A stretch of 64,000 nt of DNA from a virus, in IMG/VR virus record IMGVR_UViG_3300042868_005761, positions 1 through 64,000 of that record. The stretch is one strand, 5' to 3'. A model generated the notes under the pieces. It saw only the letters and a list, made by a program, of their open reading frames with translations, searched no databases and was not told the origin of the DNA. Shown here piece after piece: positions 1 to 64,000 of the stretch. How positions within the stretch are numbered: position 1 is the first letter of the stretch; the number at the start of each line of letters is the position of its first letter. The position numbers and the translations under genes were made by a program.

Positions 1-126
1 GTGGGCTAAAAACGAATAGGTATAGGTACAGCCTCTATTTATATATATATTTTTTTTCGGAAAAGAGCGGGTACTTATACTCCTGGGCCCCTGTATTTAC
101 CCTACCCCTATTCGTTTTTAGCCCAC
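1..126. repeat. 20-bp perfect inverted repeat flanking an AT-rich spacer
   Basis: Bases 1-20 and 107-126 are exact reverse complements (GTGGGCTAAAAACGAATAGG and its complement). Pairing can continue imperfectly inward through TAGG/CCTA and CAG/CTG blocks, leaving an AT-rich centre with a run of alternating TA followed by T's. No ORF lies inside. The repeat begins exactly at base 1, so it may mark the physical end of the molecule or contig, a bidirectional terminator, or an assembly fold-back. The sequence alone does not decide between these. Confidence 0.8.
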
Positions 127-234
127 CCCCTTTCAAGACCATGTACCAAGGGGTGAGGGTCTTTCCAACTCTCACCAACTGCTAGCATTCGCTAGCTGTG
201 GCCCATTGCCCCTACAAGGGCAGTAAGGAACGCC
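127..234 (+). promoter_or_regulatory. Structured 5' leader of the first gene
   Basis: This gene-free leader holds three small hairpins: AGACC/GGTCT around 136-162, GCTAGC-ATTC-GCTAGC around 181-196, and TGCCC/GGGCA around 207-222. It ends in a clear Shine-Dalgarno (AAGGA) five bases before the ATG at 235. No convincing -35/-10 pair was seen. It is probably the untranslated leader of the transcript covering the first genes. Confidence 0.45.
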
Positions 235-2409
235 ATGTGCACGCTCGCACAAATCCTCACCCACATCACCAACACTATCATCAATTCCAAGCCTATGACT
301 AATAACACTCATAGCAACAGCAAGGTGACTATCATGACTAGCCTGATCAACGTTCTTTTCGATAGCAATAACCCCAGCTACCAGGCTGATAACGCGGAGG
401 ATGCCATGTATGTGAATGATTACAATGTCGACCTGTACATCAAGGGTGACTACGGTCACAGTACGGATACCGAGGAACAGCAGGTTGCTGATATGGAGGC
501 TGCGTTTGAGGCCGAGATTGATGCCCTGTACGAGGATGACAGCGAGATGCCTGTCATGAGCGCTGCTAGCATGGAGGCTATCATGGCCTTTGCTGCACAG
601 CAGGCTTGGGTTAAGAAGGATGTTAATAACGTCAATTCTGACGTTAATGAGGAGGATGTCATGAAGAACGAGGAGAATAACAACATGTTCAGTATCATGC
701 CTGTGTTGGCCCTTGCTAGTGCAAACATGACTCAGGAGAGAATCATGGTTCTTGTTGCGTTGGTTGCCATGATTGTGGCTATCATCGCTACATTTGTTGC
801 TATGTTCTGGTATGAGAAGAAGCAGAAGGCTAACAAGCTTGCTATTCTTAACCGTAAACAGCGTGCAGAGGAAGAGCAGGCGCGCATGCATGACGCCTTC
901 TACATGATGCAGCGTCGTGAGCGTAACATTGCATATGCGCGTCAGCAGGCGTTGAATGAGGCAGAGCGTATTGCTCAGCTTGAGCGTGACATTGCAGAGC
1001 GTGAGGCGTATCGCCTTGCTGCAGAGCGTGAACAAGAGCGGGAAGCTCAGCGACTTGCACGCAATGCCCAAGTTCTCCGTGAAATGGAAGAGAGACGCCT
1101 TGCAACCCTTAAGGCCCAGGCAGAACTCGGCTGTAAGCAAAGCGCAGAGGGCTTGAAGTACGACTACTTCATCCGCTCGATCGTGAACGCTGCCGATATT
1201 AACGCTCTGTGGGCAATGTTTGATAAGCAACTCAAGGAAGAGATTACTTTTGAGGCCTTTAATGAGGCTGAAAAGAATCTCGACGAGTCTGCGGACTACA
1301 GTTTCTTCTACAAGAATGCTAGCATTCAAGGCCTCCGTTCGTATTGGCTTATGTACGCTAACCTTGACAGCAAGCACCAGCAGGCTGCGGCTTATAGCTC
1401 GATGGCTCGCAAGTTCTCGGAGTTTGGGCGTCAGCTCGAAAAGGCCATGAGAAATAGCGAAAGTGAATACTACCACTTGTGCTGCCAAGCAAATTGGGAG
1501 ACTGGTTACAACTGGCAGGCTCTTCGTATTCTCACGAAAGCTGAGTGGCAAGCGGCAAAGTTGCTCATTGAGAAGAAGACCATCCAGTTCTTCAGCCGCT
1601 GGTGCTTGCCGTTTAATGACGCGGCAACGGGTGGTTTGCTCCTTGCTATGAGCAAAGACGCTGCTTTTGCGGACGAAATGCACGCAATGAAAGAGGATAG
1701 AGAGTTCTGGCATAACAGACAGATGAATGCAGAAAAAAGCCTCTGGAAGGCTGGTCAGTGGAAGACGTACCTTGCTCGCTATAACAAGGTCAAGGAGCTC
1801 AAGGAGGACTTGATGCCTATCTTTGCCTCTGAAGAAATTGCAACCTGTAAGCTTACAACTGACATTGTTGTTGGCTTTAACTTTGACAAGAAAGAATTTG
1901 AGAGCTGTGACGTGGCTAACACGGAGCAGATTGAAAAGATTCTTGCTGCTGGCTATGACCAGGTCCTTCGCATTCGTCGTACGGATGCAAAGGGCATCTG
2001 GGAAGAGTCCCAGCAGATCAACAGCAAGTACACCGGCAGGTTTTGCACAGGTAATGGCAATGTGCAGTCCGATGGTTACTACCAGAGCACGTTCCTTAAT
2101 GGCACGAATATTCCTTGGGTTGCCGACATCCAGATCAATGGTGAGTGGGATAACTTCGGCGTTATCCTTACAAACAGCATTGGTGTTGTCGACTTTGGTA
2201 TGGGCAATGACAACCGCAGCAAAAAGCACCGTCCCATTCTTGTTAACATGTTTGGCGACGCCGACCAGGCTACATCAAAGACGCCCGGTCAGCTTGAAGC
2301 CATAAAGATGTATAACACCTGGTTCATCCAGCGTGAGTTCAACATCAACCATGTTGTGGCGCAGATCAAGGCTAACCTTGCTGCCGCTGTCAACAGCGAC
2401 GTCTGGTAA
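235..2409 (+). CDS. Membrane-anchored coiled-coil protein with a C-terminal domain shared with the gene at 8793
   Basis: Function not recognised. In the 724-residue frame, residues 1-165 are acidic and Met-rich. Residues about 171-192 form one strong membrane segment (MVLVALVAMIVAIIATFVAM), followed by a long charged coiled coil rich in Arg, Glu and Ala (about 195-300) and a mixed globular region. Around residues 598-665 is a block with GRFCTGNG, GYYQ, FGVILT and DFGMGNDN that recurs in the 665-residue protein at 8793, so the two share a domain. Start 235 has an AAGGA site. In-frame ATGs at 334, 661, 685 and 745 each follow their own purine-rich SD, and the one at 745 would begin exactly at the membrane segment. 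Shorter N-terminal isoforms are therefore possible. Confidence 0.7.
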   Translation: MCTLAQILTHITNTIINSKPMTNNTHSNSKVTIMTSLINVLFDSNNPSYQADNAEDAMYVNDYNVDLYIKGDYGHSTDTEEQQVADMEAAFEAEIDALYEDDSEMPVMSAASMEAIMAFAAQQAWVKKDVNNVNSDVNEEDVMKNEENNNMFSIMPVLALASANMTQERIMVLVALVAMIVAIIATFVAMFWYEKKQKANKLAILNRKQRAEEEQARMHDAFYMMQRRERNIAYARQQALNEAERIAQLERDIAEREAYRLAAEREQEREAQRLARNAQVLREMEERRLATLKAQAELGCKQSAEGLKYDYFIRSIVNAADINALWAMFDKQLKEEITFEAFNEAEKNLDESADYSFFYKNASIQGLRSYWLMYANLDSKHQQAAAYSSMARKFSEFGRQLEKAMRNSESEYYHLCCQANWETGYNWQALRILTKAEWQAAKLLIEKKTIQFFSRWCLPFNDAATGGLLLAMSKDAAFADEMHAMKEDREFWHNRQMNAEKSLWKAGQWKTYLARYNKVKELKEDLMPIFASEEIATCKLTTDIVVGFNFDKKEFESCDVANTEQIEKILAAGYDQVLRIRRTDAKGIWEESQQINSKYTGRFCTGNGNVQSDGYYQSTFLNGTNIPWVADIQINGEWDNFGVILTNSIGVVDFGMGNDNRSKKHRPILVNMFGDADQATSKTPGQLEAIKMYNTWFIQREFNINHVVAQIKANLAAAVNSDVW

Positions 2410-2413
2410 TACG

Positions 2414-3163
2414 ATGAAAATCAACACCCTCAACACCAACAAGGTGAACGTCATGAATACGACTACTGAAGAAATCGCCGTTTCGGCTAAGATGGAGGAA
2501 ACCATGAAGACTATGCGTGTTATTCACTGGACTGCGCCTAACTTTGGCGACATCATTGCTAAGGATGGCGTTCCCGCAATGGAAGTCACCAATCACCTTC
2601 ACCCGGAAAGAAAGAAAGTGATGGGCACTTGGGCTGTTCCGGCAAATGCCAATCTGGATGCTTTCTGGGCTGGATACATCACCAAGAAGCACTCTTCGAG
2701 TGCTGTACAGGTAATTGCGGACGTTCCGATCTCGACTATCAAGGTCATGAAGGAAGGATTCCCGATTAAGTTCAATCTTGATTGTTGCGATGACCCTGTT
2801 ATCTTTCGTGAGCTTGCTGAGCTTATGATGGACAACGACAACGGCCTGATCTGCTCTGAAGGTATCAAGCATGAGTGGATTGTTGAGGTCAACTATGCAG
2901 TTGAAGTCTACAAGCCTGAAATTATGCTTGCACGAGAAATCAGAAAGTCTCCTCCTTTTCGCGACTGGAAGCCGACTGGACTTGACTGGGAAGGCGGTTG
3001 TCCTGCTTGTTCTCGCGTCGGTGAGTACCTGTTCGAAGCGTACGCCCAGCGCTTTGGTCTTTACAACGACTATAGCCTCGCTCACAACCGTTCCATTGGC
3101 ACAAAGGATGACAAGTTTGACTTTATCGACCTTTTTGCCTGCGAAATCGTGAAGGTGTACTAA
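2414..3163 (+). CDS. Protein of unknown function with repeated start leader
   Basis: A 249-residue frame with no recognised family. It contains a CC pair (LDCCDDP) and a CPAC motif (EGGCPACSRVGEYLF) that could bind metal. Three in-frame starts occur: 2414 without a good SD, 2453 after AAGGTGA, and 2504 after GGAGG. The stretch from 2441 to about 2515 closely matches the 5' end of the gene at 5834 at DNA level, although the downstream proteins are not similar. The stop codon at 3161-3163 overlaps the next ATG by one base, implying translational coupling to the protease gene downstream. The true start is uncertain and the body of the protein is secure. Confidence 0.65.
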   Translation: MKINTLNTNKVNVMNTTTEEIAVSAKMEETMKTMRVIHWTAPNFGDIIAKDGVPAMEVTNHLHPERKKVMGTWAVPANANLDAFWAGYITKKHSSSAVQVIADVPISTIKVMKEGFPIKFNLDCCDDPVIFRELAELMMDNDNGLICSEGIKHEWIVEVNYAVEVYKPEIMLAREIRKSPPFRDWKPTGLDWEGGCPACSRVGEYLFEAYAQRFGLYNDYSLAHNRSIGTKDDKFDFIDLFACEIVKVY

Positions 3164-4506
3164 TGAACAACATCGACAATTCTGTCGTCAACAAGGAGTC
3201 TGCTATGTCAATTGCATTCGTCATCTTTGCCATCCTGGCTATCATCACCGCTGTCTGGAAGGGGTCTGTCATGAACAAGTTCGTTGCCAACAAGGAGTCC
3301 GTTATGCTCGTCGTCAGCAAGAGGTCCATTGGGCTTGCGTTCAGCATTGTCTGCACTGCAGCTCTCTTCATTCCCTACGCCCTTGTGGCTACGTTCCAGG
3401 ACATGGTCGTGTGCACTCTCGCACTCGCCCCCTTGGCATTCACTGCCATTGATATCCTCATCCACGTTGAGTACCATGACGAGGTGCGCAGCATTGCACT
3501 TGCATACAATGCTCTCAAGGGTCTTCCTGCTTACGAGGCAAAAGTGAAAGCTAACTATGCGGAAATGATGGCAAAGATTGCAACCTTCCTTCTCCTCGTA
3601 ATCACTACAGCTTGCAGCACCGACGCTAAGCCTGAAATGGATAATGCGCAGTCGACGGCTAATGCTGTTACTGATTATAAGCAGGTTGATAATACTCCTA
3701 AGGCCTATGGTCAGATTGAGACTCCTGTATACAAGGACGGTGAAGTTCTGTACGGCACCTGCAGCGCATGGAAATGGAACGGTAAAGTCTACACCATCCA
3801 GCACTGCAATGAATACCTGGAAGAGCATGGCAACACGGACCGCGTCCAACAGTCAACGGCCGATAACACTATCTCTGGTGACTTCTACAAGGAAGGTACA
3901 GAGTGCAGCCCTGATATCCGCTGGTGGGGCACAACCACCAATAAGTGGGTAACTATTCCTATGGAGCAAATCTTCAAGAAGACAAGAAACTATCTTGATG
4001 CTCCTTACGAAATGCAGCAAGAGCTTATTGACTCCAAGTATAAGGCTATTACTGCTCTTAACGATTACAAGTACGCGATCGAAGAGAACAGCATGAAGAC
4101 TGATAGCGATAATGCCAAGAAAGCAAAAGAGAAAGCACGGGCGGCTTTCAACAAGTTCTACAACCAGTTGAAGTACATCAAAGAGCACTACACGAGCCAG
4201 GAGTATCTCTGTGCTTCTTCTGTAGCTGAGGATAGCATTAAGAAGGGTGACTCTGGTGGCCCCATCATGCTTGGTGATGAAGTCATTGGTAGCGCCTCCT
4301 TCTTCGTTCGGACCGACAACCAGATGTTTGATGAGTTCTACACGGAAGCTCATAGTAACTATCCGGTCTCTTGCTTTGCTATGGTTGACAATAAGCCGGT
4401 TGCATCGCCGTTCATTGATGGGATGGCGTCAAGCTACTCGGATATCTTTAGCGATTACACGAATGTCTTTGACATCATTGAAGTGTTGGGGTGGACTCAT
4501 GAATAA
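3163..4506 (+). CDS. Membrane-anchored trypsin-like serine protease (first of a tandem pair)
   Basis: Chymotrypsin-fold (S1-like) endopeptidase. Numbered from the Met at 3163, the likely triad is His214 in YTIQHC, Asp251 in ECSPDIRWWG, and Ser364 in KKGDSGGP, the signature of this family. The catalytic part is preceded by three hydrophobic segments (about residues 15-31, 48-70 and 78-100) and a further one ending in LLLVITTAC (about 145-155) that resembles a lipobox, so the protease domain probably faces outward from a membrane. In-frame SD plus ATG units (AAGGAG with six-base spacing) occur at 3205 and 3304. The gene lies between coupled neighbours, and the next gene is a paralogue. Substrate unknown. 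Confidence 0.8.
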   Translation: MNNIDNSVVNKESAMSIAFVIFAILAIITAVWKGSVMNKFVANKESVMLVVSKRSIGLAFSIVCTAALFIPYALVATFQDMVVCTLALAPLAFTAIDILIHVEYHDEVRSIALAYNALKGLPAYEAKVKANYAEMMAKIATFLLLVITTACSTDAKPEMDNAQSTANAVTDYKQVDNTPKAYGQIETPVYKDGEVLYGTCSAWKWNGKVYTIQHCNEYLEEHGNTDRVQQSTADNTISGDFYKEGTECSPDIRWWGTTTNKWVTIPMEQIFKKTRNYLDAPYEMQQELIDSKYKAITALNDYKYAIEENSMKTDSDNAKKAKEKARAAFNKFYNQLKYIKEHYTSQEYLCASSVAEDSIKKGDSGGPIMLGDEVIGSASFFVRTDNQMFDEFYTEAHSNYPVSCFAMVDNKPVASPFIDGMASSYSDIFSDYTNVFDIIEVLGWTHE

Positions 4507-5644
4507 CGTTACTACTGTGAACTCGAACAACCCGAACGAGGAGAAGGTCATGGACAACTGGGAAGAAATGCAAGAGGCCGAGCTTAAGGCGTACCGTGAG
4601 AGGGAGGACAAGATGAAGAAGGCATACCGCCGCGAGAACATCCTGTTTGTGCTGGCAATGGTTGTAATCATTGCAATCTTTGCTGGTATCTTCACTCACG
4701 TTGTGCGTAAAAATGCGCGCTTCCATCGGGAAAAAGCTGCTGAGGCACGGAAGCAGGAAATCCGGCAGGCAGAGTGGGTTGCTAACAGCGACTATTACGA
4801 GGTTGTACAGCAGGTGGAAGAGTTTCTGGAAGAGAAGTACCGGGCAGAGAACAACAGCCACCCTGGAATTGGTGCTATCAACACGAGGGAAAAGGAAGGC
4901 CCCCTTGATGAGAGCGGGAACTGCACTGCATGGAAGTGGAAAGGTAAGATCTACACTGCAGAGCACTGCACACGTAACGGTTACCGTGAAAACGCTGGCG
5001 ATATCGTTGTGCCGGCTGACAAATACCCTAACGAAATCAAGGAAGATCTCTATGAGATTGGTCTTGAGTGCAGCACTGACTTCCGTTGGTGGGGTAAGAC
5101 CACAGACATGTGGGGTTATGTGCCTTTTGAGCAGGTCTTTGACCACATGAAAAAGGGTACGCCTAGCATGAAAGAGCAGAATGACATGAGATGGGCATTC
5201 GTCGATGCGAGAAACGCGCTTGAGGATGCAAGCCTGAAAAGCCCCGAGGTTATCTTCAAGAATCTCGTTGACACCTACAAGAGGTACATTGCAGGCGCTA
5301 GCAACCAACGCTTCATCTGTGCCGCTGCAGACAGCCTTGAAGTCTCTCCTGACCATGGCGACTCTGGTGGGCCTTTGATGGCAGGCGATGAGGTAATCGG
5401 CTTTGTATCTTACACGGAATGGCCTCAGCGCGAAACCCTTGGCACAGGTGTCGCTGAAGACTTTGAAGTCAAGTACAACGATGCCTTGTACGTTGGCACC
5501 ACTGACTGCTGGGGTAGCTTGGACCGCAGCAAGGATACGGTAAACCTGGCTTATGCCAAGCAAAACATGGAAAGGTACGAAGATCTCTATCAACAGTTCC
5601 TGCTTAAATACGGGCAGGAGACTATCAGCAACTGGGAGAAGTAA
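4499..5644 (+). CDS. Membrane-anchored trypsin-like serine protease (second of a tandem pair)
   Basis: Paralogue of the preceding gene. Numbered from the ATG at 4499, which overlaps the upstream stop by eight bases, the likely triad is His156 (YTAEHC), Asp194 (ECSTDFRWWG) and Ser289 (HGDSGGP). Both proteins share the AWKW(N/K)GK-Y block before the catalytic His. This one has a single membrane segment (about residues 46-68, LFVLAMVVIIAIFAGIF) after a highly charged N-terminus, giving a type II or N-in anchor. A second in-frame start at 4550 follows GAGGAG. Viral trypsin-like proteases with membrane anchors are unusual in phages. Roles in prohead or envelope maturation, host surface attack or exclusion are all unproven. 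Confidence 0.8.
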   Translation: MNNVTTVNSNNPNEEKVMDNWEEMQEAELKAYREREDKMKKAYRRENILFVLAMVVIIAIFAGIFTHVVRKNARFHREKAAEARKQEIRQAEWVANSDYYEVVQQVEEFLEEKYRAENNSHPGIGAINTREKEGPLDESGNCTAWKWKGKIYTAEHCTRNGYRENAGDIVVPADKYPNEIKEDLYEIGLECSTDFRWWGKTTDMWGYVPFEQVFDHMKKGTPSMKEQNDMRWAFVDARNALEDASLKSPEVIFKNLVDTYKRYIAGASNQRFICAAADSLEVSPDHGDSGGPLMAGDEVIGFVSYTEWPQRETLGTGVAEDFEVKYNDALYVGTTDCWGSLDRSKDTVNLAYAKQNMERYEDLYQQFLLKYGQETISNWEK

Positions 5645-5645
5645 C

Positions 5646-5816
5646 ATGATTGTCATACTCTTTATCCTAATTTTCCTCCTTATTCAGGGGGAGATTACCG
5701 CCAAAGCTGCAGCTGAGGCTGATGCCAAGGCTGCTGCCAAGGCTGCTGCCAAGAAGGCAGTGGCTCGCCGTTTCCGTCACTCCCGCATCGGCCGCATTGG
5801 CCGGCGCATCCACTAG
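5646..5816 (+). CDS. Small membrane peptide with Ala/Lys helix and Arg-rich tail
   Basis: A 56-residue protein. Residues 1-14 are strongly hydrophobic (MIVILFILIFLLIQ). These are followed by an alternating Ala/Lys segment that should form an amphipathic or solvent helix, then a basic tail rich in Arg, His and Gly. It starts two bases after the protease stop codon and its own stop overlaps a GTG of the next frame. No family recognised. The composition suggests a membrane-tethered nucleic-acid- or lipid-binding peptide, which is inference only. Confidence 0.55.
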   Translation: MIVILFILIFLLIQGEITAKAAAEADAKAAAKAAAKKAVARRFRHSRIGRIGRRIH

Positions 5817-5833
5817 TGTCTAAGGAGAACGTC

Positions 5834-6385
5834 ATGAATAAAACTACTGAAGATAACGCCATTGTGGCTAACCTGGAGGATGACATGAAGACTGAAGCTT
5901 TTGTACCTTTCTTTCTTTTGCACAACGACGGGGCAGTCAGCCTGATTGAAACGTCTATTGCGGCTTCAGAGAGTGAGACTTTCATTCCTGCCATCGCATA
6001 CCCTCTTGGTCGCCGTCAAAAGATGACGACTTATCGGATTGACAAGTGGATTCGTCCCATGAAGACGGTTGTCATTGTCTCGGAAGGCAACATCATTGCT
6101 GCGACCGAAGAAGCAAACACACTTTCACACTGGATTGATGTGCGAATGGGCATCTTTCCTAGCCAGAGCTGGTTTCGTCGTACTGTGCTTTGGACGGCTG
6201 CTGAAGTTGCAAGTGCCAATCCTCGTCTCATTGCTCGCTGTGGCCGTCGCTGCGCTCTTCCTGACTTCAGCCAGGTGTCCGACTGTGGCATCAATGCTGA
6301 GGTTGTAAAGAAGGGGGACTACGATTGGACCGATAACGAGCTCACGAAGATCTGGGAGAAGATCTCTGAGAATGAGGGTTGCTAA
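5834..6385 (+). CDS. Protein of unknown function with duplicated leader
   Basis: 183 residues from the ATG at 5834, which has AAGGAG six bases upstream. A GTG at 5816 in the same frame overlaps the previous stop, and another ATG at 5885 follows GGAGG. The first 50 bases nearly repeat the start of the gene at 2414 (AAGG-GAACGTCATGAAT, then ACTACTGAAGA). No domain was recognised in the body, which contains several Arg-Cys clusters (ARCGRRCALP). It is followed by a gene-free gap of about 68 bases. Confidence 0.6.
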   Translation: MNKTTEDNAIVANLEDDMKTEAFVPFFLLHNDGAVSLIETSIAASESETFIPAIAYPLGRRQKMTTYRIDKWIRPMKTVVIVSEGNIIAATEEANTLSHWIDVRMGIFPSQSWFRRTVLWTAAEVASANPRLIARCGRRCALPDFSQVSDCGINAEVVKKGDYDWTDNELTKIWEKISENEGC

Positions 6386-6453
6386 TGAACACCATCCCCA
6401 AGTCGGGGACAACGTGTAAGTAATGAGTAAACGCCATTGACCCGGATAGATAA

Positions 6454-8793
6454 ATGGATGTATCCATGAAAACCGCTATTCCTCCTGTAGAGGATGTACC
6501 AAGGAATGCAATGAAAATTGACAGGTCTGTAAAAGAGGTTACTATGGGCAAGGTTTTCGTTGGCGATATTCACGCACGTCCCTGTCTCGTCACCTCTGCC
6601 ATTGAGATGGCAAACGGCAGGGACATTATCTTCCTCGGAGATATCTTCGATGGAGAAGGTGGGGCACAGGGCAGCAAGGATTGCCTTGACATCATCCGTG
6701 CCTCTGGTGCGGAGATGATTCTGGGTAACCATGAACTCTACCCGCTCTTCTTTGGCGATAGCCAGGAAGAGTTGGCGAAGGCCTGGGGGATTCATTATGA
6801 TCTCTCTCAGGATGATCAAGGCCGTATTTGGCGTGAGTGGCAGGAGCTTCGTGCTCTGCTCACTGAGGATGATATGGCCTGGTTGCGCTCTCGGCCTCTA
6901 TGGGTCAAGGGCAAGACCTGGACTGCTGTACACGCAAAGCTTCCAGATGGTAAGTTGCCACCTCGCTTTGTCAAAGGCAAACCGACTGCATCACAGATTG
7001 AGCTTCTTGATAACACTAATCCTGATAATTTCTGGGCTAGAAATTACAAGGGTTCGCACGGGTTGGCAATTGTTGGTCATACGCGCCGCTCCAAGATTCC
7101 TCAGGGACAATGCTCTTGGGATCATGTTCGTTTGATTGACTGGGATGCCAAAAAGGGTGGTCCTGGTTGTGTCTATTTCCTTGAGGAGGACAAGATGAGT
7201 GAGATTGTGAACCAGCCTGAACCAACACCCCCACCGCCACTGGAGACTACCATGGCATTTCGTATTGCCCTCGACGCATTTATCCGCCTGATTAGCCACG
7301 ATGTCAACGTTGCCGCAATGTGTGGCATCAGTGACACGGGCATCAATCCGTACTACAAGGAGAAGACTATGAAGAAGTCCCGCCCCCGTCCACCTAAGGA
7401 TCCCGTCATGCGTAAGTCCCGTCCTCCCCGTCCTCACAAGGATCCCGCCATGTCCAAAATGTCCCGCCGTCAAAAGCGCCGTCTCCTCCACCTCTGGCGC
7501 AAGCGTGCCGGCATCCGCTTCCACGGCGTGTCGGTCCCCCGCCCCGAGGTGCAGTTCATCTACACCGAGAGCTACAAGGTTGGGGGTGGCCGCAAGAGCG
7601 GTCACGTCGGCGGCTGGTCGATTGGCCTCATTGGTCAGCGCCAGAAGGAGAAGGCCACCGGCCCCGCCAACAACCGGCCCGGCACGGCTCTACGCAAGTT
7701 GCTCGCCAAGAAGGCGGCTCGCGCTAACCGCTATGTCCGACCCGTCACGGCGGTAAAGATCGAGGTCGTTCAGCGCAAGGCTAAGACCAAGCGCAACGAG
7801 CTCTCCACCCTTCGTGCACAGGCCAAGCCCTTCGTGGCAAAGCCTGTGGTCAAGAGCGCCGCAAAGCCCAAGGTCGTCCGCTTCGACGACTACCTTGATG
7901 CCACCCGCCTCGTCAAGGCGGCTTTCGGCCCTCGGTCGGCAAACACGGGGGTCAAGACCCTCGACAAGGCAGTTCGTACTGCACGTCGCGCTCTTGCCAA
8001 CTTCGGTGCTGCTTGGCGCAAGGCAAGAGCGCTCGATGCGATGGCCTTCACCTGGGCCGAGGAGAACCCCGCCCAGGTCGCATCGCAGAGCCTCGCTGCC
8101 AAGGCTGCGCGTCTCCAGGCTGAGGCCGAGGTGAAGTCGGCACGGGCTGCCGCACTCGCCAAGGTGGACGCCGAGAAGAAGGCCGTCAAGGCCAAGGTCA
8201 CGGCAATCCGCGCTGCCATCGCAAGCCGCAAGGCACAGGAGATCACCGAGGCTCGCGCTGCCAAGAGCGCCAAGGCGGCAACTCGGAAGGCCAAGGCTGC
8301 AAAGGCCAAGGCCAAGGTCAAGGCCATGATCAAGGGCAAGGCCGGTATCGCGACGATCACCACGGTTGCGCCGACTGCTAAGCCTGCAGCTGCCAAGGTC
8401 ATGGTTGTCATGACCAAGCCTGAGGCCGCTCCCAAGGCTGAGGTCAAGCCTGCCGTCAACGCACCTGCCAAGCCTGCTGCCAGCGCACCTGCCAAGCCCC
8501 GCCTCGGCACCGGCTGCAGCTTCGTGTCAATGCCCCACAACCTCCGGAAGGAGATCGCTGTGGTGAAGTTCGGTCGACCTGCTGCGCCTGCACGTGAGCA
8601 TGCCCAGGTGACCATGTCTGACCTCAAGGCTCTTGTCAAGTTCGGCAAGACCGTGCCTGTTGTCAAGGCCCCAGTTGTTCCTGCTGTGGTCATTGTCTCT
8701 GCAGAAGAGCAGGCTGCAATCAAAATTGTTGAAGCACTCTTTGGCCAGAATTTCTCTGCGCTTGAGAATGAGGGAATGGAGGTTAATCAGTAA
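6454..8793 (+). CDS. Calcineurin-like metallophosphatase fused to a histone-H1-like Lys/Ala-rich tail
   Basis: The N-terminal third has the metallophosphoesterase signature in order: GDIHA (residues 37-41), FLGDIFDGEGG, MILGNHELYP, AVHAK and VGHTR. This is the PPP/ApaH-PrpE type that hydrolyses phosphate esters using two metals. From about residue 300 the protein becomes very basic and low-complexity (KAKAAKAKAKVKAM-type repeats, Ala/Lys/Pro stretches), like bacterial H1-like DNA-binding tails, with GC content rising locally. Internal in-frame starts with good SDs occur at 6544 (directly before the phosphatase), 7195 (GAGGAGG) and 7369 (AAGGAG), with weaker ones at 7408 and 7450. The tail may also be made as separate proteins. 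The fusion is continuous, with no stop between the parts. Confidence 0.75.
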   Translation: MDVSMKTAIPPVEDVPRNAMKIDRSVKEVTMGKVFVGDIHARPCLVTSAIEMANGRDIIFLGDIFDGEGGAQGSKDCLDIIRASGAEMILGNHELYPLFFGDSQEELAKAWGIHYDLSQDDQGRIWREWQELRALLTEDDMAWLRSRPLWVKGKTWTAVHAKLPDGKLPPRFVKGKPTASQIELLDNTNPDNFWARNYKGSHGLAIVGHTRRSKIPQGQCSWDHVRLIDWDAKKGGPGCVYFLEEDKMSEIVNQPEPTPPPPLETTMAFRIALDAFIRLISHDVNVAAMCGISDTGINPYYKEKTMKKSRPRPPKDPVMRKSRPPRPHKDPAMSKMSRRQKRRLLHLWRKRAGIRFHGVSVPRPEVQFIYTESYKVGGGRKSGHVGGWSIGLIGQRQKEKATGPANNRPGTALRKLLAKKAARANRYVRPVTAVKIEVVQRKAKTKRNELSTLRAQAKPFVAKPVVKSAAKPKVVRFDDYLDATRLVKAAFGPRSANTGVKTLDKAVRTARRALANFGAAWRKARALDAMAFTWAEENPAQVASQSLAAKAARLQAEAEVKSARAAALAKVDAEKKAVKAKVTAIRAAIASRKAQEITEARAAKSAKAATRKAKAAKAKAKVKAMIKGKAGIATITTVAPTAKPAAAKVMVVMTKPEAAPKAEVKPAVNAPAKPAASAPAKPRLGTGCSFVSMPHNLRKEIAVVKFGRPAAPAREHAQVTMSDLKALVKFGKTVPVVKAPVVPAVVIVSAEEQAAIKIVEALFGQNFSALENEGMEVNQ

Positions 8794-10790
8794 TGGCTAA
8801 GAACATGACAACCGAACAAAAAGAGGCTCTTATGAAGGCCAAGCAGGAACAGAGGGAGCTCATGGAGAAAATCTCCAAGCAGTTCCCCAAGTTCGCGACG
8901 AGCAACCTGATGGGTGTCAAGAAGCGTCTTCTTGCGCTGCAGGCTATTGGTGTAGATATGTACCGTCTTCGGTGTTTTGGCAAGCTTCGGATTGTCAAGA
9001 GCAAGTTCAAGGGGCGTGACAGACAAGTGAAAATCAAGACCATGAATGCTCCGGCATTCAACAAGTTTGCTAACATCTTGCTGGCAAACAAGGAAGTCTT
9101 TACCTGGTTTAACCAGGTTGCTCATGACCCGACCTGGGAAGCCTTCTGGGTCACAATTGAGAAACTGGCAAGGAAGCCGAAGACGCTTGATACCTGGTCG
9201 GCGGCCGAGTGGATGGTTGCCCGGAACCGCTTCAAGGACACTGTTGAGCTGGTCAATCAGCTTTCAGTCAAATTCCTTGGCAAGGAAATGGCGGAAGTCA
9301 AGACTACGGAGGTTGAAGTTACGGCTCTCTTTAACAAAGAGACGTACTACTTCCGCTATGTCAGTCCTCAGATGGCATGGGATGAGTGCAAGGACATTAA
9401 CTTGCGCTACTTCCCGCCACCAAACGACGCTGGCCGGTTCTGTGTCGGTGACGGTTACTACCAGCACCAAATGAAGTCTGGTAAGTACCATGGCTACATT
9501 GTCGACAAGACAGTGGACGCCAAGACGAACTCCTACAAGGGCGGAGAGAAGTTCTCCTTTGGGTTTGTCCTTGTCACCAGCGGCGGTGTTGCGGACTGGG
9601 GATTTGGTCCTGAGAACCAAGTTACCGGCGGTGAAGAGGAGCTTGCAAAGGCTATCTTCGGTGCTTCTCGTAGCGGAGGCCTCACAGGAGGCCAACCAGA
9701 AGAGCAATGGATCCGCATGATCATGGCTGACTGGTTTAACATGCGCCAGCCCACTTACAATCAGTGGTGCAGTCATATCGAGAAAATCGTAGACCTCCGC
9801 GGCTGGGATCCAACTGGTAAGCCAGACAATGGGTTCTATGAGCGAACAGACAAAAATGGGAAAATATTCCTAGAGTATTTCTACAATGGGAATATTACTG
9901 AGCGCCTGTTCCTCAATCCCAGGGGAGTCCGTCAAACCGCCTACGCAAGCACTTGGACTGCTGGAGCTGATGGGTTCTGTCAGAAACTAAATGAGACCAG
10001 TAGCACGGTTATGCGCTGGTATATGCAGGCACCGGATACTGCAAACATGCAAATACTGGCAGAGTATCAGCAGAACAAGCTCCACCGCCTACGTGACAGT
10101 AGCATACCTGATTCTCCGTATCACTCAGCGTATTGCGCTAAGACTGCCGGAGGAACCTTGTGGGAGCTAGCAAGCAAGCATAACTTGCCATGGGAACTTT
10201 ATAGCTTTGACATGGACAGCTCTTGGGAGAACGCCGAGTTTACCCGGCCTCATCTGTTTGGACTGTCTCGTAGCGACTTTGAAGTTGCTTTGTTGGAAGA
10301 GAAGAAACAGGAAGCTGTCTTCAGTCTTCGGACAAAGGATGCTATGACGTTACAAGAAATGAAACGTCAAATCCGGAAGTTCAACGAGATGGACAATTTC
10401 TTTGAACCTCAAATTCTCAAAATGAGATATGAGCGTAACGAACTGCAGTCTTGCAACAAGAGTGGGGTAAATGGTAAGGACACTGGAGACAAGCACTATC
10501 GACTTCTGCTCCAGAGACTTATCAATCTTCATGGCTACAAGTGGATGAAAACCGCAAGTGGCTATATGTTGGTAAGCCCAATCCTGGCCTACAACAATGC
10601 AGATCGTATCATGACTGACGCCCAAAGTCGAGCCATTGATATGGGGCTTGAGAAAACAAGCGGTCTTCGTTATAAGGATCGCCTTTACTTCTCCTATGGC
10701 ATTCTTACGCCAATGGCAGATGAAATTCTTCTTTACGACGCACGTGAAGGTCTTACGACACCCTATCGCGCAAGGATGGAGCAATGGTAG
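8793..10790 (+). CDS. Large protein sharing a domain with the first gene of the window
   Basis: 665 residues with no recognised family. The N-terminus is basic and helical. At about residues 213-270 it has GRFCVGDGYYQ, FGFVLVTSGGVADWGFGPEN, matching the order GRFC.G.G, YYQ, FG..LT, V.D.G.G..N in the protein at 235-2409. This is evidence for a shared domain, possibly a binding or inhibitor module. Start 8793 overlaps the upstream TAA by one base and is preceded by a GGAGG. The C-terminal 300 residues are rich in aromatic residues and look globular. Its stop overlaps the start of the next gene, so the four large genes here are probably translated from one mRNA. Confidence 0.7.
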   Translation: MAKNMTTEQKEALMKAKQEQRELMEKISKQFPKFATSNLMGVKKRLLALQAIGVDMYRLRCFGKLRIVKSKFKGRDRQVKIKTMNAPAFNKFANILLANKEVFTWFNQVAHDPTWEAFWVTIEKLARKPKTLDTWSAAEWMVARNRFKDTVELVNQLSVKFLGKEMAEVKTTEVEVTALFNKETYYFRYVSPQMAWDECKDINLRYFPPPNDAGRFCVGDGYYQHQMKSGKYHGYIVDKTVDAKTNSYKGGEKFSFGFVLVTSGGVADWGFGPENQVTGGEEELAKAIFGASRSGGLTGGQPEEQWIRMIMADWFNMRQPTYNQWCSHIEKIVDLRGWDPTGKPDNGFYERTDKNGKIFLEYFYNGNITERLFLNPRGVRQTAYASTWTAGADGFCQKLNETSSTVMRWYMQAPDTANMQILAEYQQNKLHRLRDSSIPDSPYHSAYCAKTAGGTLWELASKHNLPWELYSFDMDSSWENAEFTRPHLFGLSRSDFEVALLEEKKQEAVFSLRTKDAMTLQEMKRQIRKFNEMDNFFEPQILKMRYERNELQSCNKSGVNGKDTGDKHYRLLLQRLINLHGYKWMKTASGYMLVSPILAYNNADRIMTDAQSRAIDMGLEKTSGLRYKDRLYFSYGILTPMADEILLYDAREGLTTPYRARMEQW

Positions 10791-13700
10791 AAAACATGAA
10801 ACAGAACGTAACCATTCCGGTTACTGACAAGGAGGGTACTATGTACCGTAGCTATCGAGAGCATCTCGAATTCTCCGGGGTGAAGAGCCCCTATGCTGAC
10901 CTTCCGGGGTTTGAATCTCTCCTCGACCACCCTGTGGTTGAGAATGGACACAAGATCCCTGAGGGTTACGCGCCTCTCTTTGCCGTTTCCAGCATGGAAA
11001 CGCTGATGGTGCCTAAGGCGCTGAAGGCAAAGCTGGTGGGTGCCGTTGAGTACACCAGCAAAACCGCTCAGAAGGGCCGCAAGTATGCGCGTTCTATGAT
11101 GACGGCCACCTACAGCGGGCTTATCTCTGCGACTGGCAAGGTTGTGAACATGGCTGACTTGGATCCTGCCTACAAGGCAATCCAGGACGGTGTCCACTAC
11201 ATGGGTACCGCAGAGCTCACCCCTGGGCCTATGACGCAGGGCATGCAGGTGCGTCGTGTTGTTAAGCGCAAGGCGTACTACAAGGGCGCAATGGGTGCAG
11301 TCAAGGTCTGGGTTCCGCCCCATGTCTTCCTGCTGAGCTCGGAGGACAAGCAGGATCTCAAGCCTGATCTCTCTGACGATGTTGCGCTTATGGTGCAGCC
11401 GAGCGTTGGTGAGATGAAGTCTGAGCCTGGGGTTCTCCTCGGCGTTCAGAACTTGAGCGCTCTTTTCGGTCAGGTTCTCAATGATCCGCAGTTCCATGCG
11501 ATCCTCAATGAGATGATTGACTGGAACATCTCGCACTGGGATGACTACGTTAAGGATTCTCTCAAGAACCTCAATGGCGATGTCCTTGAGGCTACCGAGA
11601 CGTCCACAACGTTCAAGGCCAAGATCACCAAGATGCTGCTTAGTCTTGGTGTTCACCCTGGCGCAATTCCTGCTACTGTGACTACTCTAGTCAACAGTGT
11701 CAGCGAGGATGTCACGCAGAGCAAGCTGCGCATCAACGCGGTCACGAAGGACGGCCCTTGTGGCTTTACCTCGTATCCCCGCGCTCTTGTCTGGCGGATG
11801 TTCCGCGACCTGTGGCTCCATGAGGAGAAGCAGGGTGCCTTTGCAAACGAGACCGCTGGCCTGAAGAAGCGTCGTCTTCTCATCATGGCTGAGCTTGACC
11901 GCAAGGCAAAGATCGAGGAAGCGTTCAACGCCAAGTCGGAACAGATCCTTGCCAAGACGGGATTTGCGGCAATTGCTATCACGGCAGAAGCTGCGAAGAA
12001 CCTCAACGTTCCTGCTCTTAACATCCATGATGTAAAGGGTGAGAACGAGAAGGAGCTTGCCGTCAACCATCGGGATAGCCTTGGTGCTGCGGCTCGTTGG
12101 CCTACTTCGGCTAAGGTCGATGTGCGGGTCATCTATGTTGTCCTTCAGGACGACATGTTCCTGCACGCTACTGCATACTTCGGCAGCACGGAGATCATGC
12201 AGAAGGCTGTCCTCGTTAGCATGGACGGCGGTGACGCTGACGACAAGGCATTCTTCCTCTGCGGAAAGCTTGGTCTCCTTGCTCTTCGCTCTATGAATCT
12301 GCGTAACTTCAAGCTTTCGCAGTTCAAGCCGGAAGACGTTACGGGCACGTACGAGAAGGCTCATACCTTCCTCGCAACACTGCCTAGCCGCCTTGACCTT
12401 GTCAACAGCATTCCGAATGCTCACAAGCTGATGTCTTCGTACTTCAATGTTACGGAGATTGAGAAAGTATCTTCCAGTGGCCTTATCCGCTACGAGATCA
12501 CCAGTCTCACTGAGAAGCAGCAGCCTGCAGATCCTTCGGTTGTCGACAAGACTGCTGAAGAGAAGTGGGACATGATTCACCTTCCTGGCGACAATGAGTT
12601 TATGCCTCTCGTTGGCGCAATGGCAAATGCTCAGATGTTTGGCAGCTATTTGCTTGCCGACCTGATCATCCTGCCTGGTTCCATCAAGACGAAGCCTGCA
12701 CTTCTTGCCGCTTGCATGATGGAGGGTGAGATCTCCCTCGTTGTTGACGCAGCACAGAGCGGTACCGACTTCCCGGGCGCTTGGAAGGCTTGGCACAACA
12801 TTGACGCAGTCATGACCATGATTGCTGTGAGCTGGGTTCTCAACGACCGCAATGCAATGCGTGAGAATCCTGACGCTAAGCCGACTAAACTGACTGCTCT
12901 TAAGCCTGTCCGCAAGCGTCTTGGTGTTAGCCTTCTTTCCCTTGTAACTGCACCTGTTGCTGTGCGTTACACGGGAGAAGTCTCCGAGATCACTGGTCAG
13001 CGCATCATGGTTCCGGCTCTCTTCAAGGATGAAGAAGGCAAGATCCCGATGACCGCCAAGATCTGCCAGTCTCTTCGGCAGTCGGTTGTCACTGCAACTG
13101 GTCAGGCGGTTAAGGTCGACCATCCCATCATCCGTAGCTTCACTCGCTACTGGAAGACGATGACTACGAACCTTAAGACGTTCATCGATGAAGGCACCAG
13201 CAGCCAGACGGCTACCCTTCTCACCTCTACTCTTCAGGCATTCCTTGAAGAGCACGCGCATGACCTTGATCAGCTGATCAACAAGCATTACCGCGAAGAG
13301 CAGGAGCAGTATCAGGGTGAGTTCAACCTCACGACCTTCGGTAGCTTCATCTTCCGGCAGTACCACTCGCTTAATCGCTACACGCAGGATAACGGTCATG
13401 TCATGACTGTGCCTGACGCAATGAAGCACCGGTACAACGAGATCGACAAGATCCGTTACATGCTGAACGCTGAGGAGCTCAAGACCCTTCGTCGGGTTTA
13501 CGCTCAGAAGCCTATCCATCAGGCATTCGCTACACGCCATGAAGATCTCTGGCCGAAGTTCGTAGATGTGTACGGTGACAACGCCGAATACAAGTACGAG
13601 ATCTTTGTGCTTGCTGAGCTTATGTCTGCGCTTGGTACGTCTGCAGAGACGGCTATCACGCTCTCCATGGGCAAGGGTAAGATCGAATTCCTCCTTGACG

Positions 13701-15199
13701 AGGATGGCGAGAAGACGAAGTTCATCGATTCTGATGCGATTGACGCGCAGGGTGAGCTTACCTCCAGCGGTGGTTACAGCCGCAAGATGTACTTCACTTC
13801 TACTGCAAACTACAAGGGCTACGCAGAAGTTCTCTGCAAGTTCCTTGAGGATGCTGCCGTGAAGAAGACTCAGGATAAGCTTCTTGCTGCCGACGTTCGC
13901 GCCGCCTTCCTCATTCGTGAGAGCAAGGATGGTAAGACTGTTGATCCTCAGTCCCTTGTTGGCCTCAGCATCCAGCAGCTCCTCAGCGACAACCGCATCC
14001 AGCTTGCATACGGTGGACAGCGCGGTAACCCTGACCAGGACCATCGCGCCGCCGCAGTTGCTTACTTGGTCTTCCGCAAGACCAGTGAGACTCGCAAGGC
14101 ATTCGATGAGATCGGTGCCTTCAAGGGCAAGACTCAGTGGCAGATTGCCGGCATGATGGGCTACCACGGTACTCTCAACAACTTCTTCAGCGGTGCTACC
14201 GTTGAGGCAAGCGAAGTGGAGAAGCGTGACGGTCATGGTGCCAACGGCAAGACCTACACTCGTAACTTCGTCTGGCTGACCTTCAAGGGTCAAGAGCCGG
14301 TCAAGCCGGAGCCTCCTCCCGAGAAGGAGTTCTTCGATATCTCTGCTTCTGAGAATATCGACTACGACAAGATGCTGGAGAGCGCAGGCATGGCAGACTT
14401 CAACTTTGAAGATGCCTTTGGTTCTGAGAATCCAGTCAGCGCTGAAGAGCTGGAGCAGTATGCTACCGAGTACGACAGTGACGAGGAAGAGTCTGAGACT
14501 CAAATCTTCAGTGAAGTACTTAAAGGCACGTACACTGCGGCACAGCCTGTACAACTTGTAATGGTCAACGGCAAGTGGCAGCCTAAGAACATGGCAGATG
14601 TCAATTGGGTCCCGGTTGACGCTCCTGCTGTTGAAGCCAAGCCTGCTCCTGCTGTGCCTGTTGTTGCCGTGGAAGCAAAGCCCTACAGGATTGCATTCAC
14701 TGGTCATCGCCCCGAAAAGATTGGCGGCTATGACGAGAATCATCCTCTGCGTGTTGCTGTAAAGAATGCAATCGCAGATGCATTGAAGCGTGCCATTGCC
14801 AAGTACAGTGCAACTCGTGAGATCATCGTCGTTACTGGTGGTGCTCTTGGTGTTGACACTGATGCCGCACGTGAGGCTCACAAGCTTGGCCTGAAGTTCA
14901 TCGTGGCTCGTCCTTGCAGCGACCATGGTGATTACTTCAAGGGTGACGAAGCTAAGATGCGTTACAAGAAGATGCTTGCTCTTGCTCATCAAGTTGTCCT
15001 TGTCAATAAGAAAGGCTACGACCTTGCAGGCAAAGAGAAGTGTCTCCACGCACGGAACTACTGGATGGTTGATAACTGCGAGGCGGTTGTCGCAATCTGG
15101 GATGGTTCTCCGAGTGGCACATCCAACTGTGTCAACTACGCCAAGAAGGTCAATCGTCCAATGATTATCATCAACCCGAACGACCTTGCAAAGAAGTAG
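10784..15199 (+). CDS. Giant 1471-residue protein with C-terminal SLOG-like Rossmann domain; body possibly a divergent polymerase
   Basis: The last 170 residues (from about 1300) begin IAFTGHRPEKIGGY and contain VVTGGALGVDTDAAREA and VAIWDGSPSGTSNCV, which match SLOG/DprA-like nucleotide-sensing Rossmann domains. An acidic linker (about 1190-1260) joins this to a large body. The body is unrecognised but carries DGGDADDK at residues 481-488 and, about 165 residues later, MEGEISLVVDAAQSG. The order and spacing recall the metal-binding GGDxDGD loop and the later AVDxxKTG motif of QDE-1/YonO-type single-chain RNA polymerases. The third Asp is Lys here, so this is only a hypothesis. Starts: 10784, overlapping the upstream stop, or 10841 after AAGGAG. 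Confidence 0.7.
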   Translation: MVENMKQNVTIPVTDKEGTMYRSYREHLEFSGVKSPYADLPGFESLLDHPVVENGHKIPEGYAPLFAVSSMETLMVPKALKAKLVGAVEYTSKTAQKGRKYARSMMTATYSGLISATGKVVNMADLDPAYKAIQDGVHYMGTAELTPGPMTQGMQVRRVVKRKAYYKGAMGAVKVWVPPHVFLLSSEDKQDLKPDLSDDVALMVQPSVGEMKSEPGVLLGVQNLSALFGQVLNDPQFHAILNEMIDWNISHWDDYVKDSLKNLNGDVLEATETSTTFKAKITKMLLSLGVHPGAIPATVTTLVNSVSEDVTQSKLRINAVTKDGPCGFTSYPRALVWRMFRDLWLHEEKQGAFANETAGLKKRRLLIMAELDRKAKIEEAFNAKSEQILAKTGFAAIAITAEAAKNLNVPALNIHDVKGENEKELAVNHRDSLGAAARWPTSAKVDVRVIYVVLQDDMFLHATAYFGSTEIMQKAVLVSMDGGDADDKAFFLCGKLGLLALRSMNLRNFKLSQFKPEDVTGTYEKAHTFLATLPSRLDLVNSIPNAHKLMSSYFNVTEIEKVSSSGLIRYEITSLTEKQQPADPSVVDKTAEEKWDMIHLPGDNEFMPLVGAMANAQMFGSYLLADLIILPGSIKTKPALLAACMMEGEISLVVDAAQSGTDFPGAWKAWHNIDAVMTMIAVSWVLNDRNAMRENPDAKPTKLTALKPVRKRLGVSLLSLVTAPVAVRYTGEVSEITGQRIMVPALFKDEEGKIPMTAKICQSLRQSVVTATGQAVKVDHPIIRSFTRYWKTMTTNLKTFIDEGTSSQTATLLTSTLQAFLEEHAHDLDQLINKHYREEQEQYQGEFNLTTFGSFIFRQYHSLNRYTQDNGHVMTVPDAMKHRYNEIDKIRYMLNAEELKTLRRVYAQKPIHQAFATRHEDLWPKFVDVYGDNAEYKYEIFVLAELMSALGTSAETAITLSMGKGKIEFLLDEDGEKTKFIDSDAIDAQGELTSSGGYSRKMYFTSTANYKGYAEVLCKFLEDAAVKKTQDKLLAADVRAAFLIRESKDGKTVDPQSLVGLSIQQLLSDNRIQLAYGGQRGNPDQDHRAAAVAYLVFRKTSETRKAFDEIGAFKGKTQWQIAGMMGYHGTLNNFFSGATVEASEVEKRDGHGANGKTYTRNFVWLTFKGQEPVKPEPPPEKEFFDISASENIDYDKMLESAGMADFNFEDAFGSENPVSAEELEQYATEYDSDEEESETQIFSEVLKGTYTAAQPVQLVMVNGKWQPKNMADVNWVPVDAPAVEAKPAPAVPVVAVEAKPYRIAFTGHRPEKIGGYDENHPLRVAVKNAIADALKRAIAKYSATREIIVVTGGALGVDTDAAREAHKLGLKFIVARPCSDHGDYFKGDEAKMRYKKMLALAHQVVLVNKKGYDLAGKEKCLHARNYWMVDNCEAVVAIWDGSPSGTSNCVNYAKKVNRPMIIINPNDLAKK

Positions 15200-15234
15200 C
15201 AGAACATAACACTGCACGTAAGGAATAGATAACA

Positions 15235-15528
15235 ATGAAAAAGTCATTTAATGGCCACATCATTGAAACAAACCGTAAACCAAAGCCAACCGGCACTATT
15301 AGGGCATGGGATGGTACTTTGGTTGGAGCAGGAGAAGTTGTGATCTGTGTTGATTTGCGTATCAACAAAGGTTACTATGTACTTCGCCATGAGATTCAAA
15401 TCTTCTTTGACATCAAAGATCCTCCTCCGAAATGGGTTACCCAAAAGGAGAATGAGCACAATGCAAAGATGGCTCGCGGTCTTCTGGAAATGCTAGAAGC
15501 AAACAGAAAGAAGAACGGCGATAACTAG
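15235..15528 (+). CDS. Small protein of unknown function
   Basis: 97 residues, no recognised family. It begins with a beta-rich segment (GTIRAWDGTLVGAGEVVICVD) and ends in a charged helix. The start has an AAGGA site about 14 bases upstream and is the only ATG giving a full frame. It is the last gene before a clear terminator at 15532. Confidence 0.6.
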   Translation: MKKSFNGHIIETNRKPKPTGTIRAWDGTLVGAGEVVICVDLRINKGYYVLRHEIQIFFDIKDPPPKWVTQKENEHNAKMARGLLEMLEANRKKNGDN

Positions 15529-15531
15529 AGA

Positions 15532-15563
15532 ATAGCCTACCATCACAGGTGGGCTATTTTTTT
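15532..15563 (+). terminator. Rho-independent terminator
   Basis: A ten-pair stem (ATAGCCTACC with GGTGGGCTAT, one T-G pair) with a six-base loop is followed by a run of seven T's. It sits four bases after the stop of the 97-residue gene and closes the large left operon. Confidence 0.85.
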
Positions 15564-15684
15564 CTTTCATCCAAAAAAGGTCCAATTACTCCGCTGCCTC
15601 GCTTACGCTCGGCTGTCCGTTCGCATGTTTGTCTTCGCTTGTAGGGCTCGCTTCGCTCGGCGCAACCGCTTCGCTCGCTTCGCT

Positions 15685-15704
15685 GGGGCTATCGCCCCTT
15701 TTTT
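15685..15704 (+). terminator. Repeated GGGGC-TATC-GCCCC terminator, copy 1
   Basis: GGGGC, loop TATC, GCCCC, then a run of six T's. The preceding 90 bases are rich in repeated GCTTCGCTCG-like words and hold no gene. The same hairpin plus the downstream word TTTCTGCGGAG recurs 75 bases later. Confidence 0.8.
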
Positions 15705-15757
15705 CTGCGGAGTCCAGATGTCCTGGCTCCCGTTTGGTCCAGCGTGATGGACTGCGA

Positions 15758-15779
15758 GAGGGGCTATCGCCCCTTGTTT
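15758..15779 (+). terminator. Repeated GGGGC-TATC-GCCCC terminator, copy 2
   Basis: Identical stem and loop to the copy at 15685, with the T-run interrupted by one G, then the same TTTCTGCGGAG word. It lies directly upstream of the SSB gene and may insulate it from read-through. Confidence 0.75.
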
Positions 15780-15824
15780 CTGCGGAGAGGAGGATGGTCC
15801 TTCTCTCCACACTGGAGCGCACCC

Positions 15825-16250
15825 ATGAGCATGGGCTTTGAGCGTACTCAGGTCGTCGGCAACCTTGGAGCCGACCCTATTCTCCTGACGGGCCAGTCGG
15901 GAACTTCCATCTGCGCCATGCGCGTCGCTGTCAACCGCAAGGTCAAGGGCGTCGCTGTCGTGAAGTGGCGGGACGTCGTGTGCTTCGGTGCACTCGCGGA
16001 GAACATGGCGAAGATCCTCAAGAAGGGCGACACCGTGTTCGTGGACGGAACCCCCGAAGACGAAGAGTTCCTCCGCAAGGATGGCTCCAAGGGCTTCGCC
16101 GTCAAGATCCTCGCCAACGTCGTCGTCAAGACTGGCTCCCCCGCTGGCGCTTCGGCTCCGACTGCGGCTTCGGCTGCGGGCGGTGACGCGGCTGCGGAGG
16201 CCCTTGCGGCGCTTCGCGAGACTGCCAGCGTCCCGACCGACCCCTTCTAG
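15825..16250 (+). CDS. ssb: Single-stranded DNA-binding protein (SSB), first copy
   Basis: OB-fold SSB that coats single-stranded DNA in replication and repair. From the ATG at 15825 it has the opening VVGNLGADP, the core VKWRDVVCFGALAENMAKILKKGD, a Gly/Ala-rich linker, and the acidic-hydrophobic tip VPTDPF that in bacterial SSBs recruits partner enzymes. Length 141 residues fits the family. The ATG at 15825 follows a TGGAG word, and upstream in-frame ATGs have no SD and fall in the terminator repeat. It is GC-richer than its right-hand neighbours. A second, distinct SSB lies at 20044. Confidence 0.9.
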   Translation: MSMGFERTQVVGNLGADPILLTGQSGTSICAMRVAVNRKVKGVAVVKWRDVVCFGALAENMAKILKKGDTVFVDGTPEDEEFLRKDGSKGFAVKILANVVVKTGSPAGASAPTAASAAGGDAAAEALAALRETASVPTDPF

Positions 16251-16267
16251 GGCGCAGGTCGAGCCTC

Positions 16268-16303
16268 AACCCCCCTTCGCCCTAGCGGGCGTCGGGGGGT
16301 TTC
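16268..16303 (+). terminator. Strong two-part terminator after ssb
   Basis: The outer stem AACCCCCC/GGGGGGTT encloses the inner stem GCCC-TAGC-GGGC, 18 bases after the SSB stop. The T-tract is short, so termination may be partial. Confidence 0.7.
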
Positions 16304-16360
16304 GGAGCCCTGTCTTCGCTGAGTAAAAATAGGCCCGCAACTCCGCTTAGTATAGATACA

Positions 16361-16382
16361 GAGGGGCTATCGCCCCTTTTTT
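16361..16382 (+). terminator. Repeated GGGGC-TATC-GCCCC terminator, copy 3
   Basis: GAGGGGC, TATC, GCCCCTTTTTT: the same hairpin as at 15685 with a run of six T's. It lies upstream of a small gene and of the large structured RNA. Confidence 0.85.
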
Positions 16383-16418
16383 CGGTGGATAGGCAATTCT
16401 GCTTATATGGAGGAAGTC

Positions 16419-16628
16419 ATGTTGATGAGTGCTGCTGCGATCTTGACTGATAGTTTTGAGAAGGTTCAGAAGGAGACTCTGAGCCTGGATGACGTGAACC
16501 ATGAGTCTTATGACCCGTGGGATGCCATCAATGAGCGTCTCGATGAGAAGAAGTACGAGGAAGATGCCAACACTGGCTCTGACTCGCTGATTGAAGCCGT
16601 GCATACGGCCCGCCGTTTCTTTATCTAG
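16419..16628 (+). CDS. Small acidic protein of unknown function
   Basis: 69 residues from the ATG at 16419. The SD GGAGG lies eight bases upstream and itself overlaps an in-frame ATG at 16407, which is therefore a less likely start. The protein is acidic, with no membrane segment and no recognised family. It is the last coding sequence before the 16.63-17.5 kb RNA region, and its stop is followed at once by an AGTC-TTCG-GACT hairpin. Confidence 0.5.
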   Translation: MLMSAAAILTDSFEKVQKETLSLDDVNHESYDPWDAINERLDEKKYEEDANTGSDSLIEAVHTARRFFI

Positions 16629-16631
16629 TCT

Positions 16632-17495
16632 TCGGACTGATAGAGATAGGAGTCTACCCTCCGAAGTTAAGAGCACCTGTCCGCGGGACTCGGGGTAGAA
16701 CTCATGTGCTGGATCTCCTAAGGAGGCACATGTTTAAACAGAAGAGGGGACGACCTAGGGTATGTCGTAAAACTACCCGACTTTTTACGGCGATAGTGGG
16801 TTACACTAGTTCTAGTAGTAGGGTGTAAACTCTATTAGAACTACCATGAAGCGCCATCCTTCAAGAGTTTACTAGTACAATCATAAGTGCGCCTGCCGCT
16901 TATGGGAACCTAGTGAGAGTCAGTTAGTTGCTGTGGGTGTATGGGAGCATAGCACGGTGACGAAAGTCTGCCGTGTTTATGCCGCTACCAGCACATATGG
17001 GTCATTGACTCATAACCACGAAACCTGGCTATATAAAAAGGCTGGTTACTGGTTGGAGCCCTGCCACTAGTAATAAGATAGACATGGGCTTCAAATCCTC
17101 TAGAAAAACCATAGGTGAGCCTGCCACTTATTGGGAACCTAGAGGTAGTCAGGGTTGCAAACCTGGCTTTAGCGATGGGCTGGCTGTTAGTGGACCCCTG
17201 CCACTAATGGAGAAAGACGAACATGGGGTGGTGACTAGTTGGAGCCCTGCCGCTAGTAACGAGATAAACATGGGCACTATCGGAACTCCTTTACTCACCC
17301 TCGGGAAGGATAGGTAGATAAGACAAAGAGGTACTCGTCTGTCCTAGCAGATGAGCAGTGCTGCAGCGCTGTAATATATAGGAGTCCCCAAGCCGTTTCT
17401 CGGGTTTGGATTATGGCTTTAGACAGAGGTTTGATCAGTCTGGTGACGCAACGGACCACACGCGGTTATGGGTTCGATTCCCATATGATTGAATT
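16632..17495 (+). ncRNA. Large structured RNA candidate with repeated CCTGCC-loop hairpins and pseudoknots
   Basis: About 860 bases with no credible ORF but dense pairing: AGTC-TTCG-GACT (16632), CATGTGC/GCACATG with inner CTCC/GGAG (16703-16732), TAGTTCTA/TAGAACTA (16807-16843), a GAAA-capped stem (16947-16982), CTCGTCTG/CAGATGAG (17334-17355), CAGTGC/GCGCTG (17356-17371) and CCAAGCC/GGTTTGG (17388-17409). Five hairpins with loops containing CC(C)TGCC sit at 16882-16904, 17046-17073, 17111-17131, 17187-17207 and 17231-17260, with different stems that still pair. In three, the loop also pairs downstream: AGCCC/GGGCT (17057, 17086), ACCCC/GGGGT (17194, 17225) and GCCC/GGGC (17244, 17272). It ends in a T-arm-like hairpin at 17468-17484. 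Its size and placement near small genes and tRNAs recall GOLLD or ROOL RNAs, but I cannot assign it to either. Confidence 0.75.
17468..17484 (+). other. tRNA T-arm-like hairpin
   Basis: ATGGG-TTCGATT-CCCAT has the exact form of a tRNA T-arm with the conserved TTCGA loop. No matching acceptor, D-arm or anticodon arm can be folded around it in normal tRNA spacing, so it is either a tRNA remnant or a tRNA-like module at the end of the structured RNA. Confidence 0.5.
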
Positions 17496-17517
17496 ACTTT
17501 TACTAAGAGGTTACAAG

Positions 17518-17682
17518 ATGAGAAATCAGTTTCCTGGAGTATGTTACCGATGCGGCAAGACTGTTCCTGCTAAGGAGGGACACTTTGAACGTCACATCGG
17601 TACTTGGCGAACACAACATGTCGACTGTGCAATCAAGTACAGAGGCACATCTTACAGTCACACTGCTACAAACAAGGAGTAG
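17518..17682 (+). CDS. Small zinc-finger-like protein
   Basis: 54 residues from the ATG at 17518, which follows AAGAGGT. The longer in-frame start at 17413 would run through the T-arm-like hairpin and has no SD, so it was not chosen. The pattern CYRCGK...H...H...C fits a compact zinc-binding finger (CxxC, then two His and one Cys). Phages often encode such small regulators. Target unknown. Confidence 0.6.
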   Translation: MRNQFPGVCYRCGKTVPAKEGHFERHIGTWRTQHVDCAIKYRGTSYSHTATNKE

Positions 17683-17685
17683 CAC

Positions 17686-18267
17686 ATGAACAACAAGAAC
17701 ACGATCTTCAATTTCAGCGCTGTCCGCCTTTTCGCAACCGAGATCGCCAAGAGGATGAACCATCTCGGATACGATACGACCTACTCGGTTGCCATGACCG
17801 AGTTCAGTGGCCCGACCATCAGCTCCGCCATCAGGGGCAACACGGAAAAGGAAGGGTACTACATCGTGGAGCACGGGATGTTCCACGACGCACGCAAAGG
17901 CTTCGAGGTCAATTTCACGATTAGCCTCCCCAGTCCCGAAGGCGGATACATCACCGAATGGGTCAGCGCCAAAATCAACAGGATCCGTCTCCGTGACTAC
18001 CTGGAGACCGAGGAGACCCTGTACTCCGTCCCGACTCTGGAAGTGTACTCGGAGCGGTTTGGAGAGACCGCTGCCTTCTACAGTGCAATCCCCACCTTGA
18101 CGAAGCACTTTGACTTCACGGTCAAGAACGTCAAGGCTGACATGGACAGTCTCATCAACCTGTTCTGGGGACAGAAGAGCCTCCTCAGCAAGATTGAAGA
18201 CCCCGACTGTGCCATCGAGGAGTTTAATAACCTCCTGGTTGAGTTGGGAAGTTCTGTCTCGTCCTAG
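17686..18267 (+). CDS. Protein of unknown function
   Basis: 193 residues starting three bases after the previous stop, with AAGGAG seven bases upstream of the ATG. The fold appears mixed alpha/beta with no membrane segment and no recognised motif. The gene is GC-richer than the genes after 21.7 kb. It is followed by a second gene-free structured stretch. Confidence 0.7.
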   Translation: MNNKNTIFNFSAVRLFATEIAKRMNHLGYDTTYSVAMTEFSGPTISSAIRGNTEKEGYYIVEHGMFHDARKGFEVNFTISLPSPEGGYITEWVSAKINRIRLRDYLETEETLYSVPTLEVYSERFGETAAFYSAIPTLTKHFDFTVKNVKADMDSLINLFWGQKSLLSKIEDPDCAIEEFNNLLVELGSSVSS

Positions 18268-18420
18268 TAGTCAACTGATTACTAGTAGGTCCACAGCCTG
18301 AAACCTGCCCGTTGGTAGGCTAACCTATCAGATGTCATGTCTGGTAGCCACAAAGGCTGAATCACTTCCTTATGGTAACAGATGGGTTCGAATCCTGTCA
18401 GGAAGACTTTACCCCCTTAT
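18268..18420 (+). ncRNA. Structured RNA candidate ending in a T-arm/acceptor-like minihelix
   Basis: Gene-free segment with an enclosing CAGCC/GGCTG stem (18294-18298 with 18355-18359), an inner eight-pair stem CTATCAGA/TCTGGTAG (18325-18347), and a 3' minihelix CTTCCT/AGGAAG (18365-18405) capped by a T-arm-like hairpin containing GGGTTCGAATCC. It looks like half a tRNA, with acceptor and T-arm but no D or anticodon arm. It may be an independent RNA or a decayed tRNA. Confidence 0.5.
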
Positions 18421-18433
18421 ATAGAGGTTTGTC

Positions 18434-18889
18434 ATGGAAAAGCAGTTTGCAATGGAAACGGTTCAGGACATGGATAAGATCCTTGCTATCCTCAAGCCCA
18501 AACTTGAAGATAGTAAGATGAAGTATCACTTCCTCAAAGAAGAGGACACCACCGAGTGGCATTACAAAGACCAACAGGAATACTGGAGAGTCCGTAAGTC
18601 AGTCGTAGACACTTACTTCAACTGCTTGCAGATGAATGAGTGGGCCGGAGATTATCGCCGTTTTCTGGAAACAGGTCTTGATGGATGGACCTCTAGGGAT
18701 CTGTCGAAGGTCGGCAAAGAGATCCTCAACAGATACCTCAACAAAGTAGTTGAGGAAACCTGGTGGGATGCCAATGAGGACCGCCTTATGGGAGAATTCG
18801 AAAGTTCCCGCCAAGGACTCGGCGATGATGACCGCAACTTTGAGTGGTACATCAATCAGCAATACGAGACTTACCTCCACGAACTGTAA
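18434..18889 (+). CDS. Acidic protein of unknown function
   Basis: 151 residues, predicted mostly helical and charged, with many aromatic residues (WHYKDQQEYWRVRK). Family not recognised. The start at 18434 is preceded by AGAGGT seven bases upstream. No membrane segment. The gene lies between the structured segment at 18.3 kb and a run of very small genes. Confidence 0.65.
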   Translation: MEKQFAMETVQDMDKILAILKPKLEDSKMKYHFLKEEDTTEWHYKDQQEYWRVRKSVVDTYFNCLQMNEWAGDYRRFLETGLDGWTSRDLSKVGKEILNRYLNKVVEETWWDANEDRLMGEFESSRQGLGDDDRNFEWYINQQYETYLHEL

Positions 18890-18900
18890 CGAGAAAACCA

Positions 18901-19047
18901 ATGAAGCATATCAATCTTAGAGTGTTTGTCGTAAATAAAGGTATTGTTATCAATGAGAAGCATAACAATATCGATACGGCAATGAACCGTGGAGTAGTTC
19001 TCGCAAACAACCTTGGTGGTCGATGGACCATCACTATCAGTAAGTAG
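18901..19047 (+). CDS. Small protein of unknown function
   Basis: 48 residues from the ATG at 18901, with a weak upstream SD (ACGAGAA). It has a beta-like segment (INLRVFVVNKGIVINE) followed by a short helix. No family recognised. It is a member of a tightly spaced run of tiny genes with only 6-12 bases between them. Confidence 0.5.
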   Translation: MKHINLRVFVVNKGIVINEKHNNIDTAMNRGVVLANNLGGRWTITISK

Positions 19048-19053
19048 GATATA

Positions 19054-19218
19054 ATGAGCAAGAGCTTCAGATTCGACAAGAAAGAACTCAAGAGTTATCA
19101 GCTCCAGAATATGCATAACGCCAACCATGGCGATAAGCGTAAGCAGAACGAGATCGAGGAAACTCGGAAGTTCGATTGGAGAGAAGAGATTGGGAGAAAC
19201 GCGTTAGACCCCCAATAG
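19054..19218 (+). CDS. Small basic/charged protein of unknown function
   Basis: 54 residues, very rich in Lys, Glu, Asn and Gln, probably one long helix. The start at 19054 lies six bases after the previous stop and follows a TAGGATA word. No hydrophobic segment. It could be a small nucleic-acid-binding or inhibitor protein, but nothing specific supports that. Confidence 0.45.
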   Translation: MSKSFRFDKKELKSYQLQNMHNANHGDKRKQNEIEETRKFDWREEIGRNALDPQ

Positions 19219-19400
19219 GTAATACTGGTTGATCCTTAAAAGACCAGAGGTTTGGTATCCCAGAAAATCCTGCATAGATCTAGTTCGCTAGGTCTAGAGC
19301 AAAACTGTCCTAGTTCAGAAAATAACTAGGTGGTACGTCTGGTAACCCAGAGCGCAAAGGCCCCTCTCATCTAGCAATAGGCGGGAGGGGCCCCACACTT
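19219..19400 (+). ncRNA. Structured RNA candidate
   Basis: About 180 gene-free bases made almost entirely of perfect hairpins: CTGGT/ACCAG (19225-19247), TAGATCTAG-TTCG-CTAGGTCTA (19275-19296), CCTAGTT/AACTAGG (19309-19330), CTGG-TAAC-CCAG (19339-19350) and GGCCCCTC/GAGGGGCC (19359-19392). It is followed by the repeated terminator at 19411. Serial tetraloop hairpins and a closing terminator suggest a discrete, stable small RNA. The class is not recognised. Confidence 0.6.
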
Positions 19401-19410
19401 TATAAGACTA

Positions 19411-19433
19411 GAGGGGCTATCGCCCCTTCTTTG
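19411..19433 (+). terminator. Repeated GGGGC-TATC-GCCCC terminator, copy 4
   Basis: GAGGGGC-TATC-GCCCC followed by TTCTTTG. Same hairpin as at 15685 and 16361. It closes the structured segment at 19219-19400. Confidence 0.8.
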
Positions 19434-19459
19434 TTTGGAACCAATTCCAAGGAGGAAAA

Positions 19460-19570
19460 GTGGCCGACAAGAGTACGTTTATCTTTGTGATGTTGCTTCT
19501 AGTTACAACAAAACTTCTAATAGATGACTTTAGCAGTATGCTAACAGTATTAGATCTCTTGTTGTGGTAG
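19460..19570 (+). CDS. Tiny membrane peptide
   Basis: 36 residues starting at GTG 19460 after a near-ideal AAGGAGG. The middle is hydrophobic (FIFVMLLLVTTKLLI), enough for one membrane span. The strong SD is the main reason for accepting such a short frame. Function unknown. Confidence 0.5.
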   Translation: MADKSTFIFVMLLLVTTKLLIDDFSSMLTVLDLLLW

Positions 19571-19649
19571 AGGTACGATTCCTATTGTTCCTATTAGGTT
19601 TGATGTTTAAGTTCGTCTGGTTGATCAAAATCCTCAATTAGGAGATCCC

Positions 19650-19811
19650 GTGTATAACCCCGATCCGAATCTGTTCAACATTAACTATAGAGACGCAGAC
19701 AACATCAGTTATCTAGTTGCAAGACTTGAACTGACATGGGGCTCTGAGCGTATCAATACACTTATGAAAGCAGCCAGAACTATTCTGGATAACCAAGAGA
19801 AGGAGAACTAA
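19650..19811 (+). CDS. Small helical protein of unknown function
   Basis: 53 residues from GTG 19650, six bases after AGGAG. The second half is probably an amphipathic helix. The gene ends in AAGGAGAACTAATG, where its last codons form the SD of the following gene and its stop overlaps the next ATG, so the two are translationally coupled. Confidence 0.5.
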   Translation: MYNPDPNLFNINYRDADNISYLVARLELTWGSERINTLMKAARTILDNQEKEN

Positions 19812-19963
19812 TGCGAAACATTCTGATGAGTAGTGTGTCTTTTAGTATGAGCCATGCCAATGGAACTGCAAGCATTGTGGTTCCTGTCTGGTATACAATC
19901 CTGTATTTCTGTGCCAGCATGTTTTGGCCAGTAGTTGCAGCATGGGCCCTGTGTAGCCGCTAG
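19811..19963 (+). CDS. Small membrane protein
   Basis: 50 residues from the ATG at 19811, coupled to the gene before by a one-base stop/start overlap and an AAGGAG. The hydrophobic segment SIVVPVWYTILYFCASMFWPVVAAWAL, shown here only in outline, spans about residues 22-47 and should cross the membrane once. The stop codon lies directly against a terminator. Function unknown. Confidence 0.5.
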   Translation: MRNILMSSVSFSMSHANGTASIVVPVWYTILYFCASMFWPVVAAWALCSR

Positions 19964-19984
19964 AGGGGCTATCGCCCCTTTCTT
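19963..19984 (+). terminator. Repeated GGGGC-TATC-GCCCC terminator, copy 5
   Basis: Begins at the last base of the preceding stop codon: GAGGGGC-TATC-GCCCCTTTCTT. Identical stem and loop to the four other copies between 15.6 and 19.4 kb. Confidence 0.85.
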
Positions 19985-20043
19985 GTGTGAAATTAATTAA
20001 TATTAGTAACCAATTGTCCGTAGAAAAACGGAAAGGAGATAGA

Positions 20044-20433
20044 ATGCAAGATCTTAATGAAGTTAGAGTTCGTGGTCGTCTTACTAAGAGCCCTGAGTTG
20101 AGCAGTTCCGAGTCCGCACAGTCCCGTGCCGTTCTCAATGTCTGCACCAACTACCGTTACACCAACGCCAAGGGTGAGAAGGTTTCCAAGCCTTCATACC
20201 ATCGCGTCGTTGTCTTTGGTCCCAATGCTGAGAATGCTTCCAAGTATCTCGGTAAAGGTCATCAGGTAGAAATCGATGGTCGCAGTGAAACTCGTGAGTA
20301 CAAGACAGAGACGGGAGACCGCCGCTGGATCACGGAGATCATCGCAGATGTAGTTCGGTACGGTGAAGCCCCTAAGAAGGCAGAGTCGTCAGAGCCTGTC
20401 ATCGAAACTGTAACGGACATTGATCCGTTCTAA
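20044..20433 (+). CDS. ssb: Single-stranded DNA-binding protein (SSB), second copy
   Basis: 129 residues from the ATG at 20044 (SD AAAGGAGAT). OB-fold signs: VRVRGRLTKSPEL at the start, a basic central strand region with YHRVVVFGPNAENASKYLGKG, WITEIIADVVRYG, and the acidic tip TDIDPF. It differs clearly from the SSB at 15825, so the window carries two distinct SSBs with the same kind of C-terminal tip. They may act at different stages or on different partners. Confidence 0.88.
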   Translation: MQDLNEVRVRGRLTKSPELSSSESAQSRAVLNVCTNYRYTNAKGEKVSKPSYHRVVVFGPNAENASKYLGKGHQVEIDGRSETREYKTETGDRRWITEIIADVVRYGEAPKKAESSEPVIETVTDIDPF

Positions 20434-20461
20434 CCAACTACTAGGGTAAAACCTAGGCTGC

Positions 20462-20536
20462 GTGCCCGTAGCACAGTTGGATAGTTGCAACGGCCTTCTA
20501 AGCCGTAGGTCACTGGTTCAAGTCCAGTCGGGCACA
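20462..20536 (+). tRNA. tRNA-Arg (UCU)
   Basis: Full cloverleaf: acceptor GTGCCCG/CGGGCAC, anticodon stem ACGGC/GCCGT with loop CTTCTAA (anticodon TCT), and T-arm ACTGG-TTCAAGT-CCAGT. The discriminator base is A and CCA is not encoded. It is isolated from the main tRNA cluster and lies just after the second SSB. It would read AGA/AGG. Confidence 0.93.
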
Positions 20537-20586
20537 CTGTTAAAACATTAACGCTCTATTTCAGAGCCAACAAAAGAGGTGTGAGA

Positions 20587-20907
20587 ATGAAGATTCCGTT
20601 TACGTGTAGTGGGACAATCAAGATCGGCAACACCGCTGGACCTGTCACGGCTCGAGTTACTACTGAGCGTGGAAGTTTTGTGGTTACCCGATGCAAGATC
20701 ATGAATGGATCCGAAGCAGGTGCAGACGCAGAGGTCTGGGCCCCAGGAGAGATTGGTGCTGATGGCTTTAGCCTGAGCTTCAAGGATCTTCCTGTATTTC
20801 TTAAGCGTCACAACAAGGGCGCTGACGGCAAGCCGATGTATCCAGGCTACCGTTCAATCCAGATTCACGCACCTAATGCAGGTGCCTTTCGTCGAGTGGA
20901 GGGTTAA
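20587..20907 (+). CDS. Protein of unknown function
   Basis: 106 residues from the ATG at 20587, with AGAGGTG upstream. An in-frame GTG at 20581 overlaps the SD and is less likely. The protein looks beta-rich (TCSGTIKIGNTAGPVTARV...). It ends with a TAA directly abutting the next ATG, so it probably works with or is co-translated with the membrane protein downstream. No family assigned. Confidence 0.65.
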   Translation: MKIPFTCSGTIKIGNTAGPVTARVTTERGSFVVTRCKIMNGSEAGADAEVWAPGEIGADGFSLSFKDLPVFLKRHNKGADGKPMYPGYRSIQIHAPNAGAFRRVEG

Positions 20908-21273
20908 ATGGCTGATATCGGTGGTGATCAAGCAGTTACACTTGGGACTAAGGTTGCAAGTGCTGGTGCAGCGGGCGCTCTCTGGGGTCTCTTCGCTACG
21001 GCGTTCCTTTTGATTCCTGCCCTTATCGGCGGTATCCTGTTTCCCTTCGCTAAGAAGGCACAGGGCGCGCTGAACAACAAGGTGCAGCAGATCAATTCGA
21101 ATGCCAAGGAAGAGCCTCGGCAGATGTCTAAGCAGCAGAGGGAGTACCAGCGCAAGTTGGACGCTCTCAATGCTGAGCGGGAAGAGATGGAGCTTCAGGC
21201 AAGGCTAGAGGCACTTAGCCAGAAGAAGCGCAAGGCAAAGGGCAATAGTTCCAGGACCAGCGCTACCATCTAA
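20908..21273 (+). CDS. Membrane protein with coiled-coil tail
   Basis: 121 residues. Residues about 20-46 are strongly hydrophobic (AGALWGLFATAFLLIPALIG) and form one or two short membrane segments. The remainder is a charged coiled coil rich in Gln, Arg and Glu, ending in a basic, Ser-rich tail. The start at 20908 directly abuts the previous stop. The topology resembles small phage membrane-tether proteins. Role unknown. Confidence 0.65.
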   Translation: MADIGGDQAVTLGTKVASAGAAGALWGLFATAFLLIPALIGGILFPFAKKAQGALNNKVQQINSNAKEEPRQMSKQQREYQRKLDALNAEREEMELQARLEALSQKKRKAKGNSSRTSATI

Positions 21274-21286
21274 TCCTCGTGGGGGC

Positions 21287-21322
21287 CAACACCTGAGAGA
21301 CTTTAGGGTCTCAAGGGTGTTG
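21287..21322 (+). ncRNA. Two-part hairpin in a 400-base gene-free region
   Basis: CAACACC/GGTGTTG encloses GAGAC-TTTAGG-GTCTC. There is no T-run, so it is not a simple terminator. The rest of the gap (21274-21673) holds a 14-bp direct repeat AAAAGAGGCCGGAG at 21361 and 21443, AT-rich stretches with TATAGGG words, and the tandem repeat described separately. No coding potential was seen on either strand that resembles neighbouring genes. Confidence 0.5.
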
Positions 21323-21512
21323 AGCTCCTGCGGGATTCCTGCAACAAAGGATGCTGGCAAAAAAGAGGCCGGAGATTACTTTGGCAGGTTTTGCCCTATA
21401 GGGGTATATAACGAGTAAAAAGAGTTTAAACTTAAAAGGGTCAAAAGAGGCCGGAGTTACCCGCGAGCCTATATAGGGATATATAAAAGATATATACTTA
21501 TTGGAGAAGCGG

Positions 21513-21587
21513 GGTAGGTATCATGCAGGGTATAAAGCAGGTATGATGCAGGTATTATGCAGGTATACGGTAGGTATCATGCAGGGT
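21513..21587. repeat. Tandem/direct repeats of a GTATCATGCAGG-type unit
   Basis: The 19-mer GGTAGGTATCATGCAGGGT occurs exactly at 21513-21531 and 21569-21587. Between them lie degenerate copies of the same unit (GCAGGTATGATGCAGGTATTATGCAGGTAT). The array lies about 90 bases before the gene at 21674, next to AT-rich DNA, so protein-binding iterons of an operator or replication origin are possible. Confidence 0.7.
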
Positions 21588-21673
21588 CTGTAGAGCATGA
21601 CATGCCTTTTGATCTTTTTAAGTCTTCTCTCTCCTATTGAGATCTTCTCTTTAATCATGTAGAGGTTTACTAG

Positions 21674-23083
21674 ATGTATGACTTTAATGCGTTTGTTGAG
21701 GATAAGCACTACTTGTGGACTAATATGATTAGTCGTCTTGATATTAAGATGAGGAATATGCCGCGCCATTACAGTAGAAAGAGTAAGAGTGGCGCTTTTA
21801 AGACAAGTAGTAAGTGGCACTATATTAAGCCTATGATGTCTCGGCACAAGACTATTATTAACTTGGTTGCCGGCCTTGGCTACTGGCATAAGGACAGGCA
21901 AGATAGACTTGATTTGGCTATCACTACTATCTCTGCTTGTCATCAGACTAGTGAGATGAGTAAGGATCCTCGTTGTTCCTTCCTTAGGGAGTCTAATGAT
22001 CTTGTTGATCTTACTTGGGCTCTTAAGGATCTTCATAATGCCCGTACCCCTTGGGAAAAGTTCACTGTAAAGCGGGCTTTTAACACTGGGTATTCCTGCT
22101 TAAAGTACACTGATAGGCGGCTAGTTCTTAATAAGATTCCTCAGTCTATTCGTACTATGAAAGCTTGGGATTCTGTTAAGGTTTGGCCTACTGGTAGTAT
22201 TGATGACGATACGACTTTGTCTCTGATTCAGAATCATCCTATTAATGCAGAATTCATTCAGAGCTACAAGTACCGTACCTTTAGTAATCGGCGGCTTTCC
22301 TGGTTTCATTCTGGTCTTGCTGCAGAGTATGTCCAGTTGATTCCTATTAATCATGCTGAACGTACCAGTAGCGATACTCTTCCTAAGCTACTTGCTGATA
22401 TTGACAAGAATCAAGCTACTCTTTATACAAAGATGAGCAAGGTTAACGATGTTAAGATTCTTGATGGCTGGGTAAACGCTATGAAGGAAGTTCATCCTGC
22501 TAATGTTGGTACTGGTCTTGCAGAGGCTGTAGACAAGTTTATTAAGGATGGTTACCGTATGGGCCTTCCTGGTCTTCGAGCCAGAGATGAGCGTCTTAGT
22601 GCTATTGATTACGAGAATATGAGTGTTCTTGAAATGATCAATGCTAGTGTTAATAATCATAGAATTGCGGCGGAACAGAATCGTCTTGCCTTGCTTAAGT
22701 ATGATGTTAATGTTCCTGACCGTGACATGCCTACTCTTACTTTGCCGGAACATCTTGAGACGATCCGGATCAAGACCTCTAATGAGATGAGAGTTGCGGG
22801 TAGTGACTGTGCACACTGCATTGGTAGTTACTATGATGATAAAAGCCATATGTTTTTCCGTAAAGGAAACGTTTGTGCTATGGTCAGTATGACTAATGGT
22901 CAGATTGTTCAGTGCTTTGACCGGAACAATAAGAAGACTCCAGCTAGTAAGAGCTTCTCTTCTTATCTCAACGCTGAGATTAAGAAGGCTAAGTTGGAGT
23001 ATCCCACTCCTGCCCCAAAGAAAGTTAAATTTGCTATTCCTGCATTCTTGAATGGTCACGAAATGATTGATGCACCCTACTAA
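21674..23083 (+). CDS. PcfJ-like protein
   Basis: 469 residues. The C-terminal part contains RVAGSDCAHCIGSYYDD (about residues 373-390) followed by beta strands reading CAMVSMTNGQIVQCFDRNNKK, which fits the PcfJ-like family found on plasmids and phages (Cys-rich C-x(2)-C-(V/I)-G-x-Y, then a Q-x(3)-N region). The N-terminal 350 residues are helical and not assigned. The molecular role of the family is unclear. The start at 21674 follows AGAGGTT. This gene marks the switch to AT-richer DNA and a T-rich codon style. Confidence 0.55.
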   Translation: MYDFNAFVEDKHYLWTNMISRLDIKMRNMPRHYSRKSKSGAFKTSSKWHYIKPMMSRHKTIINLVAGLGYWHKDRQDRLDLAITTISACHQTSEMSKDPRCSFLRESNDLVDLTWALKDLHNARTPWEKFTVKRAFNTGYSCLKYTDRRLVLNKIPQSIRTMKAWDSVKVWPTGSIDDDTTLSLIQNHPINAEFIQSYKYRTFSNRRLSWFHSGLAAEYVQLIPINHAERTSSDTLPKLLADIDKNQATLYTKMSKVNDVKILDGWVNAMKEVHPANVGTGLAEAVDKFIKDGYRMGLPGLRARDERLSAIDYENMSVLEMINASVNNHRIAAEQNRLALLKYDVNVPDRDMPTLTLPEHLETIRIKTSNEMRVAGSDCAHCIGSYYDDKSHMFFRKGNVCAMVSMTNGQIVQCFDRNNKKTPASKSFSSYLNAEIKKAKLEYPTPAPKKVKFAIPAFLNGHEMIDAPY

Positions 23084-23096
23084 ATAGGAGAACTAA

Positions 23097-23318
23097 ATGC
23101 CTTACATTGGAGCTACTGTTACTGGCAATGAGAATATTCGTGAGTATCTTAAGAATGAGACCACTGAATTGAACTTTGATGAGGCTTGGCTTAGACAGGC
23201 TGAAACATTTCATCTAGTTCATAGTTCTTTTAGTGATCCTGGAGATGATTGGAATTCTTGGCGTCTTTATAATAAAGATCACGAAGAAATTGCAAGCGTA
23301 ACTCGTTCTGGATATTAA
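23097..23318 (+). CDS. Small protein, tandem duplicate copy A
   Basis: 73 residues, paralogous to the next gene: both read MP(Y/F), TGN.NIR.YL, ...VHSS or AHSS..., W.SWRLY, and end in GY. The start follows AGGAGA seven bases upstream. Unknown function. The conserved WxSWRLYxxxxxxI tail suggests a small beta-rich domain. Confidence 0.7.
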   Translation: MPYIGATVTGNENIREYLKNETTELNFDEAWLRQAETFHLVHSSFSDPGDDWNSWRLYNKDHEEIASVTRSGY

Positions 23319-23540
23319 ATGCCGTTCTATGGAAATATCATTACTGGTAATGCAAACATTCGGAAGTACCTTATTGATGGTAAATACGAATTGAAATTCT
23401 ATGAACATCAACTCAGTAGAGCTGTTAAGCTTAAGGTAGCTCATAGCTCTCTTAACGACCGTGGAAATGGTTGGAAGTCTTGGCGGCTTTACGATGAGAA
23501 CAACGATAAGATTGGCGATATCACACAATATGGATACTAA
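23319..23540 (+). CDS. Small protein, tandem duplicate copy B
   Basis: 73 residues, same length and layout as the gene before it, abutting its stop codon directly. There is no SD in the spacer, so translation probably depends on the upstream copy. The two have diverged at many positions, which indicates an old tandem duplication. Confidence 0.7.
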   Translation: MPFYGNIITGNANIRKYLIDGKYELKFYEHQLSRAVKLKVAHSSLNDRGNGWKSWRLYDENNDKIGDITQYGY

Positions 23541-23609
23541 ATGGAAATTGAAGCACCTTTCATCTTCTTTATAATCGTTGCTTTTATTTTAATTTGTTTG
23601 CCAATCTAG
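23541..23609 (+). CDS. Tiny hydrophobic peptide
   Basis: A 22-residue frame abutting the previous stop codon. Residues 7-22 are entirely hydrophobic (FIFFIIVAFILICLPI), sufficient for one membrane span. Accepted because of the exact abutment with the tandem pair. It may be spurious. Confidence 0.35.
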   Translation: MEIEAPFIFFIIVAFILICLPI

Positions 23610-23622
23610 GCAAAAAGTAAGT

Positions 23623-23717
23623 AAAACCCTAGGTTTTATGCTAATTTTAAGTATTTTTATTTTGCCCTTAAGTGGCTGAATAGAGATCTTGAAATATGGC
23701 ATAGAACCTAGGGTTTT
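23623..23717 (+). repeat. 13-bp inverted repeat around a gene-free stretch
   Basis: AAAACCCTAGGTT (23623-23635) is the exact reverse complement of 23705-23717, which is followed by more T's. The 258-base gap (23610-23867) has no gene. It also holds a TATAAT hexamer near 23772 that could be a -10 element for the gene at 23868, without a good -35. Confidence 0.5.
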
Positions 23718-23867
23718 TTAATTCTGAAAAATACATCAAAAGTATAAGATACTGTAAAGTCTAGTATAATTACACTATGATTTAGGGGTGGATATCTTTA
23801 TCCAGTTCCCTCTATACAGGTGGTGAAAATGTTTTAACAATACTATTTATTTATAGAGGATTTCCTA

Positions 23868-24446
23868 ATGTCAAACTCAACCGATTGCCCTAATTCTTTA
23901 CTTGACTCCATCAACACTAAGCTTGATGATCTCAAGAAAAGTCATGAAAAACATGATAAAGCAATTGATGATCTAAAGACAATAGTCCTTGGATCTTATG
24001 ACGGGAATCCCGGAATAAATATGCGTCTTAGAGACGTAGAAAAAGACTTAGATTCGCTTGCTGAGCTTCAGCGCCAGCAAATAGAAGCAATTAATAAGAC
24101 TATAGAGCTAAACAGAACTGAAAATGAGAAATTACTTACTCGATTTACTATTGATCAGAATGACCGTATAGCTAAAGAAATCGAACGAGTAAAAGTGGAT
24201 ATCCGCACAGAAAAAGAGAAAAAAGACTCAGAAAACCGTGAATGGCTAAATAGAACTATAGTTAGAACAATAATTGGTTTACTTTTTGGTGGATTGATTC
24301 TTGGTTTTGCAAGTTTATTTAAAAATGAAGTAGCAAAAGCTGTTCAACAACAACAAATACAAGATAGAGACACAGGATCCTATTATAAAGATCAAGAGTA
24401 CATAGAAGACTCTCGAATTTATAAGAAGATCTTTTTATTAATTTAA
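23868..24446 (+). CDS. Coiled-coil membrane protein
   Basis: 192 residues. Residues 10-130 are a long charged coiled coil with heptad-like Leu/Ile spacing. Residues about 138-158 form a membrane segment (IIGLLFGGLILGFASLF), followed by a Gln-rich, acidic tail. The layout resembles phage haemolysin-type (XhlA-like) or spanin-like accessory proteins, but no signature confirms either. The SD AGAGGAT lies nine bases before the ATG. Confidence 0.65.
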   Translation: MSNSTDCPNSLLDSINTKLDDLKKSHEKHDKAIDDLKTIVLGSYDGNPGINMRLRDVEKDLDSLAELQRQQIEAINKTIELNRTENEKLLTRFTIDQNDRIAKEIERVKVDIRTEKEKKDSENREWLNRTIVRTIIGLLFGGLILGFASLFKNEVAKAVQQQQIQDRDTGSYYKDQEYIEDSRIYKKIFLLI

Positions 24447-24449
24447 GGT

Positions 24450-24463
24450 ACTTTTTGATTATT
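24450..24463 (+). promoter_or_regulatory. Repeated intergenic motif ACTTTTTGATTWTT, copy 1
   Basis: ACTTTTTGATTATT just after the stop at 24446 and 47 bases before the next ATG. The same word recurs at 29789 and 31941, each time directly after a gene and before an AT-rich spacer. It is a candidate phage-specific promoter or processing site. Confidence 0.4.
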
Positions 24464-24509
24464 TCTTATTATTAGTTATTATTTGTAATTAATAATAAGG
24501 AGATAATAT

Positions 24510-24770
24510 ATGTACGTGTATGCTAACACTAGGAACAAGACCTGTGAGGTTGTTGAGTCTAGCGATATTCTTGATGCTATTGCAATTTCAAAGGGCAATG
24601 GAATTATCTATTTAACTGACGATAGCGAAGAGGGTGAAGATACTTCCCATCTCTCACAGCAAGAAGTCGCAGACCGTATGGATAACTTAATTGCCTGGAA
24701 AGATGGAATTCTTACTAATCTTGGCAAAACACTAATTGCTAATTCTAATTTTAGAAATTATATTGACTAA
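24510..24770 (+). CDS. Small acidic protein of unknown function
   Basis: 86 residues, acidic in the middle (DDSEEGEDTSH), with a C-terminal helix. The SD AAGGAGA is placed normally. First gene after the repeated ACTTTTTGATT motif. No family recognised. Confidence 0.65.
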   Translation: MYVYANTRNKTCEVVESSDILDAIAISKGNGIIYLTDDSEEGEDTSHLSQQEVADRMDNLIAWKDGILTNLGKTLIANSNFRNYID

Positions 24771-24778
24771 GGAAAACT

Positions 24779-24898
24779 ATGACTGGCCTTGATAGAGTTA
24801 AACAAAAGATTCAAGAGATTATTCTTACTTCTAAACTGAATTCGACGAATTCTCTTGATAAGTTTAAAGAGGTAAAGCCTCAAGAACCTGAGAAGTAA
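24779..24898 (+). CDS. Small protein of unknown function
   Basis: 39 residues with AAGGAAA eight bases upstream. Mostly one charged helix ending in a Pro/Glu/Lys tail. Its stop overlaps the next start by one base. Confidence 0.5.
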   Translation: MTGLDRVKQKIQEIILTSKLNSTNSLDKFKEVKPQEPEK

Positions 24899-25077
24899 TG
24901 TCTCAATGGCATGACGTAACAAAGATGAACGATTGTGTTGTTTATACTTTTATGAAAGATGGGATTAAACAGTACATACTTTTTGGTCCCGATTTATCTA
25001 AGTTTAAACAGTTTAATGACGGTCAAGAACTTGCTGATTATGCGACAACTCATAATCTAATTTTGCAGTTTAAATAA
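24898..25077 (+). CDS. Small protein of unknown function
   Basis: 59 residues whose ATG overlaps the preceding stop (taATG). The sequence CVVYTFMKDGIKQYILFGPDL suggests two beta strands, followed by a short helix. Probably translated by coupling. No family recognised. Confidence 0.5.
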   Translation: MSQWHDVTKMNDCVVYTFMKDGIKQYILFGPDLSKFKQFNDGQELADYATTHNLILQFK

Positions 25078-25118
25078 TATTTTTACCTATTAAGTAACAC
25101 TTAATAAGAGGTGATAAT

Positions 25119-25517
25119 ATGGGACTTGATATGTATCTTAGGATTGAGAATCTTGAGAATCCTGAAGAAAACGATGATGAGATTGCGACTTGGCGCAAAC
25201 ATGGCGATCTTAATGCTTGGTTTGAAAGGCTATGGCTTACTAAGTATATGCCAGAAGAAACTACTCGTACAGTTAAATTTGGCGACGACTATTTTGACAT
25301 TAGCGCATTCAATGTTGAAAAAGTTTATCTAGATCTAGAGGATCTGCAAGAACTTTTTGATGATTTGATTGCGCAAAGTTTGCCAGTTGCTACTGGGCCT
25401 TTTCATACTGCGAATCCATCTAATCTAGATAGACTTGCATATGATCTTGAAGCCGTTTCTAGAGCCTGTGTAGAAGTTATTCTTGGAAAGAAAGTTTACT
25501 ATATCTGTTGGTGGTAA
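25119..25517 (+). CDS. Conserved phage protein of the GLDMYL type
   Basis: 132 residues. The opening MGLDMYL and the WRKHGDLNAWFERL block match a family of small phage proteins of unknown role that all begin this way. The start follows AGAGGTGAT. No catalytic motif is known for the family. The neighbours are small acidic proteins. Confidence 0.65.
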   Translation: MGLDMYLRIENLENPEENDDEIATWRKHGDLNAWFERLWLTKYMPEETTRTVKFGDDYFDISAFNVEKVYLDLEDLQELFDDLIAQSLPVATGPFHTANPSNLDRLAYDLEAVSRACVEVILGKKVYYICWW

Positions 25518-25518
25518 T

Positions 25519-25659
25519 ATGGGAAGAATGAAAGACCTTGCTATTGACGAGCTTAATAGGCTTGCTGACGAGTCCTCACAGTCTTCAAGTGAATACTTGG
25601 AAGATGAGGAGTCTTGGTTTGTTGAAGACGATTATCTTTTTACAGAAGAGGATGACTAA
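25519..25659 (+). CDS. Small very acidic protein
   Basis: 46 residues with clusters of Glu, Asp and Ser and almost no basic residues after position 15. Starts one base after the previous stop and its own stop overlaps the next ATG. Such acidic peptides can mimic DNA, but nothing here proves it. Confidence 0.5.
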   Translation: MGRMKDLAIDELNRLADESSQSSSEYLEDEESWFVEDDYLFTEEDD

Positions 25660-26132
25660 TGAAACAAGAACTACAAGACGAGCTTTTTAAGAAATATCCT
25701 GATATCTTTTGCCAGCGGCATCTTCCAATGAGCCAGACATGTATGTGTTGGGGCATTGATACTGGTGATGGTTGGTATCAGTTGATTGATGATCTTTGTG
25801 CTAAGATTAAGGCTCATGTTGATGAGACTAAGCTTACATACCCTAAGTACACTATTGAGGCTGTTCAGGTTAAAGAAAAGTTTGGAACTTTGTCTTTTTA
25901 TCTAGACTATAGTCATCCTGCTGTTGATAATTTTATCTCAGAAGCCAGAGCTCTTAGTGCTAAAACTTGTGATGTTTGTGGTGAGCCCGGACACTGTGGT
26001 TCCTACAGAGGATGGTGGATGACAATGTGCCAGACTCATAGCAATGAGTATATTGCAGAAACTGGAAATAAGCTTGTAGAGCTTGACTATGAGGATGACG
26101 AAGAGGAAGAAGATAAGCCAGATGCTGAGTAA
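25659..26132 (+). CDS. Conserved phage protein with zinc-ribbon-like Cys motif
   Basis: 157 residues. It has the family pattern CWG.DTGDGWYQLIDDLC, then VKEKFGTLSFYL, then CDVCGEPG and C..H near the C-terminus, which would bind one zinc. The tail is strongly acidic. This arrangement is seen in many phage hypothetical proteins. Function unknown. Confidence 0.65.
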   Translation: MKQELQDELFKKYPDIFCQRHLPMSQTCMCWGIDTGDGWYQLIDDLCAKIKAHVDETKLTYPKYTIEAVQVKEKFGTLSFYLDYSHPAVDNFISEARALSAKTCDVCGEPGHCGSYRGWWMTMCQTHSNEYIAETGNKLVELDYEDDEEEEDKPDAE

Positions 26133-26200
26133 TGTTTTACTCTGTTTATTTATGATTGTATTATTTACGTATACAGCAATACTACTTTATAGGAACTTAG

Positions 26201-26491
26201 ATGACTGATTATGAAGATGATGTGGATTATAGCTTTACATGGAACCATAGAGTTCTGAAGACTACCAGTGAGATCGAAGGATCTGTTTATGAGGACTTTC
26301 GCATCGTAGAAGTCCAATACAGAAATAGATTGGTTTCTACTTACTGTGAGCCTTTTACAAGCGCTGAATCTCTTGATGAACTTGAAAAAGTACTTAATCA
26401 AATGAGAGATGCTCTTAGCAAGCCTGTTCTTGTTCTAGAAGATTTTGCCGATCTAGATCTAGATACAGAAGAGGAAGATGACAATGCCTGA
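26201..26491 (+). CDS. Small acidic protein of unknown function
   Basis: 96 residues, with beta-like segments in the first half and an acidic C-terminus (DLDLDTEEEDDNA). SD AGGAACTT lies upstream. It overlaps the following gene by eight bases. Confidence 0.6.
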   Translation: MTDYEDDVDYSFTWNHRVLKTTSEIEGSVYEDFRIVEVQYRNRLVSTYCEPFTSAESLDELEKVLNQMRDALSKPVLVLEDFADLDLDTEEEDDNA

Positions 26492-26615
26492 TGAATATGA
26501 TCTAGAATTTAAGATTACTCAACTTGAAAGACAAGTTGAAGATCTTATTACAAAGGTTGAAGACATCCGCGAAGATATTCAACATCTAATGAGTATGCAA
26601 AGAGAGGATAACTAA
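26484..26615 (+). CDS. Small coiled-coil protein
   Basis: 43 residues forming a single heptad-patterned helix (FKITQLERQVEDLITKVEDI). Starts inside the preceding gene after GAGGAAG and its stop overlaps the next ATG. Likely an oligomerising small protein. Confidence 0.5.
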   Translation: MPDEYDLEFKITQLERQVEDLITKVEDIREDIQHLMSMQREDN

Positions 26616-26860
26616 TGGATAATTTTTATACAGACATTGATATTGGTTCTACAATGGGCCAATTTGCTTTGCTAATGAGCAGGGGTGCTGGCTTCTATCC
26701 TGATAGCCAAACTAGCTGGTCCATTAGTAAGATGCTAGATTCTAGATTTTTAGCTAAGGGCTACAATCTAGATGATTGCGATGTTTACACTATTTACGCT
26801 GAGATTATAACAATTCTAAACGAGGCAGCTCAGGCCTCAAATTTTGACAAAGGAGAATAA
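26615..26860 (+). CDS. Small protein of unknown function
   Basis: 81 residues. Its start overlaps the upstream stop by one base and AGAGAGG provides an SD. Helical, no membrane segment, no recognised motif. Ends with AAAGGAGAA, which serves as the SD of the next gene. Confidence 0.6.
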   Translation: MDNFYTDIDIGSTMGQFALLMSRGAGFYPDSQTSWSISKMLDSRFLAKGYNLDDCDVYTIYAEIITILNEAAQASNFDKGE

Positions 26861-26862
26861 TT

Positions 26863-27300
26863 ATGAGTGTTGATGGTACTGATCTTACGAAGATCACTGG
26901 TGATAGTGTGAAGGTTATAGCTGAGGCTGCTGTTGCGGCTGCTGCTCCTGTTGTTGTTAAGAAGGCTGGCTGGTTTCTTAGCCGTGTAACTGCTTCGGTT
27001 CTTGCTGTGGTTCTTTCACTTGTGGGTGGCGCAGTTGGTTTTGTAACTGGCCGTATCACTGGTGGTAGCAATCCTATTGAGGGCTATACCGTTTCTGACG
27101 GTTCAGGCAGTGGCTCTGGCAGTGGTGCTCTTGCGGCTCCTGCTGCTAGCGGCAGTGCTGCTACTGAAGCTGCTGCTCCTAAGGCAGTTCCCTATGATGC
27201 TAAGACAGTTGCTGCCGAGGCTGTTCTTGGTGCTCCTCTTGAGTCGCACCTTGCTCATCCTGCTGATGCAGCTACTGCTGCTGAGGCTGACGCTAAGTAG
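26863..27300 (+). CDS. Membrane protein with low-complexity Ala/Gly/Ser tail
   Basis: 145 residues. Residues about 42-65 form a membrane segment (ASVLAVVLSLVGGAVGFVTG) after an Ala-rich helix, followed by a Gly/Ser-rich linker and an Ala-rich tail. The codon style and GC content are higher than in the neighbours because of the Ala codons. Function unknown. Confidence 0.65.
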   Translation: MSVDGTDLTKITGDSVKVIAEAAVAAAAPVVVKKAGWFLSRVTASVLAVVLSLVGGAVGFVTGRITGGSNPIEGYTVSDGSGSGSGSGALAAPAASGSAATEAAAPKAVPYDAKTVAAEAVLGAPLESHLAHPADAATAAEADAK

Positions 27301-27311
27301 AACTTGGTATG

Positions 27312-27333
27312 ATTCCTATGTTTAAGTAGGAAT
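27312..27333 (+). terminator. Hairpin, possible weak terminator
   Basis: ATTCCTA/TAGGAAT with an eight-base loop, 12 bases after a stop codon. The following bases are AT-rich (TATTATT) rather than a T-run, so termination would be weak. Confidence 0.35.
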
Positions 27334-27351
27334 TATTATTAAGGGAACATC

Positions 27352-27795
27352 ATGACTGAAGGTTATATTGCATATACAGATGGTTGGAAATATCAATTGA
27401 AAGAGGATTATACTTGTAAGATAAATATAATTCCTCCTTTGAATATCAAAACCGAATATATAGAACTTCTTGGTGATGGCACATTGACAATTCGTCATGG
27501 CTATGCATGGGATGGACCTTCAGGTCCAACCGTTGACAGCAAGAATTTTATGCGTGGATCTTTAGTTCATGATGCTCTTTATCAGCTTATCAGAGAAAAG
27601 CATCTTCCTCTCTCTTACAGAGATAAAGCAGACCGTCTTCTTCAGCAAATGTGCAAAGAAGATGGAATGTGGGCGATTAGAGCTTGGTATGTTTACCAAG
27701 GAGTTTCTACTTTTGGTGGAGACTTTGGCATTAAGAATGGTGCACATAAAGTTAGCTATGCTCCAAAGAAAATAGCTAAGAAAACTTTAGAATAG
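27352..27795 (+). CDS. DUF1353-family protein
   Basis: 147 residues. HGYAWDGPSGPTVDSKNFMRGSLVHDALY (given in outline) is the family signature GYxWDG(A/P)SGP...R.SLVHDxLY, followed by a conserved Asp-rich helix (YRDKADRLLQQM). Members occur in phages and their hosts' prophages and have no proven activity. SD AAGGGAA. A clear terminator follows. Confidence 0.8.
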   Translation: MTEGYIAYTDGWKYQLKEDYTCKINIIPPLNIKTEYIELLGDGTLTIRHGYAWDGPSGPTVDSKNFMRGSLVHDALYQLIREKHLPLSYRDKADRLLQQMCKEDGMWAIRAWYVYQGVSTFGGDFGIKNGAHKVSYAPKKIAKKTLE

Positions 27796-27820
27796 TAATA
27801 TTCAAATATAAGTAATAAAG

Positions 27821-27853
27821 AAGTCTTAGGTAGAAATGCCTAAGACTTTTTGT
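27821..27853 (+). terminator. Rho-independent terminator
   Basis: AAGTCTTAGG, loop of eight, CCTAAGACTT followed by TTTG. It lies 25 bases after the DUF1353 stop. Confidence 0.85.
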
Positions 27854-27921
27854 TTATCTGTATTTGTTTACAATGTATTCTTTGATATTTGATTTTTAAT
27901 TATTCATATTAGGATATTTAT

Positions 27922-28626
27922 ATGAATTACGATAATATTTTAGAATCACTAGAGTCATCTTCACAAGAAGCAGACTTCAACCTTATTTGGAATGCTCAGG
28001 CTGTTAACGTAAAGACTGGCAATGTTCCTACTTTGTATATTGGCCATACTAAGCAAGAAGCATGGGAGAGTTGCAATGGATGTAAGCTCAGAGGTAACGG
28101 CTGTTATGCCTGGAGTGGTAGCGTCAATATTGGATCTAGTTCAACTAGGCGTGCCTATGCAAGAGGCGCTGATAAGACCTTATCTTACGCTCTTAAGAAT
28201 AGACACAAGACCGCTAGAATGGTTCGTGTATCCGCCATTGGAGACATTGGCAGATGTTCGTCAACGCAAGCATCTGAGATCAAAGAGACTATTGGCAAAA
28301 CAAAGCTCGAGTTAGTGGGGTATACTCATCACTGGAGAGAAGAGAAAGTAGCTAAGAATTGGCGCGGTTCTCTTATGGCAAGCTGCGAGAAGATTAATGA
28401 CGCAGATCTTGCTGTTGCTCAAGGATGGAGAGCCACTACAATTGTAGGCGAAGACAGTCCCCATGCTTTCACTAGTCCAGCTGGTAATAAAGTAGTTGTC
28501 TGTCCAGCGCAAACCAAAAGCAGTATTACTTGTAATCAGTGTAGGCTTTGTAATGGTAGCAAAAAAGCTGCACCTATTATTGCATTTATTGCACATGGTA
28601 ATCAAATGGAAAAAGCTTTAGCTTAA
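27922..28626 (+). CDS. Cys-rich phage protein resembling GP88/DUF7227
   Basis: 234 residues. It has several Cys clusters: CNGCKLRGNGCYAW near residue 51, then VRVSAIGDIGRCS, LVGYTHHW, LMASC, VVCPAQT and CNQCRLC near the C-terminus. The order matches a family of phage proteins named after Gp88, thought to bind metal or an Fe-S cluster. Activity unproven. It is preceded by an AT-rich spacer after the terminator at 27821, so it probably has its own promoter. Confidence 0.55.
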   Translation: MNYDNILESLESSSQEADFNLIWNAQAVNVKTGNVPTLYIGHTKQEAWESCNGCKLRGNGCYAWSGSVNIGSSSTRRAYARGADKTLSYALKNRHKTARMVRVSAIGDIGRCSSTQASEIKETIGKTKLELVGYTHHWREEKVAKNWRGSLMASCEKINDADLAVAQGWRATTIVGEDSPHAFTSPAGNKVVVCPAQTKSSITCNQCRLCNGSKKAAPIIAFIAHGNQMEKALA

Positions 28627-28636
28627 GGAGTTAACA

Positions 28637-28915
28637 ATGACTGGTCCTTCAATTAATTCAGATCTTATTTTTCAAGTCTATAGACTTCAACAAATTGATC
28701 AGATTAGCAAGAGCGAATTGTATGACATGATTATTCATGACTTGAATGGCCAGATTCCTGGACACCTACTATCAACAATGTGGTATTTGTCTAATCAGAT
28801 GGCAGAGCAAGTTAACGACACTTCTTGTCTTTGCATTCTAAATGCATTTGTTTCACTTCTTAAGGCTATTCATCAATTCAAGATTGAATATGCTATTGAT
28901 GGCACCCCTCAGTAA
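28637..28915 (+). CDS. Small helical protein of unknown function
   Basis: 92 residues, all-helical by composition, with no membrane segment. SD AAGGAGTT seven bases before the ATG. Second gene of a run of small genes from 27.9 to 29.8 kb. Confidence 0.6.
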   Translation: MTGPSINSDLIFQVYRLQQIDQISKSELYDMIIHDLNGQIPGHLLSTMWYLSNQMAEQVNDTSCLCILNAFVSLLKAIHQFKIEYAIDGTPQ

Positions 28916-28929
28916 TAAAAGGAATAAAC

Positions 28930-29193
28930 ATGGAATACTCTGAATCTATTTTGACTGAACTTTATACCTGGTGTTTTGAAGTATCACCTGATACTATTGT
29001 TGGCAATACAGCAACTTTGGCTGATACCGTTGGTTCTGTTACTATCTATCAAAGTCTTGACTCTAATAATACTAATGTTTGGTGCGTTAGCGCATCTTCT
29101 GATACTACGATTATTACTGCCTTTGAAGTCGATTTATCTACTGGTATTGACAATTTCAAATCAGCATGGACAAATAGAAACAATCCTATTTAA
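28930..29193 (+). CDS. Small beta-rich protein of unknown function
   Basis: 87 residues. Several alternating polar and hydrophobic stretches rich in Thr, Ser and Val suggest beta structure (ATLADTVGSVTIYQSL). SD AAAAGGAAT. Its stop TAA overlaps the next ATG by one base. Confidence 0.6.
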   Translation: MEYSESILTELYTWCFEVSPDTIVGNTATLADTVGSVTIYQSLDSNNTNVWCVSASSDTTIITAFEVDLSTGIDNFKSAWTNRNNPI

Positions 29194-29408
29194 TGGTTAA
29201 CCTAGACTATTGTAAGTCGGGTAGCTATAAAATACTAACTACTAAACCAGCGTCTAGCCGTTTAGAAGAATTAGGATTTATTTCAGGTAAAAAACTTTAC
29301 CTGATTTCAAATAATTTTCTTGGTATTAGAATTCGTATTAATAATGTAGTTTATCTTTTTGATAAAGATACTGCATCTACAATTTACGTTCAGCCAGTAG
29401 AGGAATAA
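29193..29408 (+). CDS. FeoA-like SH3-fold domain protein
   Basis: 71 residues. The order SGSYKI..., SSRLEELGFISGKKLYLIS, GIRIRINNVVYLF, ASTIYV matches FeoA domains, which are small SH3-like modules that regulate iron transporters or metal-dependent repressors. No FeoB partner is present. A phage FeoA could act on the host transporter or serve as a generic protein-binding module. Start overlaps the previous stop. Confidence 0.5.
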   Translation: MVNLDYCKSGSYKILTTKPASSRLEELGFISGKKLYLISNNFLGIRIRINNVVYLFDKDTASTIYVQPVEE

Positions 29409-29788
29409 TGGCACATTCGATGTATCTCTCAGGAGTGCTTGGCACTTATAATGTTGAGAATCCAGATTATATGTATATTAAGATTGTAAGTTCTGAGCCA
29501 AATAAAAGCTTTACAACGTTTATGGTTCGAATTCAAAAGGGTTCCCTTAGTGACAAACTTAAGGGTGTTCCTGCTGGGAGTGTTATTGGTCTTCACAATT
29601 GCAGGCTTGGAGAACCATATGTAACTAAGCCCTTTGTTCCAAAGGGACAAACAGAGGCAATTCGAGTTACATACAATCATATTGTGCATGTAGAAGACAT
29701 TATTTGTCCGAATATGCAGGGAAAGACTACCAAACAGCAGTCTTTTACCAGTCAACAAATGGATGACCTTGTTGACTCTCTAGGATAG
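29408..29788 (+). CDS. Protein of unknown function, possibly OB-like
   Basis: 126 residues starting in the stop of the preceding gene. The first 95 residues are beta-rich (YIKIVSSEPNKSFTTFMVRI, VIGLHNCRLGE), ending in a helix. The pattern would suit a small OB or nucleic-acid-binding fold, but no signature proves it. Confidence 0.55.
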   Translation: MAHSMYLSGVLGTYNVENPDYMYIKIVSSEPNKSFTTFMVRIQKGSLSDKLKGVPAGSVIGLHNCRLGEPYVTKPFVPKGQTEAIRVTYNHIVHVEDIICPNMQGKTTKQQSFTSQQMDDLVDSLG

Positions 29789-29802
29789 ACTTTTTGATTT
29801 TT
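29789..29802 (+). promoter_or_regulatory. Repeated intergenic motif ACTTTTTGATTWTT, copy 2
   Basis: ACTTTTTGATTTTT immediately after the stop at 29788 and 45 bases before the next ATG. Same placement as the copies at 24450 and 31941. Confidence 0.4.
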
Positions 29803-29846
29803 TTTAATTTGTATTTTGTAATTGGTTTTTAAACAAGGAGAATAAA

Positions 29847-30536
29847 ATGGAAGTTAATACTACTCGTCCCCAGATTGTCATTTTTGATGCGCCTACTAAG
29901 GGCTGTTACGTTGTGCATTTGCCTAACACTGATCGTCCCATGACAGTCAGTGGTCAGCATTTTGCCACTGTTCTAAGAGAGCTTTCTTCGCTATTCCCAG
30001 AATATCACTTTGTTTATGAGAAGGATCCGTCTTTGATCTATGATGCCAAGGCTGATCGTCTTCTCAATTTTCGTGATGCTAGTAAGCATGCCCTAATTAC
30101 TAGTGGTATTGCTCTGCTAGAGACTGCTTGTTATGAAGTTCGCAGAGAACTTACTCTAGCTGCGGATGAAAAGCGTACTCCTCAGTATACTGATCTTACA
30201 GGAAAGATTATCTCTGCCTTTATGACAGCTGACAAGTATTTCTGGACCCTTGAAGGAGCTCGTCGAGATAAGCCTAAGATTGACCTTAATAAGCCTGCTG
30301 TGCGTCCGCCTATGTGGACTAAGCAATCTTCAGATTATGACGGTGACAAGACCAATGAGATGCGCAATAAGAATGTCTGCTGTAAGCAGCAAGATCCGTG
30401 TTGCAAGGAGAAGCCTACGGGTTTCACAGCGACTAAGCTACCTTTTGGTGTAGGTTATACGTTTGATGGAGATATTAATGATATTGACAAGTTAACTAAG
30501 GAACTTGAGGCAATCTTTAAGGGATTTCGCCGATAA
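29847..30536 (+). CDS. Protein of unknown function upstream of the VWA/MoxR pair
   Basis: 229 residues, no recognised family. A Cys-rich patch (CCKQQDPCCKEKP, about residues 178-190) could bind metal. The N-terminal half is alpha/beta. SD AAGGAGAA. Placed directly before the metallopeptidase/VWA and MoxR genes, so it may belong to the same module. Confidence 0.65.
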   Translation: MEVNTTRPQIVIFDAPTKGCYVVHLPNTDRPMTVSGQHFATVLRELSSLFPEYHFVYEKDPSLIYDAKADRLLNFRDASKHALITSGIALLETACYEVRRELTLAADEKRTPQYTDLTGKIISAFMTADKYFWTLEGARRDKPKIDLNKPAVRPPMWTKQSSDYDGDKTNEMRNKNVCCKQQDPCCKEKPTGFTATKLPFGVGYTFDGDINDIDKLTKELEAIFKGFRR

Positions 30537-30559
30537 GTTAAATATAAAATAAGGTAAGA

Positions 30560-31939
30560 ATGCAACAGTATACTAAGCCGTTTCGGCTATTGATGAACGA
30601 CAATCCTTTCTTTGGATTGTATCTATTGGGTGTCAATAAGTATGAGGTCGATCATTCAATTCCTATCGCAGCAGTTGCGATGGAAGGATACAACTTTAAG
30701 TTGTTGCTTAGAAAGGGGAGATATCTTGATATGCCTTCTGAGCATCAGGTTGGCGTACTAAAGCATGAGATTCTTCATATCTCGCTTGGCCACTTGAGTC
30801 CTTACTATCGTAACCGTTGCCCAGATCATAAGATCTTTAATATTGCTGCTGATCTTGAGATCAATCAGTACATTGAAAGATCAGAGCTTCCTGAAGGTTG
30901 TATTCAGATGGAGACCTTCCCAGACTATGAGTTGCCTGAAAAGGCAGGTACTGTCTTCTACTATGATTTTCTAAAGCAGAAGATCGAAGAGTTGAAGGGA
31001 GAGTATCCTGATGAGTTCTACGGCGATCCTTGTCCTGGTAATGGACCAGACCAGGGCCCTAAGAATCCTGGTGATAGTCCTGATGGCGGTCAGGATGGTC
31101 AAGAAGGATCTTCTCCTGCTCAATCAGGAGATAAAGATAGTGATTCCGAAAGTCAGCCTGGTAAAGGTCCTTCAAAGGCAGATCAGAATCTAATGGATAT
31201 GTATGGCCAGGGCGATCCTAGCCATAGCCAGTGGGACAAGCCAGACCTTGAGCCTGGTGAAGATTCTACGGGCTACTGGGAGGCAGTCGATGAGATCCGT
31301 CGTCAGCAGGTCCGTAGAGCTTACCATGAGACTATTCGTCAGTCTGGATCTACTGCTCGTGGTTATATCCCTGGTAACCTACTTTCAGAGATTGATCGTC
31401 TTCTTGAAAAGAAGGATCCAGTTACTAACTGGAAAGCCTACTTTAGAAGATTCATTGCTGCAAGTACTAGTGTAGTTGTAAAGAAGACTAAGCGTAAGGA
31501 ATCGATTCGCTTTGTCGGTCAGCCTGGTCTTAAGTTCAATCCTAAGCATAAGTTGCTTATTGCGATTGACACTAGCGGTAGCGTTAGCGATCAGGAGTTG
31601 GCAAACTTTATGGCAGAGCTAGAGTTTATCTCTAAGACTGGCGCAAAGATGACTCTTCTTCATTGCGATGCTGCAATTGCAAAGGTTGAAGAATATTCCA
31701 AGCAGAATAGTGTTAAGGTCTATGGCCGTGGTGGTACCGACTTTGATCCTCCTGTTCAGTATATGAATAAGAATAAGAGCAAGTATACTTGTCTTGTTTA
31801 TTTTAGTGATGGAGCATGTAGTCCTCCGTCTATTAAGACGACTAAGCCTATTCTTTGGGTTATGACTCGCGGTGAACGTGAGCAATACAAGGACCAAAAG
31901 TTTCCTGGTGATGTTGTTATTATGAAGGAAGTTCTTTAG
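30560..31939 (+). CDS. VWA-like protein with N-terminal metallopeptidase domain (DUF2201 type)
   Basis: 459 residues. The N-terminal domain has the zinc-protease-like helix KHEILHISLGH (residues 68-78, HExxH). A Pro/Gly/Ser/Asp-rich linker (about 155-235) joins it to a C-terminal von Willebrand A domain with the MIDAS motif DTSGSVSD (from residue 337) and GRGGTDF. This architecture typically pairs with a MoxR-type AAA+ ATPase, which is indeed the next gene. The pair is expected to remodel or mature a target protein. SD AAGGTAAG. A second, incomplete homologue starts at 63615. Confidence 0.85.
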   Translation: MQQYTKPFRLLMNDNPFFGLYLLGVNKYEVDHSIPIAAVAMEGYNFKLLLRKGRYLDMPSEHQVGVLKHEILHISLGHLSPYYRNRCPDHKIFNIAADLEINQYIERSELPEGCIQMETFPDYELPEKAGTVFYYDFLKQKIEELKGEYPDEFYGDPCPGNGPDQGPKNPGDSPDGGQDGQEGSSPAQSGDKDSDSESQPGKGPSKADQNLMDMYGQGDPSHSQWDKPDLEPGEDSTGYWEAVDEIRRQQVRRAYHETIRQSGSTARGYIPGNLLSEIDRLLEKKDPVTNWKAYFRRFIAASTSVVVKKTKRKESIRFVGQPGLKFNPKHKLLIAIDTSGSVSDQELANFMAELEFISKTGAKMTLLHCDAAIAKVEEYSKQNSVKVYGRGGTDFDPPVQYMNKNKSKYTCLVYFSDGACSPPSIKTTKPILWVMTRGEREQYKDQKFPGDVVIMKEVL

Positions 31940-31940
31940 G

Positions 31941-31954
31941 ACTTTTTGATTATT
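31941..31954 (+). promoter_or_regulatory. Repeated intergenic motif ACTTTTTGATTWTT, copy 3
   Basis: ACTTTTTGATTATT, two bases after the stop at 31939 and about 70 bases before the MoxR gene. Third copy of the motif at 24450 and 29789. Confidence 0.4.
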
Positions 31955-32023
31955 AATTAAAGTAAAACAGATTAAAGTATTCTTTACTATTTATCCTAAT
32001 ACCTTATAACCAAGGATAAATAA

Positions 32024-33217
32024 ATGTCTCAAATTAAGATCGATGATAGTCTCATTCTCAACTCTCGTGAAATTGTTACGTTTCTCGAGCACGTAATTCG
32101 TACCAATAGGGGTCTTCAGGACCGTGGCATGATGCCTACGGCTGTTAACATCGAGGGCCACGCTGGTCTCGGTAAGACTTCTACTGTCCTTCAGGTTGCT
32201 CAGCGCAATGATCTGCACATGGTCAAGATTAATCTTGCACAGTGCGAAGAGCTTGGCGATATTGTAGGTTTTCCTGTTAAGGAATATAAGCTTGAAGATG
32301 GCACTTGGATTACCAGTGACCATCTAAACGTTGTTAGCACTGACCGTCTTGACGCCAATAACTTGACTGGCGAAGTCCGCATGGGCTATGCCGTTCCTGC
32401 CTGGATTCAGGGTCGCACTGACAAGGGCGGTATCCTTCTCTTGGATGACTACACTCGTGCAGACCCCCGTTATATGCAGGCTGTCATGGAGCTTATTGAC
32501 CGTCAGGAATACATTAGCTTCAAGCTTCCGAAGGGCTGGACGATTATCCTGACTAGTAACCCTGCTAATGATAATTACATGGTCCAGGAGATCGACAATG
32601 CCATGAAGACTCGTTTCATTACAATTCAGTATGGCTTCGATGCAGAGACCTGGGCTACCTGGGCAGAGCAGAATGCGCTAGACCAGCGTTGTATCAACTT
32701 TGTTCTTAAGCATCCTGAGATTATGTCTCCTGAGAAGATTAATCCACGTTCAATCGTGCATTTCTTTAATCAGATTAGCGACTTCAAGGACTTCAAGAAG
32801 CAGCTTAAGTTCATTCGACTTGTCGGTGATGCCAGCTGTGGTCCTGAGACTACCAGCCTCTTTATCAACTTCATTAACGATGAGTTGGATAAGCTTCCTG
32901 ATATTCGTGCTGCTTATGATCACAAGGATGTCGATTTCCTTGGCAATCAGATCCGTAGCGCTACGAATACTGACGGTACCTATAAGGCCGCTATCGCAAG
33001 CATTCTTGCTACTCGTCTCGTGATCTTCCTTAATCAGCTTCATTCTAAGAAGCCTGTTGATAAGGGAACCAAGGATCGGCTTACGCATATTGTGAAGGAA
33101 AAGATCTTTATGGAAGATCTGACCCGTCATATTTGTCAGTCTCTTATTGCAAACAATGATAAGTTTGCAAGTCTTGCAATGCAGCAAGAGTTTTCTAGCT
33201 ACGTCCTTGGGGCGTAA
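32024..33217 (+). CDS. MoxR-type AAA+ ATPase
   Basis: 397 residues. Walker A GHAGLGKTS with Lys51, Walker B GGILLLDDYTRA (about residue 127-138), sensor 1 region TIILTSNPAND, and an Arg-finger area AMKTRFITI. This is the MoxR family, which acts as an ATP-driven chaperone with a VWA-protein partner, the upstream gene. Start 32024 follows AAGGATAA. GC content and codon choice are slightly higher than in flanking genes, suggesting high expression. A related ATPase lies at 62515. Confidence 0.88.
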   Translation: MSQIKIDDSLILNSREIVTFLEHVIRTNRGLQDRGMMPTAVNIEGHAGLGKTSTVLQVAQRNDLHMVKINLAQCEELGDIVGFPVKEYKLEDGTWITSDHLNVVSTDRLDANNLTGEVRMGYAVPAWIQGRTDKGGILLLDDYTRADPRYMQAVMELIDRQEYISFKLPKGWTIILTSNPANDNYMVQEIDNAMKTRFITIQYGFDAETWATWAEQNALDQRCINFVLKHPEIMSPEKINPRSIVHFFNQISDFKDFKKQLKFIRLVGDASCGPETTSLFINFINDELDKLPDIRAAYDHKDVDFLGNQIRSATNTDGTYKAAIASILATRLVIFLNQLHSKKPVDKGTKDRLTHIVKEKIFMEDLTRHICQSLIANNDKFASLAMQQEFSSYVLGA

Positions 33218-33231
33218 GGATAAGGATAACA

Positions 33232-35511
33232 ATGATTGGGAGAAAGTCTAATTCAAAGTCTATTATTCTCGATATTGTTGCAACTAAACCAAATGATTCT
33301 AGTACTTATCTTCTTAAGAATATTAAGAATAATCTAGATAACATTTTGGTCTCCGAGTGGGATGCAGTTTGTGCTATTCCCAACATGCCTGCCCGGAATC
33401 ATTATCATGGTCGTGGCAAATTGCCTATTCCTTTCTATGATGAAAGCTCATCTTGTGATCTTGTTGTTACTCAGGAAGAAGCAGTGCGTCGTCTTGGAAT
33501 GCAGTATGTTGATATCTCAACTAAGCCAATTCCTAATGACTCTACAATTGCTTTTGGCTCTGGCTATTACTCCAATGACGAGCAAAAGGCTTTTGCTTTA
33601 AAGTATGATTGTAGCATTGCAAAGGCTCCTAGCAAGACACAGTATTATGTTTTGTCTAGCAATGAAGAGCGTTCTCTTAATCATATTGTAAAGTATCCTC
33701 AGGGTATGATGAAGGCTGCTCCTATTAAGGCAGTTATTGCAACACCACATGCTATTAAGAATGCTCTTGAGCGGCATTTCCTGAGCAATCAAGCAGCAAT
33801 TAAGGATAACATTGTTAAGTTACTTGTTGGTACTCGTTCAATGGATTCTAGCGGTGCTGTTAGTCGCGGCAATTATCAACATAGTCCTTATGAAGCAATA
33901 CTTGAAACTATTAAGTATGGCTATCTTGGCCCTGCTTATACTAGTCCTTACTCTGATTTGAAGATAGAGGAAATTACAGGTAGGGGCCGCGTACTGAACT
34001 CTCCTCATTTTGTCTTTGATTGGGGATGGTCAAATCGCATTCTCAGAGGAGTAGATGTTCCAAAATCTAACACTCCAACTGGATATGCATATAATGTTCT
34101 ATATAATGTTCCCATGCTTTATATGTCCTTTATGTCTGATGCAGAGATCCTAGACTTTAAGAATGGCTCTAAGCTTGAAATGCCTTTTCCTCAATGGAAT
34201 GAGTGGCAGGCCAGGTGGGAAAGAAAAAGTGCTGGACAATACTATGGCAATAGCTATGGTCTTAACAGTGGATCATTTTCTTCTGAGGTTACTCCTGCCA
34301 AGCTGGAGATTGATCTTCTAGATACTGAGCACTACGAAGTTATAAATACTGATAAATATATTGCACTGGGAACTTATTTTGATTCACTAGACCGTTTGTT
34401 TGGATTTCTTTCTGAGAATCCTGATATCACGGTTGTTAGTGAAAGTGCTTTTGTTGCTCAGCTAAAGCAAAGTAATCCTACGTTGAATCTTACAACATAT
34501 GATTCCTTGTATGGAATGTTCCGAAGCGAAGATCAGAACACCAGAAAGACTGCAAGTAAAATGCTTCAGTCTTTTGACTTGCCTGAACTTGCTCCAGATC
34601 AAAACTATAATGGATCTATTTGGCAAAATTCCGAAGAGCCTAAGTCTTATGCTCTTCATATGGCTATGGATCTTGTGGCTAACTCTAATGTTACAGGCGC
34701 AAGCCTCAACAAGTGGGTTCAAAAGAAGGTTGGCGAGACTCTTACTAGTCTGGTCAATAGTCGTAGCAGAACCAGACATGGATATGCATCGACTCCTTAT
34801 CAGTATGGCGTAAATAATTATAGACGCACATTCTGTGGTTTCAATGAGAAAGATGCTCATCCAGCAATGCCCTATGATGATAGGGCTAAGTGGCACGAGA
34901 TCGTAAATGCTATTAATGAACTTGTTCCTGCTTACTTTGACGAGCAGACAAAGCATATGCCTAAGTACTTTAATACTTTTACAATTTCTATTGTAAAGAA
35001 TAAGACCTTTGAAGCATACACTGCAATGTATGTGGATCTTACTAGCAGGGAAGACAGTCTCACCCAAGAGGAAAAGATTAATCTTGGATATCTTCAATTG
35101 TTTATGAGACATTACGTCGAGTATACATTTACAAGATACTATCTTGGTCAGAGCAATAATATTGGCTATGACTTGAATGTTAAGTGTGGGGCCGATATCC
35201 CAGCTGCTGCCGATGCTAAGCTTATGAACTCAATTTTTGGTGAGTATAAGAAGAAGTTTATTCAAGCTAAGGCTAAGGCTCTTGCCAATCCTGTTAAGTA
35301 TATGGAAATTCTAATCAAGAACGAGACAGACTATCGAGTAAAGTATATTCATAGTCTTTCTGGCTATAGATCTGAGTTAATTGCTGATTATGCTAATCAG
35401 TCATTCCTTCTAGGATTTCCTAAGAATATCATTACTCAAGGTCGTCCTGATGTTACAGTACAATGTACTGAAATTCTAGACGTATTTGACTACTATATCG
35501 CTAATCTTTAA
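33232..35511 (+). CDS. Large protein of unknown function
   Basis: 759 residues, rich in Tyr, Ser and Asn, with no recognised domain, membrane segment or catalytic motif. It starts 14 bases after the MoxR gene (SD AAGGATAA), so it may be a client or third component of the MoxR/VWA module. Tyr/Asn-rich stretches (QYYGNSYGLNSGSF) resemble structural proteins, but that is weak evidence. Confidence 0.65.
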   Translation: MIGRKSNSKSIILDIVATKPNDSSTYLLKNIKNNLDNILVSEWDAVCAIPNMPARNHYHGRGKLPIPFYDESSSCDLVVTQEEAVRRLGMQYVDISTKPIPNDSTIAFGSGYYSNDEQKAFALKYDCSIAKAPSKTQYYVLSSNEERSLNHIVKYPQGMMKAAPIKAVIATPHAIKNALERHFLSNQAAIKDNIVKLLVGTRSMDSSGAVSRGNYQHSPYEAILETIKYGYLGPAYTSPYSDLKIEEITGRGRVLNSPHFVFDWGWSNRILRGVDVPKSNTPTGYAYNVLYNVPMLYMSFMSDAEILDFKNGSKLEMPFPQWNEWQARWERKSAGQYYGNSYGLNSGSFSSEVTPAKLEIDLLDTEHYEVINTDKYIALGTYFDSLDRLFGFLSENPDITVVSESAFVAQLKQSNPTLNLTTYDSLYGMFRSEDQNTRKTASKMLQSFDLPELAPDQNYNGSIWQNSEEPKSYALHMAMDLVANSNVTGASLNKWVQKKVGETLTSLVNSRSRTRHGYASTPYQYGVNNYRRTFCGFNEKDAHPAMPYDDRAKWHEIVNAINELVPAYFDEQTKHMPKYFNTFTISIVKNKTFEAYTAMYVDLTSREDSLTQEEKINLGYLQLFMRHYVEYTFTRYYLGQSNNIGYDLNVKCGADIPAAADAKLMNSIFGEYKKKFIQAKAKALANPVKYMEILIKNETDYRVKYIHSLSGYRSELIADYANQSFLLGFPKNIITQGRPDVTVQCTEILDVFDYYIANL

Positions 35512-35519
35512 AGGAAAGT

Positions 35520-36194
35520 ATGTATCTTAAGTACGACAAAAGATTACTCTCAAAAGACAAACCATTTATTTTTGCTTGCTCAGGTGGGCCGGATAGTATG
35601 GCTTGCTTGCACTTCTTAACAAAGGGTAAGCATAGTCAGCATGGCATGGTGGTATTTATCCATCATGGCACAATAACCTCTGATCTTTCTGAAAAGATTG
35701 TTAGAGATTATTGTAAGGCTCATTCTTGGCAATTTAAGTCCTTGGCTATTAATCCAGATAGACCAATGGCTTCTAGTCAAGAAGAGTACTGGCGCGACGA
35801 GAGATACAGACTTTTTGGTCAAGTAGCAGCGAGTTTTAGCGCTTGTAAAATTATTACAGCTCATCACTTAGATGACGCTGTCGAAACATACCTTTTTAAT
35901 ACGTTGAATGGCAAAGCTTATACTATGCCAGTCAGTCGTCGTTTAAAAGAAGATTCAAATGTCTTTGTAGTTAGACCTTTCATTAGAAACAAAAAAGAAT
36001 CTTTACTAATGTATTGCAAAGAAAATAATCTTTGCTATTATGTTGATCCAACTAATTTTGATGGCTCAAACATGAGATCCTACATTAGGAAGAACATTGT
36101 GCCTCACGCACTATTCGTAAATGCTGGTCTATATACTGTAGTGGAAAAGATTCTTTATCCACCAAATAATAAAGTACTATTTGAATACATTTAG
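35520..36194 (+). CDS. tilS: TilS-like tRNA(Ile) lysidine synthetase, N-terminal domain only
   Basis: 224 residues. PP-loop ATP pyrophosphatase motif SGGPDS at residues 21-26 in the context FACSGGPDSMACLHFL, then VVFIHHG and ITAHHLDDAVETYLFN, all typical of TilS/MesJ. TilS joins lysine to C34 of tRNA-Ile(CAU), switching it from Met to Ile decoding. The C-terminal tRNA-recognition domains of full-length bacterial TilS (about 400 residues) are absent. The next functional gene is a tRNA with anticodon CAU, which may be its substrate. SD AAGGAAAG. Confidence 0.75.
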   Translation: MYLKYDKRLLSKDKPFIFACSGGPDSMACLHFLTKGKHSQHGMVVFIHHGTITSDLSEKIVRDYCKAHSWQFKSLAINPDRPMASSQEEYWRDERYRLFGQVAASFSACKIITAHHLDDAVETYLFNTLNGKAYTMPVSRRLKEDSNVFVVRPFIRNKKESLLMYCKENNLCYYVDPTNFDGSNMRSYIRKNIVPHALFVNAGLYTVVEKILYPPNNKVLFEYI

Positions 36195-36229
36195 AAAAGT
36201 AAATGTGCTATGGTGCAATTTGCTTTTCT
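36193..36229 (+). terminator. Hairpin after tilS, probable terminator
   Basis: AGAAAAG/CTTTTCT with inner AAAT/ATTT pairs around the TilS stop codon. A second hairpin follows at once. Together they separate the protein operon from the tRNA cluster. Confidence 0.5.
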
Positions 36230-36230
36230 T

Positions 36231-36253
36231 GGGGATGGGATATCCCCTCTTTT
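36231..36253 (+). terminator. Terminator or tRNA-leader hairpin
   Basis: GGGGAT-GGGAT-ATCCCC followed by TCTTTT directly before the first base of the CAU tRNA. It may terminate tilS transcripts or act as a processing stem for the tRNA precursor. Confidence 0.6.
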
Positions 36254-36327
36254 GGACTCATATCTCAATTGGTCAGAGAAGACGGCTCATAACCGTTTGG
36301 TTCTAGGTTCAAGTCCTAGTGGGTCCA
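36254..36327 (+). tRNA. tRNA with anticodon CAU (Met, or Ile2 after lysidine modification)
   Basis: Acceptor GGACTCA/TGGGTCC (with a T-G pair at position 5-68), anticodon stem GACGG/CCGTT with loop CTCATAA (anticodon CAT), T-arm CTAGG-TTCAAGT-CCTAG, and discriminator A. C4-G69 is present but C5-G68 is T-G, so the identity between elongator Met and Ile2 cannot be fixed from sequence. The neighbouring tilS gene favours Ile2. Confidence 0.92.
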
Positions 36328-36348
36328 CTTAATTTTGTCTGCTATTTT

Positions 36349-36421
36349 GCGACGGTAACTCAGTTGGTAGAGTAGCGGACTTTTAATCCGTCAGTCGAGG
36401 GTTCGAGCCCCTCCCGTCGTA
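36349..36421 (+). tRNA. tRNA-Lys (UUU)
   Basis: Acceptor GCGACGG/CCGTCGT (first pair G-T), anticodon stem GCGGA/TCCGT with loop CTTTTAA (anticodon TTT), T-arm GAGGG-TTCGAGC-CCCTC. CCA not encoded. The AAA codon is frequent in the AT-rich part of the window. Confidence 0.93.
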
Positions 36422-36440
36422 CTGGTATCTTATTGTTAAT

Positions 36441-36515
36441 CGGGATGTAGCGCAGTGGTAGCGCGCTTGCTTTGGGAGCAAGATGTCGCAGGTTCGATCC
36501 CTGTCATCCCGACCA
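36441..36515 (+). tRNA. tRNA-Pro (UGG), CCA encoded
   Basis: Acceptor CGGGATG/CATCCCG, anticodon stem CTTGC/GCAAG with loop TTTGGGA (anticodon TGG), T-arm GCAGG-TTCGATC-CCTGT, discriminator A and genomic CCA at 36513-36515. It is the only tRNA of the cluster with CCA clearly encoded. Confidence 0.94.
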
Positions 36516-36516
36516 T

Positions 36517-36589
36517 GCTTCAATAGCTCAGTTGGTAGAGCCCTGGTTTTGTAAACCAGTGGTCGTAGGTTCGAGTCCTACTTGAAGCA
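36517..36589 (+). tRNA. tRNA-Thr (UGU)
   Basis: Acceptor GCTTCAA/TTGAAGC, anticodon stem CTGGT/ACCAG with loop TTTGTAA (anticodon TGT), T-arm GTAGG-TTCGAGT-CCTAC. Starts two bases after the CCA of tRNA-Pro, so both are likely cut from one precursor. Confidence 0.94.
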
Positions 36590-36637
36590 CTTATAATTAG
36601 TTATTTGAAAATTAATCTGTAACAAAGGAGATATATT

Positions 36638-36952
36638 ATGTTGTATCCTCATACTGATACTTTTTGGATGCCTAGTCTTGATGGTGAATACCACACCGTT
36701 ACGACTCCAAGAGGTCCACTTACGGCTTATATTGTTCATGAGACTGATGAGATTAGACTTATTCGTAAGGATCCCTTTAGTAGGGCTTACTACGTTCTCT
36801 ATCCTGAGATGAGTAGTAGTGAATTTATGTTGTGTCTGTCTGCTTGGAATCAGGGAAAGATGATTCAGGAAGCATTTCCTAGACTGGACTCAACAGATCG
36901 TGAATTTCTAATTACTGGTATGGTAGATAGTTGGCCTAGTAAGGAACTATGA
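36638..36952 (+). CDS. Small protein of unknown function
   Basis: 104 residues, beta-rich at the start (TVTTPRGPLTAYIVH) and helical at the end. SD AAAGGAGAT. Overlaps the UvdE start by four bases (ATGA). No family recognised. Confidence 0.65.
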   Translation: MLYPHTDTFWMPSLDGEYHTVTTPRGPLTAYIVHETDEIRLIRKDPFSRAYYVLYPEMSSSEFMLCLSAWNQGKMIQEAFPRLDSTDREFLITGMVDSWPSKEL

Positions 36953-38118
36953 TTACACTTGGTTACTGCTGTAATAGCCTAGGAACACATAAAACTAACT
37001 TTAAAACTATTACTCTTAAGAAGATCAAGACTCTTAACTTTGAGCCAGTTCCGTTTGATGGCAGTTGGCGTCATCTTGATGACTGGTATGCGCACTATGA
37101 CCATATGGAAGTTGGCGCTAAAGTTCTCTTTAATATCTATGTTCATAATATTAAGGAATTGATTGCTGTTCTAGACTATAACATTCAGAACAATATCAAG
37201 TTGTATCGCATTAGCAGTAATTTATTTCCACTCTGGAGCTATGGACAGAGTCTAGAATTTACCTATAAAAATTTTAATTATTGGATTAGACCATCTAAAG
37301 TCTTTAACTCTATGATCAAAGGTAGATTTGATGGAGCTTTTAATGGCCTTGAGCTTCAACTAAGAAAGACTGTTCAGAAATATCTGGATGGAGGCGGTCG
37401 CTTGACTATGCATCCTCCAGAGTTTGTTAGTCTTGGTGGATCACCTGTAGTCCAGAACTCATCTAAAGCAGAACTTATTGCCCATGCAATGTTTCTTGAC
37501 TGGATTGGTGCCCCAGCTGATTACTCTTGTCCACTTAACATTCACGTTAGTAGAGGCGCTGATAATCCAGCTATAACTGCAAATAATGTTAATGTCATGC
37601 TTTTGCAGGTACTAAAGCACTATCCTAATGCTTTTAAGCGTATTGTTTTTGAGACTGAGGACAAGGGTTGCTGGACATGGCAAGAACTTATTAAACATTT
37701 TCCTGGTATGCCAATCACCCTAGATGTGCATCATTGGAAAATTAATAATGAAGGCGAGCCATTAAGTGAAGCGCTTGAAGCATGCCATGAAACATGGAAA
37801 ACTCGTACTAATTATAGTAAGCATATTCAGTTTGTAATTGATCATCCTTCAGAAATTAATAATGCTAATTATCAAATGTCTATTAAGCCTGTAAGTTCAT
37901 TTGATTTTTATTGGTGGCGCTCTAAAGCATACAAACCATTACTGCATATTTCAAAAGGTCGAGATCATGAATATGACAGATCTCATCATGATTATGTAGA
38001 TGAGATTTCTGACAATTTACTTTATGCACCTTTTGATCTCGATCTTGAGGTTGAGGCTAAGGCTAAAGACTTGGCTTATTTTGCATTGCGTGACAAGTAT
38101 AAAGAACTTGTGGCGTAA
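36949..38118 (+). CDS. uvsE: UV damage endonuclease UvdE
   Basis: 389 residues. The opening LGYCCNSLG and later LYRISSNLFPL, MHPPEFVSLG, FETEDKGCWTW and ITLDVHHW are the conserved blocks of UVDE, a TIM-barrel metal enzyme that nicks DNA 5' of UV photoproducts. Conserved His, Glu and Asp residues in these blocks bind the metals. The C-terminal region is longer than in many bacterial members. Starts in the stop of the preceding gene. Together with the photoproduct-lyase-like enzyme at 39565 it implies strong UV exposure of the virus. Confidence 0.9.
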   Translation: MITLGYCCNSLGTHKTNFKTITLKKIKTLNFEPVPFDGSWRHLDDWYAHYDHMEVGAKVLFNIYVHNIKELIAVLDYNIQNNIKLYRISSNLFPLWSYGQSLEFTYKNFNYWIRPSKVFNSMIKGRFDGAFNGLELQLRKTVQKYLDGGGRLTMHPPEFVSLGGSPVVQNSSKAELIAHAMFLDWIGAPADYSCPLNIHVSRGADNPAITANNVNVMLLQVLKHYPNAFKRIVFETEDKGCWTWQELIKHFPGMPITLDVHHWKINNEGEPLSEALEACHETWKTRTNYSKHIQFVIDHPSEINNANYQMSIKPVSSFDFYWWRSKAYKPLLHISKGRDHEYDRSHHDYVDEISDNLLYAPFDLDLEVEAKAKDLAYFALRDKYKELVA

Positions 38119-38160
38119 TGCCTTTGCTCAGGTGGCGAAATCGGCATACGCAGCAGACTT

Positions 38161-38848
38161 ATAGAAAATTTGAGCCCTATAGGGGAAACCTTATAGGTGA
38201 AGACAATCAAATTCGGTGAAGGCTAAACTAGTTTACTAGCATGCTAATACCGAGCTAAGCCTTAAATGGCAAACACACAGTTTATTCTCCATTACCTATG
38301 CTATAATATTACTATGAGAAAATATAAAGATTATACAGATCAGCAAATAATAGATGCTGTTAAGGCTAGTAAAAGCATTTCCCAAGTACTTAAAGTTCTT
38401 GGGCTAAAGCAAGCTGGAGGTAATTACGCAAATGTCCAACGGAACATCCAAAGACTATTGTGTGACACCTCTCACTTTACTGGCAAAGGTTGGAATAAAG
38501 ATCAACAGTTGAAAGACTGGAGTTCTTATTCTAAAGCTGCTAATCTAAAACCTCATTTAATAAAAAAGCGTACTCATCAATGCGAACAATGTAATCTTTC
38601 AGAATGGCTTTCTGAGCAGATAAAATTGGAAATACATCACATTGATGGAGATAGGACAAATAATGTAGAAGAAAACTTGCAGTTGCTTTGTCCAAACTGT
38701 CATTCTATGACAGACTCTTGGAGAAAAGCAAACCATTTAAGGAAAGTGTAGAGACTAGACGGTTGTTACCTAATGTAGAAATACTATGGTAAAGGTATAG
38801 TCCAGACCACAAACGGCATATGCTGGTAGTGAAAACTATAGTGGTAAG
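38161..38848 (+). other. Group I intron in tRNA-Leu(UAA)
   Basis: 688 bases. The exon ends in T, as group I introns require, and can pair (CTT with GAG, final T-G) to the TTGAGCC just inside the intron. The intron ends in G. Core-like sequences follow in order: TCAAATTCGG, GGTGAAGGCTAA, CCGAGCTAAGCC (about 38250-38262), then an ORF, then AGAGACTAGACGG (about 38750-38762), as in P4-P7 of group I catalytic cores. The 5' part is strikingly like the Anabaena tRNA-Leu intron. The HNH ORF is inserted in the P8-side loop. It is therefore expected to self-splice. Confidence 0.88.
38266..38751 (+). CDS. Intron-encoded HNH homing endonuclease
   Basis: 161 residues from 38266, or 145 from the ATG at 38314, and neither has an SD. 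The N-terminal helical part (YTDQQIIDAVKASKSISQVL and DTSHFTGKGWNK) is the DNA-recognition region seen in phage HNH enzymes. The catalytic part is CEQC, then LEIHHIDGDRTNNVEENLQ, then LCPNCH: two CxxC zinc pairs around a His-His/Asn core. Its position within the intron means it can spread the intron to intronless tRNA-Leu genes. The stop overlaps the 3' half of the intron core. Confidence 0.9.
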   Translation: MANTQFILHYLCYNITMRKYKDYTDQQIIDAVKASKSISQVLKVLGLKQAGGNYANVQRNIQRLLCDTSHFTGKGWNKDQQLKDWSSYSKAANLKPHLIKKRTHQCEQCNLSEWLSEQIKLEIHHIDGDRTNNVEENLQLLCPNCHSMTDSWRKANHLRKV

Positions 38849-38902
38849 AAAATCTGCCTTCCTTGGAATTACGGGTTCAAGTCCCGTCCTGAGCACTTAT
38901 TT

Positions 38903-38984
38903 GGGAGTATCGCATAGTGGCAATTGCAGGGGACTGTAAATCCCCCGACTTCGGTCTACGTTGGTTCGAGTCCATCTACTCCCA
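38903..38984 (+). tRNA. tRNA-Tyr (GUA)
   Basis: Acceptor GGGAGTA/TACTCCC, anticodon stem GGGGA/TCCCC with loop CTGTAAA (anticodon GTA), a long variable arm GACTTCGGTC, and T-arm TTGG-TTCGAGT-CCA. Class II length (82 bases) fits bacterial tRNA-Tyr. It lies seven bases after tRNA-Leu and they probably share a precursor. Confidence 0.93.
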
Positions 38985-39030
38985 CTTTATATTAATTCTA
39001 TTTAAACTTTAATAGATTATAGGTTTTACT

Positions 39031-39405
39031 ATGGTAATAGACTTTGAAATGCTTGCTCGTCGCGCAGTAGCGTGCAAGCGGTGGAGCTGGGCCCCAGGCA
39101 TGTTTACGGACAGCAACCAGCGGATTGTTCGCATGTATAAAGGCGTCTGGCTTGGCTACCAGAGTTATCACAATGAGGTTACCGAGGTAGCCCCAGACGC
39201 AATCCCCGACCTCTCAGACCCTGCAACGCTCGGCTGCCTTCTGGCGCTGGTGCGTGAACAGTGGGGAGATGGCGTCCATCTGATTCCAGATGGCGGCTGG
39301 TATGTGAAAGGCGCTCGTCTGAAGAACGGGTCCACCATCAACCTTGGCATCTGCACTAAAACTGAAGCCGAAGCCCTTGTCGCCGCACTGGAATGCGCTC
39401 TATAA
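39031..39405 (+). CDS. GC-rich conserved phage protein, probably recently acquired
   Basis: 124 residues. The run PDLSDPATLGCLLALVREQWG is typical of a small family found in many phages, with no known function. Its base composition is clearly higher in GC than every gene around it, and it uses codons such as CTG, GCC and CGC that neighbours avoid. It stands right after the tRNA cluster, a common insertion site. No strong SD. Confidence 0.65.
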   Translation: MVIDFEMLARRAVACKRWSWAPGMFTDSNQRIVRMYKGVWLGYQSYHNEVTEVAPDAIPDLSDPATLGCLLALVREQWGDGVHLIPDGGWYVKGARLKNGSTINLGICTKTEAEALVAALECAL

Positions 39406-39454
39406 ATATTTATTACTCTATATTAAATATCTAAACAATAAACTGGAGATTAAT

Positions 39455-39568
39455 ATGGAAGATTCTAATCTAGAAGAGAGTGAGGCTTATTGGGAAACAG
39501 CAATGCTTCATGGCATTGATGGTGTTAATGATTGTTATGATCTTGAACCGCCCGAGGATAAAACTTGA
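39455..39568 (+). CDS. Tiny acidic protein
   Basis: 37 residues from the ATG at 39455 (SD TGGAGAT). Rich in Glu and Asp. The upstream in-frame start lies inside the preceding gene and has no SD. Its TGA overlaps the TTG start of the next gene. Confidence 0.5.
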   Translation: MEDSNLEESEAYWETAMLHGIDGVNDCYDLEPPEDKT

Positions 39569-40623
39569 AACTAAACTTTAAGACAATTTATGTAGAAAAT
39601 AATATTTATTCTCAGAATGAGTCAAGAAGATTGACAGATATTATTGGGGCATTTCCTGAGGCTACTGTCAAAAAAGTTGCGAGCCATTGGAAGATTCCTG
39701 ATCTTGTAGATATGGATCCTGTTGATTGGATTAAGGCCAAGAAACATATCTTGGTTCTTGGTAAACTTAAGATTCTTGCAAGCACAGTTAATGGTAGAAG
39801 CTCTGATTTTATTGCTCCATCTCATAGTAATGGTTGCTTAAGTGCATGTCAGTATTGCTATGTTGCTCGACGGAAGGGCGGCAGTAATCCTTTGACAGTA
39901 TTTCTTAATAGTGAGAAGATTGCTGAAAGCATTGTAGATCATTGTAACGAGCTTGGTCCTAAGCCCGAAGCTAATCAGTGTGATCCAGAATACTGGATCT
40001 ATGATATTGGCAACAACAATGATGTCAGCATTGACGCAATGATTAGTGATAATCCATTTGTACTAATGGAAGCTATTAAAAGTACTAAGCATGGTAAGTT
40101 GACTTTTGCAACTAAAACTGTTAATATTGAGCCATTCTTGATGTTCAATCCTGAAAAACGTACTCGTATTAGATACAGTCTTATGCCTCAGGCTGTCTCT
40201 AAGTATGTTGATATTCGAACTTCACCTATCGAAGATCGTATTGACGCAATGAATGTACTTGTTGACGCTGGCTATGAAGTTCATGCTAACTTTTCTCCTG
40301 TAATTATGTACGGAGATAAGCAGTGGAAAAAAGATTGGGTTGAGCTTTGGAAGCTTATGGATTCTAAGCTAACAGATAAAGCTAAGCTTCAGATGAAGTC
40401 TGAGGTTATTTTTCTAACTCATAGCTCTGACTTGCATGATCTTAACATGCAATGGAATCCCAAGGGTGAAGAGTTTCTCTGGACTCCTGAGAATCAGCAA
40501 GTCAAAGCTAATAAAGCCGACGTGCTTTGCTATAAGTATGGACTTAAGGGCGAGAATGTCAAAGCTTTTTGCTCTGGCATTAAGAAATTTATTCCCTGGT
40601 GCCAAGTTCGTTATGCCTTTTAA
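39565..40623 (+). CDS. splB: Spore-photoproduct-lyase-like radical SAM enzyme
   Basis: 352 residues from TTG 39565 (SD GAGGAT). The radical SAM cluster motif CLSACQYC gives C91-x3-C95-x2-C98, as in spore photoproduct lyase. Cys139 lies close to the position of the hydrogen-donor Cys of Bacillus SplB. Later blocks FATKTVNIEPFL, RIRYSLMPQ, RIDAMNVLVDAGYEV and NFSPVIMY match the SplB core. The enzyme reverses a thymine dimer-type lesion with S-adenosylmethionine and an Fe-S cluster. It differs from UvdE, which cuts. A related radical SAM function is possible. Confidence 0.8.
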   Translation: MKLNFKTIYVENNIYSQNESRRLTDIIGAFPEATVKKVASHWKIPDLVDMDPVDWIKAKKHILVLGKLKILASTVNGRSSDFIAPSHSNGCLSACQYCYVARRKGGSNPLTVFLNSEKIAESIVDHCNELGPKPEANQCDPEYWIYDIGNNNDVSIDAMISDNPFVLMEAIKSTKHGKLTFATKTVNIEPFLMFNPEKRTRIRYSLMPQAVSKYVDIRTSPIEDRIDAMNVLVDAGYEVHANFSPVIMYGDKQWKKDWVELWKLMDSKLTDKAKLQMKSEVIFLTHSSDLHDLNMQWNPKGEEFLWTPENQQVKANKADVLCYKYGLKGENVKAFCSGIKKFIPWCQVRYAF

Positions 40624-40631
40624 GGAGATTC

Positions 40632-41702
40632 ATGGAATCTAATAATTACTCTGCTTCTCGAGAAGTGGAATTCGTTGATATTGTTGTTGGGCTTGCTTGG
40701 GGTGATGAAGGCAAAGGCAAGGTTGTTAGCTCACTTGTTGACTACCAGCATTATGACTTTGTCTGTCGCTTTAACGGCGGCCCTAATGCAGGTCATACTG
40801 TTTACTTGGATGGTAAGCAGTACAAGACCCACCTTATCCCTAGCGGAGTATTCCACGGTGTTCCCAGCATCATTGGTCCTGCTTGCGTAATCAATGTTAG
40901 CAAGTTCATGGCAGAGATTGCCTATCTAGAAGCTAATGGGTTTGATACGAGTCTTGTTAAGGTTTCACCTAAGGCTCATGTAATTACTCAGGATCACATT
41001 AGCTATGACACTAATTATCTTTCACATCTTGGTACTACCGGACAAGGTATTGCTCCGTGTTATTCAGACAAGATGTTGCGTAAAGGAATTCGTGCGGCTG
41101 AAATGCTTGATCCTAAGTGGATCTGGGATGAGCAACTTTTTGGTTGCATTCTTGCAGAAGGTGCACAGAGCGTTTGGTTAGATATTGATCATGGATCATA
41201 CCCATACGTTACTAGCAGCTCTACTCTGCCATATAATGCTTGTTCTCTTGGCTTTTCGCCTAGAGACATCTATAAAATTATTGGCGTTGGTAAGATGTAC
41301 GATACTAAGAGTGGTGCTGATCCTATGTTTCCTGTTAGCCTAATGACTGATCCAGTTCTTGCTGAGATTGGCAGGCTTGGAAAGGAGCAAGGTACAACTA
41401 CTGGACGTCAAAGAATTGTTAATTATCTTAATCTTGATAAGATGATTGCTGCAATTCGTTTGTCTGGTGTAACTAATGTTGTAATTAACAAGGGCGATAT
41501 TCTTAATAAGATTGAGGATGGGAATCCATTCAAGTTTTATTATCAGAATGAGCTTGTTGTCTGCCGAGCGCTTAAGCAAATGCAGGATACTATTGCAGGA
41601 ATTATTGAAAGAGAATGTCCTAATCTTCTACAGGAAGAGGTGATTTTCTCTGATCATCCAGAAATTGTTAATTGGGAGGAATATTTTCCATGGAACAAGT
41701 AG
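40632..41702 (+). CDS. purA: Adenylosuccinate synthetase, short form (PurA or PurZ-related)
   Basis: 356 residues from the ATG at 40632 (SD AAGGAG). WGDEGKGK (residues 23-30), NGGPNAGHT, HLIPSG, GTTGQGIAPCYSDK and RAAEMLDP are the PurA motifs, and GTTTGRQR is the loop near the nucleotide site. PurA makes adenylosuccinate from IMP, GTP and Asp. The length is that of archaeal PurA and phage PurZ proteins rather than the 430 residues of bacterial PurA. The catalytic Asp25 is retained, which as I recall most PurZ enzymes lose. IMP is therefore the expected substrate, but dGMP is not excluded. Confidence 0.85.
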   Translation: MESNNYSASREVEFVDIVVGLAWGDEGKGKVVSSLVDYQHYDFVCRFNGGPNAGHTVYLDGKQYKTHLIPSGVFHGVPSIIGPACVINVSKFMAEIAYLEANGFDTSLVKVSPKAHVITQDHISYDTNYLSHLGTTGQGIAPCYSDKMLRKGIRAAEMLDPKWIWDEQLFGCILAEGAQSVWLDIDHGSYPYVTSSSTLPYNACSLGFSPRDIYKIIGVGKMYDTKSGADPMFPVSLMTDPVLAEIGRLGKEQGTTTGRQRIVNYLNLDKMIAAIRLSGVTNVVINKGDILNKIEDGNPFKFYYQNELVVCRALKQMQDTIAGIIERECPNLLQEEVIFSDHPEIVNWEEYFPWNK

Positions 41703-42838
41703 AAACTACTGATGATGCTGTAACTAATTACTTTTTGCCTACCCTTTATAAGAAAGTAAATGGCAATAAGATTGAGGAATGGACTATTGCCGTCTTAGGT
41801 AATGGTTCATTCTACACAACAAGTGGGCATATTGATGGTGTTAAAACTACCAGTAAGCCTACTCTTTGTGAGCCAATGAATGTTGGCAAGAAAAATGCGA
41901 CTACTGCTGCTGATCAAGCTGCAAAGGAAGCAAAGGCTAAATGGGATAAGCAGATCAAGAAAGGCTACACTGAGACTGTCGAGAACGTAGATGAGGCTCT
42001 ACCTTACCAGGTAATGCTCGCTAAGAACTACGATGACTACGCAGATGACATTACTTGGCCTGCTTATACTCAGCCTAAGCTAGATGGCATTCGGTGCCGG
42101 ATCAATAAGGATGGTATGTGGACTAGAAACAATGAAAAGATTGTATCATGTCCTCATATTAATACAGCACTTGCTTCATTCTTTGAGAAGTGTCCGGATG
42201 TCCAGCTAGATGGCGAGCTTTACAATCATGAATTTAAGGATAACTTTAATAAGATTGTAGAACTTGTTAAGCGCCAGAAGATTGACGATGCTCAACTTGC
42301 TGAAAGCAAGAAGTATATTCAATTCTGGTGTTACGACAATATGGTAAGTGGTAACTTCATTGACCGCCTTAAGTTCTTTAAGCAATACAATACGTTTGGT
42401 ATGAAACTGATCGACATGAAATATGTCACAACAGTTGAAACACACACTGTAAATAGCCAGGAAGAAGTCCAGGCTAAGCTTACTGCATATCTTAAGGAAG
42501 GATATGAAGGTCTTATGCTTAGAAGAAATACTGCTTATGAGAATAAGCGAAGTAAGAATCTTCTAAAGCTTAAGAAGTTTATCGATAGCGAGTATGAGAT
42601 TGTTAACGTTGTTGAGGGCGAGGGGAACAAGTCTGGCATGGCTGGGGCATTTACCCTGGTCATGTCAGACGGTCGCCACTTTAATAGTAATATTATGGGT
42701 CCTCATGACTATCTTGTGAGACTATGGGAGAACAAAGATTCACTTATAGGTAAGCAGGTAACTATTCAATATTTCAATCTCACCCCTGATGGGGTACCTA
42801 GGTTTCCATATGCGAAAGCATTAAGAGACTACGAATAA
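41690..42838 (+). CDS. ATP-dependent DNA ligase
   Basis: 382 residues from the ATG at 41690, nine bases after GGGAGGA. It overlaps purA by 13 bases. The nucleotidyl-transfer Lys130 lies in QPKLDGIRC (motif I, KxDGxR), followed by LDGELY, EGLMLRR and SKNLLKLKKF, which correspond to motifs III-V of ATP-dependent ligases of the T7 type. The last 70 residues form the OB domain. Seals nicks during replication and repair. The N-terminal 110 residues look like a T7-like extension. Confidence 0.88.
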   Translation: MEQVETTDDAVTNYFLPTLYKKVNGNKIEEWTIAVLGNGSFYTTSGHIDGVKTTSKPTLCEPMNVGKKNATTAADQAAKEAKAKWDKQIKKGYTETVENVDEALPYQVMLAKNYDDYADDITWPAYTQPKLDGIRCRINKDGMWTRNNEKIVSCPHINTALASFFEKCPDVQLDGELYNHEFKDNFNKIVELVKRQKIDDAQLAESKKYIQFWCYDNMVSGNFIDRLKFFKQYNTFGMKLIDMKYVTTVETHTVNSQEEVQAKLTAYLKEGYEGLMLRRNTAYENKRSKNLLKLKKFIDSEYEIVNVVEGEGNKSGMAGAFTLVMSDGRHFNSNIMGPHDYLVRLWENKDSLIGKQVTIQYFNLTPDGVPRFPYAKALRDYE

Positions 42839-42850
42839 AGGAAATAATTT

Positions 42851-43246
42851 ATGGAGTATAACCTCAGTAAGAAAGAACTAGGATATATTCGAGTTGCTAT
42901 TAAACAAGCTAGACGATCCAGTTATGAAAGGTTCTGCCATGGCGCAGTCCTCATTAAGGGTGGTACAATCATTAGTACCGGTTTTAACACGGTCAAAGGT
43001 TCCCCATTCCTAAAGCATAACTTCCCGAATAGCTTGAGAGATACAATGCACGCTGAGATGACATGTCTACATGGATTCCCTACTAGCGACCTTAGTGGTG
43101 CTAGCTTGTATGTAGTTAGGGTTCAACCTAACACTCTTGAGCTTAAGAATAGTAAGCCTTGTGCGCTCTGCGAAGAGCTCATTAGCTGGTATCCTTTGAA
43201 AAAGGTAATCTATTCTAATGGAGGAGGGTTGTTTAGCGCATTGTAA
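42851..43246 (+). CDS. Cytidine/deoxycytidylate deaminase-fold protein
   Basis: 131 residues. The zinc site is HAEMTCLHG and PCALCEELI (HAE and PCxxC), the signature of the cytidine deaminase superfamily. HGAVLIKGGTIISTGFNTVKG precedes it. Phage members often deaminate dCMP to dUMP for thymidylate synthesis, which fits the ThyX gene at 54820. Deamination of another nucleotide is possible. Confidence 0.75.
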   Translation: MEYNLSKKELGYIRVAIKQARRSSYERFCHGAVLIKGGTIISTGFNTVKGSPFLKHNFPNSLRDTMHAEMTCLHGFPTSDLSGASLYVVRVQPNTLELKNSKPCALCEELISWYPLKKVIYSNGGGLFSAL

Positions 43247-43258
43247 TACAAGGAGAAA

Positions 43259-43804
43259 ATGCTTACGAAAATACTAATGTTGCTGTCATTCTGGATTGTG
43301 CCAATGAGAAATCTCATTGAGTACGATGCGATTAAGGCAACAGACACATATCGGATCTTGGATAAATATGAATACATCTCTGATTCAGATAAATACTTAA
43401 TCTCTGATGCAATTGAAAAAACTTCAATTGACAAGAAGTTATCCAAGCAAGAAAAAGCAATTGTTCTGGCCGTCGCATTTCAAGAAAGCAGATTTACTAA
43501 AGAGGCAATCGGCTCTTCTGGTGAGTGCGGCCTGTATCAACAGATACCTAAATGGCTACCTAATAAAGAATTGCGTAAAATGAAATACAATGATGCTTGT
43601 GATCTTCTTAAGAATCCATATAGTGGAACTAGAGAGTTCATAAATACTTATAGGCACCTTGAGACACGCTACAAAGAAGATTGGCCTTGTCATTATAACC
43701 AAGGCATTATATGCGGAGCTAGAGGCTATGCTTATTTAAAGAATCATTATCGACTTAGGAGACAGTTTGAGCGTCAACAAGATAAATACGCTAAACTTAA
43801 CTAA
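43259..43804 (+). CDS. Lytic transglycosylase-like (SLT domain) protein
   Basis: 181 residues. A hydrophobic N-terminus (ILMLLSFWIV) looks like a signal or anchor. The SLT pattern AFQESRF..EAIGSSGECGLYQQIPKW includes the catalytic Glu and the GxxGLxQ block. Such enzymes cleave peptidoglycan between sugars. This could be a lysis enzyme or a local cell-wall opener. SD AAGGAGAA. The 3' end overlaps the next frame. Confidence 0.7.
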   Translation: MLTKILMLLSFWIVPMRNLIEYDAIKATDTYRILDKYEYISDSDKYLISDAIEKTSIDKKLSKQEKAIVLAVAFQESRFTKEAIGSSGECGLYQQIPKWLPNKELRKMKYNDACDLLKNPYSGTREFINTYRHLETRYKEDWPCHYNQGIICGARGYAYLKNHYRLRRQFERQQDKYAKLN

Positions 43805-44348
43805 TGATCAGGTTATCTGGCAAATAGTAATATGGTTCTATACTAAAGTATTAAATATTACTGATTACTTCAGTGATACACTCTTAGTTGACATGAAAGA
43901 TATTGCTTTTCCAGATACTCTAAATACTTTAGACTTAGATAAATACTATTATGATCTGAATAGCTATGCGGCTATAGAAAACTATATACAAAAAGCTCTC
44001 ATCCAACGCCAATTAACGCCACAGACACAAGAGCTAGCTATATTTTTTTATCTGCATGCTAAGTTAGGTCATAACGTAGTGTTCTATCCTGGTGAAAGTT
44101 TTAGGAAAAAGAACGTATTCCTTATAGAGGAGGAAAACACCGTCTACTATATTAAGTATGGAAACGATGCAACCTATGATTCGATAAGGAATATTGTTCT
44201 TGATCTTAGTAAAAAACATAAAATATGTCACTACAAAATATTAACTTTAGACAAAAACTTTAAGAAGACTAAAATGTTTAAACATTTTGTTTTTGATTTT
44301 TCTTGTTTGTCTGATTTGAATGACAAAACAAGACATCTAGAGGAGTAG
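43767..44348 (+). CDS. Protein of unknown function
   Basis: 193 residues from TTG 43767, which follows AGGAG at the right distance inside the transglycosylase gene. No better start exists in this frame. Rich in Tyr, Ile and Asn, no membrane segment, no recognised family. Confidence 0.55.
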   Translation: MSVNKINTLNLTNDQVIWQIVIWFYTKVLNITDYFSDTLLVDMKDIAFPDTLNTLDLDKYYYDLNSYAAIENYIQKALIQRQLTPQTQELAIFFYLHAKLGHNVVFYPGESFRKKNVFLIEEENTVYYIKYGNDATYDSIRNIVLDLSKKHKICHYKILTLDKNFKKTKMFKHFVFDFSCLSDLNDKTRHLEE

Positions 44349-44349
44349 A

Positions 44350-44985
44350 ATGGATATAGAAAAGTTGATTGCAAGGATTAGACAAGAAAATTTGTCTAGT
44401 CTTTTGTATGGAACTAGACTTGTTGGTAATTACATTGGAATTTTTGGTCTCAAAAAGCGCCCAGATGATATTGACTTTAAAGAAACTGGTACACTTGAAG
44501 ATCTTGATATTAAAGCAAGTGTTGATAAGACTACAAAACTTATAAGGAAATCTATTCCTGGTGATTTTTGTGTTATAGCTTATCCCAGTAATTTCGCTCC
44601 TCTTGGAGATGAGAGATACGCAATTCAATATAATTATCAAATTATTGATTGTGATATATATGCCTATTTAATGTGCGCACAAGCAATTAAAGCTAATAAA
44701 CTTAAAGTTGTAGACAGCTCGTATTCTGATATTTTCTACTTTGATGGAAGATTTGTAGATCTATCTCATTACCTGCTAGACCATATACATGAGCACACAT
44801 TTTTCTTAAGTGAAAGATCGTGTCTCATTCCGTATATGTACTCTCGCAGGACTAAAGGTATTTACTCAGGAGACAATGTTGAAGACCTTTTGTTCAATTT
44901 GCCCAAGGTTGTTGGTGCTGAAAACATAAAAGATATTTTTTCGCTTATGACTATATTGTCTAATATTAACTCTAATCAAAACTAA
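44350..44985 (+). CDS. Protein of unknown function, faintly nucleotidyltransferase-like
   Basis: 211 residues. GLKKRPDDIDFKE has the look of a nucleotidyltransferase (D-x-D) active site, but no further motif supports it. SD TAGAGGAG. Next to other unassigned proteins. Confidence 0.5.
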   Translation: MDIEKLIARIRQENLSSLLYGTRLVGNYIGIFGLKKRPDDIDFKETGTLEDLDIKASVDKTTKLIRKSIPGDFCVIAYPSNFAPLGDERYAIQYNYQIIDCDIYAYLMCAQAIKANKLKVVDSSYSDIFYFDGRFVDLSHYLLDHIHEHTFFLSERSCLIPYMYSRRTKGIYSGDNVEDLLFNLPKVVGAENIKDIFSLMTILSNINSNQN

Positions 44986-44999
44986 TCAAAGGATACAGA

Positions 45000-45515
45000 A
45001 TGTCAGACACAACTAATTCAAATCCCTCAGCTAATATCCGTTCTACCTCTGAGTACAATGTTACTGCTTACTGGCGCAACATTGACACTTACACCACGAC
45101 TGGCAATGATATCTTTGCTGTTCGTGCCCGTGATATTGGTCATTCATGTGGGATTTCCACTGCTCAAGTGAGCCGTGATCTTAAGATTACGACGACTGCT
45201 CTTACTAATCTTGTTCGTAATCGTAACAAGACTGATGGTAAGTTTGACAATGTCATTACGACGCTTGTGCGGGCCCGTGAGTACCGTACTCGTACTGGTA
45301 AAGTGCATCCTATGCATCGCTCACTAGTCCATGCCGTATCCACCAAGTATTCAACTCGTGTGGCTGCTGCTCTAGGTGGTATCTCACCTAGCACTGCGAG
45401 TGTCTGGACCCAGCATGAGCGTAAGGAGATCTCTCGTCGTTACGCCGAGTCTTTTCTCACTGACCTTTCTAGCATTAATCCAAACACTTTCAATACCAAA
45501 GACATTTCTAAGTAA
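45000..45515 (+). CDS. Probable DNA-binding protein
   Basis: 171 residues, basic and Thr/Ser-rich. ISTAQVSRDLKITTTALTNLV and AALGGISPSTASVWTQHE both read like helix-turn-helix units. The gene is GC-richer than its neighbours, suggesting high expression or a different origin. SD AAAGGATA. A transcriptional or replication regulator is possible. Confidence 0.55.
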   Translation: MSDTTNSNPSANIRSTSEYNVTAYWRNIDTYTTTGNDIFAVRARDIGHSCGISTAQVSRDLKITTTALTNLVRNRNKTDGKFDNVITTLVRAREYRTRTGKVHPMHRSLVHAVSTKYSTRVAAALGGISPSTASVWTQHERKEISRRYAESFLTDLSSINPNTFNTKDISK

Positions 45516-45528
45516 TAAGGTTTGAATT

Positions 45529-45792
45529 ATGAGCCTTATACTAGCCGCTGTATTTTTTGGACTATTACTAGGTTACTCAACCTATCATACATTCACAAAA
45601 TTGCCAATGGGAGTTCAGTTCTTTTTATTTAGACATGAATTCCTATTTGACGCTGCGGTTACATTTGCAAATCTATTGTTCATAACTGGCATTTCAATGT
45701 CATTTATGGCAATAGCTGCAGGCGTAATTAGTGAATTTACTTGTTTATTCCTATTTGGTTTAAGAAAGAAACAACTATATAACACTATATAA
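45529..45792 (+). CDS. Membrane protein with about three hydrophobic segments
   Basis: 87 residues, hydrophobic over most of its length (LILAAVFFGLLLGYSTY, then LFITGISMSFMAIAAG and a third region). SD TAAGGTTT weak. Function unknown. Could be a holin, given the transglycosylase 2 kb upstream, but no direct evidence. Confidence 0.55.
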   Translation: MSLILAAVFFGLLLGYSTYHTFTKLPMGVQFFLFRHEFLFDAAVTFANLLFITGISMSFMAIAAGVISEFTCLFLFGLRKKQLYNTI

Positions 45793-45800
45793 GGAGCATT

Positions 45801-46430
45801 ATGACTACTAATGTTTTTAAGTCAGATGAGAGAGTTACTTTTGCGAGCGCTCTTTTCGTTCGCAAGCACGATTACAGTGAGCATTCTTGTCAAGTCTATC
45901 AGATTTCAGAGCTAAAGAATGCTAATATGTATGACAATGCAAGCTATCTTGCTACTCTATACAATCGTAATAGAGGAATTTTTTCAAAGAAGAATCGCAT
46001 AGAGACTGGCTTGTCAGTTAGATATGTAACTACTGCGGCCTTTCGTCTTGGTGATTCTGAGTTTGCTTTTGCTTTGTCTGTCCATAATCCTGTAGATGCT
46101 TATGATAAGCATGAGGGCAGAAAGGTTGCTTTGTCTAGACTTAAGCGAGCTTTTCTTGGTCGACCGAATACCGATAAGTTTGTTTGGATTGCTGACTATT
46201 CAGTCACTGATTCTACAACAAAAATTCGCATTCATCCTTTGACTGCACAGGCAAGAATGGAGTATCCTATATATGAAGAGGTTATAGATTCTTGTGATCT
46301 ACAATTCGGTACTCCAGACAGACCTGACTTTAGAGCTCTTGCGAAAGTTGCTTATAAGCTTATCTCTGATAAGGTTTCACAAGCAAATCCGAAATACGAT
46401 CTATCAGACTATCGCACTATATTGAAGTAA
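45801..46430 (+). CDS. Protein of unknown function
   Basis: 209 residues, mixed alpha/beta with many basic residues. SD AAGGAGC. No recognised family or motif. Confidence 0.6.
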   Translation: MTTNVFKSDERVTFASALFVRKHDYSEHSCQVYQISELKNANMYDNASYLATLYNRNRGIFSKKNRIETGLSVRYVTTAAFRLGDSEFAFALSVHNPVDAYDKHEGRKVALSRLKRAFLGRPNTDKFVWIADYSVTDSTTKIRIHPLTAQARMEYPIYEEVIDSCDLQFGTPDRPDFRALAKVAYKLISDKVSQANPKYDLSDYRTILK

Positions 46431-46443
46431 ATAAAGGATATTA

Positions 46444-46530
46444 ATGGATATTAATCAAAAGAAATTGTCATTTGCGTTGAAGAATTATCTAACCGACAAT
46501 CAATACGTCTTTACAGTTACTTATCATTAG
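46444..46530 (+). CDS. Tiny protein of unknown function
   Basis: 28 residues with AAAGGAT seven bases before the ATG. One helix, then a short strand. Accepted because of the SD and the tight spacing after the previous gene. Confidence 0.35.
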   Translation: MDINQKKLSFALKNYLTDNQYVFTVTYH

Positions 46531-46548
46531 GAAATAAATAAATTAATT

Positions 46549-46758
46549 ATGTCAAAGAATTATAGAGAAGATTTCTCAGATCATGAGATTAAAGGCTTTA
46601 AGGCTCAGAAGAATGAGCGTAAACCTAGGGATTTTAATCCTGCCGAAGAAGAGGACGGAGTATCTTGTCCGAAATGTAGGCGGTTTTTAACTTATACTTA
46701 TTTAGCTAGAAATTCTAAGTGCTATAGCTGCGAGAGCCTTGTGACTCTCACAGACTAG
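46549..46758 (+). CDS. Small zinc-ribbon protein
   Basis: 69 residues. CPKCRRF and CYSCESL form two CxxC pairs 19 residues apart, a typical zinc ribbon. The N-terminus is charged. Zinc-ribbon peptides of this size often bind nucleic acid or a polymerase. Confidence 0.6.
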   Translation: MSKNYREDFSDHEIKGFKAQKNERKPRDFNPAEEEDGVSCPKCRRFLTYTYLARNSKCYSCESLVTLTD

Positions 46759-46769
46759 AGGAGTAAAAT

Positions 46770-47039
46770 ATGGCAACTATCTTAGAATCTAATAAGAAAG
46801 TTGCTGATTTTATTTCATACTTACAAAGTATTGAAATAGCTCCTGGATTTTCTATCTTAGATTCTTTTGAAGATTTTGAAGATTATCTATTTCTTTATTT
46901 TCAAAAGCAAATCTGGAATCGAGAAATTTTTGACATAACTATTAAAGTAGGAGACGTTCTAGGATATAGGACCTCCTACTTTTTTTATGACAAGAAAACA
47001 AATAAAATGGCTGTCTGCTATGTAAGGGACACAGAATGA
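46770..47039 (+). CDS. Small protein of unknown function
   Basis: 89 residues, aromatic- and acid-rich. SD AGAGGAG. Overlaps the next gene by four bases (ATGA). Between 46955 and 46985 the coding sequence contains a short inverted repeat (GTAGGA...TCCTAC) that could form a terminator-like hairpin with the following T's. Confidence 0.55.
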   Translation: MATILESNKKVADFISYLQSIEIAPGFSILDSFEDFEDYLFLYFQKQIWNREIFDITIKVGDVLGYRTSYFFYDKKTNKMAVCYVRDTE

Positions 47040-47338
47040 GAAATATAAATTCAGACTCAATTACCAATACTGCAGATGCTATTGGCGATCTTGTTGCTGA
47101 GAAAAATCTTGCCTATGGTGATGCTTTTTCAAAAGCTGGTGAAGTATTAAAAATTTTATATCCGAATGGTGTTTCCACGGATAAGTATCTTGATATCTTA
47201 GTTACAGTTCGAATTCTTGATAAGTTATTTCGAATTGCTAATAGTAAAGATGCTTTTGGCGAAAGCCCATGGCAAGATATTGCAGGTTATGGAATTCTTA
47301 TGAGTGCTTACTCAAATACAGAGATAGAGGAGAAATAA
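47036..47338 (+). CDS. Phage nucleotide pyrophosphohydrolase-like protein (MazG/DUF1599-like)
   Basis: 100 residues. The pattern KNLAYGDAFSKAGEVLKILYPNG, RILDKLFRIA, GESPWQDIAGYGIL (in outline) matches a small phage protein family that looks like an all-helical MazG-type domain. The catalytic residues cannot be confirmed. Such enzymes clean nucleotide pools. Confidence 0.6.
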   Translation: MRNINSDSITNTADAIGDLVAEKNLAYGDAFSKAGEVLKILYPNGVSTDKYLDILVTVRILDKLFRIANSKDAFGESPWQDIAGYGILMSAYSNTEIEEK

Positions 47339-47340
47339 CA

Positions 47341-48240
47341 ATGACTTGTATCCTAGGATATTCAAATACAGGCATCGACACTACTACCGGCATGCCTACC
47401 AATATGGATCTTGATCCATTGCTTAAATCTGTTTTACTGAAAGCCGATAGCCGTGTTAGCTATGCTGATTATGGCTTTATGCTTAAGCAACCTAAGATCT
47501 TCATTCGTGATGATATTATGTTTGGTTATGCTGGTGTTCTTAAGGATGCCCAGCTATTTCAGCATACTTACTACGAGCTCATTCGCCCTGATGATGTAAG
47601 CGATATTGCTTATATTCATAATGTGCTTAACGAGATTATTCCTGCAAGTATGCAGAGTAAGATAGTTACTAAGGGTCGTGGCATGGACGATATGGATCCA
47701 CTACCAGCTAGCAATCTTAATTTGCTTGTTGGTTATCGTGGCAATCTTTATCATGTAGACGCGTTCCTTTGCGTGACCCTTCTAGCTGAGCCATTTCAGG
47801 CCACAGGTAGTGGGCAACCTACAGCTCTTGGCGCATACTCTCTAGCTAGACGCTTGGGCCTTCTTGACCCAGCTGACGACGATGAGACGCATGTCATGTT
47901 TGACGGCGAACAACTACTAGATACGGTTATGGATTCAGTTTGTGATATCCATATGGGAGTAGCTGGTCCATTCTGTATGGTCGAACAAGTATATAATACT
48001 GAAACGAAAGAAACAATCTATGTTGTAAAGGAAACTTACAGTGAAGTAGATACTATTTTCACTAAGCCCTTTCCTCATAAGCTATCAATCATTTATGATA
48101 CTGATGACCAATTTGTACAGTATGGCAAGTCTCATACTCCTAAAGTAAAATCAACTCCAAAGACAGCTTCAAATAAGAAGACTAAGGGTAAATCAAAAAA
48201 GAATTCTACAACCGATAAGAAAAAGAAAGGATCCGATTAA
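47341..48240 (+). CDS. Proteasome/HslV-like Ntn hydrolase
   Basis: 299 residues from the ATG at 47341 (SD GAGGAG). Removal of the first Met would leave Thr2 as N-terminal nucleophile (MTCILGYSNTG). DSRVSYADYGF, PKIF, FGYAGVLKDAQLFQ and ATGSGQPTALGAYSLA fit the proteasome beta-subunit/HslV fold, including the GSG..ALGA loop near the end. A Lys-rich tail (last 45 residues) is added. It could be a self-compartmentalising peptidase needing an AAA+ partner. The window has two MoxR ATPases but no HslU or Mpa. Confidence 0.7.
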   Translation: MTCILGYSNTGIDTTTGMPTNMDLDPLLKSVLLKADSRVSYADYGFMLKQPKIFIRDDIMFGYAGVLKDAQLFQHTYYELIRPDDVSDIAYIHNVLNEIIPASMQSKIVTKGRGMDDMDPLPASNLNLLVGYRGNLYHVDAFLCVTLLAEPFQATGSGQPTALGAYSLARRLGLLDPADDDETHVMFDGEQLLDTVMDSVCDIHMGVAGPFCMVEQVYNTETKETIYVVKETYSEVDTIFTKPFPHKLSIIYDTDDQFVQYGKSHTPKVKSTPKTASNKKTKGKSKKNSTTDKKKKGSD

Positions 48241-48242
48241 CT

Positions 48243-48758
48243 ATGTCTGACTACAAATACAATGGTTTACATTTAATTTATGATGCTGGCGCTAAGTCAG
48301 TGCCTTCAACTGATAGATTAAATCCTCTTAATGATCCAAGTATGGGTCATAAAGTTGTATCAGCCCTTGTAGATGCAATTGATATGACATTAATTGTTCC
48401 TCCACTTACTATAGAATTCCCACATAATAAGTGTGAACTAGAGCGAGTCCTTCAGCGCTTAAATGCTGAAGGGCTTGCTAATTCTACTACTGCCCAGTTT
48501 ATTGCTGGTGCCCTGAAAGAGCGTGCTGAGCAAACATATGGTTATAGTACGATTGCAATGATTGCAGAATCGCATATTGCATTTCATACATTTCCCGAAC
48601 AGGGATTTGTAACCGCTGATGTTTATTCATGCAAAGATTTTGATGCAAAGCTTGTTGAAGAAATATTTGACAGGATGTTCTTTCCTGGTTCAAAAGATAT
48701 TGAGAAAAGTGTTCATATGGTCCGTAGAACTTTGGACCTGTCTCGTTTCGCGGAGTAA
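48243..48758 (+). CDS. speD: S-adenosylmethionine decarboxylase proenzyme
   Basis: 171 residues. IAESHIAFHTFPEQGFVTADVYSC contains the self-cleavage Ser110 that becomes the pyruvoyl cofactor, and the His needed for processing. The enzyme makes decarboxylated S-adenosylmethionine for spermidine synthesis. Polyamines neutralise packaged DNA. The N-terminus is longer than in most bacterial SpeD. It starts three bases after the Ntn hydrolase stop, with AAAGGAT as SD. Confidence 0.85.
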   Translation: MSDYKYNGLHLIYDAGAKSVPSTDRLNPLNDPSMGHKVVSALVDAIDMTLIVPPLTIEFPHNKCELERVLQRLNAEGLANSTTAQFIAGALKERAEQTYGYSTIAMIAESHIAFHTFPEQGFVTADVYSCKDFDAKLVEEIFDRMFFPGSKDIEKSVHMVRRTLDLSRFAE

Positions 48759-48760
48759 AA

Positions 48761-49834
48761 ATGTTTTTTAAATTTGAGGATGCGGTAGCTGCAAATTATC
48801 AGCTTGCCTATGATGATATTTTGCTTAATCAGGCTCCAGTGTCTGATATCAATAGTAGATATGGATCAAATATTAGTCCTTACCACAGGAATGAAAATGG
48901 GTATTATCAAAAGCCTTTTGATGCTTTGCCAATTGTTGCTAGTCCTATGCCAGGGATTGCCGGCCATAATTTTATGGACGCAATCACTGACTCCAGCTAT
49001 AAGCCTTTTGCAGTGTTTGCTGACAGGTTTCGCCCAGAACATGAGCTAGACGAAATGTATATGAGAGGCTGTGGCATTAGCATTGGCCTTGACTATTCAA
49101 TTGACAAGTTGCTCCATAAGGTCAGTGAGTATGAGATTGCTCACGTTCTAGTTGACATTGCTAATGGTAATCTAGACAGCATGTATGACTATCTGGTAAA
49201 GCTCCAGAACCTTCGCTTTGATGAGGGTGTCTTTATCTGGGCCGGAAACGTAACCAACGAGCTAGCTTATAGTCGCATTGCTAGTCTTTGCGATTATATT
49301 CGTGTAGGCATTGGTGGCGGTAGCGCTTGCACTACTCGTCTCAATACTGGTGTTGGCGCTGGTAATGTTACTGCACTTGCACGTTGTCATGCTGAGCGTA
49401 AGCGACTAGTCTATACATATCCTAAGGACGCCGCCGCTCCAGCTTATATTGTGGCTGACGGTGGCATCCGGAATAATGGCGATATCTGCAAGGCTCTTGC
49501 TTCAGGGGCAGATCTTGTAATGCTTGGAAAGATGTTTACTGCTACATCTGAGAGTGCCGCAGGCGCAGTACTAGACGAAAAGACTGGTATCTGGTACAAG
49601 GAATACGCAGGACTTGCTAGCTCTTTCTATAATAAGAAGAGCAGCATTGAAGGCCAGTCTGGGCTTATTCCTATGACAGAATCTGTTGTAGAGATGCTTA
49701 AAGGTATTGAAGGGAATCTTCGTAGCGCTATGAGCTATACTAATAGTCATAGCCTTATTGAGCTTCAAAACTGTACTAAACTTATTTGTTCTCCTAATAT
49801 TACCGTTGAAAATAACACTTCACTAGTGAGATAA
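48761..49834 (+). CDS. guaC: GMP reductase (IMPDH/GMPR family)
   Basis: 357 residues without CBS domains, the usual size of GMP reductase (IMP dehydrogenase is longer). The catalytic Cys190 lies in GIGGGSACTTRLNTGVGAG, where TGVG after the CTTR favours GMPR. ADGGIRNNGDICKALASGAD and VMLGKMF are the phosphate-binding blocks. It converts GMP to IMP with NADPH. Together with PurA at 40632 this would move guanine nucleotides to adenine nucleotides. A weak SD only. Confidence 0.8.
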   Translation: MFFKFEDAVAANYQLAYDDILLNQAPVSDINSRYGSNISPYHRNENGYYQKPFDALPIVASPMPGIAGHNFMDAITDSSYKPFAVFADRFRPEHELDEMYMRGCGISIGLDYSIDKLLHKVSEYEIAHVLVDIANGNLDSMYDYLVKLQNLRFDEGVFIWAGNVTNELAYSRIASLCDYIRVGIGGGSACTTRLNTGVGAGNVTALARCHAERKRLVYTYPKDAAAPAYIVADGGIRNNGDICKALASGADLVMLGKMFTATSESAAGAVLDEKTGIWYKEYAGLASSFYNKKSSIEGQSGLIPMTESVVEMLKGIEGNLRSAMSYTNSHSLIELQNCTKLICSPNITVENNTSLVR

Positions 49835-49835
49835 A

Positions 49836-50288
49836 ATGGAAGAATTTGACATTAATGCCTTTATTGACGATCACGCCGATGAAGATCTAGACACACTTAC
49901 AGTCTTTATTCCTGATGAACTTAAGATTGACAGTGATGAAGAAGAAGATTTTGGTAAGTATGAACACGAAGAGCTACACAATTCTACTTTAGATCTTGTA
50001 GCAGCTGTTCATCCTACTGGCGATACTATTACTAGAGATGCAGCTATCAGCATTTATCCTACAAACAATTCAGATGTACAGACCTTGTCTTACGTTAGTA
50101 GTTGGTTTGATTACTATACTGATAGTGGCAAGAAGTACTGCAATCAGGTTAATCTTTATCTAGAGATTGCCGATTTGTCTGACTCGTCTTTTGGTCAAAC
50201 CCAGGTTATGGACTTTGACTCACTTAGAACCTCGACTCAAAGGAATGATCGTAAGATCTACTCAAGCCTAGTCAATAGAATTCTATAG
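49836..50288 (+). CDS. Acidic protein of unknown function
   Basis: 150 residues, acidic N-terminus (DEEEDFGKYEHEEL). It starts one base after the guaC stop and its TAG overlaps the next GTG. No recognised motif. Confidence 0.6.
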   Translation: MEEFDINAFIDDHADEDLDTLTVFIPDELKIDSDEEEDFGKYEHEELHNSTLDLVAAVHPTGDTITRDAAISIYPTNNSDVQTLSYVSSWFDYYTDSGKKYCNQVNLYLEIADLSDSSFGQTQVMDFDSLRTSTQRNDRKIYSSLVNRIL

Positions 50289-50830
50289 TGATTGCTAAAC
50301 ATTTTTGGCAGCTATTCCAGCCTGCCGATAGGTTTGGCACACCAATTAGTAAAACATCTATCTCAGCTTCAAGCAAGGCTAAACAGCCAGGTCTTACTGG
50401 GGTAGATTGTTTTAATTTCTTGCTTAGCAAATATAGCGCAAATCAAATCCTTAATAAGAATTCAGATTTAGATATATATATTTCTAAGGTTCTAAAGACT
50501 GATCAAATATATAGTGCTCTTGATGACTTCGGGATTGTAGGTGTATTTACACTAAGCACACTCCCTGGTCATTATAACTATGTATGGCGAGATGAACTTC
50601 ACAAGAAACCTAGTCAGAAATTCTTAATTTTTACACTAGATAGTAATATCTATTTTGTTTGGCTTTCTTTTTTACTTAGAAAACCAAAGACTTGTCCTAT
50701 TGTTACTTCTGTTCTTTTTGACAAAATTAAATCTGATTATTCAGATTTGATTACGAAGCCAGAACTAACTGATATAGATAAATTATTTATTAAAGATTTT
50801 GAACTAATCATTCCTCATGTGAATCTATGA
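50288..50830 (+). CDS. Protein of unknown function
   Basis: 180 residues from GTG 50288, which overlaps the previous stop. Aromatic and Lys-rich, no membrane segment. Its 3' end overlaps the uracil-DNA glycosylase gene by four bases. Confidence 0.55.
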   Translation: MIAKHFWQLFQPADRFGTPISKTSISASSKAKQPGLTGVDCFNFLLSKYSANQILNKNSDLDIYISKVLKTDQIYSALDDFGIVGVFTLSTLPGHYNYVWRDELHKKPSQKFLIFTLDSNIYFVWLSFLLRKPKTCPIVTSVLFDKIKSDYSDLITKPELTDIDKLFIKDFELIIPHVNL

Positions 50831-51489
50831 TCTTTGACAAAGAAAGTTTTTATTCAGCTATTGGTAGGCAAGAAATTAAAGACTGCACCAAGTGCAAGGA
50901 TTTATGTGCTTCAAGAAGCCGTGTCGTAATTGATAAGTTTACCAAAAATACAGTAGCTCCATGGGACCATAAGACTTTACCTATTCTAGTAATTGGTGAA
51001 GCTCCTGGCGAGACGGAAGATCAAGTTGGTCTTCCATTCATGGGTGTGAGTGGTAGAGTTCTTGATACTTATCTAAGGCAATATGATTTAATTGATTTGA
51101 CATATGTAACTAACATTGTTAAATGCCGACCTCATAAGAACCGAACTCCTACTCCTGAAGAGCTTTCTAATTGCAGTCCATATCTTGCTAAGCAGATTAG
51201 CAATCTAAAGCCCAAGGTAATTGTTACACTTGGTAAAAGTGCAATGGCTGGTTTAGAGATTACCGGAACAATTAAAGATCCAAAGTCTGTTGATTGGAAA
51301 AAGCCGGATGCTGTATCTTCTTTTACTCTGGATGGCCAAGACTATCCTGTTATTCCAATCTACCATCCTAGTTACTATCTTCGTCAGAAGAATGCTCTAA
51401 CAGAACAAGATTGGGAACTTTTTCAATTTAATTACTCTCATAAGTTTAAATATATTAATAATTTTATTAATGAAATCAATGACATGTAA
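50827..51489 (+). CDS. Uracil-DNA glycosylase, family 4 type
   Basis: 220 residues. GEAPGETEDQVGLPFMG is motif 1 of family-4 enzymes and HPSYYLR is motif 2. Four Cys (CTKC near residue 19-23, KCRP, and NCSPYL) match the positions that bind the 4Fe-4S cluster. It removes uracil from DNA. With ThyX, the deaminase and dUMP production nearby, it protects against uracil in phage DNA. Start overlaps the previous stop (ATGA). Confidence 0.88.
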   Translation: MIFDKESFYSAIGRQEIKDCTKCKDLCASRSRVVIDKFTKNTVAPWDHKTLPILVIGEAPGETEDQVGLPFMGVSGRVLDTYLRQYDLIDLTYVTNIVKCRPHKNRTPTPEELSNCSPYLAKQISNLKPKVIVTLGKSAMAGLEITGTIKDPKSVDWKKPDAVSSFTLDGQDYPVIPIYHPSYYLRQKNALTEQDWELFQFNYSHKFKYINNFINEINDM

Positions 51490-51500
51490 AGATAATCCTG

Positions 51501-51520
51501 TGCGCTAACGCGCATTTTTT
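51501..51520 (+). terminator. Rho-independent terminator
   Basis: TGCGC-TAAC-GCGCA followed by TTTTTT, 12 bases after the UDG stop. Confidence 0.85.
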
Positions 51521-51560
51521 GTTTGGATTTTTCTTCCAATTACTCACCAAAGGGGTACAA

Positions 51561-53507
51561 ATGTCAAAGTCAAACTCTATTGACTTTTCTGATATTAGTG
51601 AAAATGAAGTTATTGAAAAGTATTGGACACCTCCAACTCTTAATTACGGTGGTCAATATGGCGCATATGAGACAATCTATGCAACTGCAAACTACCTTAG
51701 TATCGGAGATGTAGGCGATCCGGACTGGAGAGAAGCTCGAAGACTACCTTTCGGAGATGAAGCACTTGAAGCTCTTTACCCTGGTAACAGAGCTCTTAGT
51801 TTTATTCAATATCCATGGGAGCATCCTGATGCTGACACTGACACAGGCAATCCTGTAAAAAGTTATCTTGAGAAGGACTCTGGTATTGAATGGGTTATCT
51901 TGGAGATGAACAAGACTGAAGTTGGCTCCGAACGATACAATCATTTGTCTGAGTTTCTTGCTGAAGCAAGAGATTACAACAATCGACAAGTCGAGGAGGA
52001 AGGCTTTATTCACGCGCCTTCTTGGGCAATGGATGCTATTATCTACTCTCAAGAGCATTCATACAATGAAGAGCATACAAAGCTAATTGAAGAATTCCTA
52101 CCTAAGGGATCTCAAGCTGCAAGAGTTATTTCCTCTGCTCCTTACGCGGATGGCAATACTATTGAGACAATGAGAGATATTCATCATGAATATACTATTT
52201 CATTTCAGGAGAAGGGTAGGCTTTATACTTTTGCCTTAAAAGATGGCAAGAAGACTTATGGACCTTACGGCGGGAAAATTAACTCTATTAAATTTTACAG
52301 GGGTAAAAATACTTGGGAGCCAAAGGCTCAAGAGTTTAGACTTGAGGAGATGTATAAGCTTTTACACTCTGCCTCAATTACTCCTATCTTTAATAGTAAG
52401 ATGGAACTAGAGCGAATCCAGCATCCTGATATTACTTTAGACAACCTTAAGTATGCCAAAGAGAATTACTCCTTGCTTGCTAATGCAATTCATGAGGCTA
52501 ATTTTATTACTGGCAGCATTGTTGGTCATATTAGAAAGCTAGAAGAAGACATCTTTTGGGAAACCTTAGATAAAAAGCTTCGCAAGGATAGAATTTATTC
52601 TGGGATTAGAGACGCAGCACGCGAGCTTAATCTATCAGGGATTACGCCTAGGCAGATTGGCAAAGACGGCATGTCTAAAATTTTAGAAGACTTTCCTAAG
52701 ATTCAAGCAGAGATTGAAACTAGAATTCAAACTCCATACTATGTTCTTAACGTGGGCCGGAATACAACTGTAGCTGTAACCCCTGATAAGACTTTAGCTG
52801 ATATGTTTAAAACTGGCAGTGCTGAAGATCTTCTTTACTTTATGCTCCCTGATAAGATGCGCATAAAGCTTGGTTCGCTTGAGGATACTATTACACAGTA
52901 CGGATACGACAGTGAAGAATATAGACGCTGGAAGATTGCAGCAACTAAATTCCTTACTTCTGACAAATCCAAATACACAACAAAGTCATTGCAAGAGATG
53001 GTTTGTCTTTATAACATAAACCATAAGGTTAAAGTTATTCGGCCAAAGACTCTAAGAGAATATGGTTGGCTTCTTGCCGAGATTCCATTTACTCGTACTC
53101 AAATCAATTTGATGAGTAGCTGTCTTGATTTGTATGGCAAGGCTATCATTGCTACTCAACAAAATAGTCCGTCAATCAAACCACTATATGCTAGAATCAA
53201 AAACTTTCTTGAATATCAGATTCAGAATAATAAGATTCCCAAGCATATTCTTTTGGAAATTGCGAACATGCGCAATATTTCTTTTGTATATAACTTAGAG
53301 AAAACCGAAATTACTAATAAAGCCGAAGCTAAGAAACTTTTTGAGGCTGGTCTTGCTAGTGATACTGAGATTAAAGTTGGAAATTATTTAAAGATTGAAT
53401 TAATGTTTGATTATGTTTTCGATAATCCAAGCGATGTCTTTCGATATATTTCTAATTTTGGTCCCAGCATTAAGGCTGTGCAACTTGCACAGTCAAGTTT
53501 AATTTGA
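51561..53507 (+). CDS. Large protein of unknown function
   Basis: 648 residues from the ATG at 51561 (SD AAAGGGG). The earlier in-frame start lies inside the terminator. No domain recognised. The central part (YTISFQEKGRLYTFALKDGKKTYGPYGGK in outline) is beta-rich, the rest helical. No membrane segment. It stands alone between two terminators, so it is a single-gene transcription unit. Confidence 0.65.
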   Translation: MSKSNSIDFSDISENEVIEKYWTPPTLNYGGQYGAYETIYATANYLSIGDVGDPDWREARRLPFGDEALEALYPGNRALSFIQYPWEHPDADTDTGNPVKSYLEKDSGIEWVILEMNKTEVGSERYNHLSEFLAEARDYNNRQVEEEGFIHAPSWAMDAIIYSQEHSYNEEHTKLIEEFLPKGSQAARVISSAPYADGNTIETMRDIHHEYTISFQEKGRLYTFALKDGKKTYGPYGGKINSIKFYRGKNTWEPKAQEFRLEEMYKLLHSASITPIFNSKMELERIQHPDITLDNLKYAKENYSLLANAIHEANFITGSIVGHIRKLEEDIFWETLDKKLRKDRIYSGIRDAARELNLSGITPRQIGKDGMSKILEDFPKIQAEIETRIQTPYYVLNVGRNTTVAVTPDKTLADMFKTGSAEDLLYFMLPDKMRIKLGSLEDTITQYGYDSEEYRRWKIAATKFLTSDKSKYTTKSLQEMVCLYNINHKVKVIRPKTLREYGWLLAEIPFTRTQINLMSSCLDLYGKAIIATQQNSPSIKPLYARIKNFLEYQIQNNKIPKHILLEIANMRNISFVYNLEKTEITNKAEAKKLFEAGLASDTEIKVGNYLKIELMFDYVFDNPSDVFRYISNFGPSIKAVQLAQSSLI

Positions 53508-53519
53508 TATCTTAATATT

Positions 53520-53542
53520 AAGCCCGAAAGGGTTTATTTTTT
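53520..53542 (+). terminator. Rho-independent terminator
   Basis: AAGCCC-GAAA-GGGTTT followed by ATTTTTT, 13 bases after the stop at 53507. Confidence 0.75.
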
Positions 53543-53562
53543 ACCTAATACATAGTGAATAC

Positions 53563-54105
53563 ATGACTAAAAGAATTGATTTTGCAAATCTTTTTGACAA
53601 TTTTGAAATTAAGTTTGATCCAAAGAGCATCCTAGTAGATACGAAAGATAATCGTTGGCATTATAACAATGAAACAATTACTACACCTGAGAAGGAACCA
53701 CTTGGTTCTATGGCAGTAGTAGCAGAATGGCAAGAAGGAAGACTTCTGTCTTTCCCTGACTTTACCATGCGCGTTTCTCTTACGAGCATTAGCGATCCTG
53801 ATAGGGTTGTTATTGCTACTCTTCCTTTCTCAAGCGCTGTGTACGAGAAAGGGACGTATGAGACCAATGCGGAAGCTGAATATGCTTACTATGCATGGGA
53901 GTGGGGCCTTCAACTTTGGCAGTTTGTATACAACACGGTGAAGAAGACGCCTGCAGCTGCTGAGTGCGCTTTCCTTTATCGTAAGTATAACAACGTTTGT
54001 CATGCATGTTACGGAGAAGGAATCGATCCTAATGTTACTCCTGAGTCGACAACTCTTTGTTACATCTGTAATGGATCAGGGTACTTCGAGCATGTGAAGA
54101 AGTAA
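53563..54105 (+). CDS. Protein with C-terminal DnaJ-type zinc fingers
   Basis: 180 residues. The C-terminus has CHACYGEG and CYICNGSG, two CxxCxGxG repeats of the DnaJ zinc-finger kind, binding one zinc. The N-terminal 130 residues are beta-rich and unassigned. Stop overlaps the next start. Such fingers often serve in protein binding. Confidence 0.6.
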   Translation: MTKRIDFANLFDNFEIKFDPKSILVDTKDNRWHYNNETITTPEKEPLGSMAVVAEWQEGRLLSFPDFTMRVSLTSISDPDRVVIATLPFSSAVYEKGTYETNAEAEYAYYAWEWGLQLWQFVYNTVKKTPAAAECAFLYRKYNNVCHACYGEGIDPNVTPESTTLCYICNGSGYFEHVKK

Positions 54106-54836
54106 TGGCTTTGCTAACACTAATAATTGCACTACTAGGTGTTGCTGGTGTTACATATACTCTTCTATCTACTCTTAATAAGATAATTAAAACAATCTAT
54201 TACTGGGAGCGAGAGATTATCTTTGTTGATTATGTCAATCCTAAGGAAATTTATATTCAATTTCCCAACGAAGCATTGACTAGCGATACTCTTTCAAAAG
54301 ATATCGAAGTAGATGATCTACATGAGAGGTTTCAATTTGCATCTAGTGAAAATGAAACTGTTTATGTTCCATATGCAAGCTTGCTAGCGGGAATTGTTGA
54401 TATCTTCTTGGGTTATAGAAATGTGATTGGAGCGCTGCAGAATGCAGAAGAAGAGTACAAGGAAGATCCAGAGGAGCTAGAGCTTTTCAAAGCTCCTAAG
54501 AAGTTTGACTTCCCTAGTCTCATGAATGGCCTCGATACCTATAACATATATACAAAATATACTTTATGGGACCTGCAAGAAGATAAAGAAATTCGCATTT
54601 CATCTGCCAGTGATTACTCTGCTTTTGTTAAGCTAGTAATTGAAAACAAGTCTAATCTTTCCTATAGAACACATTATATGGTCTATAAGAAGGTTGGTAC
54701 GAAAGAAACTGGTGAGCTTATAAGTGAATTGACTACTATCTTTAATATTGGCCAAGCTTATAATGATTTATCAAATAAAACCCCAGTAATGGATGTTACC
54801 CATTTGTCGGAGAAAAAGGATGCTGGAAAGAACTAA
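54105..54836 (+). CDS. Membrane-anchored protein of unknown function
   Basis: 243 residues. Residues 2-22 are a membrane anchor (LLTLIIALLGVAGVTYTLL), followed by a charged soluble domain. It starts in the stop codon of the zinc-finger protein and overlaps ThyX by 17 bases. Confidence 0.6.
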   Translation: MALLTLIIALLGVAGVTYTLLSTLNKIIKTIYYWEREIIFVDYVNPKEIYIQFPNEALTSDTLSKDIEVDDLHERFQFASSENETVYVPYASLLAGIVDIFLGYRNVIGALQNAEEEYKEDPEELELFKAPKKFDFPSLMNGLDTYNIYTKYTLWDLQEDKEIRISSASDYSAFVKLVIENKSNLSYRTHYMVYKKVGTKETGELISELTTIFNIGQAYNDLSNKTPVMDVTHLSEKKDAGKN

Positions 54837-55707
54837 TGATTTAATTCCATGTCTTGATCATGGCTATGTTAAGTTAATTGATGTTATGCCTCATGCTGAT
54901 GCAGAGGATCTTTCATTTAATACTAACATTGCTGACTATGCAATTATTGATGCTGCTAGAGTTAGTTACCAGTCAGGTACTACTCGTAAACAGTCAGACA
55001 AGCAATTGCTACGTTATCTTATGCGTCATTGGCATACTAGTCCATTTGAGATGGTAGAGTTTAAGTTCGAGATGCGCTTGCCTATCTTTGTTATGCGCCA
55101 GCTAGTTCGTCATAGGACTGCTAGCCTTAACGAGGAGAGCGCACGTTACAGTGTCATGGAAGATGTATTCTATGAACCTGATAGTCTTAGAGCTCAAAGT
55201 ACTACCAACAAGCAAGGCAGCGCTGAAGGAGAATTTAATCCCTTCATTGGTCCTAGAGAGAAAGCAACAGCAGTTATGAATCATCAGACTGATGAAGCCT
55301 ATAAGCTTTATCAACAGTTGATTGAGGCTGGTGTCAGTCGTGAACAGGCCCGCATGGTACTTCCTGTTAATCTCTATACACGTGTTGTATGGAAGTGTGA
55401 CTTGCTTAATCTTCTTAAGATGCTTAGGCTGCGCTTAGATCCTCATGCTCAGTATGAGATTCGAGTATTTGCAGAAGCAATTGCCGAATTTGTAAAGCTA
55501 CATTGTCCTTGGACTTGGGAAGCTTTCGAAGATTACTGGCAAGGTGGAGTTTCTTTTAGTAAGGTGGAACTAGATGCTTTACGCTATCTTATTCCCTTTA
55601 CTGGCAAAGAAGCTTTCAATGCAGCTATTCAAGGGACTAACTTTAGCAAAGGCGAGTTGCTAGAGTTTGAAGAGAAATTTAATAGGATTGCCAATGGGGA
55701 AAGTTAA
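54820..55707 (+). CDS. thyX: Flavin-dependent thymidylate synthase ThyX
   Basis: 295 residues from the ATG at 54820 (GGAG upstream). The signature RHRTASLNEESARYS (RHRxxSxNExSxRYs) is complete. Further conserved parts are VSYQSGT, HWHTSPFEMVEF and LYTRVVWKCDL. The enzyme methylates dUMP to dTMP with FAD and methylene-folate. It is typical of phages and of bacteria lacking ThyA. Overlaps the genes on both sides. Confidence 0.95.
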   Translation: MLERTNDLIPCLDHGYVKLIDVMPHADAEDLSFNTNIADYAIIDAARVSYQSGTTRKQSDKQLLRYLMRHWHTSPFEMVEFKFEMRLPIFVMRQLVRHRTASLNEESARYSVMEDVFYEPDSLRAQSTTNKQGSAEGEFNPFIGPREKATAVMNHQTDEAYKLYQQLIEAGVSREQARMVLPVNLYTRVVWKCDLLNLLKMLRLRLDPHAQYEIRVFAEAIAEFVKLHCPWTWEAFEDYWQGGVSFSKVELDALRYLIPFTGKEAFNAAIQGTNFSKGELLEFEEKFNRIANGES

Positions 55708-56170
55708 GAACTTGTTACTTAATTTTCTTAATAATTTGGAAGAACGTCTAAGTGACAAAGTTAAAACACTCCAAGATAAAGTGGATTCTTTTCCTCAGGA
55801 GGAAGAGAAGATACCTTCTGAACTTTCTGAGGAGGAATGTCTTTTAATCAATACATTGTCTCAGGAATCTAATTCAAAAATTCTTAAATCTTTAGACTAT
55901 AAGACTTATCTTTTACTATCTATACTTCCAGAAATAAAGATAGAGGAAGATGAACCTAAGGCCTCACTGGATATTTTTATTACTGAGCCAGTACTTATGG
56001 AAAATTGGTTAGAGCATTTTTCAAATTTAAATCGTATTAAACAATTCCAAGCTCTTATTAAACACCCGAAAATACTTTCTGGTAGATATTTATCTGAAAG
56101 TAATGGAACTAATAGAAGGAATATTAAATGCCTCAGAGATTTACCGCTACTAAAGCAGACTTTGAACTAA
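55694..56170 (+). CDS. Protein of unknown function
   Basis: 158 residues from the ATG at 55694 inside thyX. Helical, highly charged, with a Glu-rich middle. Overlaps the following frame by 43 bases. No family recognised. Confidence 0.5.
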   Translation: MGKVKNLLLNFLNNLEERLSDKVKTLQDKVDSFPQEEEKIPSELSEEECLLINTLSQESNSKILKSLDYKTYLLLSILPEIKIEEDEPKASLDIFITEPVLMENWLEHFSNLNRIKQFQALIKHPKILSGRYLSESNGTNRRNIKCLRDLPLLKQTLN

Positions 56171-56598
56171 AGAGTATCTCAGAATTACAAACATTGGAAA
56201 CTCCCATTCTTGTTAAAGCCGACAATGATTTTAAAGCAATAGGTTTTAATGTTATTTGGGAGCGAGAAGATCTTGACAAATTCAAATTGACTTGCTACTG
56301 TAAGGGAGTATTCACAGCAAACTCAAAAGAGTTTAAATCCTTAGCCAAGGATGAACCTCTGCTTGTTGTTAATAGTACGTTATATAAAGAATTATTTACT
56401 TTTGTCTATAACAGTCAAAAGGATGCTTCTGACAAGGATGTAGTTTCTACAGAGGAATTGCAATTCGTTTATACTGATTTCTTTGAAGATGAGGAAGTTT
56501 TATTCTTCTATCTACAAAAGTTATCTGAAGCATTTAATTGGAAATTGGAAAACAAGAATTTAATACTAGACAAGTGGGAATTATTTCCTCAAGAATAA
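56128..56598 (+). CDS. Protein of unknown function
   Basis: 156 residues from the ATG at 56128 (AGAAGGAA upstream). Acidic, alternating strands and helices. No recognised motif. Confidence 0.55.
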   Translation: MPQRFTATKADFELKSISELQTLETPILVKADNDFKAIGFNVIWEREDLDKFKLTCYCKGVFTANSKEFKSLAKDEPLLVVNSTLYKELFTFVYNSQKDASDKDVVSTEELQFVYTDFFEDEEVLFFYLQKLSEAFNWKLENKNLILDKWELFPQE

Positions 56599-56619
56599 AC
56601 AATACAATAAGGTGAAGTA

Positions 56620-57147
56620 ATGTCAAAGCAGTTTCAGATTGTTAAAAAGAGTAGTGCCCTTCAGATCTCTTACATTCCTGTAACCACTAAAGATAGTGAG
56701 TACGGTAAGCAAGTAGAGAAGGAGGGCGCAGTGTATCTCCAGTTTGCTCGTGCAACTGGTGGTAAAAATGAAGGTGGTCATAATACTTTTGACTGGGGTA
56801 ATAAGATTGTTTTTGCCGTAGGCATTAACGATGTCTACCAGATTCTTAGTTTCTATAATGGTGTAATGAACGGTTGGGTTGATACTTCACAGCGTCAAAC
56901 TCTAAACCTTATTCATGTGCCGCCTGGTGCTAGCGAGGATAACGTCAAGAAGCTTACGTTCCAGAGTGGCGTAGACAAGTATCTAGGTACTTACATGCTT
57001 ACGATGCGCAATGAGGCTGGCGATAGTATCTCTACCTCAATGACCTCAGGTGAGATGGATATCTTCATTAACCTGTGCCGTACAGCTAGTATCTATATGA
57101 CTGGCTTGCATCTTGATCTTCAGCGCGAGCGAGACCCTAAGAAGTAA
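56620..57147 (+). CDS. Beta-rich protein of unknown function, possibly nucleic-acid binding
   Basis: 175 residues. Long beta-like stretches (NKIVFAVGINDVYQIL, YLGTYMLTMRNE) and a C-terminal helix (EMDIFINLCRTASIYMTGL). The layout is reminiscent of PC4/Whirly-like ssDNA-binding folds, but this is not proven. GC content and codon choice suggest good expression. SD AAGGTGAAG. Confidence 0.55.
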   Translation: MSKQFQIVKKSSALQISYIPVTTKDSEYGKQVEKEGAVYLQFARATGGKNEGGHNTFDWGNKIVFAVGINDVYQILSFYNGVMNGWVDTSQRQTLNLIHVPPGASEDNVKKLTFQSGVDKYLGTYMLTMRNEAGDSISTSMTSGEMDIFINLCRTASIYMTGLHLDLQRERDPKK

Positions 57148-57155
57148 GAACACCT

Positions 57156-57704
57156 ATGAAGAATTTTTATTATAAACTATTAGATAAAATTCGAACTTAT
57201 ATGTGGACTGCGGCTTTTTCCTTTGGGTATGGCTTTAATCCTATACCTGGATTCCCATATAGGCACGGCCTCTGGACCCATATTGGTCTATTCTTTGATG
57301 ACGTAGAGCAAATGGTTATCTATAGATACGGGTCGACCGAAGGTCCAGACATAGACATGGACAAGACAGATTTCTTTGTTTATAAGTATAAAGAGTTGCT
57401 GCCTGAAGGTTACGATATCTACACTAAAACTACTTTTTTGCTTGCAAGTCTTGCACTAAAGCAGTATACTAGTGGCTTAGGATTCAATAGCCTAATGACT
57501 GGTACAAAGCTTCGAATCTATACGAATAGTCCATATGTGGCTGGAGAGCTTCGAAATCACTTAAGCAGATTCAAAGATCCTTACGGGTACAATCCGTATT
57601 TCTTCCAAGCAATGGGAATGAAATCAATGGATCAACATGGAATTCCTTATAACTTTAAACATGCAAACGGTAATTTATTCATAACTTACAGAAAAGAGGG
57701 CTAA
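57156..57704 (+). CDS. Protein of unknown function
   Basis: 182 residues, rich in aromatic residues and Gly (FSFGYGFNPIPGFPYRHG). No membrane segment or known motif. Ends in a stop overlapping the next ATG. Confidence 0.6.
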   Translation: MKNFYYKLLDKIRTYMWTAAFSFGYGFNPIPGFPYRHGLWTHIGLFFDDVEQMVIYRYGSTEGPDIDMDKTDFFVYKYKELLPEGYDIYTKTTFLLASLALKQYTSGLGFNSLMTGTKLRIYTNSPYVAGELRNHLSRFKDPYGYNPYFFQAMGMKSMDQHGIPYNFKHANGNLFITYRKEG

Positions 57705-58042
57705 TGGAACGCGAAACAGAAGTTAAGATTAAGATTTTAAACAAAGAATCAGAAGAAATTCCTTTTGCTTCTTTGCTCCAGGCGATTGTCAGTAAGATTA
57801 ATCAGCCTGAGGGTATTGAAAACACTAAAGGTAAGAAGGCAATCATGCTTATGATTGAGACTTTGCTTGCTCAGAATGATCCTATGCTTACTGCATTGGG
57901 TGTTCTTGGTGGCGAGAAAACTCTTAATGCGGCAGGTCTTCTACTTTTTGTTGCTTTTCAAGTCGGTAGCCTTGTGGGCTCAGGTGACTTTACTGTAGTC
58001 AGTGAAGATGAGTTGCTTACTCCAGATCCTGTAGCTGAGTAA
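57704..58042 (+). CDS. Small protein of unknown function
   Basis: 112 residues starting in the previous stop codon. One hydrophobic C-terminal region (AGLLLFVAFQVGSLVG) could be buried or weakly membrane-associated. Confidence 0.55.
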   Translation: MERETEVKIKILNKESEEIPFASLLQAIVSKINQPEGIENTKGKKAIMLMIETLLAQNDPMLTALGVLGGEKTLNAAGLLLFVAFQVGSLVGSGDFTVVSEDELLTPDPVAE

Positions 58043-58066
58043 CTAATTATTATTTAAGAGTATTAC

Positions 58067-58216
58067 ATGTATTATTATTTATTAAAAAACAAATATGCCA
58101 TTAAACAGGCTATTGTAATCGCAGCGCCAGTCATTTTTGAGATTGGCCTAAACTTGCTCGCCAAGCACAATGAACGAAAGCTTGGCAAAACCAAAGAGGT
58201 AAATTATGGAAATTAG
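58067..58216 (+). CDS. Small protein with one hydrophobic segment
   Basis: 49 residues. QAIVIAAPVIFEIGLNLLA may be a membrane segment. The frame runs 11 bases into the following gene. SD weak (TAAGAG). Confidence 0.45.
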   Translation: MYYYLLKNKYAIKQAIVIAAPVIFEIGLNLLAKHNERKLGKTKEVNYGN

Positions 58217-58625
58217 AGTTCGTGTGAATCCCCTTAGCAATCCTACTGGTCCCGTTGTCGCTATGGCTGACGTGACGCTTGTCACCGATGATGGCGATCT
58301 AATCCTTAAGGGATGGAAGGTTGTCAAGGGTAAGAACGGTCTATTTGCTGGTGCTCCTAGCGCCAAGCGTGGTGAGGCTTATGAGGATACTATTATTGCT
58401 CCCAAGGAGAGCGGCCAGTTCTTGCTTGACATTAAGCAGGCACTTGTTGATGAGTATGAGAGCCAGACGGGTGGCCAGACGCGCTCGTCATCTTCAGCTG
58501 CTAAGCCTGCTGCAAGTAAGCCAGCTACGAAGAGCAGTGTTCCTGACGCATATCTTGCAAAGAAGCCCGCTCCTGCTAAGGTTACAGCCAAGGCTAGCAC
58601 TTCAGATGAGTGGGAAACTGACTAA
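58206..58625 (+). CDS. SpoVG-like protein
   Basis: 139 residues. MEIRVRVNPL, then ADVTLVTDDGDLILKGWKVV, then KGKNGLFAGAPSAKRGEAYEDTII (in outline), follow the SpoVG layout (rRxRxV...a.vtfd..fvv....ieGknGlFv.mPsk...geyrDi). A long Ala/Lys/Ser/Pro-rich tail ends in DEWETD, like an SSB tip. SpoVG proteins bind DNA or RNA and regulate. SD AGAGGTAA. Confidence 0.65.
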   Translation: MEIRVRVNPLSNPTGPVVAMADVTLVTDDGDLILKGWKVVKGKNGLFAGAPSAKRGEAYEDTIIAPKESGQFLLDIKQALVDEYESQTGGQTRSSSSAAKPAASKPATKSSVPDAYLAKKPAPAKVTAKASTSDEWETD

Positions 58626-58632
58626 GGAGTAA

Positions 58633-59148
58633 ATGATGGAAATAGATAAAGATAAAGTTGAGTCTGCAAAGAAAAGCTGCGTAACCGATATCAACCTAGT
58701 CAATACTATTTCTTTCAACAAGAAGACTCTGACAGAATGGGCTGAGTATTATCGGGTAAGTTTGCCCGATGATATGACTGTTAAGGACGTCTATAGGCAA
58801 TTTAGACGTATTGCGGACTTACTTAGTGATGTAAATCACAAGCACAGTCAAGCCGTTCTGGCCAGAGATCTTCATCACTCTGCTACCAAGTCTTATAAGG
58901 CTGCAAAGCTTTTGCAACTTAAGAAAGATAATCCTAAGTTTACTGTAGATCAGCTACAGGCAAGTCTTGACGTGGAGTTTGATGACGATAATACAAAGGA
59001 AGTTTTACATAGCTTTCTAGTAGATTTCTTTGAAAGAATTCAGGGCCAACTTATAGGTATGAGAAGGGTGCTGGAAAGTGTAGCTTACTCAGTCAATAGT
59101 GAGTTAAAAGCTTTCGGTAAAGGATCAGAGGGCTTTGAAACCCAGTGA
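58633..59148 (+). CDS. Helical protein of unknown function
   Basis: 171 residues, all-helical, with an amphipathic N-terminal domain (LTEWAEYYRVSLPDDMTVKDVY). SD AAGGAGTAA. No family recognised. Placed between the SpoVG-like gene and the ribonucleotide reductase. Confidence 0.6.
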   Translation: MMEIDKDKVESAKKSCVTDINLVNTISFNKKTLTEWAEYYRVSLPDDMTVKDVYRQFRRIADLLSDVNHKHSQAVLARDLHHSATKSYKAAKLLQLKKDNPKFTVDQLQASLDVEFDDDNTKEVLHSFLVDFFERIQGQLIGMRRVLESVAYSVNSELKAFGKGSEGFETQ

Positions 59149-59199
59149 TAAGATAATCCTTACCCGCTTCTATTCCCGTTTATTTTAAGAGAGTTTAAA

Positions 59200-61128
59200 A
59201 TGCCAGATATTGATAATTTTACAAAAGATATAGTGACACCTTGGAGCACTGTAGGCTATCTAACTTACAAGAGAACCTATGCTAGAAGGCTTACTGAAAC
59301 TGATCTTAATGGCCCAACAGAGGAATGGACTGACACCGTAGATCGTGTCCTTAATGCTAGTGATAAGCAGCTTAAGGTGGGTTTTACGGCCTATGAGAAA
59401 GCTAGGCTTAGGACTTATATGCTTGAACTTAAGGGTACCGTTGCTGGCCGCTTTCTGTGGCAGCTAGGCACTAGAACTGTTAAGGACCTAGGTCTTCCTA
59501 GCTTACAGAACTGTGCCTTTACTGTCGTCGACGGACCTGTTCGTCCATTCACTTGGACAATGGATATGCTTATGCTTGGTTGTGGCGTTGGCTACAATAT
59601 TCAGCGTGAGCACATTAATAAACTTCCTAAAGTTCGTAAGAACTTTAAAAGCCCAACAAGAAGAGACCAGGGAGACTCTGACTTCATTGTGTCTGACACA
59701 AGAGAAGGTTGGGTTGCACTATTAGCTAAGACTCTTAAGGCTGCATTCCTCGCAGACAAGAAGAATACATTTACATTTAGCACTCAGCTAATCCGTGGTA
59801 AGGGCGCGCCAATCAAAGGCTTTGGTGGTGTAGCTAGCGGTCCTGAGATTTTATGTGAAGGTATAGCTAATATTGGTAAGGTTTTAGAGAAGCGCGCTGG
59901 TAAGCAATTACGCAGTGTTGATTGTCTAGATATCATGAACATTATTGGCAGCATTGTAGTTGCTGGTAACGTACGACGTAGCGCGCAGATTGCCATTGGC
60001 GACTGTGACGACATCGAGTTCTTACTTGCTAAACGTTGGGATTTGGGCACCATTCCCAGCTGGCGTGCAATGTCTAATAACAGTGTTGCTTGCGATGACA
60101 TCAATGATCTTCCAGATATGTTTTGGGATGGATATGAAGGCAAGGGAGAGCCTTATGGTCTAATCAACCTTAAGCTTTCACGCGCTATGGGCCGCCTTGG
60201 TGAAACAGAGTATCCTGATCCTGCTGTCATGGGTTACAACCCTTGTGCAGAACAGAGCCTTGCTAACTTTGAGACTTGCTGTCTTGCAGAAGTATTCCTT
60301 CCGAATATAACAAGTGCCGCTGAATTGGCTGATGTATGTAAACTACTTTACCGTATTAACAAGCATAGCTTGGCTTTACATTGTCATCACTCAGAGACAG
60401 AAGAGATTGTTAATAAGCATATGCGTATGGGTATTGGTATCACTGGATATCTTCAAGCTACAGATGAACAAAAGTCTTGGCTCAGGGATGCTTATGGCGA
60501 GCTTCGGGCTTACGATGTTGAGTATAGCGCTGCAAAGGGATTCCCTGTTAGCGTTAAACTTACTACCGTAAAGCCTAGCGGTACACTTAGTTTGCTTCCT
60601 GGTGTTACACCAGGTGCACATCCTGCTTATGCTAGACATCTTATTCGTCGTATTCGTATTGCTGCTAATCATCCATTGATTGAAGTAGTGCGTTCACACA
60701 ATTATAAGATTGAGTATCAGGAAAACTTTGACGGTAGCCTCGACTATTCAACTATGGTAGCTGAGTTTCCATTCTCTTACCCAGAAGGTACACTTCTAGC
60801 TAGGGACATGACAGCTCTTGATCAGCTTGCAGTTGTTAAAAGACTACAGGAAGACTGGTCAGACAACAGTGTATCTTGCACTATCTACTATAGGAAAGAA
60901 GAACTTGATCAGGTTAAAGAATATCTTCGTGAGAACTATACTTTAAATCATAAGAGTCTTTCATTCTTATTACATTCTGAGCATGGTTTTAAGCAAGCCC
61001 CTCTTGAAGAAATCACAGAAGATGTCTATAATGAACTGGTTAGAACAACTAAGCTAATCGATGGTATTTCATTTGACGCGAGTGTTGACTCTAGCGATTG
61101 CGAAGGTGGATTCTGTCCTGTCAAGTAG
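59200..61128 (+). CDS. nrdJ: Adenosylcobalamin-dependent ribonucleotide reductase (class II)
   Basis: 642 residues. QNCAFTVVDG, MLGCGVGYNIQ, the active-site NPCAEQ (residues 347-352, Cys349 and Glu351), NVRRSAQIAIGD, TVKPSGTLSLLPGVTPGAHP, and a C-terminal redox pair CEGGFCPVK match the monomeric B12-dependent reductases, which reduce ribonucleoside triphosphates. It is a little shorter than the Lactobacillus enzyme. It depends on host or environmental B12. SD weak (AGAGAG). It supplies dNTPs for phage replication. Confidence 0.93.
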   Translation: MPDIDNFTKDIVTPWSTVGYLTYKRTYARRLTETDLNGPTEEWTDTVDRVLNASDKQLKVGFTAYEKARLRTYMLELKGTVAGRFLWQLGTRTVKDLGLPSLQNCAFTVVDGPVRPFTWTMDMLMLGCGVGYNIQREHINKLPKVRKNFKSPTRRDQGDSDFIVSDTREGWVALLAKTLKAAFLADKKNTFTFSTQLIRGKGAPIKGFGGVASGPEILCEGIANIGKVLEKRAGKQLRSVDCLDIMNIIGSIVVAGNVRRSAQIAIGDCDDIEFLLAKRWDLGTIPSWRAMSNNSVACDDINDLPDMFWDGYEGKGEPYGLINLKLSRAMGRLGETEYPDPAVMGYNPCAEQSLANFETCCLAEVFLPNITSAAELADVCKLLYRINKHSLALHCHHSETEEIVNKHMRMGIGITGYLQATDEQKSWLRDAYGELRAYDVEYSAAKGFPVSVKLTTVKPSGTLSLLPGVTPGAHPAYARHLIRRIRIAANHPLIEVVRSHNYKIEYQENFDGSLDYSTMVAEFPFSYPEGTLLARDMTALDQLAVVKRLQEDWSDNSVSCTIYYRKEELDQVKEYLRENYTLNHKSLSFLLHSEHGFKQAPLEEITEDVYNELVRTTKLIDGISFDASVDSSDCEGGFCPVK

Positions 61129-61135
61129 GGAACAC

Positions 61136-61333
61136 ATGTCAAACATTAAACTAGATGAAAAAATTCCAGATCCGCAGAGTTTTTTGCGCATCTTGAAAGA
61201 TGTTTTCTCTTTAGACTTAGAAGATGATCTTCAAAATAATCTAAAGGAATTTATGCAAGGAAACAGATCTATTGATCTTAACGGGCGTAAATATACTAAG
61301 CAGGATTTAAGAGATCTATTTTATACTGAATAG
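61136..61333 (+). CDS. Small acidic protein of unknown function
   Basis: 65 residues from the ATG at 61136, after TAGGGAA. Helical. Directly follows the reductase stop by seven bases, so it may belong to the same operon. Confidence 0.5.
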   Translation: MSNIKLDEKIPDPQSFLRILKDVFSLDLEDDLQNNLKEFMQGNRSIDLNGRKYTKQDLRDLFYTE

Positions 61334-61394
61334 CAATACAACTTTCCTATTGTTATAGATTTTTATTTTATTTAAAATAATCATAAGGTGATAT

Positions 61395-62513
61395 ATGAGT
61401 TTAGAAGAAACAGAATGGGAAACAGAAGAAGAATCTTCTTTTGCTACGCCGGGAGCTGTAACCTGGAATCCTAAAACTTTTAATGCTTTTAAGATAAGCA
61501 AGATTAAGCAATATGGCGAAGAACTTGTTCTTGTCACTGGCAAGGACAGCTTACCTACATTCAGCTTTGTTCCGACAAGTGATCCTTGTCTGGATAGTTT
61601 GCTTGGTGGATTTGGTGAGAATGCAGGATGGCCTCGTGGCACCTTTATTGAGATTGCGGGTGAGGAGTCGTCTGGTAAGACTACTCTGATGTACGAAGCA
61701 TTAGCTAGCTTTGCTAAGGCTTTTCCAGAACGTGGTATTGCATTTATCGACATGGAAGGTAACTTCGATGCCGAGTATGCACGTCACCTTGGAGTACCTG
61801 TGGACGACGAAAGATTTGTCTATAGTCTTCCTCAGAATGGCAAGCAAGCTCTTACCCTTCTAGACCAACTGATTCGTAGTGGTATGTTTTCATGCATTGG
61901 ATTAGATAGCTGGGCTGCTCTTAGTCCTCCTGCGTCTGCAGATAATAATGCAGAGGCTGGTGACGGCGCAATTGGCTGGCATGCTTTGCTTAGCTCTAAG
62001 GTGCTTGGCAGGCTTGCTACTTCATACAAGACCTATGACTGTACTTTAATTACGAGTAACCAGATGAGAGTTAATATTACTCCAATGGGCGCTCGCGGTA
62101 CTATCACTACAGGTGGCCGGGCTATTCGCTACTATGCTAGACTTCGTCTTAAGATTCTTCCTATCCCTGGTGATGGCAAAGAGAATCTCAGAAAGGTCCA
62201 GATTGTTAAGGCGCAGGGTGCGGCTCGTGCAGAGGACGAGGTAGAGATTAGTATTAAGTGGGGTATCGGTCTTGACCGAGTTGACTCGCTTATTACTATG
62301 GGTCTAGCTCAGAAGCATATCGTTGCTGCTGGTGCCTGGCTACAGGTTCCTGCTATTGCTCTTAAGGTTCAAGGCAGGAATAATCTTGCAGAACTACTTA
62401 GAAGTGATGGAGCTGCAAGAGCTTCTCTTTGTGATCTACTTGGAGTTAACCACTTTGAAGCTCGTTATCCGCTAACACGTAAGCGCAAAATCGCATACGA
62501 AACCAAGGACTAG
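61395..62513 (+). CDS. recA: RecA-like recombinase
   Basis: 372 residues. Walker A GEESSGKTT (residues 89-97, Lys95), then AFIDMEGNFDAEYARHLGV, IGLDSWAALSP (Walker B), NQMRVNI (L2 region) and ALKVQGRNNLAELL. These are the RecA core blocks. The N-terminus is shorter and more acidic than bacterial RecA, as in phage versions. Promotes strand exchange in repair and replication. SD AAGGTGAT. Its TAG is followed two bases later by the next gene. Confidence 0.92.
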   Translation: MSLEETEWETEEESSFATPGAVTWNPKTFNAFKISKIKQYGEELVLVTGKDSLPTFSFVPTSDPCLDSLLGGFGENAGWPRGTFIEIAGEESSGKTTLMYEALASFAKAFPERGIAFIDMEGNFDAEYARHLGVPVDDERFVYSLPQNGKQALTLLDQLIRSGMFSCIGLDSWAALSPPASADNNAEAGDGAIGWHALLSSKVLGRLATSYKTYDCTLITSNQMRVNITPMGARGTITTGGRAIRYYARLRLKILPIPGDGKENLRKVQIVKAQGAARAEDEVEISIKWGIGLDRVDSLITMGLAQKHIVAAGAWLQVPAIALKVQGRNNLAELLRSDGAARASLCDLLGVNHFEARYPLTRKRKIAYETKD

Positions 62514-62514
62514 A

Positions 62515-63618
62515 ATGGCGTCATTGACAATCTCCTCTAGTGAATTAGAAAAAGTCGCTAGAATAGCCCTGGACGCAGACATTCCTGTTTGCGTCTGGGG
62601 CGCTAGTGGTATTGGTAAAAGCACAATTATATCCAAGACAATAGACAATTTCTTTCGAGACCTAAAGCTTGAGACTCCTATGTTTTGTAAGAGTATCTTT
62701 GCTAAGCGTCAAGTATCTAGTGTGTTTAATCCTTCATCTTTCGATCTTAGATTAGCACATACAGATACTGCAGACTGGGGTATACCAGTTGTAGATGCTG
62801 AACGGATGGTCCATAGAAAAACAAAGCCTTCTTGGCTTCCCAACTCTGTAGACTCAGATTTCTTTGTTCTTTTTGTAGACGAATTAAATCGTGGCACGCA
62901 AGAAGGCATTAATGCAATGATGAGTATCACAGCAGAACGTCGGCTAGGTGAGTATCCTTTACCTCAGAATAGCCGCCTAATTAGTGCTTGTAATCCTCCT
63001 GTTGGCGAGTTTAATACCGATACACTAGACAAAGCTATGAAAAGCAGATGGGCTCATGTCCATTACAACTTAACAACTTCTGAATTCTTATCTCAATGCT
63101 CCGATATAATCGATCCGGCTATGTCGTATATCCTCTCTAATATGAATAATCCTATTGAGAATATACAGTCTGGTCAACTTGCAGGAGAATGGGATATCGA
63201 AAAAGAAATTAGCCCATGTCCTCGTACTATCGAGATGCTTAATCGTCTTGCTCTCTGGACTCTCTGGGCCAGAACTAATGGTATAGAGATTACTGGGGAA
63301 ACAAAGACGGCAGTCTTTGCACTTGCCAGTGGTTTAATTAAATCTAACATTGCTAATAAATGGCTTAACATTCTTCTTAACAAGGACTGGATTGCTAAAG
63401 AATCATTCTTTAACGATTCTATTCTTAATAGAATTAACTCAAAGACCATAGACTACTATGATAGTGTTCTTGTTTTCTCTGAGTATAAGAACTTAATTCC
63501 AACCTTGACAAAGGATCAACTAGCTAGCACTCAGTATATTTTGCAATATGCAAAAGAGTATCCTGAATTCTATGCTATGTTGTCTCAGACAAAATGGCAG
63601 GTCAATACCTTAGAATGA
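62515..63618 (+). CDS. MoxR-type AAA+ ATPase, second copy
   Basis: 367 residues. Walker A GASGIGKST (Lys35), Walker B FFVLFVDELNRGTQEG, sensor 1 RLISACNPPVGE, and Arg finger area AMKSRWAHV are typical MoxR/AAA+. It differs clearly from the ATPase at 32024. Its stop overlaps the next gene, a metallopeptidase-domain protein, giving a second ATPase/VWA-like pair in reversed order. Confidence 0.85.
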   Translation: MASLTISSSELEKVARIALDADIPVCVWGASGIGKSTIISKTIDNFFRDLKLETPMFCKSIFAKRQVSSVFNPSSFDLRLAHTDTADWGIPVVDAERMVHRKTKPSWLPNSVDSDFFVLFVDELNRGTQEGINAMMSITAERRLGEYPLPQNSRLISACNPPVGEFNTDTLDKAMKSRWAHVHYNLTTSEFLSQCSDIIDPAMSYILSNMNNPIENIQSGQLAGEWDIEKEISPCPRTIEMLNRLALWTLWARTNGIEITGETKTAVFALASGLIKSNIANKWLNILLNKDWIAKESFFNDSILNRINSKTIDYYDSVLVFSEYKNLIPTLTKDQLASTQYILQYAKEYPEFYAMLSQTKWQVNTLE

Positions 63619-64000
63619 GCAATATAAATAAATTAATAAAATACATTTCCGATTTATCCTTTAAATCATCTTCAAGTACTAAATCTTATGTATCTAATTA
63701 CAATTATTTATTTCGATACTTGCCATATATAAATAAGCATTATCTAAACGATACAACAGTAAAAGAACAAGGCTTTGGTGAGAAGTTCATTGCTGCTATA
63801 TCTTGGGATAAGGAGAGTAAAGAGTATTGTCTTTATCTGCATGCGGATAAGATGGCAAGTTACTCTGAGCATCAGAACGCTTTTATTATTCTTCACGAGC
63901 TAAAGCATTTTATATATGCTCATCCTGTGAAGATGTATAAGACTCCAAGACAATATCACTTATTACTTAACATTGCTCAAGACATAAAGTTAAACACCGA
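63615..64000 (+). CDS. VWA-like/metallopeptidase-domain protein, partial (runs off the window)
   Basis: The first 128 codons are visible. HELKHFIYAHP is an HExxH zinc-protease-like helix, followed by LLNIAQDIKLN, matching the N-terminal domain of the DUF2201 protein at 30560 (KHEILHISLGH, NIAADLEIN). The start overlaps the MoxR stop by four bases. The VWA part is expected downstream of the window and cannot be seen. Confidence 0.75.
   Translation, partial: MSNINKLIKYISDLSFKSSSSTKSYVSNYNYLFRYLPYINKHYLNDTTVKEQGFGEKFIAAISWDKESKEYCLYLHADKMASYSEHQNAFIILHELKHFIYAHPVKMYKTPRQYHLLLNIAQDIKLNT

Follow-up and report, generated by a model that had tools for sequence, protein, structure and literature searches.

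What is the stretch of about 860 nt that separates, on the + strand of a large phage genome, an ORF of 73 aa (16407-16628) from one of 54 aa that begins at 17518? An earlier note, made from the sequence, had read it as one large ornate RNA built around a threefold repeated, covarying pseudoknot, and had named GOLLD and ROOL as the obvious comparators. Analysis of the window (the whole 64,000-nt stretch, bases 1-64000 of a 176,231-base IMG/VR virus record) and of related phages shows that this locus, here termed RNA1, is a new RNA family with a distinct architecture, tandem pseudoknots followed by a tRNA-like tail, represented in six phage species. By kind it is a large phage RNA of unknown function; it belongs to neither GOLLD nor ROOL.

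The window phage encodes single-strand-binding proteins, an adenylosuccinate-synthetase-like protein, a ribonucleotide reductase, a DNA ligase and a UvsX-like recombinase. No close cultured relative was found, and one genome scan with its ribonucleotide reductase, made to assign a host, gave only a 31% match. Relatives of RNA1 were sought by a loose DNA pattern, the neighbouring single-strand-binding protein, the tRNA-like tail, the B unit, the E1 hairpin and the neighbouring ORFs, and all routes led to the same six species: the window phage, L062 (with L034, L056 and L063), L026 (with L004), L064, L076 (with L077) and L061. No RNA1 carrier beyond these species was detected in IMG/VR, and RNA1 and the two structured RNAs that neighbour it, RNA2 and RNA3, gave no DNA match to annotated phages. 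The 59 initial matches to the DNA pattern were mostly due to chance, and only L004, L026, L034 and L056 among them proved homologous. The RNA1 array is carried by five species, the window phage included. L061, which is approximately 93% identical to the window up to RNA1, has 213 nt where the window has 806; it lacks any pseudoknot unit and retains the 3' end only. Four of the six phages keep a small upstream ORF of one family beside the RNA, and the other two carry related ORFs. The first gene 3' of RNA1 varies among relatives, while the tail is kept. The features described below are collected in Table 1.

Table 1. Structural features of RNA1 and RNA2 in the window (CM, covariance model).
Feature	Position	Strand	Elements	Basis
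RNA1	16632-17493	+	whole structured-RNA locus	sequence, ORF list, homologous loci
Module A	16643-16785	+	hairpins, terminal pseudoknot-like pairing (loop GGGTA/TACCC)	
E1 long hairpin	16787-16855	+	16789-16792/16852-16855; 16807-16818/16832-16843	
B unit 1	16868-16919	+	outer CTAG stem, inner hairpin loop CGCCTGC, GGGAACC junction	
Hairpin-rich insertion	16924-17020	+	97 nt, window copy only (about 14 nt here in L062)	alignment by eye
Pseudoknot unit 1	17046-17090	+	S1 17046-17056/17064-17073; loop AGCCCTG 17057-17063; S2 AGCCC 17057-17061/GGGCT 17086-17090	CM E 3e-19
B unit 2	17097-17145	+	outer CCTCTAG/CTAGAGG, inner hairpin loop AGCCTGC	
Pseudoknot unit 2	17184-17229	+	S1 17184-17193/17201-17210; loop ACCCCTG; S2 ACCCC 17194-17198/GGGGT 17225-17229	CM E 5e-19
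Pseudoknot unit 3	17232-17275	+	S1 17232-17242/17250-17259; loop AGCCCTG; S2 GCCC 17244-17247/GGGC 17272-17275	CM E 1e-18
Hairpin CAGTGC-TGCA-GCGCTG	17356-17371	+		sequence comparison
TLD1, tRNA-like domain	17431-17492	+	acceptor TTGATCA/TGATTGA; mini D-arm GTC-TGGT-GAC (17438-17447); variable central arm; T-loop TTCGATT (17473-17479)	
RNA2	18285-18405	+	three-way junction (P1 18294-18299/18354-18359), then TLD2	
TLD2 minihelix	18365-18405	+	acceptor 18365-18370/18400-18405; T-arm 18381-18386/18394-18399	

The repeated unit of the array is an H-type pseudoknot, with two crossing helices that both covary. An S1 hairpin of about 10 bp carries a 7-nt loop, which forms the 4-5-bp helix S2 with a sequence 11-16 nt past the hairpin; the strand that crosses S1 is rich in A. 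Fourteen units were gathered by eye and 13 were counted, L076_a being left out with its 6-nt loop. For pair counting, each unit was cut to the 10 + 10 nt of S1, the 7-nt loop and the S2 partner, with the linker L3 and single bulged bases removed, and the units were registered by hand at fixed length; MAFFT had misaligned three of them. Standard pairs fill 95.4% of the pair cells in these 13 units, against 83.4% in shuffles and 30-60% for slid partners (best 59.6%). Nine of the 15 pairs are changed on both sides (4.1 in shuffles) and 24 cells are double-changed (7.2 in shuffles), with none of 500 shuffles as high in either count, although independent changes are fewer than these figures imply, since the units are partly paralogues in a small family of six phage species. 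The double changes fall in seven of ten S1 pairs (96.9% of cells paired) and two of five S2 pairs (92.3%). There is strong support for the claim that the locus is a large structured RNA in which a covarying pseudoknot is repeated; related phages keep the pairs through changes on both sides, and the three loop pairings named in the earlier note lie exactly where it had placed them.

Position-wise inspection refines these pairings. The second loop position is C-G in six units, G-C in five, and G-U and U-G in one each, so that the loop change from G to C answered by a change from C to G, first noticed within the window, belongs to a pair kept in 13 of 13 units; in L026_b the last S2 position is also flipped, to U-A. 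The first loop base, an A that had been counted into the pairing, pairs in nine of the 13 units, is unpaired in the other four and shows no double change; it therefore probably belongs to loop L1, leaving an S2 of 4 bp.

The number of units differs between phages: three in the window, four each in L062 and L026, two in L064 and one in L076. A covariance model built from nine units recovered the held-out ones (E 8e-14 to 6e-4) and placed significant units at the RNA1 locus only, in eight of nine records. As no other clear unit was found across the nine records, unit number is a real, fast-changing trait among related phages. A degenerate pseudoknot-like unit (ACTAGTAGTGACCCTGCTAGTG...) lies in L026 at 2500-2600, about 0.4 kb upstream of the array, and is perhaps a remnant copy. 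The array region had been described as free of ORFs; the window does hold a 77-aa ATG frame at 17084-17317, but this is frame-shifted in L062, the closest array-bearing relative, and not open in L026, and a degraded coding region was rejected.

Interleaved with the pseudoknots are two units of a second kind, the B units, for which an enclosing stem with compensated differences had been proposed at 16868-16917 and 17097-17145. This stem is borne out by the relatives, with 98.7% of cells paired and five pairs changed on both sides. Outer stems include TTACTAG/CTAGTGA, CCTCTAG/CTAGAGG and CTTCTAG/CTAGGGG, and inner stems CATAAGTG/CGCTTATG, CATAGGTG/CACTTATT and CATGAACG/CGTTCATG. A downstream partner had been assigned to three of the five hairpins with similar loops; those three stand, and the loops of the B hairpins are likely to pair downstream as well. 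In five of seven units, all 5 nt of the B loop GCCT[GA] find a partner at a constant 55-57 nt, immediately ahead of the hairpin that follows (GCCTA with TAGGC, GCCTG with TAGGC or TGGGC), and B unit 2 has a candidate partner TGGGC about 57 nt downstream. Since only one-sided changes occur, this pairing is likely, short of demonstrated. If the B loops do pair, the window array is probably a chain of five pseudoknots, each closed just before the next one starts.

Comparison with the relatives shows that the locus is not a single unit. Module A is 88% identical to L076 1665-1805, and in L076/L077 it is an RNA of its own, 1.3 kb upstream of the array and with a terminator-like hairpin behind it; the hairpin-rich insertion, in turn, is unique to the window copy. 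The RNA of about 860 nt is thus, judged by sequence comparison, a composite of modules, the last of which is a tRNA-like domain. In module A, the stem CTACCC/GGGTAG becomes CCATCC/GGATGG in L076/L077 through two compensated changes, and the loop of the last hairpin can pair downstream (GGGTA/TACCC in the window; GCGCA/TGCCC, with one mismatch, in L076). Likenesses of this module to 5S rRNA ('CCGAAGTTAAGAGCACC') and to the 3' end of 16S rRNA ('GCTGGATCTCCTAAGGAGG') were seen by eye and dropped, with no Rfam support. Further downstream, the TGCA loop of the hairpin at 17356-17371 is kept on other stems, AGGGTGC/GCGCCCT in L061 and GGTCTGC/GCGGGCC in L062/L076. As a whole, the + strand of RNA1 folds better than its shuffles (z -2.75), and the - strand less so (z -1.23).

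The E1 hairpin is likewise maintained, with 96.9% of cells paired, seven pairs changed on both sides and none of 500 shuffles as high. There is complementarity between the 5' bulge of this hairpin, GTTACAC (16800-16806), and its apical loop, GTGTAA (16823-16828). Across relatives the bulge reads GTTACA[CT] and the loop [GA]TGTAA, both pairings being kept, with one double change in the bulge-loop helix. Because a 12-bp helix stands between the two strands and the linkers measure 0-1 nt, it looks sterically impossible for both helices to form fully in cis. The bulge-loop pairing may represent a dimer contact or a switch.

At its 3' end RNA1 closes with TLD1, which the earlier note had missed; the note had also overlooked that the locus is modular, that the two remaining loops probably pair, that close relatives differ in unit number, and that two further structured RNAs lie nearby. 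TLD1 is followed by a discriminator-like A at 17493, has a D-arm of three pairs, and has neither an encoded CCA nor an anticodon loop. The central arm is short in the window, L061 and L064, forms a long hairpin in L026 and L062, and reaches about 130 nt in L076. Free-energy folding gives a cloverleaf-like TLD1 in L026, L061 and L064. Pairing is standard in 98.3% of cells, and four acceptor pairs are changed on both sides, almost wholly owing to one lineage, L061, whose acceptor CTAGTTG/CAACTAG keeps all seven pairs though most differ from the others. TLD1 stands downstream of the array and also, in L061, of an unrelated short RNA; its presence there without the array marks it as a portable 3' module. 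In L076/L077 the insertion of about 130 nt in the central arm (near 3250-3410) holds a T-arm-like hairpin, AAGGG TTCAATC CCCTT, and resembles a decayed tRNA nested inside TLD1.

A second tail of the same kind ends RNA2, which lies 0.8 kb downstream of RNA1 and is found in all six phages. All of its 192 pair cells in the six phages are standard (100%), nine pairs are double-changed, and no shuffle out of 500 was as high. TLD2 comprises a 6-bp acceptor (CTTCCT/AGGAAG, CTTTCC/GGAAAG), a 6-bp T-arm (GATGGG/CCTGTC, GATAGG/CCTATC, AACTGG/CCAGTT, AACAGG/CCTGTT) and a linker with GG; L026 has an extra hairpin in the position of the anticodon arm. In both tails the T-loop and the D-loop GG are kept, and the anticodon arm is lost or replaced. 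The T-loop, the D-loop GG and the stacked acceptor and T-arm are the parts recognised by tRNA-processing enzymes. Neither domain is a tRNA with a full cloverleaf and a 7-nt anticodon loop: ARAGORN called neither, and RF00005 matched neither. Both are tRNA-like domains, with stacked acceptor and T-arm, a T-loop TTCRANT, the D-loop GG and covarying stems, the stack in TLD1 being about 13 bp long rather than 12. An alanine identity of TLD1 (G3-U70) was considered and dropped, as it varies with the acceptor count (13 or 12 stacked pairs) and is missing in L061. T-arm motifs number seven in the window against 0.13 expected; four of them fall within called tRNAs, TLD1 and TLD2 account for two, and the last belongs to an intron-split tRNA. 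A supposed third tRNA-like RNA at 38874 was rejected, being the 3' half of that split gene. A location near phage tRNAs, part of the comparison with GOLLD and ROOL, fits RNA1 loosely, the nearest true tRNA lying 3 kb away.

Searches with known families agree with the earlier note in recognising neither of its comparators, which remain reasonable by kind but not by family. Rfam at relaxed thresholds gave nothing in 16200-20600 up to E = 10 except one tRNA and chance matches. The GOLLD model (RF02032) scored at best 8.1 bits, against a gathering score of 150 bits, at unrelated places in eight records, and gave no hit up to E = 10 within the RNA region itself; ROOL (RF03087, gathering score 99.1 bits) had no match there either, nor in the eight records, with the control also silent. 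GOLLD and ROOL are, like RNA1, large, ornate, pseudoknotted RNAs of phages and prophages, of unknown function and often near tRNAs, whereas the RNA1 body consists of small tandem pseudoknots in variable number with a 3' tRNA-like domain. With tmRNA it shares a pseudoknot chain and a tRNA-like domain that has a reduced D-arm and a long helix replacing the anticodon arm, but in RNA1 the two halves of the tRNA-like domain adjoin each other at the 3' end, with the pseudoknots outside the domain; of the tmRNA model (RF00023), the T-arm alone matched TLD1, at 10.5 bits against a threshold of 47. The 3'-UTR of tobamoviruses joins an upstream pseudoknot domain to a tRNA-like structure whose acceptor arm is itself pseudoknotted, at the genome end of a plant RNA virus; RNA1, in contrast, comes from a DNA phage and has an ordinary acceptor stem. 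A Y-RNA relationship was dropped, since no TROVE/Ro protein was found in the window phage.

A parallel in layout is offered by MALAT1 and NEAT1, long noncoding RNAs that have a small tRNA-like structure, altered in its anticodon arm, downstream of them (mascRNA/menRNA). That structure is a substrate of tRNA-processing enzymes, and the 3' ends are made when RNase P and RNase Z cut it (PMC12941219), a maturation route described as unique to these two among long noncoding RNAs (PMC12941219); in RNA1 such cleavage would be the counterpart. By contrast with the phage RNA1, both are nuclear RNAs of vertebrates; in them a triple helix precedes the tRNA-like part. RNase P also cuts phage M3 RNA, the C4 RNA of P1/P7, tmRNA precursors and plant-virus tRNA-like structures (PMC11143913). 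M3 and C4 thus offer examples of phage RNAs matured by host RNase P, as RNA1 may be, but they are small and have no pseudoknot array.

We hypothesize, giving it an even chance, that RNA1 is an undescribed modular structured phage RNA that is released at its tail by host tRNA enzymes and whose array serves as a trans-acting multivalent platform or decoy. The model starts from what is directly seen: the structure, its conservation, its modularity and the reuse of the tail kind by RNA2. RNA1 would be transcribed within a longer polycistronic mRNA, given the same-strand genes and the lack of a reported terminator between RNA1 and the next gene; none was seen there or after RNA2, by a scan that also missed the evident hairpin at 16363. 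Host RNase P would then cleave 5' of the tRNA-like domain and RNase Z 3' of it, where CCA would be added, as suggested by the retention of the enzyme-read parts while the anticodon arm varies. Cutting at TLD1 and TLD2 could free or protect the RNA, as in MALAT1/mascRNA. Action in trans is suggested because the first downstream gene differs among relatives, and a multivalent binding role because near-identical loops sit on changing stems and are repeated in variable number; the stable array may thus act as a platform or decoy for a host factor, with a strength set by the number of units. Against this model, L061, the closest relative by its flanks, lives without the array, the family is small and its units partly paralogous, the TLD1 stack measures about 13 bp rather than 12, and the acceptor covariation of TLD1 stems almost wholly from L061.

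More tentatively, and at somewhat less than even confidence, this DNA phage lineage may end at least two otherwise unrelated structured RNAs, both matured by host tRNA enzymes, in a portable tRNA elbow that lacks an anticodon; one of the two would be a multivalent decoy formed by a pseudoknot chain of variable copy number. By analogy, and just as tentatively, such an RNA could correspond, in phages, both to the MALAT1 tail and to the pseudoknots with a tRNA-like 3' end known from plant viruses.

Among the other explanations, the one that survives best, unlikely as we judge it, makes RNA1 a cis-acting intercistronic element that stabilises or punctuates a polycistronic mRNA or controls an adjacent gene, with no free trans RNA. 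The position between same-strand genes, the lack of a reported terminator before the next gene and the small ORFs that accompany the RNA upstream are consistent with this, but the first downstream gene changes between relatives, module A and RNA2 stand alone elsewhere, and both the size and the number of units go far beyond what an mRNA stabiliser needs.

Next in order, and also unlikely, RNA1 could resemble GOLLD and ROOL in forming a homo-oligomeric particle through kissing contacts. Its size, phage location and ornate structure are similar, and the complementarity of the E1 bulge to its own loop, a covarying pairing kept though cis formation looks impossible, suggests a dimer contact; contacts of this kind between molecules build the GOLLD and ROOL assemblies (PMC12286853). 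Yet there is no sequence or structure match to either RNA, the intermolecular evidence amounts to one double change, and module content and length vary too much for a fixed symmetric cage to be easily built.

We consider it rather improbable that RNA1 is an RNA antitoxin mimic, whose tandem pseudoknots imitate a host type III antitoxin and so block abortion by a ribonuclease toxin, in the manner of the 'pseudo-ToxI' of phiTE escape mutants. Type III antitoxins are tandem repeats of pseudoknots of 34-36 nt or longer, and phages have escaped type III systems by enlarging pseudo-ToxI arrays (PMC5086642). The RNA1 array does consist of tandem pseudoknots, which run head to tail at about 47-50 nt and vary in number between close relatives, as in ToxI, CptI, TenpI and phage pseudo-ToxI; it differs from these in unit sequence, in the divergence of units within one array, in the interleaved B units and in its place inside a larger RNA with a tRNA-like tail. 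No Rfam antitoxin family matched, no toxin gene was found nearby, and ToxN-like PF13958 had no match in the eight phage records, the control genomes being silent too. As a role for the array, a type III toxin decoy is a concrete option, weakly supported. The remaining idea, that the region changes fast without constraint and contains repeats and the debris of tRNA genes, would account for the unusable anticodon arm of TLD1 and the many insertions and losses, but it is very improbable and already disfavoured, as compensatory changes keep the stems in every module tested, which decay would not do.

The large structured RNAs of phages, GOLLD and ROOL, have no known function. The RNA1 family is modular and variable and has smaller units, so that each unit, the length of the array and the tail are separately testable. 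Cleavage of the tail by RNase P or RNase Z would mean that the phage uses a tRNA maturation route for large stable RNAs; binding of a host defence ribonuclease by the array would add to the few known RNA-based counter-defences.

RNA1 and RNA2 are part of an RNA-rich stretch bracketed by two different single-strand-binding protein genes (15744-16250 and 19987-20433). Near-identical terminator-like hairpins (GGGGCTATCGCCCC) with T-runs occur at 15685, 15760, 16363 and 19413; there are four exact copies in the record, all within this stretch, and the one at 16363, GGGGCTATCGCCCCTTTTTT, is evident in the sequence despite having been missed by the terminator scan. RNA3 (19197-19395) is an intergenic structured RNA, near-identical in L061, 86% identical in L064 and 79% in L062, with compensated changes in some hairpins. 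Elsewhere in the window, a 1471-aa protein (10784-15199) carries a C-terminal YpsA/SLOG nucleotide-binding domain, no other part being recognised, and the adenylosuccinate-synthetase-like gene (40599-41702) matches PF00709 and PHROG 1211 ('2-aminooxy adenylosuccinate synthetase'). The split tRNA gene at 38126-38895, missed by ARAGORN, has its 5' half (GCTCAGG) at 38126 and its 3' half ending at 38895, and reads as tRNA-Leu UAA. Its intron looks like group I, with a P7-like AGGTATAGTCC near 38795, and encodes an HNH endonuclease (ORF 38266-38751); the split tRNA is conserved in four relatives.
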